From Branchiostoma floridae (Eukaryota > Chordata > Leptocardii > Amphioxiformes > Branchiostomatidae), in NCBI RefSeq assembly GCF_000003815.2, contig NC_049991.1:3530518-3594517 (forward strand): 64,000 nucleotides of DNA, written 5' to 3'. The translations under genes were made by a program, and so were the position numbers. Each line of letters opens with the position of its first letter. The first letter of the stretch is position 1. Below, one piece after another: positions 1-64,000 of this stretch. The notes below the pieces were generated by a model. The model saw only the letters and a program-made list of their open reading frames with translations, searched no databases and was not told the DNA's origin.

Positions 1-393
1 CTCATAACTCTGCAAGAATACTCCGCCGGTTCAGTGATACAGTCTGAGCGATCATTCCTATGCTTCGTGCGGTCGGGCGGAGTAGTCTAACTCTTGCTGA
101 ATTGCATTTGGTCTCTCTCTCGCACCCGCTGGCGAGGTTTGACATTGCGACTGAATAGAGAATGGTGCCCTGTATCTCACAATATTAAGGTTGTCTTGTA
201 TGGGATGATAGTGAACCTGGTTTTTCCCGTGGCAGCTATACATACACCACACCAAGTGCTACGCGCTGTTACGCTCTATCCGTGCGACAGTCAGCGTGGT
301 ATTCTCCTTGCCGCCTCCACACCTCGATTCGGTCATTCAATAGCCAAAAAGGCACATATTCTCTTATCAAATGTTAAAGATAAACTTGGATGT
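1..393. other. No gene recognised
   Basis: Short overlapping ORFs lie on both strands, but none has a recognisable domain, splice context or a second copy in the window. I see nothing supportable here. Confidence 0.4.
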
Positions 394-698
394 TCTGTAT
401 ACCAAAAATTACGCGAAAAAAAGGATAGATTGAATCCTTGACACCGCACCCATACCAGCAGGATGATACAGAGTTGACCACAAAAATTGAAATTTGGGCA
501 CTTTTTTTTCGTGACCCACTGACGTGAGTAGCCCTGGTGCTCGTTCCACGAATTTATAATCATAAGGAGTTTGATACCGTGTGAAAGAATATCACACACG
601 CTTTCTTTTGATACTATAACACATTGAAATTGATGCAGAAAGCACGGAAATATGATCAGCCAAAGTTGATATTCCAAACTTTTTGTGCCGAGTTTACA
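394..698 (+). repeat. Dispersed direct repeat, copy 1
   Basis: About 300 bp recurs in the same orientation at 6138-6443, including a stretch near 475-510 (gggcacttttttt then a gacccactgacg-like run) and the end near 640-698 (gatcagccaaagttgatatt). The copies differ by scattered substitutions and small indels. They are either a dispersed repeat or a local duplication. Short ORFs over both copies are coincidental. Confidence 0.7.
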
Positions 699-750
699 TA
701 TATTTTCCCTGGGATAAAAAGTATATCATGGTCTCGGAGTTCTGAAAGTG

Positions 751-868
751 CGAAAAGGAACGAAAAGGGACGAAAAGGAACGAAAAGGAACGAAAAGGAA
801 CGAAAAGGAACGAAAAGGAACGAAAAGGAACGAAAAGGAACGAAAAGGAACGAAAAGGAACGAAAAGA
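751..868 (+). repeat. 10-bp minisatellite (cgaaaaggaa)n
   Basis: About twelve head-to-tail copies of cgaaaaggaa with very few changes. ORFs on both strands reading through it are artefacts of the repeat. Confidence 0.95.
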
Positions 869-2139
869 TCGGATAGGAACGAAGTATGAAGCAACTTGAA
901 ATAAAATCAATGGTAATGTAAGGCAACGGTAAACTGTGATCGGCAAATGCATATGAAACGGGCTTTACTTTGGCATTTTGCGGCTTGCTCCACGAAATTC
1001 CTATAGCCCCAATGGTTCAATGGAGGAATGGATATTGATGAGACCTATCTATGCATATCTATGCTCATCTACTTGTTAATGTGGTTATAACATTCCTTAG
1101 AATATCCATATTACATTTATATTATAAAATTTCACAAGAAGAAATGGATTATGTCGAGAACGACTGCGCATATTTTATCATAAAAAGCCATGCTATGTGG
1201 ATATAGTTGTTTAAAAAATGCAATGCTAGCAAAGTTACAAGTATATGTATTGCACAATTTGTAAGAACTTGACCTTAGAGAAATATAGGTCGCATGTTCG
1301 AACACAGGGAAGTCGACGATCGGAAGTTCGAGCCCAGCATGTTGGGAATTATTTTTCCTTCCTTTTCTTTTCACACTTTCATTAATATTAATACAACGCC
1401 TTAAATTTGTTTTGCAACCAGGACATCTAAACCCGGCATTGGGATTTTTTTGTCATCAGCGAGGGCCTGATGTCGGTCGCAAGAGGCAGAAATTTATTTG
1501 TATTGAATATGACGGAAAATTGTTGACAGAAATTGTATTTCCAAATATCCTTTGCACAAATTCCTCACGTTGGCACCTTTCTTCCCGCCAAAATGATGAA
1601 TACTCATGGTACAACTTGATGAAATCTCTTTGGTACAATGTATATATGTCTATCCTTTCACAGCTTTTCTTTCGTTGTGAACGAGCGAGAAGATATGTCT
1701 CCAGTCTCCAGAAAACCATGTTGTTGGCCCTGTTGAAAGGAGCTGTCATGCTCGTGGAGCAGCAGTTTATTAGCATATCTTTCCTGACCGGATTTCGCGG
1801 GTCATTTGCATGCGGGGCTGCCCTCTAGGGAGAATAAAAGCCACCCAAATACAACAACAACGCTACAATCTTGCCTCATCCTGAAAATGTATAATAATCG
1901 ATATTTATCTACCACCCACTGAATTTTAGTCCTTACTTTCTTATCTCAGTTCCGTTTCTTTGTATTTCGCAGATCTTCAAAGAATAATTTAGCCACACAA
2001 AAACAACAGCCTGAAACAGCGCTGTAAAAATTTGATATTGTCAAATTCTCGGTAAAATAAAACACGTTTCATATGCTTCTAACGCCCGCAGTACCGATTC
2101 CTTATATTCTCATTGATTTTATTTAAGTTTGCTTCATAC

Positions 2140-2284
2140 TCCGTTCCTTTTCGTTCCTTTTCGTTCCTTTTCGTTCCTTTTCGTTCCTTTTCGTTCCTTT
2201 TCGTTCCTATTCGTTCCTTTTCGTTCCTTTTCGTTCCTTTTCGTTCCTTTTCGTTCCTTTTCGTTCCTTTTCGTTCCTTTTCGC
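2140..2284 (-). repeat. 10-bp minisatellite, inverted copy
   Basis: About fourteen copies of ttccttttcg, the reverse complement of the array at 751-868. It forms the outer part of the right arm of the foldback element. Confidence 0.95.
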
Positions 2285-2303
2285 ACTTTCGGTAGACCCA
2301 CAG

Positions 2304-2349
2304 TCACACGCACACGCACACGCGCACACGCACATGCACACGCACACGC

Positions 2350-2391
<42 letters not shown>
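2304..2391. repeat. CA/CACACG microsatellite
   Basis: Alternating cacacg and cacaca units followed by a pure (CA)n run. Confidence 0.97.
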
Positions 2392-2394
<3 letters not shown>

Positions 2395-3181
2395 TGAAAA
2401 TATTACCTAGGCTTCCTTTTTTATTGATTTTTATTATCTGTTTCCATTTTCTGTTTCCAAACAGAAAATATAAACATTGCTAGATGAAAAGATAAAGCCT
2501 CCCTATGCAGTTTTTGTTCCACAGCTAAAGAGAATAGATTAATACTTACTGTAACAAAACCATTCAAAAGTCGTAACAAAAGTTGTAACTCGGGCCTTAC
2601 TGTAGTACATAAAACTAGAGTTCCACGACCCCATACCTTCGCCAAATAATCCTACCTTTCTTTACAACTGCTGCTTTAATTGTTTATCATTGATTATGCA
2701 AATAAGGTTCTTATTTACATAAATTGTATCAGTTGATCATCTCCTCTACCAGACACCAGACGTACACAATCTATGTTAAGAAAGAAGGCTTTTATCGCCT
2801 TTTCTGATAATTTATGCAAATAAGACCCTCATTTGCATAATTAATGTTCAATGATGTTCACCCGTACATAACTTCCAAATGCTACAAGTAAGAAGTTACT
2901 GTCATTTACGACAATAAAATTGTAGCATTTTCTCATTGATTATGCAAATTAGGTATCTATTTTGCATAATATATTTCAATCAATATTCTTCTCCTTCTCA
3001 GTTACAGGTGTCACATGTTGCAATGGTCCCATACTGGAACTGAGCATGTTCATAAAATTTCGTAATTAATTATGCAAATTAGATAAATATTTGCATAATT
3101 AATATGTCATTATATGAAGCATCACTTGAGCTATCCACATACCAAAAAATCATAACAATTCGTTAACCTTTTTTTTAGTTA

Positions 3182-4032
3182 GGCCATGTTGATTTGATTA
3201 TATGGATGACATCCTCCGGGAACTCCAAAATTGATGCGAGCGAGCGAATAATAAAAAGTTTGGCCCAAAAAAAAGTTCCCTTCAGTATGAAATCAAAGTG
3301 GCCAGGAAGGTTGAACATAGGACTAAACACACATAGTATTGTATACCAACAGTTAGGTGTATGGACAAGTACATCATACGGGTGTAAAACATTTTTCTTC
3401 TTGGACCAATCCCCCCAAAAAAAAGACCTGAAAAAAAACCAAGAGGAACAGGTCACAAAATGGACACACTATAATGTCGGCAGCCATTTGGGGTCTAACC
3501 GGGGGGCCAAGAAGACAACAAGACCGAAGTCAGGTGGAGTTTATAGTCAATTGCACCAAAGTCAAAGGTACAGAGACAGTTAGCCTTTATTACATGGAGA
3601 TGGGATTTTAAAATTTGGGAGTCCAATAATCCACCAAACAGATTCCTTTGTAGCAAAATTGACCAATTACCATTGTTTTGAGTATTGCCAGTGCTCAAGT
3701 TTCCACAGACAATCAGGTCCAGCTTCATGTCCGGACCTGGAAATGATCCTCTGGACCTGAATTTTCTGTACTGGTACCTCCCCCAACCAACAATAGATTT
3801 TTTTTCTTTCTGTCTTGTCACATTTTATTCTTTGACTTTAGATTCATTTTGGCATTCTATGGCATTAGTTATCTGTTTTCTGATACTTTTATTTTAATCT
3901 ACGGAATATTTGTGCTCATTTTACAGCTGCTTTGCACAATTTATTGTGTGGTCGAAATTTTTTATTTTTTTGGAAATGACCGAAAATTGGTGCGAACGCG
4001 GATGTCATCCATATAATCAAATCAACGTGGCC
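3182..4032. mobile_element. Harbinger-like MITE, TTA target duplication
   Basis: Inverted ends: ggccatgttgatttgatta on the left and, reversed, ggccacgttgatttgatta on the right, followed by tatggatgacatcc on both sides. The element is flanked by TTA at 3179-3181 and 4033-4035. It interrupts the dispersed repeat, whose copy at 24720-25480 is continuous at this place. A 3-bp TTA duplication with GG-starting ends fits PIF/Harbinger. No transposase is visible in 851 bp, so it is non-autonomous. Confidence 0.8.
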
Positions 4033-4661
4033 TTATTCCCATTTAAAGTCTGACACTAAACCTGCTCTGCAGTTCCAAAACAGGCCACTAGGGGGCCCAA
4101 ACATACACCACCTACTCTCGGCATCAAGAGCTATCTACCACTAAAAAATCATGGCCATAGCATGTTCAGAACTTGAGATATCAAACCAGGAAGTTCTGCT
4201 GCAGTACCATAGCAGGTCGCTAGGGGGCCCAAAATCTAATCGTTTCTAGGTCTCACCAAGACCTACTCGCATACCGAATATCAATACAATCCATCCAGGC
4301 GTTCTTGAGTTATTCTGGTCTTCTACATACATACATACATACAAACAAACAAACGCTACCCAAAATACTAGAGTTCGACAAACACATCTCTTCGCCAAAT
4401 AATCATGCCTATATTTAAGACTTTAAGTTTATTATAGGTCTCATTCATGTATTACTAAATAGTGGCATGAACTGTGATCCTCACAAAGCCAGAAATGCTC
4501 CCCAAAACAAGTCTGTGATCACAGATGACCTGGTACCATTCCTGGTCAATCAGAATTTCATGCCTTCCAGAGGTTTTGTCCCCTGTGTAACAGCGTCCAG
4601 CTCACAAGCTCCTCCAGCAAAACACCTGTGTAACAGCTGTGTCTATAGATATAGGTCAAAA

Positions 4662-4662
<1 letters not shown>

Positions 4663-4744
<82 letters not shown>

Positions 4745-4747
4745 TAT

Positions 4748-4799
<52 letters not shown>
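4663..4799. repeat. (TA)n microsatellite
   Basis: Nearly pure TA dinucleotide run of about 135 bp with a few interrupting A bases near 4741-4760. Confidence 0.98.
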
Positions 4800-4802
<3 letters not shown>

Positions 4803-6137
4803 AACAGTTTATTTCTGTTAATTGGCCACTGATTACAACTAAATCTATCTTTCCATGTAGATTATTATCTTAAGTACCTTTCAGCCAAAAACAATGCAAA
4901 CAAGTATGAAAGTCCTATCATGGAATTCAGTGGATTTCTGTACTTTCTTCATGCGAATTAGCTGTTGATTTGAATAATTAGCATTACATTATGTAAGTCG
5001 TCACTTAGGCTATCTACCACTCAAAAATCACGACCACAGCATGTTCAGAACTCAAGATGTAAAAAATTGAAGTTTTGCTGCAGTACCTTAGGAAGCCGCT
5101 AGGGGGCCCACTATCATACTCGACCTTCGTTGTTCTGACCCCTACCCACCTACAAAATATTATCAGGATCCTTTCAAGTCTTCTCGAGTTATGCATTGCA
5201 CAAGCAAACGGACGCACACACTCGGCCCGCTACCGTCCTAACGGAAAATGATATGCCAGCTATTTTCGAACACAACCTTTCTTTCTGCAAACGCTACTCA
5301 AATACCAAATATCATGAAAATCCATACACAGATTGAGTTATATGCTGTTGTAATGGATTTATGAACGTTCCTCATTAATTATGCAAATTATCTGCTGATT
5401 TGCATAATAAGTATTACATTGTGTAAGTCATCACTCATTCTATCTACATACCAAAAATCCTGATGATCCGTCAACACGTTCTTGAGTTATTCTCGTCCAA
5501 AGTTTGACAGGAAATCGGTGCCTGCAGTTCCCAAAAAGCCGCTAGGGGGTCCAAACTCACAGCACTTACTCTCTGTCTCAAGGGCTATCTACCACTCAAA
5601 AATCATGACCACAGCCTGTCCAGAACACGAAGTGTATAATTTAAAAGTTTTGCTGCAGTACCTTAGGCAGCCACTAGAGGGCCCATTATCGAACTTGACC
5701 TTCGTTTTCCTGACACCCACCCACCAACCAAAGATCATCAGGATCCATTCAAGGGTTCTCGAGTTATCTTGCATACAGACAAACGCACTTACATACAAAT
5801 CCCGCTACAGCACCGTAGGTAAGAGCTAGGTAAACCATTTCGCACTTGACCTTCCTCTCCAAAACCTCTACACACCTACTAAGTATCGTGAAAATCGCCC
5901 AGCTGCATTTTGACTTATGCTGCCCAAAACAAACCCCCAAAACATACCAAGCTTTCTGCAGTACCGTAGGAAAACACCAGGTAAACCGTTTTCTAACTTG
6001 GGATTCCTTTTGACAACCGCTACACACCTACCAAAAATCACAAAGTTCCATCCACAATTTCTGGAGTTATTTGCTGTTGACCTACATACAGACCCAAGTC
6101 AGCAATAACATACTCTTCTTGGCGAAGAGAAAAATTT

Positions 6138-6443
6138 TCTGTATACCAAAGATTACGTGAAAAAAGGATACATTGAACCCTTGACACCCGCACCCATACC
6201 AACAATATGATACACTGTTGAACGCAAGAAGGGAAATTTGGGCACTTTTTTTCGCGACCCACTGACGTAAGCAGCCCTGGTGCTCGTTCCACGAATTTAG
6301 AAGCATAAAGAGTTTGATATCATGTGAATAAAAACCATACACGCTTTCTATTGATCGGATATATAACACATTGCAATTGATGCAGAAACAACGGAAATAT
6401 GATCAGCCAAAGTTGATATTCCAAACTTTTTGTGCCGAGTTTA
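6138..6443 (+). repeat. Dispersed direct repeat, copy 2
   Basis: Second copy of the repeat at 394-698, in the same orientation. A TTAA-flanked element begins about 20 bp after its end. Confidence 0.7.
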
Positions 6444-6464
6444 TTTCGACATTGAATCGGTTAA

Positions 6465-7383
6465 CCCTATTCAGACCGGGCTTTTTTGGTTATCCCTGGA
6501 CCGAGGGGGGGGGGGGGGGGCTTTTGAGGCCCTCCACTTCTAAGTCCTCTAACTCTTGAACGACGTGCCGTAGGGCCACCAAATTTTTAGGACATGATAT
6601 TGACATCATATTTGACGTTACGTTAAAGTAAGATGACGTAATTATGACGTCATCAATTTGATTATATTGGCCGGACCCATGAAAAAAGGGTATTCTCAGA
6701 AAACTTCAAGTTATACTACAAAAATGTAACAACAAGTGCTGATAACAGAATAAGTATGTTTATTACGACTTGTATTGCCAATAGCTACATCGATGACGTC
6801 ATAATGACGTCATAAAATGACGTCATGCACATCTAAGATACGAGTTAGGCTCCGCCATATTATATCCACCACCTTGAATTTTTAAAACTACTTTTTTTGC
6901 AACAAATAATCACAACGGGCAATGGAAAGAGACTAAATTCATTCATTTAGATGTTTTTTGATGAAAAAATACCAGGAAGTTACAAATTTTAAGGGATAAT
7001 TAGCTTGTTATTCTTGATCTGGCCATACGGTCCGCCATCTTGGATTTGGGGCTGATGACGTCATCAAATTAGCATAATTTATGCATATATAATTATGAAA
7101 GATACGCTAAATAATATAAGATTTTATTGATGTTACAAAATAGCAGTAATATAGCAAATAAATGTGAAAAATACATTGTTAGAACCAAAAATAGTGATTT
7201 TTGGCAAAACTGCCTGTCAGCAAACGGGAAATGGAAAATTTGTCAAACTTCGTAAAATTGTTGCCAACAATATTTTAGGAAAACTCACCAAATTTGGTGG
7301 CTTTAGCGTAAGGCGTTCTGGCGTTATAGGACATCGAAGTTGGCGCAGGCCTCAAAAGCCCCCCCCCCCCGGTCTGAATAGGG
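6465..7383. mobile_element. TTAA-flanked non-autonomous element (piggyBac-like)
   Basis: Perfect terminal inverted repeat ccctattcagaccgg on the left, with its reverse complement on the right, each bounded by TTAA (6461-6464 and 7384-7387). Homopolymer G and C runs next to each end extend the inverted repeat. The interior repeats tgacgtca-type motifs and has no transposase. TTAA duplication with CCC-starting ends is typical of piggyBac-group elements; the 919-bp length indicates a MITE. Confidence 0.8.
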
Positions 7384-7387
7384 TTAA

Positions 7388-8280
7388 TACTGAGAGCGTA
7401 TTTGGAAAATACCATTTGGCTTGTAAGCAGTTAACCATAAAATCGAAAAGATGTTAAGTGCTGAGTTAATTGCTAAGAATAATAGTTCGTCATCGACGTC
7501 AACAACGGTCCAAAGGTGTTTGAAGTCTTTGCCGGACAAACAGTATCCTCACACAGGACACTCACACAGTGCCAAGTGTTTGCAGTTGTGTCGTTGTCCA
7601 ATATCATGCTAAAGAGCATGTGAATTTGTGGCAATAGTTTTCCTCGGGTTACAAGTATCTTTGCTTCTGTTTTGTTTGTCCCATTATGTTAAATTCATAT
7701 TTCGCTTCAATGTCATGGGTAAATAGATAGCTATTCATGTCATTGCAAGACAGATATGTAATAATTGTAAGAATGATAGAACATATTTCGTGTAAACTGC
7801 CATTTTCCTGAATGATAGACGATGGGTGACATCTGTGTTGCTACACCTCATCAAGCTTGAAAGTCACCCATTACTTTTGTCTATCCAGACACGCTCTGTG
7901 GAGTCAGTTCTTGATTTGGGATTATTTTCAATATATCATCTAGTTAATTTATACAGCAGACGGGTATGTCATAGATTGATCGTCAATTTTTTTTAAAAAT
8001 TGTAACTGACCCTTTGGAAACATTGGTTCAACACAAAGCACTACTTTAATAGACTGTCCTGCTTTAGAATTCAATTGACAATCGACAAGGTCACGTGATC
8101 TTACGTACAAGTGACGTCAGCAATGGTCAACACTATCAGGAGGTTCATACCAGTCGTGACCAGGCTCTTTTTAGTGATGGTTATCGAGTATCGTGTCCTG
8201 ATTTAGAGTTGTTTAAGTGCCTTATTTACAATTGTAAGGAACTACTATAGGGTGACAACAAGATGTCTCGCTCTTTTCAG
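7388..8280 (+). other. Presumed 5' intron of gene A, no exon seen
   Basis: The stretch from about 7800 resembles the first-intron region of gene B: an acatctgtgtt.ctacacct phrase near 7830 recurs near 14675, and the 60 bp before the splice acceptor match 16800-16852. No signal-peptide exon like that at 13569 was found here or further upstream. Confidence 0.5.
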
Positions 8281-11200
8281 GTGAGCAGGTGTACCTGACC
8301 ACGTTTGACAACTGGTCCTTTTGGAAGATTCGTGCGACAGGAATGATGATCCGCAATACCAACGTGAAAGTCACGTGTGAAGCGGCGGGAATGAGGTACC
8401 CGTGCCACTACTCAGGTGCGGATGGGTGTCCGGATGACTACTGGGCCTCAGACTGCATCACGTTTCACCATGATGCAACATGTAGAACGCACCAGGCTCT
8501 CTCGGTTGAACTGTGTGGGCACATGGCCGGGTACGGCAGTCATTGTCAGCCGCTTGATGACACCTTTGTGTACTGGCCTGGCCCTAATGGTGACTGCGCC
8601 TGGGGAGTGACTTACGGCGAAATTCATCACGGCTACGGCCTGAACGGATTCAACTACAACAACAAGTACGCGCTGTGTACAGGTGAGGCTGGAGCCTTTA
8701 TGGCATTTCTCTAGACAATGTCATAGAGGCAACTTCTTCTTTTCCTTTTTCCCGGGGGTGTGTGATCCGAAAATATCTTGATATAAGGCAGAATACTTAG
8801 TATGTTTTAAAATACTAAGCAATCATCTGGAATAGAACAATTGATGGGGACTTAGCTCAGATGGAACGGGGCTAGGCGGGGTTAAACGTGAACAGCACCG
8901 ACACCGTCTCGTTCTGTATCTTCTGCTTCTCTTCGATGGCGAAGCCAATTATTAATGTTTATCCCCAAGGGAAAAAGTAATGACCAACGTGATGTGCAAA
9001 TCTGTCTCCAGTCACTACGTGTGCGAGGTCCCCGTGTGCTCACGAAGATGATGATGGCGGGAACTACACCTGTAGCTGTGAGAACGGCTGGACTGGACAC
9101 GACTGTGATCAGGGTCTGTATCGATTGCTTCATTATCATAACATCAACCTTTTATTGATATTCAAGGGGTTATTGAATCTTAAGAAATGATCTCTTCATT
9201 TCAAACCGTAATAGTGGTTGGATCTGATGCAAAATAGATATTTGATGTATAACCGTGCCTGCAGTATCCCAGTCGATGATTGCTCGTCTTCCCCACATAG
9301 GAAATAACCAACATTTTTCCACCCAAGTATAAGACTGTAATATCTGTACATTTTCCAGACATAGATGAGTGCGCGTCCTCCCCATGTTCACAAGGAAGCT
9401 GTACGGATGATGTCGGGAGCTACACCTGTAAATGTGAGATCGGCTGGACAGGACACGACTGTCATCAAGGTCGGTATTTGATTGTTTCATTGACATAAAA
9501 TTGTCCTGTTCATTTACTTATATTCAAGAGAAGATATATTTATTTAAAACTTACATTGCATGTATCCAAAACAAGAAGGAAACCCTCTGTGTAATTCCTG
9601 TACTTTTTTCCAGTTGATGACTGTTTGTCCTCCCCCTGTGTTCACAGCACCTGTACTGATGATGGCGGAAGCTACACCTGTAGCTGTGAGAACGGCTGGA
9701 CAGGACTCAAATGTGATCAAGGTAAGAACTGTCCTGAAATACAATAAGTAACATTTGCTAGTATCAGCTTACATCAAGAACAAGACACAGACATATTAGA
9801 CTCTAGTTATTTACATCAGTTGACATAGTAACTATAAGGCGCTATGGAATTCTCTTTGAGTCTTTGTTTATTATAATCCAGACATAGACGAGTGTGCGAG
9901 CAGCCCTTGTTGGCTGGGAGGGACCTGCCTGGATCACGTGAACAGCTACAGCTGTGTCTGTCCGAAGATACCACCGGCAAGAACTGTGAAACTGNNNNNN
10001 NNNNNNNNNNNNNNNNNNNNNNNNNNNNNNNNNNNNNNNNNNNNNNNNNNNNNNNNNNNNNNNNNNNNNNNNNNNNNNNNNNNNNNNNNNNNNNCCGTGT
10101 CCCTGCGGTAGGAAATGCTTTGGATCAACAGACTTTTCTGTCCTAGAAACTAGGATCATAATGATTACATAGTTGGGATAATATTCTTCATGCTATACCA
10201 ATTATCTTTCCCATCAGCATAATTCAGGCAACAATTTTAGTATTCCATAATTAGAAAATTCGTCGATTCTCTTATTCATTACTCAATTTAGTTTGTCATA
10301 TTATATGGTGCTTGCCTCAATATTTTCTCTACCATGGAGATGGACTGATATAGTTAACTTACTACTTGTGTGCCCCGGTACCTTTTGCAGGGGACTGTTA
10401 CCAGTTCTTGACCACAGGTGCAACCCACCGAGACGCGACACAGGCATGCAGTACCAAGAACAGCCACCTGGCGGATATGAAAGACGAGCAGCAGCAGCAG
10501 CAGTTCCTGGCCAGCACCATCGCCTTCACCACTGACGTGTCCAACTGGCTGGCCATGAAAACCGCGCCGATTCCAATATTCTACAGTGATGGGACTCCTG
10601 TAATTTGTACATATATCAAGTGTCATCCTGATACTCTGGATCAGTTCAGTTCAGTTCTGCATCTGCATCTGCATAAGATACCCCCAAATGACCCCGCGAG
10701 GGGCAAAAGTAGGGGGGGGGGGGGAGCTGAGGCTCCCGGGTTAGGGCGGGCAGGCCGCCTGCCTGGCACGGAAGTGCTCAACGTTGGGAGCGCTTACAAC
10801 CGTGCCAGGCAGGGCATTCCACTCGGGAATTGTGCATGGGAAAAAGAATGTTTGTAGATATCGGTGCGTGCGAATATGTGTTGATATTTGAAGTCGTGAC
10901 TACCCCGGGTGCGCCCTTGGGCAGGCTTCAGAATATTGCTGGCGTCTATGTTAATATTATTGTTGACTACTTTATAGAAAAAGGTGAGGCGGGCGTTCCT
11001 CCTCCTTTCGGAGAGAGGGCGCCACTGCAGGTCTGAAAGCACCATCCATCCGGTGACACTATGTAGTTCTTCCACACGACCCTGTCGCGCATGACAGACA
11101 GGAGGTCTCCGTATACTCTGGATACTATGAACAATACTGAACGGAACACAAAAATGTACTATAGCCATGAAGAACGTAGCCGAGTAGTGAAAACCACTGT

Positions 11201-12739
11201 AACAATCTATCCATTAACTGTCGATTCGAGACAAATACAAAACATTTTATTGTCAAACGAAGCGTCTTAACGAATAACCTAAGTATATTATAAACACTGT
11301 TTTGGTGTTATAAGTTACATTAAACATTACCTGCAGTGTGTTTCTTAATATGTTTCATTTTCTATGTTCACCTATCTAACCAGCTCCTCTCCAGTGGTTG
11401 ACCGACGAACCGTCGACCCCGTTGGACCTGTGTGTTCTCCTGGACAGCTCTAACAGCTACAAAGCAAAGGCAACTTTCTGCACGGAGCAGCACAACTACG
11501 TCTGCCAGGATGGTACACAATGATTCCTATTCAAACTTGTTTTCATTTAGATTTTGTCTAAAGCTTCTGCAGGAGTCAACATAAAAAAGCTCAAAGTAAA
11601 CTATGAAAATATGTTACCTGTCATTATTATTATTATAATTTCTTCTACAATTGTAGCTCTAAAACCATGTGAGCCAAACGTGTGTCAGAACGACATCAAC
11701 TCTTACACCTGCCAATGCCCAGTCGGTTACCAAGGAGACCACTGCGAGACAGGTTGGTGTGATAGGGAAATTATTGTAACACAGTACAGGGGTGAACAAG
11801 TTTTCCAAAATTCACTTCCAGCAATGGAATTCTCTGTAGACAATTGCTTGATGTCATGACTGTAAAAAGTAACAAGTATATCAAAATTGCACTAAAATCA
11901 ATGGAAAAATCTTACTTGCCCTATCGGACAAGTGGGGTGGGACATGCACTTGCCCGAACAGCACTTTCACTTGCCCTGGACAATAGGGCTAGTGGACTTG
12001 TTTATCCCTGCAGTAAACCATTTACATGACCAGTGTTTTGATAACTTTCACCAACAATCCTGGTGTTATGAATGGTCTCTATGCATAACTCCAGTAGACT
12101 CAGTAACATTTGACACGGGTGACAACACAATCGGTCTTAACGTTTTCTTGCCTTTTGTCTTTTCTTTATTTAGACCTGGATTGGTGCTCCCAAGTCACGT
12201 GTCCATTTGGGTTTGTCTGCCAGGACTTCACGTTCTACTTCCAATGCGTTCGTGAGTTGAGTTTTTATCAGTATCGTCTTCAAGTGAACAAAGCATAGAT
12301 TTAAAAGACTTTACTGCCTATTGTAGCATATTTTGTATATATCTTTCCCTGAAAACGTAACACACCAGTTGTTCCCATAGTCAGTTTTAAATACAAGACA
12401 TTTGCAAGACATTTTCACAAAGGGTATAAGAAGAATTATTTTCATAAATGCATAGTAGAATAGCAGGACTCCATATAACTGACCGTCTTAATTTTTGGAA
12501 AGCATTCGTGCATTCTAGGCAACTTACAATTTTCTAAACACAAAACGAACCGTTCAGTACTAATTTATCATGTTTTAGTAGAATAAAATCTAACAAATTC
12601 CCATTATGACCACTGTGTGCATCTAGACCCATCTTCAATTACCCTGGGACTGCCGTACCAGTGCAGCAGCGCCTCCTGTCCGGATGGCTTGAACTGCACC
12701 CCTGAGGGTGTGGCAGCCTTCTCATGTAGGCCTGAGTGA
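8281..12739 (+). CDS. Gene A: secreted EGF/C-type-lectin protein, 5' partial
   Basis: Probable secreted or extracellular protein, function unknown. Exons read by splice sites and phase: 8281-8682 (Cys-rich N-terminal domain, starts GEQVYLTT), 9012-9113, 9359-9469, 9614-9721 and 9882-9994 (EGF), 10391-10606 and 11384-11512 (C-type-lectin-like), 11657-11752 (EGF), 12174-12251 and 12627-12739 (Cys-rich tail, stop TGA). All introns are phase 1. The calcium-binding EGF signature DIDEC occurs in the second and fourth EGF. Oddities against gene B: the first EGF and the one at 11657 each lack the third Cys; the fourth EGF has a one-base deletion next to the N gap; the lectin exon lost its acceptor (ccag to ccgg) and probably uses ttgcag 12 bp downstream. 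No signal-peptide exon was found. It may be a functional diverged paralogue or an early pseudogene. Confidence 0.78.
9995..10094. other. Assembly gap (100 N)
   Basis: A run of 100 N starts exactly at the end of the fourth EGF exon of gene A, so that exon's 3' splice boundary cannot be read. Confidence 0.99.
10680..11170 (-). pseudogene. LINE reverse-transcriptase C-terminal fragment
   Basis: On the minus strand about 124 codons read like the C-terminal tail of a non-LTR retrotransposon reverse transcriptase: a leucine-tryptophan segment ([10 protein letters not shown]), [19 protein letters not shown] and TDIYKHSFS. The copy is 5'-truncated and lies in the intron between the two lectin exons of gene A, antisense to it. 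A poly-G run (about 10712-10723) sits just beyond its 3' end. Confidence 0.75.
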
Positions 12740-12878
12740 TGTCACAACAGGTCCTTCCACGTGACAACGACCAGCCAATGGCTGCTTCAGGCATGCCTTG
12801 AAAATGCTTTTTGTCCGATGTAGAGCCTAACCAGAGATAGAGATAGACGCGCCACATAGAAATAGGGGGTGTTAGATC

Positions 12879-12884
12879 AATAAA
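12879..12884 (+). promoter_or_regulatory. Polyadenylation signal of gene A
   Basis: AATAAA in the context gatcaataaat, 140 bp after the stop. The same context occurs after the stop of gene B at 22878-22883. Confidence 0.7.
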
Positions 12885-13119
12885 TCATCTGCATAAAAAT
12901 CATGTTCACAGTTTCTGTCCTTTTTTACTCATAGCTTTACGGAACAAAGCATATAAGTAGGAATAGATAGTGCCAAAGTCTAAATTCCGGCAGCTTTCAC
13001 TGTAAGCCACTATAAGCACCACAGCCATGTATCACACATGTGTATCTGTTTCTTCATAGATTATGTTGAGGCTTGCACACATGTAAAGAAGAAGAAAAAC
13101 TACAATGTTTTGAAAATAT

Positions 13120-13222
13120 TGCAATTGAAAACCACCGACCGTTGACCTGATATCCCTAAATACCGTGTTTTTGAAACAACGGATAAAGGTTACCCCCGCG
13201 GATAAAGGTGAACTAGCGTTAC
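13120..13222. mobile_element. Half copy of the 'ctagttcacc' MITE family
   Basis: Only the right half of a palindromic element is present, ending ggataaaggtgaactagcg. Fuller copies are at 31111-31305, 32081-32305, 32768-32993, 43728-43945, 54459-54695 and 60991-61180, with a left-end fragment at 61218-61295. Confidence 0.7.
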
Positions 13223-13568
13223 ATGTTGTGATTTGGGTGGTGTGGGGTTGTCAAACTAGTCTACCACCCGTGTCTGCGGTCTCTGGTAACCAGGATGTCG
13301 CAAAGACACTTCAGCTAAACATCTCGGTCTCCACAAACTCCACCCCATTATCTCCCAGGTCTCGTCGCAACACATGTAGGCTGAGGTATTTTTCAATTAA
13401 ACGTTGGCGAGATAACACGTAAGTCGGAAATGTTGATTTGGTGGCTTTCTGCAACTAACAATAACAATACGTCGCCCGTCGCTCAGAGATGCTGATAACA
13501 ACACGGTATTAACAGTTGTAAACAGAACACAGTCCTCACAGTCGAGACTTTTAGAACGCACGGTAAAG

Positions 13569-16500
13569 ATGTGGAAGTTTCTGCTTCTCCTCGCGGCTGT
13601 AGGCACCCTGCCGGCCGCGTCAGTCGGTGAGTACATGTGTATCGATATTCTCTCTGCTAAACTTTAAGCTTCCGAAGATGCCAAATAACGAGCAAAGTTA
13701 CCCGCGAACCGTGTCGGCAAAATAGTGAAAACTACAGTTGGGTCGTTTCATGTTGGGTTAGTTGCAGGCTAGTTCGGTGTCACAGCAATCTACCCCCCCC
13801 CCCCCGTGATGCCCCCCCCCCCCCCTCGGGCTAGCGATGTCGCCCTCCCCGGGTAGTGAACTCGCCCCATCTTGAGTCTCAACATAAGATATTTTTTAAA
13901 GTATTCTTCTGTCCTCCAGCAACCTATATATCTCCAATATGAAGTTTCTACCATGAATTGACCACAAACAAAGTTTGAAATGTCTTTATTGATTATGCAA
14001 ATAAGGTATTCATCAGAGTGACGCACATTTTGTTATATACACCTGGCCTAAGGGTATCTTCACCTCCAATAAGACTATTTTTCTAGTATTTAGTGGTGTT
14101 TTACCCGTGTTTTTTAAGACTGGTACTTAACCAAATTGATTTGTTTTTGTAAGATTTAGCAACAGGTGTATCAACTTGCGCGTAGATAGTCTTCATAATG
14201 AGAAACTAGTATTCATTTGTGTTTTTGTTATTGCTTTGGAAATGTCTCCAGCACAAGAAATGAGATACTGTTACAAATATAGCTGACATAGCCCGTACCG
14301 TAGATGGTGTTGATTTATACGTTTATTTATTTATTTATATTCGCGATAGCACTGTTTTCCATGCCACCTCAGTTTAAAACAAGTGGCTTTATCATTTTCA
14401 TGGAAGGCTTGTTTGCACCGAACCATATAGTATCGACTTTCGAGTCATAACATCGGTAATATGTTGCCATAAAGGTACCAGGTAACATACCATGAATATT
14501 ACTTCCAAGGGCATTCTAGTACCAGGTAGTGCACCTAATATGTAGTACCCAGCTGCTCTTGTGAACCCCCGGGAAGTGATATTCTTAGGGGGGCGAAAAC
14601 ACATTTTAAAAAGTGTAAAAAAAGACAGATTTTGATGTTAAGAGCCATATTTCTAAATAACCGGCATAGGGGGCACATCTGTGTTCCTACACCTTGTCAA
14701 ATTTGAAAAAGATAAGTGAAGATCCATCACCTCTTAACCTTATCTGCCCTGACAAGCTCTCTGAGTCAGTGTTTAGGTCCTGATAAGATTATTTGGTATA
14801 CATTCTCCAGTTACAATCGAGACGGGTATATCATGGTAGTCGCAGTCGTATGCGAGGACATCATCAGATATCATTGATTTTTTTTTGTTTAATTATTGAT
14901 CAACAATGTACAGTACAGGACAGAGAGGGGATGCACTCTAGCAACATGCTAATATTAACCACCCTCACACTCAGGGTTGACATCGCGGCAAAGCCTAACG
15001 ATATCACCCCTGACAATTCAGCCAGGGTATTTGGGTATTTGGCTTTTTGTTGTCGAAAGCTCGGAAAGGCGCCATATAAGGCGACTCATTAATATTCAAG
15101 AGCAAGATAACAGTACCGGCGTAACGTTCTTTCAGCGTCCAGACGTCTTTATCAGGTACCAAATTTAACATTTGTCGGTTCTGTGGGTATAGGGTAACCA
15201 CGGCATCACCGTATACATGTACCGACCTAGCATACGAAAAAAAAACATTACCATCACGCAAAGAAATACAGATCTTTGTACACGCCGCGCCGTACGCTGT
15301 TTGTTCGAAACTTGCAATCCGGTCGCTGATTGGCCCGCGACAAATCAGGCAAGCTCATTAATATTCATAAGCAGGGCGCCCCAAATACGCAAATACCCTG
15401 GCTAAATTGTCAGGGGTGATATCGTTAGGCTTTGCCGCGATGTCAACCCTGAGTGTGAGGATGATATTAACATCACCTCTCAAAACAAAAGATTACAACT
15501 GACAAAGACAAATAATGTAACAAACAATTCACAGCAAGTGAGCAAATGGTTTGGGTAGTCCAATATACATATAGTGTAACAAGTTATTGATTGAAGGGTT
15601 TAGTAGGTGGTTACAACGCGTTTAGTATGTACGATATAAGTTTGGGTTAAGTTTAGATTCTGCTGTTTGTATCATATGACAGGAAGGGTAGATGGACGCG
15701 GGCTGATTCAGGAAAACGGTTGAAATGATGGGTGTTACCAAGGTCAAGGAGGTTAAAAACAACGCTATACTTCGACATCCACAGTTAAGTTACAGGCTGG
15801 ACTTGGGTCTAAATACTATGATTCAGGCTGCAGGTGCCGATGCGGAGAAGTGTGAGGAGGGCGCAGGTTTACCGAGGACCATGGCTTATATATTTATTGA
15901 GAGGAAGAGGCGTACTAATTTGACTGAATGTCTTTTTATACAATGGAAAGTTAAGTGAACGAACAACAATGTCAAGAACATGCTAGTGTTGCGTTGCATA
16001 AGGAATAAAAGACTTTTCGTATCGAGTTGTAGTGCAACGGTACCCGTAGGTTGTGTTTGTTGTGAAGATTATGAGAAGTAGAAGCAGAATCTACAGGAGG
16101 GATCAAGTCCTTAAGATACTGGCGAGTATGGCCGTTAACTATTTTGTAAAACATGATCAAGGAATGAACATGTCACCGATCAAAGAGTCTTTCCCAACCA
16201 AGTTCAGTAAGGAGCGAAAGAGTATGAAAAACCTCTTACTGCCCCTGGGACTGTATTAAAGTGCACACTCGTACTGGACACGTTCTAATCGTTGGAATAA
16301 CATAAAGTTAATTGTTTATTGTTTGTTGTTTATTATAAAGTACATCCATGCCATATTATATCGGTCTACTCAAGAAGAGGACGGATGAAGGACTTNNNNN
16401 NNNNNNNNNNNNNNNNNNNNNNNNNNNNNNNNNNNNNNNNNNNNNNNNNNNNNNNNNNNNNNNNNNNNNNNNNNNNNNNNNNNNNNNNNNNNNNNNNNNN

Positions 16501-19500
16501 NNNNNNNNNNNNNNNNNNNNNNNNNNNNNNNNNNNNNNNNNNNNNNNNNNNNNNNNNNNNNNNNNNNNNNNNNNNNNNNNNNNNNNNNNNNNNNNNNNNN
16601 NNNNNNNNNNNNNNNNNNNNNNTGTGATTGTCAGATTTAAAAGATCGTCCACGAGGTCACGTGATTTTACGTAACTGTGACGTCAACAATTGGAACACTA
16701 TCAGGAGATTCATACCAGTCGTAGTCAGGCTCTGTTGGGTGATGGCTATAATGCCCTGATTTATAGTTGCTTATACTATAGTTATAGTGCTTCTGTAACC
16801 GTCATTTAAGAAACTACTTTAGGGTAATAACAAGATGCCTCGCTCTTTTCAGGCGAACAGGTGTACCTGACCACGGTTGATAACTGGTCATTTTGGAAGA
16901 TTCGTGCGACAGGCCCGATGACAGATGACAACGTGAAGGTCACGTGTGAAGCGGCGGGGATGAGGTACCCGTGCTTCCGGCCAGGTGCGGACGGGTGTGG
17001 GGAATTCTATTGGGCCTCCGACTGCATCAAGTTTCACCATATCCAATGTACAACGCTCAAGGCTCTCTCGAGTGAACTGTGTGGACACACGGACGGGCAC
17101 GGTGAACAGTGTCAGCCGCTTGATGACACCTTTGTGTACAACCCTGCCTGGTATGATGACAGCGCTTATGGAGTGGACTTCGAGACTCACGACTGGGGTC
17201 TACAAGGAGCAGACTACAACAACATGTACGCGCTGTGTGCAGGTAAGGCTGAAGCCTGGGTGTTTATTCACAAGACAATGACAATGTTATTGAGGCAACT
17301 TCTCCTTTTCCCTTTCAAACATATATCTCAATACAAGGCAGAATACACATGGAATCAAATGTATCTGTATCTACATAGTCGGTAAAACCGCCCTTCGGCC
17401 TCACCAGCTACAACAGATATAATATTTTTTTTAAATTTAGCAATCATCTGGATAAGAGCAATTGATGGGGACTTGGAAGAGAAGGGTGGGGACTAGGAGG
17501 GGCGAGTCTCGGTCTGATCTTGTGTTTTGCTCTGATTTGGAAGCCAATGTGTATTCCCCGGGGACACAATAAGTGACCAACTTGATGTACAAAACTATTG
17601 TCTGCAGCCCCTACGTGTGGGAGATCCCCATGTGCACACGGCACCTGTACTGATGATACTGGGGGCTACACCTGTAGCTGTGAGAACGGCTGGGAAGGAA
17701 CCAACTGTGATCAAAGTGAGTACTAGACGGTTTTTATAGACATGAATTTGTCCTGTTCGATTTGTGATACTCAAGGTATATTTTCTTTAAACTACCATTT
17801 TGACCGAGTTGGATGTAACATGAAATTTTGGCTGAGTAGTGAATTTTTTAAATAGATCTTCCAAAGGACTTATACTCATACTCCACAAGGCGCGTAACTA
17901 GCCATGTGATGCAAAGGGTAAAAAAAAAGCTTTAATTAAGTATCAATATATGAAAAGTTCTGAAAATGTTAAAAGCAAAATATAATTTTCTTATTTTAGA
18001 CATCGATGAGTGCGCGTCCTTCCCATGCGCACACGGAGCCTGTAATGACACCATAGGAAGCTTCACCTGTAGCTGTGACAACGGCTGGACAGGACTCAAC
18101 TGTGATCAGGGTTCGTAATTTCCTTAAGATAAATTGCCTTTAATTTGGTTTGTAGTATTGGCACTAAAATATGGACACGGGATTTGCAGCATAGTCGGCT
18201 GTATGCAAAGTATTAAGGTGTAGACTCGTTGATTTTTCTTCTCAGGGTCTTTTTTCCTGTTTCAGACATAGACGAGTGTGCGAGCAGCCCTTGTTGGCTG
18301 GGAGGGACCTGCCTGGATCACGTGAATGGGTACAGCTGTGTCTGTCTTAAAGATGTTACCGGAAGGAACTGTGAAACAGGTACCACTCTATTCAATACGA
18401 AATCTAACGATAAAGAAGTCGTTCGTACAGTAACAAGTCAATGAAGCTCTCTAATGCAACACGGTGTAAACGTAATCGATTCTTTTTTTGCCAGTTAAGC
18501 AGTTATCTTTTCCTGTCATCGTCATTCATGCAACAGTTAATACGTGCAGAATTACTGAATCAGTAAGGGATTTTTGTACTCACTTATTTTCACTTATCTT
18601 AACATATCATGTCTTGAAGGTCTACATGTTTCCTCTACCTTTGGCATGAGTTTTTTTTTTCATTACTATTTTTGTGCTCCAGCATCTTTTGTCGGGGATT
18701 GCTACCAGTTCTCTACTTCAGCTTTCAATCATCGAGACGCGACCCAGGCCTGCAGCACCAATGACGGCCGCATGGTGGATGTGAAAGACAGGCAGCAGCA
18801 ACAGTTCCTGGCCAACTCCATCGCGGCCACCACCGGCGTGTCCAACTGGCTGGCCATGAAAACCGCGCCGTTTCCTGTTTTCTACAGTGATGGGTCTCCT
18901 GTTACAGGTCAATACAGAAAAGATATAAGCATCAAACGAATATCCTGGATACAATAGAGAACGATACGCAAATGATCATATCTATACATGCAGGATCTTC
19001 TACGGCTTAGCCAATCAAATGTACCTTGGTATTGAGATTGATTTAGCTTTACTTTCTGTACTTTCTTTTTATGTGCAAATAAATAAAATCATTTGAATAT
19101 GTCTGATATTGAATGCCAATTCATGACAATCATGAAACGGAGCTTAACCTCAAGCATAACAAGGTTTAACATTTAGTTGTTTTATTTTCTATTTTCTATT
19201 TTTTAAACACAGCTGCTCTACAATGGGGAGAGGACGAACCATCGTCCCCGTTGGACCTGTGCGTTCTCCTGGACAGTTCTGACAACTACAAGGCGAAGAA
19301 GGCGTTCTGCACGGAGCAACACAACTACGTCTGCCAGGATGGTATTAAACTGTTCCTATTTAAATATTCTCTCTTCATTTTATTTAGCATTTGTCTAGCG
19401 CATAAGTCAACATGTTTTTCACCCTTGCAGCTCAGAAACCGTGTGAGCCAAACGTGTGTCAGAACGGCGGAAACTGCAGCTCCTGTTTCGGCGGCTCCAC

Positions 19501-22500
19501 CACCTTCTGTGACTGTCTGGAGGGGTTCGGAGGAAAACTCTGTGAAATCAGTGAGTAAATCTTTTAGAATTCATTATCCAACAGTGATCTAAAAGGCAAC
19601 CTTGGTGTCATTTTCTGACCGTCTCTCCTTTGAATTAGTCAGGGCTCTAGCCAGCCCGAAATTTTTATCCGTCAGCCAATTCCCATTGTCGCGAAAATTA
19701 ATTGATTTCGCTATGACACTACAAAGTAAATGATGTCATTGAGAGAAAATAAGACGCAACGCTGACGTTTTCTAATACAATTTTTTTACGAACAACTTCT
19801 GAAGTCTCTATTAACGTTCATAAGCCAAAACGTTTACTGGCGGCACGGACATCCTTCCTAGATCGTAAGAAAAATCTAATTACTAACACACGTTAGGTTT
19901 CGACGTTGTCAAGATTCCAATCAAAGTTTGTAGAATGCACTAGTCCAGGAGTTAGAAGGACTGAACTGAGACCTTGAAAAACGGGGTTTAATGACATTGT
20001 CGTATGCGAAAGGGCGCCGACACACGTCATCAACAATCATAACAATAGCAAAACAAACAGTATGTGGCTTTCCGACCGTGGACAGCGTCCCCAAGCCGCC
20101 TGTAGCTTCCACCCAGGGTTTTTGTCTGTCAAGGTTGACGGATTGGTTTAAAAAATTTCCGTCACACGCAGCAAATTTCCGTCAATTAACGGAAAAATGG
20201 ACGCTGGCTAGAGCCCTGGAATTAGTATAATCTATTTAAACGTGTTCTGGTTATTATAAAAAGTACAGAATGATAGAAAAAGTAGCTTGAAAACTCTACT
20301 TTTCCGCAGACATTGACGAGTGTGCCTCCGGCCCATGCCAAAATGGCGGGAGTTGCCTTGACGACATCAACTCCTACCACTGCATCTGCCCCACCGGTTA
20401 CCAAGGAGACAACTGCGAGTCAGGTTAGTGTGACAGAATCACGGGGTTCTTGTAACTCGGCCTTAAAACCGTTTTCCTTGCCAACGTTTCGATAGCAGTT
20501 GTCTTCTTTCTTTCTTTCTTCATTAACTGGAACACAACGTTAACTTATTACAAGGGTCAGTCTAGGCAGCTCTTGCTGGTCACAGCTGACCCACAAAAAT
20601 GCAAACGTACATACGTGTTCACATAACATGTATAAAATCCACTACGGTAAGCATAGAATAACTATACAATATAAGATAATCAGTAATCATTCAAATGAGT
20701 CATACATCTTCAAAGCTATCGTGGAAATTGATCCATAAGATACCTACAGGAAGACATTAGGAGGAAAATATGGAAGTTAAGTCTGAGGTAATCTTAAAGT
20801 CAGGACAAGAGGTGGATTTTGTAGCGAGCCTTGAATTCTGGGGTTGTGGAAGAGTCGGTAACGTGTCTGGGTAGGCTATTCCAGTGCCGAGAAGTGTTTG
20901 GAGTAAAGTTGTTCTCGTAGTTGTTAATCTTCGTGTCCTGAATCGGCCGTATTACGAGGGGCGTGCAATAAGTAATGGCCCTGACCCATTTCCCATAGTA
21001 GGAGATTAATGAAACTTGGCACAGATATTAGTCATTCTCTTCATAGGAATCACCCAGAGTTATGCATTTCTCCCATCGTTTGATGCAGCTCTGGACACCG
21101 ATTTTGTAGGACACCCCAGGTTGGTCCTCCAACAGATGCCTCATCAATGGCACAAGAGGGACGACCAGGTCTGGGAGCTGTTTCCACAGACTTCCGGCCA
21201 CGTTTGAATTCAGGATGCCAGCGTTTTACAAGGTCATATGATGGGGCATCATCACCATAAGTTTCATTTATTTCATGAAAAGTCTTCTTTGGTGTGCGTC
21301 CTTTCAAATACAAAAACCGGATCACTGCGCGACACTCAACTGGTTCCATTTCACACCTGGTCCATTTCGCACCTGACTAAGTTCAAACACCAGTAAATCA
21401 GAAACCGCAATTAGTTCAGAGCTGTCTTTTGCAACATAACCCATAGAGATATGAATCATTACACATACAAAATTTCATTTAGATCAGACGACTGGAAGTG
21501 GGTCAGGGGCATTACTTATTGCACGCCCCTCGTACATTTTGCCACAGGGCAGCGTTATAGCCAGGATGGGACGGATTCTATACCACGCTCGTCTCTGTTT
21601 ATAACTGCAGCCATGTTTGAGACCGTATACGTCTGACATACCAATCTGATTATGCTATATATGATTTGATCACCTAATACATGCCTATGCTGAGAATATT
21701 GAAGGTAGCAAAATTTCGTTCTATTGCGTTTTATCTTTTCTTTGTTTTCTCCAGACACGGACTGGTGTTCCCAAGTCCAGTGTCCTTTTGGGTTTGTCTG
21801 TCAGGATTTCACCTTATACTTCCAATGCGTTTGTAAGTAAAGTTCATCATCATTGTTAATACTGTAGGTAACAAATGTCATTGAACAATTAATCAAAAGA
21901 AGACCTCAATTGATCAATACTGAGTACAAACACGACACAGCAGTTGTCCCCCCAGGCAGTTTAACTACAGGTTATTAGCAGGTTAAGGTGGAAATTTTAA
22001 AAAAATGCGCTCATGAATCATGTTTAGGGCTGGGTATCGGTACAGCGTACCGGTACAAAACCAGTTTTTCTTATTGGACCGGTCCAGAAAAACCGGACCT
22101 GAAAAAATTAGGTGGACCGGATGTTGGACCGATTAGAAAATTAACATATTATTTTATAAGGCATTCATACGTTTTGGCGCTTGCAGCTGGAAGAAAATGA
22201 CAAGAGTGAAGTAGAGTAGAGTTTATTGTAATTTCTAGCAATGTTTACAGTCAATCGTACAGGTGCAGTTAGCGTTGTAGTATTTTAAAACGCCAGTGTT
22301 ATGTCTAATACTCCACCAAACAGATTTCTTTGTAGTGAAATGGACCATTGGTTTGAGTCATACTGAATCAGGTCCAGGTTCAGGTCCGGACCTGGACCTG
22401 ATCCTCTGGACCTGAACCGGACCTGGACCTGAATTTTCTGTACCGGTACCCAGCCCTAATCATGTTATTCCATGTGAATGGTCCTTCAAACTTTCATACC

Positions 22501-22751
22501 TTTTAGATAAGATACCATTATTTTGAACATATAATGGCAGCCGTAGTACGCACCAATAATTTATCAAATTCTATTCTATTACATTTGCAATAAAAAAACT
22601 ACTTACATCCCCCTCTTATGTGTATTGTGTATATCTAGACCCATCTCCCGTCCCCCGGGGTCTGCCGTACCAGTGCAGCAGCACCTCCTGTCCGGATGGC
22701 ATGAACTGCACCCCTGAAGGCGCGGCAGCCTTCTCGTGCAAGCCTGAGTGA
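13569..22751 (+). CDS. Gene B: secreted EGF/C-type-lectin protein, complete
   Basis: Eleven exons, 519 codons, likely secreted; function unknown. 13569-13626: ATG and a 19-residue hydrophobic signal ([12 protein letters not shown]). 16853-17242: unrecognised Cys-rich domain of about 130 residues ([27 protein letters not shown]). 17608-17715, 18000-18110 and 18266-18379: EGF, the last two starting DIDEC (calcium-binding type). 18683-18907 and 19213-19341: C-type-lectin-like domain ([21 protein letters not shown], final CTEQ and VCQD cysteines). 19431-19550 and 20310-20423: EGF. 21755-21832 and 22639-22751: Cys-rich tail, stop TGA. Every intron is phase 1 and the lengths sum to a whole number of codons. 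The usual EPN and WND sugar-binding motifs are not present, so carbohydrate binding is doubtful. Introns carry a foldback, two hAT-like elements, a mariner remnant and LINE pieces. Poly-A signal at 22878. It is a tandem paralogue of gene A. Confidence 0.88.
14955..15472. mobile_element. Foldback element in intron 1 of gene B
   Basis: Arms of about 80 bp are inverted copies: the left begins near ccctcacactcagggttgac and continues aaagcctaacgatatcacccc; the right is its reverse complement ending near gtgagg. An atattaa phrase lies just outside both ends and may be a target duplication. No protein is encoded. Confidence 0.75.
15965..16260 (-). pseudogene. LINE reverse-transcriptase C-terminal fragment
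   Basis: Minus-strand reading gives a degraded leader with stops, then about 60 codons like the end of a non-LTR reverse transcriptase ([25 protein letters not shown]). 5'-truncated. It lies in intron 1 of gene B. Confidence 0.65.
16396..16622. other. Assembly gap (227 N)
   Basis: Run of N inside intron 1 of gene B, about 230 bp before the acceptor of its second exon. Confidence 0.99.
19640..20218. mobile_element. hAT-like MITE with 8-bp target duplication
   Basis: Terminal inverted repeat cagggctctagccagc on the left and its reverse complement on the right. A perfect 8-bp duplication gaattagt flanks it (19632-19639 and 20219-20226). An 8-bp duplication and CAGGG-type ends are hallmarks of hAT elements. 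No transposase is visible in 579 bp. It sits in the intron between two EGF exons of gene B. Confidence 0.88.
20505..20950 (-). pseudogene. LINE 3' fragment
   Basis: On the minus strand the segment around 20800-20930 encodes a typical LINE C-terminus ([19 protein letters not shown]). A 3'UTR-like stretch with a gtgggtcagc...ctaggc phrase follows, as in the + strand LINE at 49939-50496. The T-rich (ttctttctttctttctt) left end may be the remnant of its poly-A tail. Confidence 0.7.
20955..21532. mobile_element. Mariner element, internally deleted
   Basis: Inverted ends of about 35 bp: cgaggggcgtgcaataagta then atggccctgaccca on the left, and the reversed form with one or two mismatches on the right. 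TA flanks both ends (20953-20954 and 21533-21534), the target duplication of Tc1/mariner elements. The interior carries only the start of a mariner transposase on the minus strand. It lies in the intron of gene B before the exon at 21755. Confidence 0.9.
21050..21349 (-). pseudogene. Mariner transposase N-terminal remnant
   Basis: About 100 codons on the minus strand match the mariner N-terminal helix-turn-helix region: [43 protein letters not shown]. The catalytic DDD region is absent and the frame ends near the element's end, so this is a deletion derivative that cannot transpose by itself. Confidence 0.88.
22025..22458. mobile_element. hAT-like MITE with 8-bp target duplication
   Basis: Ends tagggctgggtatcggtac and, reversed, tagggctgggtaccggtac. 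A perfect 8-bp duplication atcatgtt flanks it (22017-22024 and 22459-22466). The interior is rich in ccggacctggacctg motifs, also present within the Harbinger-like element (about 3710-3770). No protein is encoded. It lies in the last intron of gene B. Confidence 0.87.
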
Positions 22752-22877
22752 CGTCACCACTTGAGCCTCCCACGTGACAACGACCAGCCAATAGCCGCTT
22801 CATACTTGTCTTGAAACTGTTTTTTATGGGTGATTTAGGGTCTTATTTTAACTTTAGAGTCTAACTAGAGATAGATC

Positions 22878-22883
22878 AATAAA
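22878..22883 (+). promoter_or_regulatory. Polyadenylation signal of gene B
   Basis: AATAAA 127 bp after the stop codon, in the same gatcaataaa context as in gene A. Confidence 0.75.
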
Positions 22884-24252
22884 CCACCTGCAGCAAAAAT
22901 CATATCCACGGTTTCTGTCATTTTTACTCATGTCTTTTACGAGTCAAAATACATAAATATGAATAAAATTATCCAAGTATAAATTCTGGAAGCATGTAAC
23001 GTTAACTTTATTTACCTGTAAGCCACTATGTAGCTCTATCACTCCTGTGTACCTTTACTCTTCATAGCCTATAGCAAGTGTTAAATACATCGAGGAGGTT
23101 ATATCCTCCTTCCACACATCAAGAAGACATCAAAGCGTTACAGGAAGAAAAGCGGTTGTCTTTTACTATATCCTTATCATTGCTGCACATTATGGGGAGA
23201 AGGTTTCCATGTGAACAAAGATTTAGCGTCTCTCTTGGCGTCTAAGAGAGAGGATTCATTAAACTTTCTTTTTAGGGCCCCCCGAGTGTGTTTGTGTTGG
23301 GGGGGGGGGGGTCGAACCATCTCCCTACGGGTAAGTTAAACCCGATGTCATCAGTGGCTAAAAATCGAGCCTGACGATGGCATTGCAGCTTTCGAATAAC
23401 TATTACACTCCTCATTCTGACGCTTTATCTGCTTTGTCTATACATGCATTGCGGTGAGGGGGCGACTAAATCTTGTACGCTTGCCTAACTTCTCTAGTAA
23501 CCAGCGCAAGCCGGTCACACTTTTGTTGCACGTCTATGTCTCCCAACCTTAACCGCCCAGGTTTCACGGCAACGCAATTCGCTGGGGAATTTCTCATTAA
23601 AACCGCATTACGCACGTTGCCGACTGGTTCAATTGGTGAGTACATGTACCGATATTCACGTATGAGTTTGCAGAGTATATAGTATGTACGTAAAAGATAA
23701 TTTTACAAATCTAAAGATACCAAGCTTACAAGCTTAAAACGAAAATCAGAGGAGAAAATCCAAGAAGTATTTGCGAGTAAAAATTTACGCTCAGAAATCA
23801 GGTTACGAACGTCCGAGCCTATAGGGCGACCTTCTGAAAAGCCCGCTAACATTCGATTGAGCTGCGTGCGTGGTTCTACGTGTCCACGTGCCCACTGGAA
23901 GGTAGATTGTATTACATAATTAGCATATTTTTGCCCGCGGGCATAAACAAACCCATAATGTCCCTTCATGCGTCCAACCTAAAATCCGTTTTATAAAGGA
24001 GTATCAAAGAGTACAGTTGACTGGTTCAAGGGTTTGATTGTTCTGCTTCAGAATGCAAATGATCTTCGATGATATCACGTGACCTTAAGTAACAGTGACG
24101 TCAGCAATTGGTAACAATTTCAGGAGGTGGTACGCGGTACGGCCCTGTTGTGTGATGGCTATCGTGCCCTGCATTGCATCGTTAAGGTGCCATTGTAACC
24201 ACCATTTAGGAAAATACTATTGGATGAAAACAAGATGTCTCGCTGTTTTCAG

Positions 24253-27200
24253 GCCAACAGGTGTACCTGACCACGGTTGACAACTGGTCCTTTTGGAAGA
24301 TTCGTGCGACAGGCCCGATGACAGCTACCAACGTGAAAGTCACGTGTGAAGCGGCGGGGATGAGGTATCCATGCATCGGGTCAAATGCGGATGGGTGTTG
24401 GGGATTCATGTGGGACCCAGATGGAGACTGCATCACGTTTCACCATGACGAATGTGAAACGCTCCCGGCTCTCTCGAGTGAACTGTGTGGACACACGGAC
24501 GGGGCTGGCACTCAGTGTCAGCCGCTTGATGACACCTTTGTGTACAGCCTTGGCTGGAGGAGTGATGGCAGCGCTTACGGAGTGGACTACGACACTCACA
24601 GCTGGGGTCTGCAAGGAGCGAACTACAACAACATGCACGCGCTGTGTGCAGGTGAGGCTGCTGGAGCCTCGATGTCGTTTTACAATGTCATTGAAGCGAC
24701 TTCCTTTTTTCTGTGTGTATATGGGTACACAATCTATGTTAAGAAAAAGGCCTTTATCGCATTTTCTTATAATTTATGTTTAATTTATGATTTATGTTCA
24801 ACGATGTTCACCTGTACATAACTTCCAAATGCACCAAGTAAGAAGTTACTGTCATTTACCACAATGAAAGTATAGCATTTTCTCATTAATTATGCAAATT
24901 AGGTCTTTATTTTGCATAATATATATCAATCAATATTCTTCTCCTTCTCAGTTACAAATGTCACACGTTGCAATGGTCCCATAATGGAACTGAGCGTGTT
25001 CATAAAATTTCCTAATTGATTATGCAAATTAGATACCAATTTGCATAATAAATATTTCATTATATGAAGCATCACTTAAGCTATCTACATACCAAAAATC
25101 ATAACAATTCGTTAACCCCTTTTTGAGTTATTTTCTTTTAAAGTCTGACACTAAACCTGCCCTGCAGTTCTAAAACAAGCCGCTATGGGGCCCAAACATA
25201 CACCACTTACTTTCGGCATCAAGAGCTGTCTACCACTAAAAATTCATAGCTGCAGCATGTTCAGAACTTGAGATATCAAACCAGGAAGTTCTGCTGCAGT
25301 ACCGTAACAGGCTGCTAGGGGGTCCAAAATCTAATCGTTTTCAGGTCCCACCAAGACCTACCCACATACCAAATATCAATACAATCCATTCAGGCGTTCC
25401 TTAGTTATGCTGGTCTTCTACATACATACATACATACAAACAAACAAACGCTACCCAAAATATAACCTTCTTGGCAAAGGTGATAAGAATACAAGACACC
25501 AACTATTGTCTAATCAATGCATATGTTGCCTTTAATAAAGCAATGCCTCAGGCGTGAAATACTAAGTTGCATTAAATGAAAGCAAGATTGTATCAATCAA
25601 CTGATATCAGATGCATCCAGATGTTCACCATTTCTGAATAAGTCTTGTTAACATTGGCAACTTTGCAAAATCTATAGCCGCGGGTGACTGTTTTTTTCTT
25701 CTAAATCAGGTTCGTAGGGCCTGATGGCATCATGGTGATGAAGAGCGGCGATAACTGTAGCAGCATCTCTTCTCCCTAAGTCAGAAACATCAAGCTTAAG
25801 CAAGCTTGACTTCACTGACTCAATAGGCGAAGCAGGGGTTACGAGGCTGCTCGGGAAATTCCCTACCCCATTTTGGCCGGAATGGTTTGATCCGCCACAT
25901 CGCATATGTCAGGTTCGTAGGGCCTGATGTTACATCGCACATGTGGCGGGTTCTTTTACGTGCCCGGGGTGTGGCTCTCCCCAAACACGGGACCTCCATT
26001 TAACGTCCTATCCGAGGGACGACTCATTTTCACTTGAGTAAAGTGAGGAAAGTCGTGTAAAGTGCCTTTCCCGAGGGCACAAGACCGGCAACACGGCAGG
26101 CGGATTCGAACCGGCGACCTCTCGGTCACGGGCCGAATACACTACCACTGTGCTACGCGGCCCCACCAAACACAGACTGTTGTAGGGTTAGTCTAATAGT
26201 TCAGGCTGCTCGGAAGTGACATCCTCCTACGCACGGTCCCCAACGTTATATAACGGCTAGCTAACTGCCTATAGGGGCCCTGCTATCTCATGGCCTACCA
26301 GCGGTTACTATGGTTGTCTCCACAAACCAGCTGTCAGCCAATCAGAGAATAGGCATTTCTTGGGCTTTCTGTTTACGAAAGCCATCTCGCAAAGGCCGCT
26401 GGGAAGCTATCAGCCAATCATGTTACGTTTTACATAATACCATCCTCCTACGCCCGATCCCCAGCGGCTGACTGCCCATATAAGGGTAAGCTCATTAATA
26501 TTTATAAGCAGGGCGGCTAGGAACTGGTCTGAGTGCGTCACATAGCAGAGGTGACCCCAAGGAGTTTCGACACGACTGTGGTCCCTCTGCGTAGGAGAAT
26601 GGGAAGTGAAGGACACCAGAATTCTGAGGATTAGCCAGGGTTAATTTATAAGACTGCATGCAAAAGACTAGCCCTACAACAGTCGCCCGCGGCTACAAAA
26701 TCGAATGCCTTTGCACAACTCCGCACACTCAAATATGACATTATGATAGTTGGAGGATTTGCTTTAAATCTCGGAATGAAAGATTTAAAGATTATTTGCT
26801 ATGTTCCTGGTTAAAAGGGTTAATGTATAAGACTGCACGCTCAATACCTTTGCACAATCCACCACACTCAAATATGACATTATGATAGTTCGAGGATTTG
26901 TTTTAAATCTCGGAATGAAAGATTTAAAGATTATTTGCTATGTTCCTGGCTAAAAGGGTTAATGTATAAGACTGCACGCTCAATTCACCACCTTTACACA
27001 ACCCACCACACTCAAATATAACATTATGATAGTACATGTCCATCTGGAGGATTTGTTTTCAATCCCAGAATAAAAACGTAAAGATTATTTATGATTTAAA
27101 CTAAAAAGTACGTCAAGCTTGCATTTCATTTTTCTTAGTTCAACTTTCATCCAAAATTAATTAAGTAATTAAGCAAATTTGTTAAGAACTTATGATAAGT

Positions 27201-27641
27201 GTCCTCGGCTTGGGGCCGCTGTAGTGACATTAAAACGACATGTACAAAGGACAAAGCCTAAGTGTCCCACATTCCCCTTGTCCGTAGTCTCTCTGATACC
27301 TTGCTGATACCTACATGTATTGGGTCTCTTTAGAATAATCAAGTACATTTGTTAAGAACTGATGATTGAGAATCACATAATGGGCAATCTAATGATAGAA
27401 AACATTAAAAAATCTATTGAAAATTGTTTTTTTCCCAGTTAGGAGAAAGCCTATAGTATCGGCCTCTCGTACACACAATGATACAGTCTGCCTGTCGTGC
27501 CCGGCCTGTGGTGCACATATGGCTGGTACCGGGAGCGGTCCCTACCCCACTCACATATTCACCACAGACTGTGTCTGGAAAACATACTTCACTTTGGTGA
27601 CATCTGTAAAGAGCTACGTGCCCTTGGTAGCTGCCCCTTAG
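24253..27641 (+). CDS. Gene C: third paralogue, N-terminal domain plus divergent terminal exon
   Basis: Exon 24253-24651 encodes the same Cys-rich domain as genes A and B (starts [31 protein letters not shown]), with conserved phase-1 ends. A probable terminal exon at 27439-27641 opens in the matching phase after tttcccag, encodes 66 residues with CLSCPACGAHMAGTG and a hydrophobic end, and is followed by AATAAA at 27686. The CPAC..G.G spacing faintly recalls an LCCL domain, which I cannot confirm. No EGF or lectin exon lies between them. A possible first exon at 23492-23632 ends with a donor identical to gene B's (ggtgagtacatgta), but its sequence is not an obvious signal peptide. Joining the two exons is inference from phase and position. 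Confidence 0.5.
24720..25480. repeat. Uninterrupted copy of the AT-rich dispersed repeat
   Basis: Closely similar to 2765-4380 without the 851-bp Harbinger-like insertion. Shared phrases include attatgcaaatta, ataacaattcgttaacc, aaagtctgacactaaacc and the tail catacatacatacaaacaaa. It lies in the putative intron of gene C. Confidence 0.8.
25675..26165 (-). mobile_element. tRNA-derived SINE, copy 1
   Basis: Read on the minus strand, the head (about 26163-26086) is tRNA-like, with A box tagcacagtgg (26145-26155) and B box ggttcgaatcc (26102-26112). The body contains tgaaaatgagtcgtccctcg and a run ending cccgccacatgtgcgatg. A close copy in the same orientation is at 30575-31033. Pol III promoter boxes plus a shared body of over 350 bp define a SINE. 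The head does not fold cleanly enough for me to call a functional tRNA. Confidence 0.82.
26166..26693. mobile_element. Foldback/MITE-like element
   Basis: Ends gactgttgtagggttagtct (about 26167) and agactagccctacaacagtc (about 26669) form a near-perfect inverted pair. An internal catcctcctacgc phrase is repeated twice. It abuts the SINE at 25675-26165. No protein is encoded. Confidence 0.65.
26637..27110 (+). repeat. Tandem repeat, about 140-175 bp unit, three copies
   Basis: Each unit begins gggttaat.tataagactg (starts near 26637, 26816 and 26956) and continues with ccacactcaaatatgacatt, ggaggatttg and a gaaagatttaaagatt phrase. Confidence 0.8.
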
Positions 27642-27685
27642 CCAGAGGTTACTGAGATAAAAGAACGTTTCTTGTAATTTTATAC

Positions 27686-27691
27686 AATAAA
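27686..27691 (+). promoter_or_regulatory. Polyadenylation signal of gene C
   Basis: AATAAA 45 bp after the TAG that ends the putative terminal exon of gene C. Confidence 0.55.
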
Positions 27692-27699
27692 CAAAACCT

Positions 27700-29345
27700 C
27701 AAAGCCGAACCGTCTCTTGTTTCAACTGCTAAAACGTTTTGTCAAAGTCTTCCAAAGTGTGCTTAGGTCAGGGTAAAGTATTCACAAACATCGAAACTGC
27801 ACGAAATAAAGTGAGCGCTCATGAATTATTCTGGTCCTAAACTTTGCATTGAGATGAAACATCAAATAAGTCATTTGGAACAGACCATTTCGAGGAATAT
27901 GGGGTGCACGTAGAATTCTTAACAAAGTAACATTTCTCTCACAGATGTAGACAAAACGTTCATACAATTAAATACGCTTCCCGTCGTTTTCATTTGTCGT
28001 CTAACTCAATTTTCAAAACGCCGTGGAATCGTTCCATATCATGTGTTTCGAGGTCTACAGTTTGCATGAGGAGACTGACCTTGCCCTCATTGGTTTGAAT
28101 GACCTTGGATTTTGTTGACGAGCAGCTGCAGCCAGTGAAGTTCTTCGTAGCTGCATCGGGCAGTCTGTAAGTAAGTCACATGTTGCAACTTGTCAAGGAA
28201 TAATCTGGAGGGAGAGGCGAAGCTAGGTGAGTCTTTTTTACAAGTCTGCCTGCATTTTCTGTAGTGTTACTAAAACCATTAACGCTCGTTCTCATTAAAA
28301 TGTCGAAAATGGCATTTTTGGGATCGAAAAATAAATCGGCTTTATTTTCAGTGAAAACTACGTGGTTGTTTAGGAAAAGTCCTCTTTTAACCATAGCCAA
28401 AAAATGGCAACTTATTATTTTCGGTCCCATTGGTAATGCATTGCAGGGCAGGTAACAAACGTTACCGGTAACGCTTGTTACAACAGTAGACTTTACCTTG
28501 TTTCCTTACTTACCTTATTGACTACATCATTTAGGTATAAGTGGACGTCCCTAGGAACATTTAAAAAGTGGGTAGCTTTTTTACACCAAGTCAAATGGAA
28601 AGCTTAGGCAGCATCGTACAACGGTAACGTCTGTTACAGTCATTTCTGTACAACATTTTGTTAAGCAAGCTGGGATACAAATGACAGTCAACAACTCTTT
28701 CTTGTTTCTTTAGAAATTCAGAAAAACTGTACAGCGTCACAAAAACGGCCATCGCTAGTCTTATACGTGGATAATATGGCCGTGGCAACCATCGTACTCA
28801 TGCTCATATAAACTGTAAACGTAGGGCTTATACTGAATGAATATTACATGGGCTCTCATCGATCAATGCAATCACTTGTCACGAAGTAAAGCATCTCATT
28901 TTCGTTCTTCTTCTTCTTCTTCTTATGATACTGGACAAAACCCCGCGTGGGGCATGATGTCCAGGACTTACTTATGATCAGAGGCCTTACCCAAGTGTGG
29001 CCGGTGGTGGTGGTGCAAGCCGTCAACAAAATAGAAAAAAAAGTGGTGCATAAATAAACGAACAACTTCAACAAGTGATACTGTACATATTGCCACATTA
29101 GATATAGGCCCCTACCCTTACAGCTGGGTGACTTCGTTGTATCTTAAAGTTTTGATTTTGCGGTCGAAACTCTCACTGTGACAACAGCAGTCACTGAGGA
29201 TTCACAGAAAGTGTTGATGTGTTCTCGGATGCGAGAAGTTGTCGCCAAAACCGCGAATATTAAAGCATATCTCTCTCCTAGGAACTAGATAACTGATCAA
29301 ATCTCTATTCAGGTACGCCTGAAGAAGTTCACAGCAAGAGGGAAG
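27700..29345. other. Intergenic, no gene recognised
   Basis: No ORF with a recognisable domain and no paired splice signals that I can support. The last 200 bp should contain the 5'UTR and promoter of the P450 gene; no TATA box stands out. Confidence 0.5.
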
Positions 29346-32300
29346 ATGTCTGCTGTCCACCATGTGTTCGAACTGCTGGACAGCCGCGCCAGCTTGGTTC
29401 TACTGTTCGTCAGTCTCCTCACGTACCTGTACTTCAGACGGCCCAGAAACCTCCCGCCCGGCCCGACGTGCTGGCCCGTCATTGGCAGCCTGCCCAGCAT
29501 CGCGAAGGTACACAACAGATGTAGTTTCCATTAACTTCTTAAAACTGTTGTTTCATTGTTTGAACCTTTGTTTATTCATGAAAGCTCAAATCGGCCTGCA
29601 AGCCGCTTTTCATTGAGGTCATGAGGGAAGAGGCAAGGGTCTGACAAAGAACTAGTATATAACGATTTACAATTTACATCAAATGACTGGCAATGTGATC
29701 TTGTGGTTAAGGTTGTTGGCGTATAATCTAAAGATTTGGGTACCTTTTAAAGGGGCATTCCACTCCACACGATGGTGTTATTTTCCGATAGATATTAGAT
29801 TTAGGAAGTAATAATTGCATACTACTTCACATTATACGATAAAGTACCCAGTTGCTCCACGTGCCTCAAAAGCATTCAGTCTTCTACTTAACTCCCCAAG
29901 TACCCTCTAATTGAATTAATCCTTTGGCTGAATAAAATGCAAAACTTTTAGGTAAGATGACAAAACTAATTTCAGGTTCGCTAAGAAATCTCGTCTTGTT
30001 CTTGTATTCTTTGCACTCTTATGAGCAATTTGCCTTCTCGGTGTGCTTAGCGTACCTCATTTATTCCGAAAATATGTACGATAAACAAAGTGTCTATGCA
30101 CATAGGGAATGCTTGGGAAGGGTCTGCATGGGTTTAGTGAGTGTCATTATTGTTTTACAAAACATACATCGCGTAATTCATCCCAAGATGAATTTCACAA
30201 AATTCGGCTGATTGTGTATTCATTGACACATTATCTATTGGAAATCAAGACTCCCTTCTGGAGTCGAATGCCCCTTTAATAGCAGGTCCCAATGTTGCGC
30301 TCTTAGAAAAGACACCTGACAGCTACTTTCTTGCTCGTCTCAGGTGAAAATGAGTAGGTAGGGTTATTAGAAAGAGCGAAAGAGGTAGAGGTTAGGAAAG
30401 CCCTCTTGCATTGGATGTTAAGGGTAGGTGGTGGCCCTGTGCTTAAGAAGAGCCACATCACGTTAAAGAACCCCCACCACACTTATCGAATAGAGGATAA
30501 AAACAATAGGGTTAATTTCTTGTACATGTGTGAGTAGATCAAACATTACAGCCAGGTTGTACCGGTCTCAGGGGTTTTTTTTTCTAAATCATGTTCGTAG
30601 GGCCTGATGTTACCATCATGAAGATGAAGAGCGGCCCATAGCGATAACTCTAGCAGCATTTCTTCTCCCTAAGTCAGAAACATCAAGCTTAGGCAAGCTT
30701 GACTTCACTGACTCAATAGGCGAAGCAGGGGTTACGAGGCTGCTCGGGAAATTCCTACCCCATTTCGGCCGGAATGGTTTGATCCGCTCACATCGCACCA
30801 TCGCACATGTGGCGGGTTCTTTAACGTGCCCAGGGTATGGCTCTCCCCAGACACGGGACCTCCATTTAACGTCCTATCCGAGGGACGACTCATTTTCACT
30901 TGAGTAAAGTGAGGAAAGTCGTGTAAAGTGCCTTTCCCAAGGGCACAAGACCGGTAGCACGGAAGGCGGATTCGATCCCGCAACCTCTCGGTCACGAGGC
31001 GAACAATATACCACTGCGCTACACGGTCCCACGGGTTTATATCTTGAAAGACTTAATGTTGAATATTGCCTAGTAGTGGTCGCGCAATTGCAAAACTTGC
31101 AATTGTAAGACCAGTTCCGAGGGGTGACCTATGTCCGTTGTTTTTTAAAACAGGGTATTTAGGGGTATCAAGTCGACGGACGGTGGTATTTTTCAAAGGG
31201 TTGCAGTTTGAAACCACAGTCTACCAAGTTGAAACGCCTAAATAACCTGCATTTTTTTAAACAACGGATAAAGGTTACCCCGCGGATAAAGTTGAACTAT
31301 CGTTACTAACTTTGCTGCAACACTTTTAAACTTTATGTAGGCCGACGAACTCCATCTGAAGTTCCTGGAATGGCAGAAGGAGTACGGACCTGTCATCTAC
31401 TTCCGTGTAGGAATGCTGGTAAGCAAAATTCGTTTGTAAGTCCCGTTTGGGACTGCATTCTTCACGCTGCAGAAGCGACACCTAGCTGCAGAGCGAGGTA
31501 GTGCCAGTCAGTATTATAATGGTTAGTTAGAGACGGTCACCGAAACGTCGAAACGTTAGAGATATAATAATAACTTTATTGCGCAACAATTGTACAGTTT
31601 ACAATATATCAAAATATTTAAATAAACAGCAATGTTAGCCCATATCTTAAATGTGAATTTACAGTCTCATGAAAGAAATTCCTGTTTCTATATTTTATTG
31701 TAGGATACTGTGGTACTCGGCGGTTATGACGTCATCTATCAAGCCCTGGTGAAGCAGGCTGAAGCGTTCTCCAGCAGGCCTGTCCACCTAGCGGTTGTAT
31801 CTAAAATTACAAAGAACAAAGGTGCGTCTTACCAACTGGTCTGTTGAAAGAATTGCAACGCTCTTTTTCTTCGGATCCGCTTTTCTTCTTCGCTACGCAT
31901 CAGTACTAGTTTAGTTTCTCCTGATTTTAGTAGCCTGGACATTGTAGGTAAGTTTCCTGGACTATGTATATGTGTGACAGGGGCTTAGATCTACCTGTTT
32001 TCCTTTAAACATACTTTTCTTATACACACAACTTTATTATTCTGCCATACAAACGTTTCCGTGTAAGACAACAATTAGCTAACGATAGTTCACCTATACC
32101 CGTGGGGTAACCAATATCCGTTGATCTAAAAAAAACAAGCTATTAGGCATATTAAGTCAGCGGGCGATGGTTTTAAATTTCAATATTTTGAAAACATCAT
32201 ACTAACTAGAAATTTGGAACCACCGTCCGTTGACTTGATATACCTAAACACCCTGATTTTAAGATAACGGATAAAGGTTACCCCACGGATTAAGGTGCAC

Positions 32301-35300
32301 TAGTATAAAACTATTTCAACGTAATATTTCTGACAACAGTCTAAAACCATTTCCTGTTTTCTAAATATTCCAATGACAGGTATCGTTATGATTCCATCCG
32401 GTCCACATTGGAAGGAGCAGCGAAAGTTCGCCTTGATAACTCTGAGGAGTTTCGGCTTCGGAAGGCGAAGTATGGAGGCCAAGATCTTAGAAGAGGCGGC
32501 AGCCTTGTGCGAAGAGATCAACAACTTTGGCGCCAAACCGTTCAAACTCCCCAGGCTAGTACAGAAGGCGACTACAAATGTCATCTGCTCATTGGTCTTC
32601 TCACATCGCTTGGACTACGACGACCCCAATTTCCTACGACTTATGGAAGACTTCAACACCGTCTCTGGAACCGCCTTCTTAAACATGCCTGAGAACGTCT
32701 TCCCGTTTCTGAGACATGTCCTGAGCAGCGGTGACAATGTAAGACAAGTTTTATGTGGTATAATGGTAACGCTAGTTTACCTTTATCCACCGGGTAACCT
32801 ATATCCGATGTCTTTAAAAACACTGGTAAAACATCCGGATATCAAGTCAACGGACAGATGTTTCAAGTTGCCATATTATTTTCAAAATGTTGCCATTTGA
32901 AACCTAGTGACTGTCTGTCAACATAAACACCCGGTCCGTTTTAAGAAATAAAGGATATTGGTTACCCTGCGGAGAAAGGTGAACTAGCATTATATCATGT
33001 ATTGTTTTGTTTTGTTTTATCTTGTCTTTCGGACATCAAACAATAAATTGGCATTATATATAGTCATTCTTCTGTAGACAGTTTATTTCCATTGACTTAC
33101 CGTAAATAATCAATGCATAGTATGTATATATGGGTGCTTGTTTCCGGTTGAGAGTAACCCAAATCTTAACAAACTTCAGAACTAAATTTTCTTATAATTT
33201 CCTTCAGGGGTGACGTAAGCATTAGCGCAGGCGCCTAAAGCCCACGGTGAGAGATCTCAAATAAAAACAAGGCTTTAAACCATTGAAAAGCCTTTCTTGG
33301 TGGGATTTTATGTGAAATCTGGGTATTTTGGGAGTGGCTGCAGTAGGAAAGACCCTACACTGGTAGAATTAGTTGTAAAAAATGACCTTTCTCCATCAAG
33401 GGGGTTTCCGCACCCCCCTGAAATAGTGGTATCGTCGCCAGAATGCTGTTTTCAGCCAAATGGGCCAATCCAAGGGCTCTAATCAGGGGGGTGTATCAAA
33501 AGATTAGCCGTATAGAAATTCTTGCCAAGGAATTTGCCGAGACTGGACATAGTAGGCTATCATTTGAAGGTAAGTTTGTATGGCTTGAACTTTTTATTCT
33601 TGAGATAATTGCATATTTGTTTCCTCAACTCTCCCATTGGAACGCATGTATTAGTGGGTGAAATTCTAATGGCATCGTCTCCCCTTCACAGCTGATCAAG
33701 GCATCCAAATTTCCCGTGGACTACATCATGACCCAGATAAAGGAACACGAAGATACATTTGACAAGAATGACATCCGTGATTTCATCGACGCGTTTCTAT
33801 TGGAGATGGAAACCCAGGACCAGGGCACAAGTTCCTTCACCGAGGAGCAGTTGGTCTACACTGTGTTTGATTTGTTCGTAGGAGGCACCGAGAGTACATC
33901 GGATGCTCTTCGATGGGCGAGCCTTCTTATGATGGTGAATCCGGATATCCAACAAAAGGTAAGGAAAATACGTATGAAATATTTTGTTTTAATCATGCAA
34001 ATTATGTTCTAATTGGCGAAGGGCCTAGCCTGTCTTTACACAACCTCTCGCTGGCTGGGGTTAATAACCTCCTTTAAATTTCCTAGGTGGTGGCAACTGT
34101 AAGGCCGGCCGCTAGGAGCGCGATTTTAGTCAGGCTATTTGAGACCCCTTACCGAGACACAATACATTGTCACCACCCAACAGTGATTTAACGACCTCTT
34201 TCACCCAGACGTCTTGTTGCAAGTACTACATAACAGCTGGTTACTTGAAAGAGAGAAATATGCATGACGTACGAAGACCCAAAAGAGACAAGTTCCTACA
34301 CCCCTGCATCAGCTGTGCACCACCCCTGCTTTCACTTGGGTTGATTTTAACTTCGAGTTAAAATCAGTGTGGGGCCCGTCCGTGCCCAAAAAATAGCCCG
34401 GTAGCCACAGGGTATCCCACGGGGGTACGTTGGAGTCACACCTGAAAGTGACCACAAGCCCGTGAACTGCCCGGTAGGCTAGGGCCCCTTTTTCGAATTT
34501 TGATCAGAGTTTTGTTACCAAAGCATTACACGTGAACAGGAACTATTTTTCCCAACAGGTTCAAGAGGAGATTGACAGCGTGCTGGGACCCGACCAGCCC
34601 CCGTCCATGGCCCACCGACCCCAGCTGCCCTACACACAAGCTGTACTGGCCGAGGTCTTCCGCTTCTCATGCATCGTCCCACTGATCGTGCCCCACACCA
34701 CGACGGAGGACACAACTCTCAACGGGTAAGCGTCTGGTGGTTGATTTTCGCAACAACAGGTATACGATGGAAGGAATAAGACCATATGTGTCATACGAAA
34801 TTCAGCTGCCTTGGTACCCTTGTCGGTGGTTGGTTCTGTTACAGTATTGCTGGCAATTATAGACCAAATAAATCAGAGCCCTTGTCAAGAAAGAAGTAGT
34901 ACAATTGTTTTGTCCCCCTGTAGGCCTCTTTGGAACTGCAGCTTCGCTTTTGTGTGTTAATTTGTAAACATAAACAGGATGATTTGAGGACTTGGCTTTA
35001 ACATCATCAGCTGTGAATACATAAAAGGAATTGTTAAGCTACGAAGTTGTGTCCACTGTTCAAACGTTAACATCCTTTCCGCACCAAATGGTGTATCTGG
35101 CGGTGTCCATCTCCGTTTCAGGCCCTTGGGCCACACAACTTTGCGCAATCACCATAGCAGGGTGCTAGTCCACTGGTAGCTGTATGCATGATCATCTCCT
35201 ATCTTTCCCAAATACTAAGTGCTAAGCAGAGAAAGCAGTATGTACCATGATAAAGTCTTTGGTATGGCCGGGGATTAAACTCACAACTTACAAGGCTAAC

Positions 35301-36482
35301 ACTGTATACCCACTTGGCCTTTACACTGGTCACAACAAACACTGTGTTGATCATTTCAGATACCACATCCCACGGCAGACCATTGTCATCCCCAACCTGT
35401 GGTCCGTGCATTACGATGAGAAGTTGTTTCCCAACCCGTACAAGTTCGACCCCACCCGCTTCCTGGACGACAAGGGACAATACAAGAAGGACGAACATGT
35501 CATGCCCTTTTCTGCAGGTTCGTTCAGCCAGTTCCTTTTAACACAATACTGTAAATTTTGAAATTGTTGTAGTGATTTCTTCGCGTTTTTGTGACATCTC
35601 TCCACTGCGTATCTGTGTTTAACATTGTGTGCACTGCAAAAAATGTGAAACAATTTATATTTNNNNNNNNNNNNNNNNNNNNNNNNNNNNNNNNNNNNNN
35701 NNNNNNNNNNNNNNNNNNNNNNNNNNNNNNNNNNNNNNNNNNNNNNNNNNNNNNNNNNNNNNNNNNNNNNNNNNNNNNNNNNNNNNNNNNNNNNNNNNNN
35801 NNNNNNNNNNNNNNNNNNNNNNNNNNNNNNNNNNNNNNNNNNNNNNNNNNNNNNNNNNNNNNNNNNNNNNNNNNNNNNNNNNNNNNNNNNNNNNNNNNNN
35901 NNNNNNNNNNNNNNNNNNNNNNNNNNNNNNNNNNNNNNNNNNNNNNNNNNNNNNNNNNNNNNNNNNNNNNNNNNNNNNNNNNNNNNNNNNNNNNNNNNNN
36001 NNNNNNTAGATTCGCACGCAAGACAATATTATGTTTTTAACCAAATCAACACATAGCTTTCAATGTAAAAAAAATTGTTCAATTACTTCATATTCTTTAT
36101 AATTACATTCGATAGAAGTTCAGCCTTCATTATTTGGTCTTCAATAGGCTGAAACATCGTAGAAGTTTGCAAATATGGACTGAAAAATCTGTTAGCAGAG
36201 TTAGCCGGTCAAAAGGTGTCCAGTATAGCTAATAGCTTAATATCATAGCTACATTAAATTTTGTAGCTTTATCATTCCATACTCATTTTTTTTACCCAAG
36301 GACCCCGGATCTGTTTGGGAGAACAGCTGGCTCGGATGGAGTTCTTCCTGTTCTTCACCTCGCTCATGCAGCACTTCACTTTCAAACTGCCAGAGGGCGT
36401 TACCGTATCACCGCATGAAGGGATCACCGGAGGCGTGCGTTCTCCCAAACCTCATGATATGATAGCGGTGGCACGAAACTAA
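29346..36482 (+). CDS. Cytochrome P450, CYP2-like, complete
   Basis: Microsomal haem monooxygenase; substrate not predictable. Eight coding exons, about 495 residues: 29346-29507, 31341-31418, 31704-31821, 32380-32738, 33692-33958, 34559-34725, 35360-35517, 36301-36482; phases join exactly and the last exon ends AAC TAA. Residues about 9-30 are a hydrophobic membrane anchor, then the proline hinge RNLPPGP. A C-helix segment [12 protein letters not shown] is typical of clan-2 enzymes. The I-helix [10 protein letters not shown] replaces the common AGTET form. The K-helix ExxR is EVFR, the FxPxRF motif is FDPTRF, and the haem loop FSAGPRICLG holds the cysteine ligand. No frameshift or stop was seen. 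The 344-N gap falls in intron 7. MITEs of one family lie next to exons 2 and 4. The CYP2 family call is strong, the subfamily uncertain. Confidence 0.94.
30360..30520. repeat. Possible SINE-tail fragment
   Basis: A segment with gccacatcacgttaaagaac and cccaccacactt resembles the body style of the SINEs nearby but has no tRNA-like head. It is located in intron 1 of the P450 gene. Confidence 0.35.
30575..31033 (-). mobile_element. tRNA-derived SINE, copy 2
   Basis: Same orientation and body as the SINE at 25675-26165 (catcaagctta, ggttacgaggctgctcggga, tccgagggacgactcatttt). The tRNA-like head is at 30965-31033 in reverse, with a slightly mutated B box. It lies in intron 1 of the P450 gene, antisense to it. 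Confidence 0.82.
31111..31305. mobile_element. 'ctagttcacc' MITE family copy
   Basis: Palindromic element of about 200 bp; the left side carries ggtgacctatgtccgttg and the right side aacggataaaggttacccc followed by gcggataaagttgaacta. It ends 35 bp before exon 2 of the P450 gene. Confidence 0.75.
32081..32305. mobile_element. 'ctagttcacc' MITE family copy
   Basis: Left end aacgatagttcacct and ggggtaaccaatatccgttg; right end acggataaaggttacccc, then ggtgcactagt. It ends about 75 bp before exon 4 of the P450 gene. Confidence 0.8.
32768..32993. mobile_element. 'ctagttcacc' MITE family copy
   Basis: Left end aacgctagtttacctttatc and gggtaacctatatccgatg; right end attggttaccctgcgg, then aaggtgaactagcatt. 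It starts 30 bp after the 3' end of P450 exon 4. Confidence 0.8.
33140..34500. other. Intronic stretches of the P450 gene, repeats possible
   Basis: Outside the exon at 33692-33958, nothing coding is seen. The portion near 34330-34500 (cggtagccacagggtatccc and similar) looks like a dispersed repeat, but no second copy was found in this window. Confidence 0.3.
35663..36006. other. Assembly gap (344 N)
   Basis: Run of N in intron 7 of the P450 gene; no coding sequence is expected to be missing because exon 7 and exon 8 join in phase across the haem-binding motif. Confidence 0.99.
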
Positions 36483-36897
36483 GAAAGAAAGGTCAGAAAG
36501 GATCGGAACCCTCAAAACTTTGAGAGATAATCAACATAAACAAAGCCATACCAATTTGATTTCTTGGTTCTCGGAGTTTTAAAAGTGAAAATATAGCAAG
36601 AGGACATCATAAAGGTAGAAGGTAGGGAGAAAAACTTGAATATGACAGTGCACCAAGGCACAAACCTGGTCCTCAGGTTTCATTATCATTATGCTTTTCC
36701 AGTTAAGGTTTTTAAAATATTTTTTTAAATCCAAGAACTAACAAATTAAATTGGTTAAATTAAACTAAAACAAACTGTCAGACATTTCAGTCAGTATCCG
36801 CTGGTAGTTTACTTCAGTTGTGCCTGTCCTTGGTGCTGAGTCCTTTGCCTGAATAGTGAGTTGATATTCCTATGATTATTACATTTGATAAAGAATA

Positions 36898-37377
36898 CAG
36901 TCAAACCTGTATTAGCGGCCACCTTTGCATAGCGACCACCTGGCCATAGTGGCCACTTTTTGTCGGTCCCTTGGATTCGTAATGGTTAAGAAATAGGCTG
37001 TCACCTGTCCAACACGGCCACGGCCAAACGTTTTCCGGTCCCGTAGATACAGAAACACTGCCTATTGCGACCATATGTTGGCCTTATGTCACTCTGCGCC
37101 AAGTTAAAAATCGTAGTTTGCGAGGATTCCAGTTCCCGACAGGGTCATTTTGGCGGTAGCGGAAGGTACAAATGCCTTGAGCGTTAAAGTGCAAGTCTTT
37201 ATCGGCGAAATTACATTATCGTGACAATGCTACTTGGTGAGAAAGATTAGTTGGAACTGAAATCATGTACAACTTGCTCGTGGTCAATTGATCAACATTT
37301 TCTCTATAGTGGCCACCTGTCTATAGTGGCCATTTTTCTCCAGTCCCTTGAGTGGCCGCTATAGACAGGTTTGACTG
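36898..37377. mobile_element. Pogo-like MITE, TA target duplication
   Basis: Ends cagtcaaacctgta and, reversed, cagtcaaacctgtc, flanked by TA (36896-36897 and 37378-37379). Sub-terminal repeats of the form tggccacctg/tatagtggcc occur inside. CAGT-starting ends with TA duplication fit the pogo/Tigger branch of Tc1/mariner. The same family, in a shorter form, cuts the ORF at 57529-57706. No transposase is visible. Confidence 0.8.
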
Positions 37378-37859
37378 TACATGATGACTTGATTTTGATA
37401 ATGATTTGGGTTTGGCCCTTGACTAAAACATTCTGTTAAAGATCTAGATTAAGATCCAGGCTTTGATTTATTTTTGGGGAGTTGTAAAATTAGTGATTGT
37501 GAAATATCATTTACTAATACATCTACCTTTACCAGTTAATTGATCAAAGGTATGTTTATAAGACAATTAAGAGATAGTTTGTTGGGGAGGACAGAAACCT
37601 AATAATAGCTTATGGTAGATCCTTCACAATCTATCATTATATGGACATATATAATTGTTATACATATAGTATCATATTACATATGAAATGTTCAAAATAT
37701 CAACTATAAACTCATAGATTGATGATTTAATGACCACGGTAGTCTAAAATCTCTAATTATGAAAAAGGGAAAGGAATGTACCAATAACAACAAGCTTAAG
37801 GCACGTCTAGAAAGAAACTGTATATTTTATTCACATTTTATCTTTGATGTGTATCTTAA

Positions 37860-39399
37860 AGGACAGCATCAGAAAATTTTCAATTCTTTATTTTCCAGTA
37901 GTTTACTCATTAAAAAGTTGATGTACGTCAATTTTTACATTGATCCGCCTAATATGACCCTGTAGACACGTTTGAACCTCGCGCTCTCCTCCTCTCCCCG
38001 CCGCGCTGGCCGATGACGTAATGGCCTCGTTCTGATCGTCTGAGATTGTATGACGTCACGGATCCGAAACTTCTAGCCAGCCATTTTGCTCGGTGAACCT
38101 CGGTCCTCTCAGCGGTAAATAATCACCCCGCCATTATGGAGTTCAGTTTGTTGTCATTGAAAATTACTTTCGTGGACCTGTAAGTCGCATTGTGAGCTGT
38201 CTACGAAGCCATAGTCCCCGGGAGACTGAACATGAATAAGCTTGCCTGCGTGTGAACCGCGCGGCGACGGAACGAAATCAAAACAATGGTGGTGGGGGAG
38301 GTTCACGCACCGTGCCATTCTGGACTATTACAAGAGCGAGTTCGGGTCAGTTCTTACCTTCTCCTTTCCGGACAGCACAGCGATAATTACACGTAAGCTT
38401 CCACGAATTTTGGTTGAATTCACAATTGTCCAACTGGCAGGGACATTAAAAAAAATCATTCTCTGACAACATACCCTTGATCGCTACATATCGAACGATC
38501 CCCCTTCCGCGCCGAAACATACATACAGCATTGTTGTTTTTACATACAACACAGGCCGGCATTGTGAATGGCGCGAAATGTCGGCTTCGTTTCAGAGTCC
38601 GTGATTTGTTTTGAATGAACCCCCAGCAATCTCCGCCAAAGCTACATGATTGAAAAACCGACCAGTCCAGATAATTTACCCGAGAAACAGAAAATAAAGT
38701 GAGAGGCGAGGCGTAACTCGCACGATCTGTACAAGTTGTGGTGCTATCTGTTTCGGCGCGAAAAGGGGGTTGTTCGATATGTAGCGATCAAGGGTATGTT
38801 GTCAGTAGAACAAACGAGGTCTACAACTGTGAATTCAACCAAAATTCGTGGAAGCTTACGTGTAATTATCACTGTGCTGTTCGGAAAGGAGAAGGTAAGA
38901 ACTGACCCGAACTCGCTCTTGTAATAGTCCAGAATGGCACGGTGCGTGAACCTCCCCAAAAACCATTGTTTTGATTTCGTCCCGTCGCCGCGCGGTTCAC
39001 CCGCTGCAGACAAGCTAATTCATGTTCAGTCTCCCGGGACTATGGCTTCGTAGACAGCTCACAACGCGACTTACAGGTCCACGAAGTTAATTGTCAACAA
39101 CAACGGACTGGCTTCCAGAATGGCGGTGTGATTTCCCGCCGAAGGGACCGAGGTTCACCGAGCAAAATGGCTGGCATGGCCAGAAGTTTCAATTCTGATT
39201 TGTGACGTCAGCGCGCAGGCAATCAGAACGAGGCCATTACGTCATCGGCCAGCGCGGCGGGAGAGGGGAGGAGAGCGCGAAGTTCAAACGTGTCTACAGG
39301 GTCATATTGGGCGGATTAATGTAAAAATTGACGTAAATCAACTTTTTAATGAGTAAACTACTGGAAAATAATGAATTGAAGATTTTCTGATGCTTTCCT
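37860..39399. mobile_element. TTAA-flanked foldback element, 1.54 kb
   Basis: Two arms of about 650 bp (37860 to about 38510 and about 38745 to 39399) are near-identical inverted copies around a 230-bp spacer. The outer ends are aggacagcatcag and, reversed, aggaaagcatcag, each next to TTAA (37856-37859 and 39400-39403). The arms are GC-rich (cgcgctctcc, ccgccgcgctggccgatgac) unlike the flanks. Mirror-image ORFs in the arms (for example 38744-39013 on the minus strand, FTHRAILDYYKSEFG) match no family I know. It lies between the P450 and TELO2 genes. Confidence 0.82.
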
Positions 39400-40144
39400 T
39401 TAACATTATAAGCACATATGTACAAAATGCACTGTATACTCCTCTAGATTCACTTCTACTTTTTCAAGTGCACATTACTGCACTATTGACCCATCTTGCA
39501 TCTGTTATTCATTAATGAGTTTGCCTTATTTAGCACAGGAAAATAAGTGTGCAGGGCCTAGATTTCAAGTACTGTATCCACAATGCAATGGCGGACGAAA
39601 TAGTTGGGGTTTTTTTTAGCAAGAGAATGATGGTTTCAAAATGTTTTCGGGTAGTATACTTTGGTGATGCCACAATCACCCTCTACCAACAGATCCTAAA
39701 TATCTCAAATTTTGGGTCACCTGGTTAGTAAAGTGATCCCCTAATATTGGAAATAACAGGGCAGTTTAACAGAGCACAAACTGAGCAGGATTCTAGGACA
39801 CAGGTTTGCATCTGCGTAGGAGAATGGTATCCATCTTAAAAAGTTTGTATACTCTTCTCCACCAGTTGCTTATATGGTACTTGTAGCTATTGCTGAGTAT
39901 TTCCTCCACCCAACTCCTGGAAGAAAAAGATTTTGAACATTCTGAAAACCAAGTTACTGTTAATGTTAACAGACGAGTGTTGAGCCAAATACACCTGAAA
40001 TGTGTTTTGGATCTCGTAAGTGCTATTAGATCAAGAAATACACCATACTTTTTATGTGTGCACAAAAAGTATTGCAAATGGTGACTCCATTATAGTATTG
40101 AGACAAAAACTGGTAAAAATTTCCACTTTTTCATAAGGAATAAT

Positions 40145-43100
40145 TCACATGCTGCCCCCTACCTGTTGGAGTGTGTTCTGCAGCAACATCAGAGTCTGCA
40201 CTGCCAGTTTCTGGCATTCTGCATCAGTGTCTTTCTCCAACACATCTTGGAAAAGAAGAAAACATAAGAATTTAAAAATGTTGCTAGCTTCTTGATATGA
40301 ATATTATAAGCACATGAATAAATATTTCATTTTTGAAAGTTCAAAGATGTACTGGTTTGGTGGGAATTTCAACAAAAAAATTCTTATTTTTAGCATCTAC
40401 GACATCTGTCATACCTTGTAGCCATTGCTGTCCTTCAAATATCTCCTCCTGGAGGTCAGAGGTCAAGACATGGGCGGGGACACTCAGGATCACCATGGAA
40501 ACAGCAAACAATAACGATTGCCTGACATACCTGGACAGAAAAACAAAACAGCTTCATAAGTCAACCAGTAAAAGTTTTTGCTATTAACAGTTTCCACACT
40601 CCAATATTAGGTTTGAGGTTCTTGGAAAATGTGCATCCGAATAAGAATTCGAGTGAGCGTGGCGCAACCATTGCAACAGGCCAGGCAGGACTGTCACTTG
40701 TATCTATGTCAAACCTGGGCTGCTATAACATCCCATACAGGTGTTCCAGATCTGGTGACAACAGTAGAAGCCTTAGTAATGTGATAACCCACGTTATCAC
40801 ATGTGGTTTTTATAGAATCATTCAAATGAAAAGTATGCGGCACTGTTGAAAATTCCAATAATAGATTCTGACATTGGAATTGCTGTAACAGTTGTTACCA
40901 TTTTCCTTTCAAGGACACAAAATTCTATGAATGTCTGGCACCTTTAGCATAAATGAAACAATGTGTTTTCTCGGGTGGGTATGACATAAATGAAATACAA
41001 CATGGCGTATTCCGCATCACCCTTGGTCCTAATAGCTTATTTGAGCTCTCCCACGGGTCGGATCACCCTGCAGGCTACTGGTGATCCTATCCACAGGGTG
41101 CTGGTGCCTCAGGTGATATGGATTACATTGTGTTGTATTCAATTATGTATCACCCTCAATGAAAGAGCCAAAATTGTATTTTCAGTGAAAAATCAAGATA
41201 AGAACTTACGGTTCTGTGTGGAAGCGTAGTACCCAGACAAACTCAAGTAGAGTTTTGGACATTTGTCTTGCAACCTGGTGCAAAAAAAAGCTTATCATAA
41301 ATAAAACATGATGGATGGATTTGTAAAATGACAGATGGATTGCATGGATTAATGGATGGACAAATGGACAGAAGATGAAAGTTTAAAACTACATGTACAT
41401 CAATGGTTACCGTCACGGTAGTAACTTCAGGAAATCAAAAGATGTAGTCATTACAAGCAAAACAAGAGCCATCTAGCACTCAAAAATCATGACCATAGGA
41501 TGTCCAGAACATGAGAATGATATTGTTTTATTTATTTATTTATTTATTAATCTTTAAGGGTATCAAAACAAGAAGTTCTGCTACAGTACCATAACACACC
41601 ACTAGGGGGCCTACAATCGATTTTCAAGGTCTTGTAAAGACCAACTATCAAAACAGCATCTAGGTGTTCACTTACATTATCCTGAGGTCAGACATCTATG
41701 TGTCAACAATCAAACAGCAGTCACTACAATACCTTCATTTCACAGAGGTTACAAGTAATAAAAAGAAGTGTTGAACCTACCATAGTGTTTGCAGCAGCAT
41801 ACAGTATTGCCCCTAATGAGTACACCAGTCTACCAAGCACCAGGGTATCCTCTCCTAACATGTCCAGGGTGTTCTGACGACTGGTTTACATGTGAACACA
41901 GAAGTTACATTTGTAGAATGTCCACTTGGCACTTTTTCATAATTGTGAAAGTCAGTCAATTAAAAATGAGCACCAGCAGAAATGACAGTTATTAGACAAA
42001 CTTTAACTTTTGTTTTTGGCATAAGATATACACTGTTATATACATGTATATATAATATATAGTATTTACTGATTGAATAATGTCTAAAGGATTATCATCT
42101 CTGAAGATCGAAACAAACTCAAACTGTTTGTTGACTTGAAAAGGGCTTTAGAAAACTTTTCAAAAGCTTTTTTCAAGTCAAGAAATAGTTTGACTACAAT
42201 TTACTCAATTGAAGCAAAGTTTATGATATCTATGTATGATAAATAGACTTTTACCTGTCATAGTTCTTGAGAAGTGGGAAAAAGAAGTGCCCAGCCACAG
42301 TGTGGAACTTGTTTGGTACTGGTGTTGGGTCAGGCTTGCTGGCTCCCTGGAACACACAACAAAGATCAAACCTGAGAATAATTTTACTAATCTCTTGCAA
42401 AATAATAATTCCGAACAAATATATGTATTGGTCATATTCATATAACTACATGTACATCACAGTATGCAATGCTACTATCTGGTTCGCAACAAAATAAAGA
42501 AAACATTTGAAATCTTCAGCTACTTATAAAACAGGCTAATTACTGATTAAAACGATCAATCACTTAAGCCTCTGTCACACATTTTGGACCTTACCACCAC
42601 TTTGCTCCTGACCACATCCAAAGCAAGGTTGGTACTGGGTTAGGAGTAGCCTGGAATTCCTATTATATTATAGCTCATGTCTGCTTCTCTGATTGCATTC
42701 AATATGACTTTCCTGACTACTTTTCAAAATTTACAGTTGTCTGGTACTGACGAATATAAATTTGAAAGACTATTGACATCTTTGCCTATTTAAGAACTAC
42801 CAATCACAGATGACCTTGCTCCTCACTAAAAGACCAAACCATGGTCTGGAGACGGTTGGAAGGCCATGGTTGGCTATAGCTATACCTTTGCAAATCTCCT
42901 GGTCTTCTTCTCTATCCTCTTCTGTACAACTTCCCTCCAGTGTTGGGGTTCCCTAGACTGATCATCAGGGGTAGGGAGTAGCTGTACCAGAGGTTCTGGT
43001 CTCGTGGCCTTCTTCTGTTCCATTGGCTGTGAAAGTTCTTGGGCTGCACCAACTAAAACCTGCATGTGGGGGTGTAAAGGGCAGAAATATTTTTCTCCAC

Positions 43101-46100
43101 AATTCATATCTTGTGATTATCTAGAAATTGGAAAAAAATGTTGGAAAACACAGTCAGCACCAGGGACAGGGAAACACAGTCAGCACCAGGGACAGGGAAA
43201 CACAGTCAGCACCAGGGACAGGGAAACACAGTCAGCACCAGGGACAGGGAAACACAGTTCACCAGGGACAGGGAAACACAGTCAGCACCAGGGACAGAGA
43301 AACACAGTCAGCACCAGAGACAGGGAAACACAATCAGCGCCAGGGACAGGGAAACACAATCAGCACCAGGGACAGGGAAACACAGTCAGAGTCAGGGAAA
43401 CACAATCAGCACCAGGGACAGAGAAACACAGTCAGCACCAGGGACAGGGAAACACAGTCAGCACCAAGGCGCTGTGCATATTGCATTCTTTATTTTGTTG
43501 GAAAATTTACAAACCTCTAACATATCCAGCCTTTGAATTATAGTGTAGTTTGGTGCGTAGAACTCACTGGTAAGATACTGAGAAACCTGTAAATGAAGAA
43601 ACAATATAATGTTCACTGACAAACACATAATATACAGTGTCAAATACTTTCTGCTTTTAAATATGAAACATAAATGTTGGTTTTGCTTACAGATTAAAAT
43701 GCTAGTACCTAATAGTACAATCACATAACATTAGTTCACCTTTATCCATGGGGTAACCTATATCCGTTGTGTTCAAAAACAGGGTATTTTGGGATATGAA
43801 GTGGACAGTAGTTTGAATTACAATATTCTCAGTTCATAAGAAAAATATTAGAAATATTGCAGTCGACTTGAAAACCTTTTATACCCAGTTTATTTCAGAA
43901 CAACGGATATAGGTTACCAAGCTAATAAAAGTGAACTAGCGTTACCTCTGCACATAAAAGAATCCAACAATTGCACACTTATCGAGAAGACTAGGGGTCA
44001 CCTAGTATGCATGGTTTAAATACGTGAGCCGAAGTGAAGCCACGTACACACGAAAAAGTGTTATCGTCTATTCATTGCTTCCTATTGAGTTATCTTATAA
44101 TTGCATAATTCAATCCACAACACCATAGCTACCTGCAAAGGACAGAAGACCGTTGTGGCCACCATGGCGCTTCTTCTGAGCCTGGTAAATTCTGGGATAG
44201 CAAAACTGTTCTGTAGATGCAGCAGAATTTTCACCAGTTCCACACAGACCTGTGGAGAGAAAAATATTTTGATAGAATGAAAAAAAAACACTTTATGCAG
44301 AATGTATTTTGATGAACTGTATTCAACAGTTTGGCATATTTGCATTGACTGTGCTTGGATGTGAACTTTTAAAAACTGTTAACATATTTTTATGAAAAAT
44401 TTTATATTCCATCCACTAATTGAAAGATGATTTTGGACTTTTTCCATTGTCTTACCTCTTCTAAGTTGTCAGGTTGTCTTCTCACCAGTTGTTCACACAC
44501 AGAGAGACATGCCTCAACTCTGTCTGCATCCTCATTGGCTATGAGACCTGAAAATAAAAGTAATTCCAACAGTTAAATCAGTACCCAATAATAGAATGCA
44601 GAAAGCATTAATATACAACGTTTTTTGTCGTGTTTATACTTTCAATGTTACTGTTTACAGTAGTACAGTAGAAGCCAGTTAATTGCACAACGCACCCTTC
44701 TGTTAACTGCATGGAATCCCCAAATCAGTGCGGTCCAACTAGATAACTTCGCATTATTGCACCAGCCGGATAATTGCATGAAATTCACTGGCAAATAGGC
44801 CGTGCAATTAAGTGACTTCTACTGTACATGAAAATGACAGAACTCATACAAAAATAGCAAACCACAGAGTCTGACTTGCCAAAATGAAAGCTCTCTTTCT
44901 ACACTATGTGCATGTCATTTCTAGCTAGCCTAAGTTGACCATGCAGTGAAGATAGCAAATGTGACCCCTTAACACACGTAAGACAGAAGATCCTTACCAT
45001 CGAGACAGTCTCTGATGTAGACAGGTGACTTGACCTTGGACATCTTAGTGTCTTCTGGCATGTCATATGGCTCAAGGTCATCATCACTGGAAAAATGTAA
45101 AGGTTAGAGCAGGTGTGAAACATAACATCTGTCAATCATCAATTCAATCATGTCTTTCAGCCAATCAAGGGTAACCATTTGAATAACAGCAAATGTGATT
45201 GGTCACTTGAGGCTTAACCCTCTCAGCACGAAAAGCCATTTTCGTGGCTTTCCCGTAGACCGCGAGAAGCCACGTACGGGGCTTCGTACGTCACGTTTTG
45301 GATTTTGAACTCCCTGCCCACCATCATGACGAATCCCACAACTAGAACGCTGGTAATTGTAAGAGAACCAATCAATCAGAAAACATACAGCATTTTGACT
45401 TCATTCAAACCTTATTTGAACGTAATCCAGACGCTAGATAATCATGAGTGCTTCAGGGGCTTCAGGGGCCTCATAGGCCGATAATGAAGATTTAGTGGAG
45501 GCTCCCACCAGCGGGGAAAGAGACGAACAACAAGGTAAACAACGGGGTTTTTTTGTTGAATATTAGCTGCTGTCTCTTCATGCCAGGTTTGCGGTTTCGT
45601 ACTGCTAATATCTAGCTGCATTTTACAGGTTTGCGATAGCAAACCTTTTTTTTTCAAATTTTTTTTTTTCAAATTTTTTTTTTTTTAGATATTGTCAGAG
45701 CTTGTAGTTATACTTATGTGAACATATAAATGAAAGTGGTTGGAAGTTGTACTATTTTTTAAATAATATTACTACAATTTTTCCTCAACAAAACAACAAT
45801 TTCACATGATAATACAACAATACAATTGTTCAACAACAAAACATGTGATTATTATAAACTATATTTTGGTTTTCTCCCCAGCATCCAGCAGTGACAACAT
45901 CGATGAAGAAGATGAGCAGTGTGAAGATGTTTGATGCCCATCACATAATACCAGCATTGCTCTTGTATTATAATGTATTTCTGTGTAGTTTCAGGATAAG
46001 TAAAGTATGTTTTTGCCCCTGAATGGACTTTTTATTTTGTGAGACATGTTTTTGTGTTGTTTTGCATATTGTGTTTTTGTTTATTGTGTACTATCAGATT

Positions 46101-49100
46101 GATGGTATGATGTTTATTTTGCTTTTATTGGAAAGGCCAGTCTGTGAGCTTTCCAGAAATATATAGTTTTCCTAGTCTACTCCTTACATAGCAGCTGTAA
46201 TAATAATTAACAAAAAGTACTAATTGACACCTGTATAGACTGAAATTATATGTCGTATATGGTATACAGGAAAAAATTTTATGACGTGCTGAGAGGGTTA
46301 AGCAACCAAAACACTGTCTTATAGTTGAGCAGTTGCGCATCTAAGGCTTAGGATAAATAAATGTGTTTCAGTTTACCAAATGGATCCAAGCAAAAACTGT
46401 TCACCCTTGCCTTTTTTTTGACAATAGCTGGAAAGAGACAAAACTTTACATCTGTCTCTTAGTGATGATACAGAAACAAAACAGAATTCCAAGAAGTGTT
46501 AAGATTATTCATATACTTGTGCTGGTATAATGTATATTTTGTTTCATAATAAAAATGATTACAACATGATTCTGAAAATAGCACGGTCCTATAATGCAGC
46601 TTTACATTGTTTCAACAATGTGTTAAAACTACATTAGGACCCTGCATGGTACAGTAACTGTTTAAAAACTGTAAATTAAACTATATTTGCTGGATCACTT
46701 TGATTGAAATCTAAAAAAAAGGAGAGATCCTACCTATAGTGACATTATTTCATGCATCAGAAACACTAGTACATTCAATCTTTCCATGCCAAACTTATAA
46801 TCACTTATAGGTTTCAAATTTCATTCACACTCATACCTGTCTAACTCAGAGTCAGAACCCTCCTTGCTTTGAGATGATGTCACCTTCCCTTCCTGACCAG
46901 ATGTTCTGGTAGTACCCTCCTTCTGTGGCAGTGAGGTTTTACTCATCAAGACTTCTTCTGTTTCCATATCTCCTTCAAGTTCATCTCCAGGGTCAGAAGG
47001 AGGCATGAGGAGAGAAAGTAGTCTTGAAGTTTCCTCGTCTTCCTCATACTAAAAAACAAACGGAACAAGAAACCTTGAAGTGAAATATTCAGGTTTTTGT
47101 GAATTCATTGTTTCATCTATTATCCTGAATTTCAATGGCACATGTATGATCTAGGTATAAATACTAGACTAAGACAGTATAGCATACAGCTTTCAGAAAA
47201 TGTCACTGGAAACAATATTCAGCAGGCAGAAAAAAGTATTACAAAAAAAATATGCATGTCATTGAGTAATGCCAATGAGTACCTCGAATTTGAGTTTCTG
47301 TCCATCAGGATCCACCATCTTTGTCACACTTTCTGCCACAATCATGCCCAGACGACGAATCTAGAAGACAATGTGGATAAATGTGAAATTCAATAGAGAA
47401 GCTTTTCAATAACAATTTAATCTAATGCAGTTTAATAAGCCAGAAATTATTCTGTCATTCATGTATGAACTGAAACTGAATATGTTAGGCAAAAACTTCC
47501 TTCCACAGCAAACTCCCTTTCCTTAGGCTTACCCAATATAGAAAATCGCAAACAAGCACCCCCCCCCCCCCATAAAATAAAAGCAAGCTCCATGCACTAG
47601 AAGTCTGCAAAGGACACTAGGAAACATGGTCATGTTTCATACCTTAATGACAGGACTGTCTATGTGATGCTGTACTCCCTCCAGAAGTCTTCTAATGAAG
47701 TCTGCAAGAAAGAGAGTAACATCAACATGAGGCATGAAGAATGAAACATTTGTCAGTGAGCAAAAAGACACAAGGATGTCTATTTTGCTTGATCAGCCCA
47801 CATTTTTATTTGGTTATGGGCTTTGCATACAGTTAACTGTAAAAACTGCTGAGAAAAACTACTGAGAAAAACAATGCCTTATAGATGGCCTTACCTTGCT
47901 TGTGTTCCTGTTTTTCCTTGCTGTTGAGATGTGAGAGTCCTGCCAGTATGGCTTTAGACAGGTACGCATGCTGGTCATAGGAGGTGTGTTTGATGGCACT
48001 GGAGTCACTCCAGACTTCTAACACTTTCACTAATGTCTGGGGAGAGTTGTTGGAGCTGTTAACATGACTTTGATAAACATTTACAATGACATGCCATTGG
48101 ATGGAAACATGACATGTGATATTATGGTGTAGTGTCCTTTACCACTGTAGCACTGGTACCCACATTGTAGAAACATCTGATTATTTTTACAGTGTTCACT
48201 CAATGATACTGTAATGGTTGAATGCAATTAGGAAATATTGAATTTTAGTGGCATTCTTCCATACCTCAATAAGAAGGTGTCTCCTGGTTGGTGAGTCTGC
48301 CAGGTAGCCCATAATATTCTGTACCACTCGATCCTGTTTAAAAAGACGTTATTGGTCAGAATTCTCAGACATTCAGCTGCAGGGAAAGCCACAATCACAC
48401 TTCTACTGCCTGCAATGCTGCTGTGTTATGCTAGAGGGTGCTCATGTGCTGGTAGATTGGGTAACAGATACTGCACCTGTTCATAATGCCTGATGAGGAG
48501 ACACTTGTGCGTTAGGATGTACTTCAGCTTCTGACTCCTGAGGACTCCATCTCCCAAAAGTCTGGACAGGGTGCCATACCTGGATCAATTTAGAAAAAAA
48601 TCACTTTGGCAATATAAAATATAAACATTGGATAAAATATAAAAATTGAAAATACATGTACAATACTCTACATTATTATACATCTACAAACTTTAGGTAA
48701 CAAGTAAAAAATTAATGAAAATACTTCATTTTGGACCTGGAATTAAATTTCCAATCTAACAACAGCCAGTCTTGCTTAATGATAAGATAAATAGTTGGAG
48801 CAAGTGTGACGCCAGAGTCCTGCACACCTGTGTACTCACCATGACACCTGTGTTACCAGGTGCACCACCAGGCTCTCCACACACCTGTTCTGTACACCTG
48901 TGTACTCACCATGACACCTGTGTGACCAGGTGCACCACCAGGCTCTCCACACACCTGTCCTGCACACCTGTGTACTCACCATGACACCTGTGTGACCAGG
49001 TGCACCACCAGGCTCTCCACACACCTGTCCTGCACACCTGTGTACTCACCATGACACCTGTTTGAGCAGGTCACCACCAGGCTCTCCACACACCTGTCCT

Positions 49101-52100
49101 GCACACCTGTGTACTCACCATGACACCTGTGTGAGCAGCTGCACCACCAGGCTCTCCACACACCTGTCCTGCACACCTGTGTACTCACCATGACACCTGT
49201 GTGAGCAGCTGTACCACCAGGCTCTCCACACACCTGTCCTGCACACCTGTGTACTCACCATGACACCTGTGTGACCAGGTGCACCACCAGGCTCTCCACA
49301 CACCTGTCCTGCACACCTGTGTACTCACCATGACACCTGTGTGACCAGGTGCACCACCAGGCTCTCCACACACCTGTCCTGCACACATGTGTACTCACCA
49401 TGACACCTGTGTGACCAGGTGCACCACCAGGCTCTCCACACACCTGTCCTGCACACCTGTGTACTCACCATGACACCTGTGTGAGCAGCTGCACCACCAG
49501 GCTCTCCACACACCTGTCCTGCACACCTGTGAGGAGTAGACAGCTGACCCGCTGCCACACGAAGTCCTGACGTGTCTGTCTGGTTAGTTTGGGTAGCAGG
49601 ACTCCCAAAACTAGACCTATGGGGACAAATCACACCCCAGTACTAAATCATTAACATTCAGTACCAGTTTAGCTTAATCAAGTCCAGGTTTAGGTCCAGA
49701 GAATTCATTTCAGGCACAGACCTGAACCTGGACTTGTATAGTTAAGATGTTTCAGCTTTTGTTAAACTGGTATAACATTCAATTGATATTTGAAAATAAT
49801 GCCTATTTCTCCCAGTTTTGTTTAATTGTTAATCTGGTATGATATTCAATTGATACTTGAAAGTTACACCTATTTCTTCCAGTTTTGTTTTTGTTAAACC
49901 GGTATATTAATATTCAATTGATATTTGAAAGTTACACCAGAAGTGCAGAGATCACATTCTGTCTTCCCGTCAACACCAGAAGTTTCGTAGACTAGGAAAT
50001 CGCCAGAGCAACATCCTTACTACCAGACTACGTCTTGGCTGGTGTCAGCTCAACTCTACGTTGGCTAAGTTCAACATCACAACCCGGAGCTGTGCTTGTG
50101 GTGCTACGTCCGAGACGGTTGCACACTTTCTACTTCACTGTCCTCTGCACACGGCTGCACGGCAAACCCTAGCTTCTTCAGTGCTCCAACTTGTCGGCCA
50201 GTCTCTCTCAACTGGAGTCCTCCTTAATGGTTCTCCAGGTCAAAACTCTGCTACAAACCAAAAACTCTCAGACGCTCTACATTCATTTTTAACATCAACA
50301 AACCGATTTACAGCACCTTCCATCTGCTCCTCATAGCTCACGTAGCCTATGTGGCCTATTATGTACATATGTGTAATTTAGATTTGTTTGTTGTATCTTT
50401 GTGGGTCAGCCGTCATCAGCTTGAATAGACTGCCTAGGCTGGCCCAGTGTAATGACTTGTTGTCATTTTCAATAAATAAATAAATTAAAAAAAAAAGAAA
50501 GTTACACCTATTTCTCCCAGTTTTGTTTTTGTTCAACCGGTATATTAATATTCAATTGATATTTGAAAGTTACACCTATTTCTCCCAGTTTTGTTTTTGT
50601 TCAACCGGTATATTAATATTCAATTGATATTTAAAAGTTACACCATTTCTCCCAGTTTTGTTTTTGTTAAACCGGTATATTAATATTCAATTGATATTTG
50701 AAAGTTACACCTATTTCTCCCAGTATTGTTGGTGACTAACAAGCAGTGGAGAAATTTGAAAAACTTGAATGTTCATCAAACATAGGCTAAATATCTTTTA
50801 TCAAACTCCAATACAGACAGATAAAAAAAGGAGGCATTCTGAGCGAAAATTGGAGAATAGATATAAGTAAAAAAAAACTGAAACTTAAGTTGTCATTGAC
50901 AAATTTCAGGGGTGTTTTTGTTACTCAGAGTCTGTTCTTGGATGTTGTGCCAAGTCTGTACCAGGTCCAGAGAACTGGTATCCACCCTTAGTTCACATTG
51001 ACCAAAAAACAAGTTGACACACTAGGAAAGATTAAAAACAAAACAAAAATCTGAATAAGAATTGACTACAGACAGATAGCCTTACCTGCATGCCCCTGAA
51101 GACACAGTTTCCCCAACAACAGCTGCAGAAAGGCCATGGAACAGTCCTGGGAAGCTGTACATGAGGAAATTGAGTAAAATAGGATAAATGCATTAAACAA
51201 AATGAGTTTGTTACAAATACATTGGGCCTTACACATACATGTACTTGTATGTGCATAACGTCCATATAAAAAAAAATTTATCCAGTTTACATTCACTGTA
51301 GGAGACATACCAGTTCAGAATCTGTTCATAAGGAGTACAGCCTTGTACACAATCAAGGAAAATTCACATGATACCAAGAACATTGTCTTCAACTTCACCA
51401 TGAGCTGACTTGAGAAGAATTGCATGCACTAATTCTTTAGAGACCACATTGCGATGGATAGTTGTATGTAAAGGTATTTTTTTTGTGTGTGAAATGGGGG
51501 ACAATATGATGTTATCTTTCTCACCTTTGATAGCACTGTAAACTTTCTCCAAAGTCTCCCACATGCTCAGAGCGAGAGACTGGAAATACTGCTCTGGAGA
51601 AAAGGCAGGACTGCAAAAATAATCAGTCATGGTAAAGACCTTAGTACACTTCCAACAAAAGCATTCAAGTTTGTAGTAGTATACTAGTACATCATTAAAT
51701 ATATGTGTCTGTCTGCCTGTCCGTCTGTCCATTTGTCTGCCTGTCCTTCTGTCTGTCTGTCTGTCCATCCGTCTGTCTGTCTGTCTGTTAAAGAATGAAA
51801 AAAAGCATTTCCTGACACCATAGATAAAAAAGTCAATAACCAACCGATTTCGCTGCTGTAATTTGTTGGCCATCCTGTCTGGAAGGGTCGCCAAAATCGT
51901 CACCAGCTCCTCCCACAATGCATTGTGCACCCTCGGTTGCCTCCTGCTGTCTGATTGGTTGGTCTGGATCATGTGACCTGTAGCTATGGTATTGCACTGC
52001 TCCCAGAACATGGATGTCATCTTGTTCTGTGTGAGAAACTGCTCCAGTAGAGAGACGCACTTGTCTTGTTTGTAGCTTGGGCTGCGGAAAAAGCAAATTA

Positions 52101-55100
52101 AAGCACTGTTATTATGTTCATCTCTTTCACCATGTAAGGCTTTCAGTAAAAATACATCGACATTTTGACATGAAATGGCTGATCATCACTTGACCTATCT
52201 GTTTACAGACCTGTAAGAATAAGTAGATCAACTTCTAAATAGGAACCCCTCTGAACATATTCCCTAAAACAAACTCTTTTTTTGCCACACCACAATTCCA
52301 TTCTGATCACATGACATAAGTTTTGGGTTACCGGTAATATCGATATTTGGGTTTTCGTACCACTGTTCTGTCGAAATGTCGCTTTGTCTACAACAATTGT
52401 TTCGGTATAATTATGAGTTTCCCTAGATCTTGCAGCGCAACTGAAATGTTCGTGTGCAATCATTCCGATACCTTCAACGCCAGATGGCGTAAACAGTGCC
52501 ACTCCTTTGTACATAGGCTTGTCAATTCTACTAATACCATTATACAGTCCGTACTTACGTCCGACTCTTTTTACAAGAACTCATTTTTCACCAATCTCTG
52601 GCGCCGCCTCTACACATAGCCATAATATTGTCAGTTTGTCTTAAAATGTTGTACATATTCTTTGTTTTTCATGTTTGTCCCTACGTCATATGGGCCAGTG
52701 AGAGCCTGAAATAAAGAAATAATAATATCTAACTTGAGAAGGACCAGAGGACTGATGGAAAGCTTGTGGCTAAGTTAGTGCTCGAATTTGTGTGCGGATA
52801 ACGTTACAGGTACAACATGTAAAATCTCTACAAAGTACAATGCTGCTTACTATCACAGATGAACTTTCATTCAAACTGAATAGTTGTTCTTCACTCAGTC
52901 AGAGTATTGGGTAAAAAGACTAAGACAGCCTCGTCTGTGAAAATGAAAGTGTCTGAAAAAAAAACGCCATCTAAGAGACTGGACAGATTCATACAAGTGT
53001 CTTTTCAACACAGTCTCTTCTCTTACGCAAGTACAATGATTAAAGATAGACTATAATACAAAAGGTGTGCAAAATGAGTACAAAATACATAAACTTGATG
53101 ATGCAACTTGGAAATTATTAAGGTAAAGTCCAGAGTTCAATTCAAGGGGCTTGTTTGCCGATGGCCGCATGCCGTCGGTGTCTTCTTTCAGAATCCTTGA
53201 CCTATCATATCCTATGAGACAGTTCACTACAGGCAAGGCATTTAACTTACAGGACAATAACAACTTTTTTAGGTTTTAGATACTAGTATAAAAACTCTGT
53301 CAATGCAACATTTTGGGCTCAGGTGTCAAAGGCTTTATAACAGCACTTTTTAGCTCTTACTCTATAGAACATGATCCGAGCAAAAGGTCAGTGGATAGTT
53401 TCATCCGGTTGATACACACTTACAGCAGTTAACCCTTCCAAAGCTCAGTCATACAGATGAAGCACAGGAGAAATGCAGGAGAAACACACCAGGCATAAAA
53501 AGAGCTATTTCTTGTGTGTATCCTGCCTTTTTTACCCAGTCAGAGAGGTTCTAATGTTTGTTTTAGAGGACATACAACGGACAACTTTCCTTTTCGCCAA
53601 TTAGAGACAGTGAATCTTATGTGTGTCTCTTGTGATTCCTGGTAATCAGTCACACCCTAGGAGGAGAGATGGGCTGAGCTGATGGTCAACAGGCTCTTAT
53701 CCTTACAGTCTTTGCAGCTGATTAAGTGTGAAAAATCAATTATCACGGAAATTAGCTATGATTCCATTGGCTTTCCCTTCTGTTTCCCTCAGCCATGCAT
53801 GGGAATCACATTGGAAAAGTGTTCCTGTATGCATCAACTGTATGACTGAGCTTNNNNNNNNNNNNNNNNNNNNNNNNNNNNNNNNNNNNNNNNNNNNNNN
53901 NNNNNNNNNNNNNNNNNNNNNNNNNNNNNNNNNNNNNNNNNNNNNNNNNNNNNCAGATAGAGTGTAGAGACTGATGCACCCAGCAGAACAAACTAAGCCA
54001 TTTTTAGCTTACTTAGAATAGTTTAGTCCCCCTCCCACACCTATGGAACAGTCCACGCATGCGGACTGGAATTTCTAGGGGCTTATGTTAATAAAACGCT
54101 GTTACGTCTGTGTGTGCGGTTGATTATTCCCTGGCAGCAGAGGGATTAAGAGGCCGAAAAACAGCCATGTGACTTACAAATTGTCCATGTTCTTTATTTC
54201 CTTTCGTTTTGATTGTTTATGTATTTTTCACAGGACCTGTAAGGCTGGGTGGCAGTATATTCCTGTAGTTCCACCTGCTTGAGCCAGACTATTCTGCCTT
54301 GAGTTGAAAGGTGAAATGCATGAATTATGTCTGAATCAATTCATTTCATTTTCATATGATTTCCTTTCATTTTAATGCATTATTCACAGGACCTGTGGAG
54401 CCCAGTATATGTAATTCCTATAGTGCAGGCTGCTCGAGCAAGGACTATATAAAACATTAAACGCTAGTTCACCTTTATCCGTAAGGTGACATTTATTCAT
54501 TCTTTTTAAGAACAACGTATTGAGGGGTATAAAGTCGACAGATGGTGGCCGGTTTCAAACTGCAATATTTTGAAAATACTTGTATCACAATTTTGATTCA
54601 TTTAACTACTGTCCATCGACTTCATGTCCCTTGATACCCCCTTTAGCAGCACAACGGACATAGGTTACCCAGCGAATAAAAGTGAACTAGCGTTATATAA
54701 CATCCTTGGCTCAAACCAGACTAATCTGCCTCGAGTTGAAAGGTGAAATGCATATTTCATTTTATTTTATATATTTTCACAGGACCGCTGAAGCCCGGTA
54801 TATTCCTCTTGTGAAAGCTCCTCAAGACAGCCTTATCTGCCTTGAGTTGAAAGGTGAGATGCAACAAGTATGGTGGAATTATTAGTGGTAAAATTCTTGG
54901 CTCTTGTGAGTATCTGAAGAATCAGTAGGAAGGTTTGTCGATATAGGTTAGACATCCGGGTAATAAGATACGCCAAAAAATAGTAACTCAAGCAACTGGA
55001 TATGGTTTTGGAAACGGTCATTTCAACTATAACATCTATTATCATAATACCGGTATACGTTTACGACGATTTCTCTAGCCATACTGATTTGACAAATTGT

Positions 55101-58100
55101 CAACGCATCATTTTCTCCAGTTACATGTTGCTGTTATAGGTTACCCTTGCCACTTCTTCTATGTAACTTTTCTGCCACTCTTGTCCTGCTAAAAGCGTAA
55201 TATTGTAATAGTAACACGCCGCGGAATTACACGGCGAACAGGCGCGTGGTTGGGAGGGGGTACAAAATACCGGTAGGAAGAAACACGGCACAATTAACTG
55301 CCGCTATGTACATTTATACATCCTCTGATGTTCCTTCCTTTTCTGTCAGTAAATGCATAAAACATAAACCTGCATGAGCATACAAAATGTCATGAGAAAA
55401 CGGACGTATACTGTCAAGAATTTTCATTTAACTTCTGTCCGTCACAACCGCTATGACGTAACACTTCACTGCTAGCGTAGATATAAAAATGGCGGGAAAA
55501 TGGTTGCGTACGTTCAATTTTGCCCATTCAGTCGTAGATCCGGGCTATTATGCACCGGTTCTTCACACTTTTACATGAGTTGAAGGCCACCAACAGAAAT
55601 TCAAGATTGTTGTTGAATCATGTTCGTCTTGTGCCGTGAGCATGTGTAATTATGATCTATATAAATTTGGCAATGAATGTGACAGTGTGTTCGTCCCACG
55701 ACGAGCTGCCTACCTCGAAATTTAAAAAAAAGTATACTGAAAACTTTTGGCCTTGTTGTCTTCGAATGCATTGTTATCGATGCTTTGTAAATGGTGTATT
55801 GGACACCTAGATGTCTGAAGTGTGCACAGCTCAGAAATAACTATTTTTGCATGTGTAGATCTCTTTAAGTTCCAGTATTTTTAATCTACCGGTATAAGTC
55901 TTACTACCGGTATTATGCCAATGCATGTTACTATCCAGTAGTTTTCATCAATTCGAGGGTTTATACATCCTGGCTGTGAATTGATATATGTAAATGAGAT
56001 CTAGTTGAAGAATAGGTTTATCTTAACAATGAAACCTTTGTAGCCTTTTTAACTTTTGGACCCTGAAAAATTGTCTTCAACCCATTTTTGCATTATGTTT
56101 CAAAGTTAGGATAAACAATGTTCTTCAACTAGATCTCTTTTATATATATCAATTCACAGCTAGGATACATAAACCCTCTCCAACAAGATCTCTTCGGTGT
56201 CACTGATGAAAACTACTGGCTAGCAGTCGAAACGTCTGACCATTTCCAAAACCATATCCAGTTGCTTCAGTAACTACTTTTTGGCTAATCAGTAGGAAGG
56301 TCTTCAATAGAGGCAAAATTCCTATAATACCTCGATAAATGGCCCTAAGGTTCTTTCATCTTCTGTTTGAGAACGTCAAGGTAAAACTAAGTAATTCTAA
56401 GCTTCGAGCAGGTAGTATAGGCTGTTGGATACAGGGTGCTATGATATATACTGCCCTGCAGCTGAGATGGGGTCAGCCTTTTTACCGGAAAACAGAGGAA
56501 AACACAGTTAAACACCGGAAAACACATGAAGAAGTGTATAATCTACTGAAATACAGTATGTTTTGATGAGTAAACATGACAGGTCGCTATGTTTTGCCAC
56601 AGAATAATCTACATATGGCCCTGGAATGATGAGAAAATGCATGAGACGACGGGCCGGACCGCCGCCACCCGGCGGCCATGTTTGTTTTCATTGCAGAATA
56701 CATGATACTTTCACAACAAGACAGCTGATACCTACCGAACTTCAGTGCAAAAATCTGTTATATATTGGCATAAATATAATATATATGAATCTACTCGGAT
56801 TGTGATAAGAATCTGTTTTCTGTATTTCTTAATAAAGCTTGCTTCTTCTAGCCGTCAACGTTACATAATTTTGCACAATCAGCACGTCCAGTCCGCCGGG
56901 TGGCAGCGGCGGTCCGGCCCGTCGTCTTATGCATTTTCTGACGATTTCTTCATTCCAGGGCCATACCGGGGTATGTAGATTATTCTGTGGCAAAACATAG
57001 CGACCTGTCATGTTTACTCATCAAAACATACTGTATTTCAGTAGATTATACACTTCTTCATGCGTTTTCCGGTGTTTAACTGTGTTTTCCTCTGTTTTCC
57101 GGTAAAAAGGCTGACCGGCTGAGATGGGCATTATTGGGATGGCGATTGCATTAAAAAAATACAAAAAAATCATTTGCAGAATGGCTGCTGTAAGACACAA
57201 CAGAAACCCTACAGTCTTGCAGCATACGGACTTAAAAAGGAAGTTGTCTCCTGCTCAAGATGAAGATTCTACAACGTCAAAAGTTGATAGTCTCAAAAAG
57301 CTTCACAATGACCTTCAAGTCCTTGGCTTCAATAAGGACTTTGTTCAAGAAATCCTTGACTTACCAGAAGACATCAGAGAGCACAGAACAGAAGAAGCAT
57401 GGATTCATCGAGTAATGCAGCAATGGTATGATGGTAAAGTATGTGAAGTAGACGATGACGTCATAAGTCTCACTTCTGATTCTCTAGCAGCAATAGGGTT
57501 CCGTCGTGGTACAATACAGAAAATACTACAGTCAAACCTGTCTATAGCGGCCACTCAAGGGACCGGACAAAATTGGCCACTATAGACAGGTGGCCTCTGT
57601 ATAGAGGTGGCAACTTGTAGATACAATACCCAAGGGACCGACAAAAAGTGGCCACTATGGACAGGTGGCCCCTCTGTAGAGGTGGCCCCTAATACAGGTT
57701 TGACTGTAAATAGAATCCCAGAGCAGCTCAGGTCATATCAGCCCACAATCTACTGGGCAAAACGAATCATAAGTGATGATCTGTTTCACTTGCAGAATGA
57801 GTGTTCAAAATACCCTTTTCCAGAGACACCTCTGAACCAAATCACCCCATGGCCACAGCAAGATCAGTCCGCTTTTCCTAATGGGTTGAAATATATCAAT
57901 CTGAAAAAGTTCAGTCGTGGCTCTAGGAGTGTAGGAAGCCATACCACAACTCTGACAGGTTTTCCTATTGCTAGAGAAGACGAAATGATCCTGTATCATG
58001 CCACATCGCATCAGTCAGTATCTGACATTCTCGAAAATGACATTGTCCTAAAACGAGGAAACAGTTGTGTTGACTTCAGCGATGACTATGGTTTTTATTT

Positions 58101-61100
58101 GGATAACGATATTGATAGCTGTTACGGCTTTGCAGATTTTATGAGTGCACAAGCTATCCTGGTGTACGTGGTGAACGAGGCAATGTTTACCAACAATATG
58201 TTAGATCTTTTGGAGAATGAGGAGCTCTGGAAAGAGGTTGTGAAGTGCCACAGGCTTGGCAAAGCGAAGGCAGTCAGTAGGTTGAACCCAAACGGCAAGC
58301 CTTACAGTGATTATGATGTTGTATTTGGGCCATGGTGCAGAAATGTTGACAAGGTTATCAAGGGACACGAGCCACAACAAAACAGACACCAGCTCCAGTA
58401 TTTGGTCCAAAATGAGGAGTTGGCAGGCAGACTGCATCAGTCCCTGAAATGTGTTTTGTTTTTCCCTAAAAAGTAGTTTTAATAGGTCTGGAGAAGAACC
58501 CTTTTCAGAGACAGAGTGCAAAGGCATCAAACTTTTGCAACAGTAGGGGCTTGCTCCCCGGGAAAATTTGAAATCAATGACCCTCTAAAACGCCATTTCC
58601 TACATTTTGAGGGGCAAATTTTGCTGTCAGACGAGTAGATAAATCTGTATATATTTTGATACATTTGATAACTAAACAATTTTAAATGTCCTCATAATGA
58701 TACAATTTTTAAGACTTTATATCCGTACACAAAATAAAGCGCTTACCAACAAGCTTTCGATCAGTCCACTGATCCTTCTCAAGTTGTAATGACCCAAAAC
58801 CTAAGTCACACTTCCGGAACGGAATATCATTATGTTAACTACTGTCACAGATGAACTTACATTCAAGTTTAAATGTCCTCGTCATGTTGTCCATGTTACA
58901 ACTATGTTAGTACATAATTCATTAAGCAATTCAGGGCCAATTTCTAAGTCCTGCTAATCTGTACTTTTAATGGACCAAATAGACCTTTATGATTGTTGTT
59001 GTTGTTATTATCATTATTATAATTATTATTGTTGTTATTATTATTATTATTATTACTATTATTGTCATTGTTATTGTTATGATTATTATTATTATCATTA
59101 GAGACTGAATTAATGAACTCAAATCATGTCTCTTGCTATTATGTATTTCGTACCATGTTTTTTTATGTAAAATTGTAACATGCATTGGCATAATACCGGT
59201 AGTAAGACTTATACCGGTAGATTAAAAATAATGGAATTTAAAGAGATCTACACATGCAACAATAGTTATTTCTGAGGTATGCACACTTCAGACATCTAGG
59301 TGTCCAATACATCAATTACAAAGCACCGATAACAAAGCATTCGAAAACAACAAGGCCACACGTTTTCAGTTCTTTTTCGGGGCAGGCGAGCTCGTCGTGG
59401 GACGAACACATTGTCACGTTCAGCGCCGGATTTGTAGATAATAATCACACGTGCACACGGCACAAGACAAGCATGATTCAACAGCAATCTTGAATTTCTG
59501 TTGGTGACCTACAACTCGTGTAAAAGTGTGAAGAACCGTTGAATGATAGCCCGCACTACGGCTGAACGGGCGGAATTGAACGTACAGCGCCATTTTCCCG
59601 CCATTTTTATATCTACGCAAGTAATAAAGTTTTACGTCATATTAGCGGTTGTGACGGACCAAAATTAAATGAAAATTCTTGTCAGTATACGTCCGTTTTC
59701 TCATGACTTTTTGTGTGCCTATGCAGGTTTACATTTTATGCAATTACTAACAGGAAAGGAAGGAACAAAAGAGGATGTATAAAGATAAATAACGGCAACT
59801 AAAGGATTATTGTGCCGAGTTTCTTCCTACCGGTATTATTCCACCCCCTCCCGAGCACACGCCCGTTCTTGGTGCATTTCCGCGGTGTGTTACGATTGCG
59901 ATATTTCGTTTTCAGCGGGACAAGAGAAACAAAAAAAGATACACAACATTAGTGGCAAAGGTAAGCTTTAATATCGACAGTTAACTGAAGAAAAAAGATG
60001 CGCTGATCATATGCCAAATTCATGTCGCTTGAGAAACTGCAGTAAACCTACCGGTATTATGCCAATGCATGTTACATATAGACTTATAAGACTCATTAGG
60101 ACTTTTAATGACGTGAACTGTATCTCTGTTAAAGTTATATACTTTGTCTGACCCTTGCCTCTTCCCTCATAACCTCAATGAAAAGGGCGATTTGAGCTTT
60201 CATGAATGAACAAAGGACCAAACAAAAAACAATAATCACATTAGTTTAGTTCACTAATCCCAGCACAGCAGCATACTGGGCCTGATAGGGCATCACAATC
60301 CACATGTGAAAATTTCAAACCACAACTGCCGGGGAAATGACTATGTTTACTTTGCACTTGCACAAATCATCATCGGTTTACAAATTTACGGCATCCAAAG
60401 TGTGGGAAATATTTTTGTGTAGGCCTGGCTCTTCAAAACAGAGGTGGGATTTTTCCATGTTGACTTAAGTTGAAATCAACTGTAGCCAATAAGGTCTTGC
60501 ACTGGGCAGGGTGGGGGATGACATGCTGGGCGTTGGGTCATTAATCACAGCACTGACCAGCCCCTCTTGGATGCTCTGCATGGCAGGCGACACCAGACGG
60601 AAAGGGTAGCGATAACTCCTTCGGGCTTAAACTCCCCCAGAGCACTAATGTGAGATCTGCGGGCTGACCGCCTTGGGTCCCCAAACAAAACTCGCTAGCT
60701 ACCCGGTCCTGTCTGGCTCCCAGGGTAACCTTATACCTTCAAGATTAAGTAACAAAAGATTGTTGTTATGATATTTTTATAAAAGACAAGGTTATATATT
60801 TGTACAATAACTTTTATATATATCAAATGTATGTTGAAAGAAAATGAATGTATATTTGTATTGATGAATGATTATGTAATGTCATAATGATGTTGTTTTA
60901 ATAGCGCAAGTCAAGTACATGTAACCTTACAGTTACAGCACTCCATAAACTACAGGTATCCAACATGTGGCATATTTCAGGCAGGTAACACTTAGTCTAG
61001 TTTACCTTTATCCATAGGGTAACCTTTATTCGTTCTTTTTAAGAATGATGTATTCAACTGCAAAATTTTGAAAATATCACAATTTGAAACTACCATCCAT

Positions 61101-62231
61101 GGACTTGATAGTCCCTGGATGCCGTGTGTAGCAACACAACGGATATAGGTTAACCCATGGATAGAGGTGAACTAACGTTATATCATTCTATAGTTGTACA
61201 ACAACATGATCTATATAATGCTAGCTCACCTTTATCCGTGGGGTAACCTATATTCATTGTATTTGAAACCAGGGAATTTAGCTATAGGGATATAAACTCA
61301 CATGTGCAAATTAAGAGTACCTTATATATATTACAGAACTCATTTATGAGTGCCAAGACCACAGAACTCACATTTGCATTATGAGTGCCTTACTACAGAA
61401 CCACAATTATGTACATTATGAGTGCCAAGACTATAGAACTCACATGTGCATTATGAGTGCCTTACTACAGAACCATAATCATGTGAATTATGAGTGCCTT
61501 ACTACAGAACCACAATCATGTGAATTATGAGTGCTTTACGGTATGATTACATTGCTTGACGTTGTAACGTGCCAAAATATGACAAAGAAACCAATGCTGA
61601 ACTGTTGTCTGGTTTCATTATTTCAACAACTTGTCTTGAATGCAGGACAGCTCAGTCATTTCCATTTCCCAAACAAAGAACTACTTTGAGATACATCTGT
61701 CCACCGCTTGTTGAAAAATTTCAGGAATGCTGAAAAGGGCATATACATAACGTTAACTCTACGTGGGGGGTACAATTGTTGTCTGTACTCCACTGATGAA
61801 GGCAAATGTCACTGGTGAATTAAGTGGGTTACTAGTAAGTCTATGGGCCAAGGTCACAAACAAATGTCATACCTTGTATTCTGAACAGCAGAGGTGAGCA
61901 CAATGAAAGCATCCTGGTGTACTCCATCCAGAAAGAAGCGGTCAAGCAGTTCTCTTCCTCTCTCTTCTCCCAACCTTCCCAACCAATCAACCGACAGCTT
62001 ACTGATCAAAAACTCCAGGAAACTCACATAGTGATGCAGTGAAAACTCCTTCCTTGCTTCAGGAAGTTCCGAGTCCGGAAAGTCTTGGTTTTTGGAAGTT
62101 TTGTCATGAGGAAGAAGCACTGAGAGTCTTAGAAGACCTTGTGAGACTTCTGAGGGGTTCTTAGATGTAGAGAGAGTGTTCTGGACTTCCCAGACTAGCT
62201 GTCTAACCTGAAGTTTTGTGTCTCCAGACAT
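40145..62231 (-). CDS. TELO2: TELO2 (telomere maintenance 2) homologue, complete
   Basis: TEL2 subunit of the TTT complex (TELO2-TTI1-TTI2), which works with HSP90 and R2TP to stabilise PIKK kinases such as mTOR, ATM, ATR and DNA-PK. Coding exons: 62231-61873, 52081-51845, 51610-51525, 51154-51086, 49616-49469, 48579-48477, 48333-48266 (one end may be off by a base), 48036-47895, 47701-47643, 47360-47283, 47048-46837, 45086-44998, 44547-44456, 44249-44133, 43586-43515, 43059-42886, 42346-42255, 41880-41781, 41274-41210, 40530-40415, 40245-40145. Phases join throughout; about 859 residues, near the human length. Diagnostic stretches: SSAIKHTSYDQHAYLSKAIL, RRLGMIVAE, the acidic SDSELD-SDDDLEPYDM linker with serines where CK2 sites occur in mammals, YLTSEFYAPNYTIIQRLDML, HTVAGHFFFPLL, LLEFVWVLRFH. 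The final exon reads through a possible donor to TGA. Confidence 0.95.
43141..43466 (+). repeat. 28-bp minisatellite in TELO2 intron 15
   Basis: About twelve copies of a 28-bp unit (cagtcagcaccagggacagg plus gaaacaca), some shortened by 6-10 bp. Open frames through it in three phases are produced by the unit length and are not genes. Confidence 0.95.
43728..43945. mobile_element. 'ctagttcacc' MITE family copy
   Basis: Left end ttagttcacctttatcc and ggggtaacctatatccgttg; right end acggatataggttacc, then agtgaactagcgtta. It lies in intron 14 of TELO2. Confidence 0.8.
44666..44824. mobile_element. Pogo-like MITE, TA target duplication
   Basis: Ends cagtagaagccagttaattg and, reversed, cagtagaagtcacttaattg, flanked by TA (44664-44665 and 44825-44826). 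159 bp, no protein. It lies in intron 12 of TELO2. Confidence 0.8.
45218..46297. mobile_element. piggyBac-like deletion derivative, TTAA-flanked
   Basis: Ends ccctctcagcacg and its exact reverse complement, flanked by TTAA (45214-45217 and 46298-46301). Near the right part, about 45889-45935 on the + strand reads an acidic stretch (SSDNIDEEDEQCEDV) ending in a stop, similar in style to the acidic N-terminus of piggyBac transposases; no catalytic domain remains. 1080 bp, in intron 11 of TELO2. Confidence 0.83.
48823..49531 (-). repeat. 70-bp tandem array carrying TELO2 exon 5 end and its splice donor
   Basis: Ten units of 70 bp (one of 69). Each carries, on the minus strand, the last 50-odd bases of coding exon 5 (VQDRCVESLVV...LTQVS) plus the donor tg|gtgagtacac. 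Donor motifs sit at + coordinates 48832, 48902, 48972, 49042, 49111, 49181, 49251, 49321, 49391 and 49461 (start of gtactcacc). The first unit met by the transcript (49461-49531) is the true exon end; it joins in phase to exon 6. Reading past it meets TGA in the donor itself. Confidence 0.93.
49745..50715 (+). repeat. About 66-bp tandem repeat, split by a LINE insertion
   Basis: Units share cctatttctcccagttttgt, aaccggtatattaatattca and attgatatttgaaagttaca. About three units lie before 49939 and three to four after 50496. It lies in intron 4 of TELO2. Confidence 0.85.
49939..50496 (+). pseudogene. LINE 3' end insertion, 5'-truncated
   Basis: A + strand open stretch (about 50061-50336) has the Cys/His pattern found at the C-terminus of many non-LTR retrotransposons (CACGATSETVAHFLLHCPLH). 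A 3'UTR with gtgggtcagc and a tail aataaataaataaattaaaa plus poly-A follow. A 12-bp target duplication gaaagttacacc flanks it (49927-49938 and 50497-50508). Length and truncation fit target-primed reverse transcription. Confidence 0.85.
51709..51789. repeat. GTCT tetranucleotide microsatellite
   Basis: Imperfect gtctgtctgcctgtcc units over about 80 bp, in intron 2 of TELO2. Confidence 0.93.
52300..52727 (+). pseudogene. LINE ORF2 C-terminal fragment
   Basis: About 90 codons on the + strand (to the stop at 52617-52619) resemble the extreme C-terminus of a LINE polyprotein (CSATEMFVCNHSDTFNARWR, FVHRL, FFTNLWRRLY). The 3'UTR-like sequence ends gagcctgaaataaagaaata. It lies in the first coding intron of TELO2, antisense to it. 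Confidence 0.7.
52730..54225. other. Intronic stretch of TELO2, no feature recognised
   Basis: No domain-bearing ORF and no element ends that I can pair. The run of N at 53854-53953 interrupts it. Confidence 0.5.
53854..53953. other. Assembly gap (100 N)
   Basis: Run of 100 N within the first coding intron of TELO2. Confidence 0.99.
54230..54860 (+). repeat. Three tandem copies of a roughly 130-150-bp repeat, one split by a MITE
   Basis: Each copy starts tcacaggacc and ends tgccttgagttgaaaggtga with a following tgcat or tgcaa. The second copy is interrupted by the MITE at 54459-54695. Confidence 0.75.
54459..54695. mobile_element. 'ctagttcacc' MITE family copy, most complete
   Basis: Ends aacgctagttcacctttatc and, reversed, aacgctagttcacttttatt. 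Interior aaagtcgacagatggtgg resembles the other copies. It interrupts a tandem repeat, which gives independent evidence of insertion. Confidence 0.83.
55027..55936. mobile_element. 0.9-kb DNA element, left copy
   Basis: Reverse-complement match over its whole length to 59176-60068. Ends contain cataataccggta and taccggtattatg in inverted arrangement. Shared internal phrases include cggttcttcacacttttaca and, on both copies, an ATG-poor interior with no recognisable transposase. It is nested in a further inverted pair (about 54955-55022 and 56230-56296). Confidence 0.75.
56471..57117. mobile_element. Palindromic element with 10-bp target duplication (MULE-like)
   Basis: Arms of about 200 bp are inverted copies (left end ggtcagcctttttaccgga, right end its reverse complement) around a spacer of about 200 bp. 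The direct repeat gctgagatgg flanks it (56461-56470 and 57118-57127). Long inverted ends with a 9-11-bp duplication suggest a Mutator-like MITE. It lies immediately upstream of the ART-like ORF. Confidence 0.75.
57124..58476 (+). pseudogene. Possible ADP-ribosyltransferase-fold protein, ORF cut by a MITE
   Basis: Two same-frame ORFs, 57124-57585 and a continuation open from 57586 to 58476, are separated by one TAG inside a 178-bp MITE (57529-57706). A likely start is the ATG at 57181, just after a tttgcag acceptor-like site. The N-terminal part (to about residue 115) is helical-looking and unrecognised (LHNDLQVLGFNKDFVQEILD). The C-terminal half has LYHATSHQSVSDIL, then DDYGFYLDND, FADFMSAQ and ILVYVV. 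This order resembles the His and Tyr strands of PARP/DUF3990-type ADP-ribosyltransferases, but I cannot place the third catalytic residue with confidence. The gene is antisense to TELO2 in its first intron, and is probably inactive or dependent on splicing out the MITE. Confidence 0.55.
57529..57706. mobile_element. Pogo-like MITE inside the ART-like ORF
   Basis: Ends cagtcaaacctgtctatag and, reversed, cagtcaaacctgtattag, flanked by TA (57527-57528 and 57707-57708). Same family as 36898-37377. Insert plus duplication is 180 bp, a multiple of three; it brings one in-frame TAG (57583-57585). Confidence 0.85.
58995..59100. repeat. (ATT)n/(GTT)n microsatellite
   Basis: Imperfect trinucleotide run attatt/gttgtt over about 105 bp. 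Confidence 0.93.
59176..60068. mobile_element. 0.9-kb DNA element, right copy
   Basis: Perfect terminal inverted repeats of at least 20 bp: gtaacatgcattggcataat followed by accggta on the left, and its reverse complement on the right. It is the inverted match of 55027-55936. No transposase is visible, so it is a non-autonomous element of unassigned superfamily. Confidence 0.8.
60430..60740. other. GC-richer stretch, possibly a dispersed repeat
   Basis: Composition differs from its AT-rich surroundings (gcaggcgacaccagacgg, cggtcctgtctggctccc). No ORF or second copy is seen in this window. Confidence 0.3.
60991..61180. mobile_element. 'ctagttcacc' MITE family copy
   Basis: Left end ctagtttacctttatcc and agggtaacctttattcgtt; right end acggatataggttaaccc, then aggtgaactaacgtta. 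Shortened in the middle. Confidence 0.75.
61218..61295. mobile_element. 'ctagttcacc' MITE family, left-end fragment
   Basis: atgctagctcacctttatcc and ggggtaacctatattcattg, without a matching right end. It lies 38 bp after the previous copy. Confidence 0.65.
61295..61545 (+). repeat. About 38-bp tandem repeat with irregular units
   Basis: Repeats of attatgagtgcc(tt)actacag and aaccacaatcatgtg-type segments, about six units of variable length. Confidence 0.8.
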
Positions 62232-62790
62232 TTGGATGTTGTTCTTACTTTCTTAGTTGGTTAGGTTGCAGTCACATGCGACGGAACCTGAAATAGATGA
62301 TGTATTTAGTAGAATGATAGAAATCTGATTTTAAATGATATACAATAGATAGGGCTCAAAGTAATGGGTGCATGTGCACCAGGTTGTTAAGCAATTTAGA
62401 TGAATAAAGGCAGTGTTTTAGTTCGTAGCCATGAACAGGGTACATTGTCATCACTACTGTAGCTTGTATCATTATATCAGGGAGTTTATATGAAATATAA
62501 CGTGTTATCACCTCATAAAACCTCCTTGTAGCTATATGGTATAGCAGGGATCTGCCCCCCTCCCCACTCGACTGTCATCACCGCTCGCAAATCATCAAAC
62601 GTAACCGTGAATTCAAACAATAAAACAGCATAAAAGTGCTTCAGACAGACTTAACACTCTTTACTATGAATATAAACGTGTAATTACGTCTATAATCTAT
62701 GTTCAGTCCTGTTCTTACCATCCAATTTTGGCGCCTCTCTGGCAAAGCATCGGCTTGCAGTCCACTTCACTTCCGGGTTAGGCGAAACCA
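62232..62790 (-). promoter_or_regulatory. TELO2 5'UTR, first intron and ETS-type promoter
   Basis: On the minus strand a non-coding first exon probably ends at 62719 (ggatg|gtaagaac) and is joined to the acceptor at about 62288 (tatttcag|gttccg), 57 bp before the ATG. An ETS/GABP-type site ccggaagtg lies at 62776-62768, typical of TATA-less housekeeping promoters. Exact start site not determined. Confidence 0.6.
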
Positions 62791-62799
62791 TTACAAGCC

Positions 62800-63216
62800 A
62801 AGGGTAACCTCAGAATGATTTGCTCTCAATTCAATAATGTTACTGTACTCAAATTTTAAGAACAATACTACATAAAATACGTATCTGTTATAACTTATTT
62901 AATTGCAGGAATATATTTTGCTGTAATAGAATTTATAGATTTTAATTTCTTTAGTTATATACCTTTTTACTGTAATAGTGCCACCCAGTTTGATGACAAA
63001 CCTGATACACCAAATATTGTCTATGTCATTCAGTCATATCTGTTGTACCATGCAGCCAAAGCTTACAAATTTCAGGACGACAGTGAATACAGACATACTA
63101 AGAGGATTACCGGGAAGTAATGCATTGTGTAACTGTGACATGATGAAGAAAAGAAATCTCATGCCATAGATAAAATTTGCATACAGTTCTAGTCTAGTAT
63201 ATAACAGTTACAATAT
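62800..63216. other. Intergenic, no feature recognised
   Basis: AT-rich sequence with one short ORF (62978-63169) lacking any domain. Confidence 0.45.
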
Positions 63217-63471
63217 TCTAAGTGGTCAGGAAGGTTGCGTTGATCAAATGACTGAACACACAGAATATAGTATACCAAACAATAAGATTACGTTTATACT
63301 TTTTGCAAAATTTAATTTTGCCATCCGCAGCATATTTTTGCTTATTTTGAAGCTGCTTTCTACAAATTAGAGTATGGTTTAAATTTTTTTTAAAAACTTT
63401 TATTCATTTTGGAAACAGCCAAAAATTGATGCACACATGCATGTCATCCATATAATCAAATCAACATGGCC
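63217..63471. mobile_element. Harbinger-like MITE fragment
   Basis: Matches parts of the element at 3182-4032: ggtcaggaaggttg near the start, agtataccaaacaa, and the right end catgtcatccatataatcaa then atcaacatggcc. The left end is missing. Confidence 0.7.
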
Positions 63472-63474
63472 CAA

Positions 63475-64000
63475 CTTGGATACCCCAGTTCAAATACCAG
63501 GAAGGGCAATACCTTCATTTTGGTTGGAGTGGCATTCCTTTTTCGCACTGATCCAGTAAAGATATCAGGGTCCCTAGGATGACAGAGCCATATGTAAATA
63601 CATGTACTAGTAATGATATGCTTTGCTTTACTAACAGGATATGTTACAGTAAAATTGAACTAAGGACGGGTATATTTTTGTTGTAATTTCTCGCAGGCAA
63701 GCTTTCCTGACCTAGCAAGTTTTACCTAAGTTTTACCTGTCCTGGGTATATACTCAGTGTCTGTACCGTGGTAGCGTAGCTTAATCAACACTTTTCTTGC
63801 CATGAAATAAATGAATCTTGCAACAACAACCGTAATAGTAGAACTTTATTCATATCAAGTCTATACATACATGTTGTGATGATGTGTGATGGGGTCACAG
63901 GCATATACTGGCCCACAAATGACCTACATTGACCAAGGAATGTAGAGGGGGGAGTCACTCAGAGATAGCTAGGGACAGAGAGAGGTCCGGCCCTGTGTCA
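63475..64000. other. Unassigned window edge
   Basis: No coding exon recognised. A ctttattcat phrase at 63842-63851 would be AATAAA on the minus strand and could mark the 3' end of a neighbouring minus-strand gene or a retroelement, but nothing here proves it. Confidence 0.25.

Follow-up and report, generated by a model that had tools for sequence, protein, structure and literature searches.

The 70-bp tandem array at the border of exon 5 and intron 5 of TELO2 in the lancelet Branchiostoma floridae is probably a tolerated minisatellite of the type known as a 'mirage', which arose across this border and has grown into the intron. Here we describe the array, the donors that it has multiplied and the explanations that may account for it. 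The window is the whole stretch of DNA that was analysed, at its full length of 64,000 nucleotides, and all positions are those of the window.

The array and the gene that carries it

The model of the gene comprises 21 coding exons, whose numbers are used throughout, so that 'exon 5' means the fifth of these, and its frame is open with the sole stop at the end of the CDS. The product of this model matches PDB 7f4u_A, 'Telomere length regulation protein TEL2 homolog', which we take to be the human protein, from residue 54 to 851 (E=3e-175, 588 bits), and the other PDB matches are two further chains of the TEL2 homolog name and nothing else. A first reading of the DNA, made from the sequence alone, had named the gene TELO2 and is borne out by this match. 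Judged from its sequence, the gene looks intact in this stretch. TELO2 is essential in the animals in which it has been studied. The features needed here are as follows.

40145..62231, minus strand: TELO2 coding region, 21 exons, CDS of 2580 nt, 859 aa, GT-AG borders at 20 of 20 introns
49469..49616, minus strand: TELO2 exon 5, 148 nt, with GT-AG borders, an open frame and an ungapped PDB match over the 5/6 junction
48580..49468, minus strand: TELO2 intron 5, 889 nt, of which 652 nt are array and the following 237 nt have 27% GC
48477..48579, minus strand: TELO2 exon 6, first base 48579
48817..49531, minus strand: 70-bp tandem array, 715 bp, ten complete units and partial ends
49457..49526, minus strand: unit 1, the coding copy, 58 coding nt and then the first 12 intron nt
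48828..49456, minus strand: units 2-10, each an intronic copy with a decoy donor, unit 7 being 69 bp

Tandem Repeats Finder places the array at 48817-49531 with a period of 70, 10.2 copies and 97% matches, and because its score of 1332 is the highest of 27 rows a chance origin of the repeat is excluded. A unit is made up of 58 bases of exon followed by 12 of intron, except that unit 7 has 57 of exon. Eight of the intervals between successive donors measure 70 and one measures 69, and the last 58-63 nt of exon 5 form the array's first unit. Thus the sequence-only reading was right that a coding exon end and its donor have been copied into ten units, although not all of these are 70 bp long and the '50-odd' coding bases that it gave to each unit are more exactly 58. 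Exons 5-7 by themselves match 7f4u_A (E=1.4e-12), and since the alignment is ungapped across the exon 5/6 junction formed with the first donor, unit 1 is the end of exon 5 (49616-49469). The sequence-only reading had allowed that exon 5 might prove to end at another place, and the alignment answers this by homology, not by RNA. Units 2-10 are near-identical copies and wholly intronic, provided that donor 1 is the one used.

Ten identical donors and the reading frame

All ten units carry one and the same donor, ATG|GTGAGT (ATG|GTGAGTAC), on the minus strand, at 49468, 49398, 49328, 49258, 49188, 49118, 49049, 48979, 48909 and 48839. When each was joined to exon 6 in silico, only donor 1 was in phase and open. 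With each of the nine later donors translation stops at the codon that follows TGG, where the TGA overlaps donor 1 (TG|G TGA), and this premature TGA lies 66 to 625 nt upstream of the new junction. From this we infer that donor 1 (49468) is the productive donor of exon 5, in support of the earlier claim that the outermost GTGAGT alone is productive and in phase with exon 6, the later ones adding a premature stop. That claim had also spoken of ten equal donors; the ten identical GTGAGT sites are there, but the field was understated, as a matrix made from the 19 other donors of TELO2 gives a score of 5.3 or more to 40 of the 138 GTs between the 21st base of exon 5 and a point about 20 nt short of the 3' end of intron 5. 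Among the donor-like words that recur in the array, CAG|GTGTGT and CAG|GTGTCA each occur ten times and CAG|GTGTGC nine times; unit 10 has a single CAG|GTGTAC. The frame is left open by four of the 138 GTs and, among the 40 donor-like ones, by only two.

49463..49471, minus strand: putative productive 5' splice site ATG|GTGAGT, intron start 49468, read-through meeting a TGA at 49467-49465
49508..49516, minus strand: exonic CAG|GTGTGT with its GT at 49513, the only other in-frame site among the 40 donor-like GTs

Splicing at 49468 gives an exon of 148 nt and splicing at 49513 one of 103 nt, with 15 residues fewer, and the protein alignment favours 49468 rather than 49513 as the predicted end of exon 5.

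What could mark the first donor is less obvious. That it is stronger than its decoys is ruled out by the identity of the ten 9-mers. On the matrix of the other 19 donors ATG|GTGAGT scores 6.3 and stands 16th of 20, a rank in which the other 19 are favoured by being inside the matrix, and the CAG|GTGTGT of each unit scores 8.8, above it. Predicted pairing with the 5' end of U1 ranks the two words the opposite way, with -8.7 kcal/mol for ATG|GTGAGT, which is the fifth strongest of the 20 donors of TELO2, against -7.2 kcal/mol for CAG|GTGTGT. The GC content is 0.58 in the array, 0.54 in exon 5 ahead of it and 0.27 in the rest of intron 5; it falls only beyond the last decoy, and composition does not set donor 1 apart. 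Since donor sequence, exonic context upstream and exon-like GC content are common to donor 1 and its decoys, neither strength nor composition marks donor 1. Masking of the decoys by RNA structure was considered and rejected as well. Among the ten sites donor 1 has the highest predicted accessibility under two of three settings (0.081, next 0.079; 0.064, next 0.050) and the second highest under the third (0.036, best 0.044). As these settings are not independent of one another and the values lie close together, the ranking is not relied on. In work on duplicated 5' splice sites, the one closest to the 3' splice site can reportedly be the default among equal sites, and such a default would predict aberrant donor use in the TELO2 array. 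The available passages of PMC8724738 do not settle how duplicated 5' splice sites are chosen.

History of the units and explanations of the array

When the units are aligned, nine of the 70 columns are variable, none of them within the donor 9-mer, and the mean pairwise identity is 96.6% (range 91-100%). Two variants are interleaved along the array: variant A, with G at -21 and C at -17, occurs in units 1, 5 and 6, and variant B, with C at -21 and G at -17, in units 2, 3, 4, 8, 9 and 10. Unit 7 has C at both positions, i.e. one base of each variant, and in addition a one-base deletion. Units 3, 4, 8 and 9 are mutually identical, and unit 1, the coding copy, is the same in sequence as unit 6. 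On translation, QLL of the exon would be replaced by HLV in B-type units. In mirages the units are homogenised within the cluster and the edge units escape this, and here the pattern is mixed: unit 10, which borders the rest of the intron, is the most divergent and carries three private changes, yet the other edge unit is the one identical to unit 6. From the identity of units 1 and 6, the interleaving of linked variants and the mixed unit 7, we infer that copies exchanged sequence or were duplicated in blocks, the functional copy included. No relatedness of the unit was detected to the exon 5 sequence before the array (p 0.42), the last 300 nt of intron 4 (p 0.17), the rest of intron 5 (p 0.71) or exon 6 (p 0.24), and a short-word BLAST of the unit within the window at E 0.01 found no copy outside the array.

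If the array is a tolerated mirage-type minisatellite, it may have originated by slippage or unequal exchange between short ACAGGTGT motifs at the exon end and the intron start. Growth would then have been into the intron, where extra copies could do no coding harm as long as the outermost donor is used. Splicing would commit to this donor, which is the first to be transcribed and closes an exon of the normal size of 148 nt, and the remaining units would leave as ordinary intron, with transcripts that slip to a later donor carrying the TGA and being degraded. Had an array begun wholly within an exon, the protein would be changed, and therefore border-seeded arrays may simply be the surviving exon-derived ones.

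The place of the array is, in itself, a poor guide to function. When a 715-bp interval was placed at random in the gene span (200,000 placements), a splice site fell inside it in 48% and was straddled by one of its two edge units in 21%, and the position was rejected as proof of function; the coincidence of array and splice site is less remarkable than its appearance suggests. In a scan of the TELO2 borders only, with 40-base words compared ungapped with 800 nt on each side, one of 40 splice borders, that of exon 5, has a nearby copy (40 of 40 bases identical, against a shuffled maximum of 23). Nor do the invariant donors require selection, since with the nine variable columns placed at random the donor 9-mer is spared with p=0.27. 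A lower value of p=0.03, obtained for a 21-base stretch, was set aside as a sign of selection on the donors: the stretch was not prespecified, its label and size do not match and there is a variable column at +12.

A less likely explanation, which we still regard as conceivable, is that selection enforces a first-come or exon-definition rule and that the intronic copies act, in addition, as a reservoir for conversion, from which B-type units could change QLL to HLV. Were the rule true, the array would let the choice of a 5' splice site be studied in a natural setting, with ten identical donors in near-identical exonic context of which only the first-transcribed is productive, and were the reservoir true, intronic B-type copies could write coding variants back into an essential gene.

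It is a little more doubtful that the array is in part an artefact of assembly, i.e. real but with its copy number collapsed or expanded, or with two haplotypes merged. There are runs of N in the window, including 100 N in intron 1 of the TELO2 model, and in the available passages of the papers on other lancelet repeats one globin mirage was judged to be misassembled in the draft (PMC3087553) and the repeat counts of PGBD5 are not the same in two presentations of the lancelet genome (PMC3902484). However, the TELO2 array itself is free of N, its units have private variants in an ordered pattern and one is a 69-mer, and the same passages on PGBD5 report that its repeats were upheld by re-examined Sanger and Illumina data (PMC3902484).

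The sequence-only reading had suggested that copy number could tune TELO2 output, with decoy donors catching transcripts that then meet the TGA and undergo nonsense-mediated decay, so that array length sets the dose. Nonsense-mediated decay follows a 50-55 nt rule. The distances of 66-625 nt that separate the stop from the new junction, for nine of nine later GTGAGT donors, exceed this, and 15 more exon junctions lie downstream in the model; the identity of the donor 9-mer in all ten units also speaks for such tuning. We nevertheless consider it improbable and the suggestion unsupported, as the invariance has p=0.27, predicted accessibility barely separates donor 1 from the decoys and, in the available passages of PMC3087553 and PMC3902484, mirages elsewhere are reported without aberrant mRNA and lancelet cases are reported to splice normally. 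Drift under splicing tolerance, which had been offered beside it, fits better. If shown by RNA, clean use of donor 1 would add TELO2 to the genes that tolerate mirages and provide a natural experiment on how the spliceosome chooses among equal 5' sites, a sharp one because donor, exonic context and GC are all duplicated and it is mainly position that differs, whereas leakage would make array length a natural variable that sets TELO2 dose.

Slightly less probable again is an intermediate of intron gain, in which the units, with their AG|GT, would supply the material from which new exons or introns are made, as the recurring CAG|GTGT and GTGAGT words would allow and as was proposed for the globin mirages (PMC3087553) and, under tandem-duplication models, for a potato RdRp case, in the passages available, but a 58-nt unit exon would by arithmetic shift the frame, and since the end of intron 5 and exon 6 show no relation to the unit, intron 5 was not detectably made by tandem duplication.

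Lancelet mirages and the tandem-duplication model

The term 'mirages' is used in PMC3087553 for minisatellite-like repeats that lie over exon-intron borders in the lancelet globin genes BflGb6 and BflGb9, and the available passages cite others in Adh3 of two Branchiostoma species and mention further loci. According to them the units measure 10-72 bp in Adh3 and about 150-160 bp in the globins, and there are haplotypes with six and three units. Many mirage units bear splice signals and are potential cryptic sites, and the Adh3 data together with RT-PCR of the globins suggest that regular splicing is not impaired by them (PMC3087553). In the passages available of PMC3902484, lancelet PGBD5 has repeats of 60 and 108 bp, troponin C is cited, and a gene prediction had put an exon inside the PGBD5 repeats which the authors discounted without RNA data, which means that not every published mirage has been proved to splice cleanly.

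The repeat unit of the TELO2 array likewise spans an exon-intron border, splice signals are copied in many units and, at 70 bp, the unit falls within the 10-72 bp range given for Adh3 mirages (PMC3087553). In a wording of ours that follows the PGBD5 description, as far as the passages available give it, a mirage has its authentic border in the outermost unit and its inner units are intronic, which is the arrangement that frame and homology indicate for TELO2. In the mirage of BflGb9, according to the available passages of PMC3087553, it is likewise the 3' border of an exon that has been copied. TELO2 differs from the published mirages in the gene concerned and in having ten near-identical units. 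In a literature search made mostly not by gene name, and there among the matches listed, no TELO2 array appeared by title.

The array resembles the AGGT tandem-duplication model of intron origin, as described in the passages available, in that DNA across an exon-intron border has been copied in tandem. In that model a new intron is gained, with both splice sites coming from copies of one segment, whereas in TELO2 no new intron is seen, exon 6 (p 0.24) and the rest of intron 5 (p 0.71) show no detectable kinship with the unit, and the extra copies appear inside an intron that already exists. The TELO2 array belongs to a kind already described, the lancelet 'mirage', and TELO2 is an added case of it.

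Minisatellites within TELO2

Intron 4 of TELO2 carries a minisatellite with 67/68-bp units, which lies in two blocks (49757-49938 and 50497-50730) and seems to be interrupted by a LINE-like 3' end. An ORF of this LINE-like end (49929-50333) gave a weak match to zf-RVT, at 20.7 bits, below the Pfam cutoff of 27.5. The word gaaagttacacc flanks the LINE-like insert on either side and is possibly its target-site duplication, but gaaagttacacc also recurs within the minisatellite itself.

Intron 15 holds a 26-bp minisatellite of 12.7 copies (43146-43466). Roughly 50 nt separate it from the donor of exon 15, and the exon 15 border is not copied in this array.

ORFs, P450 exons and a transposon remnant

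8256-8711, 16831-17385 and 24228-24818: three mutually related ORFs
21053-21376, minus strand: Mos1-type transposase remnant
32334-35558, plus strand: cytochrome P450 gene exons
57586-58473, plus strand: 296-aa ORF within TELO2 intron 1, on the strand opposite to TELO2

The transposase remnant matched HTH_48 at 43.2 bits (cutoff 24.1), and Pfam PF00067 was found in all three of the cytochrome P450 pieces scanned. The two related ORFs that were scanned (8256-8711 and 24228-24818) returned no Pfam family at E 0.01. Two further Pfam matches fell under their cutoffs, namely C-type lectin in the ORF at 18559-18954 (17.1 bits vs 22.6) and DUF3990 in the 296-aa ORF (25.7 bits vs 32.2).

Short-unit arrays near the window start

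Two arrays with 10-bp units are present at 751-883 and 2142-2283. The first repeats CGAAAAGGAA and the second CGTTCCTTTT, and each unit appears to be nearly the reverse complement of the other.
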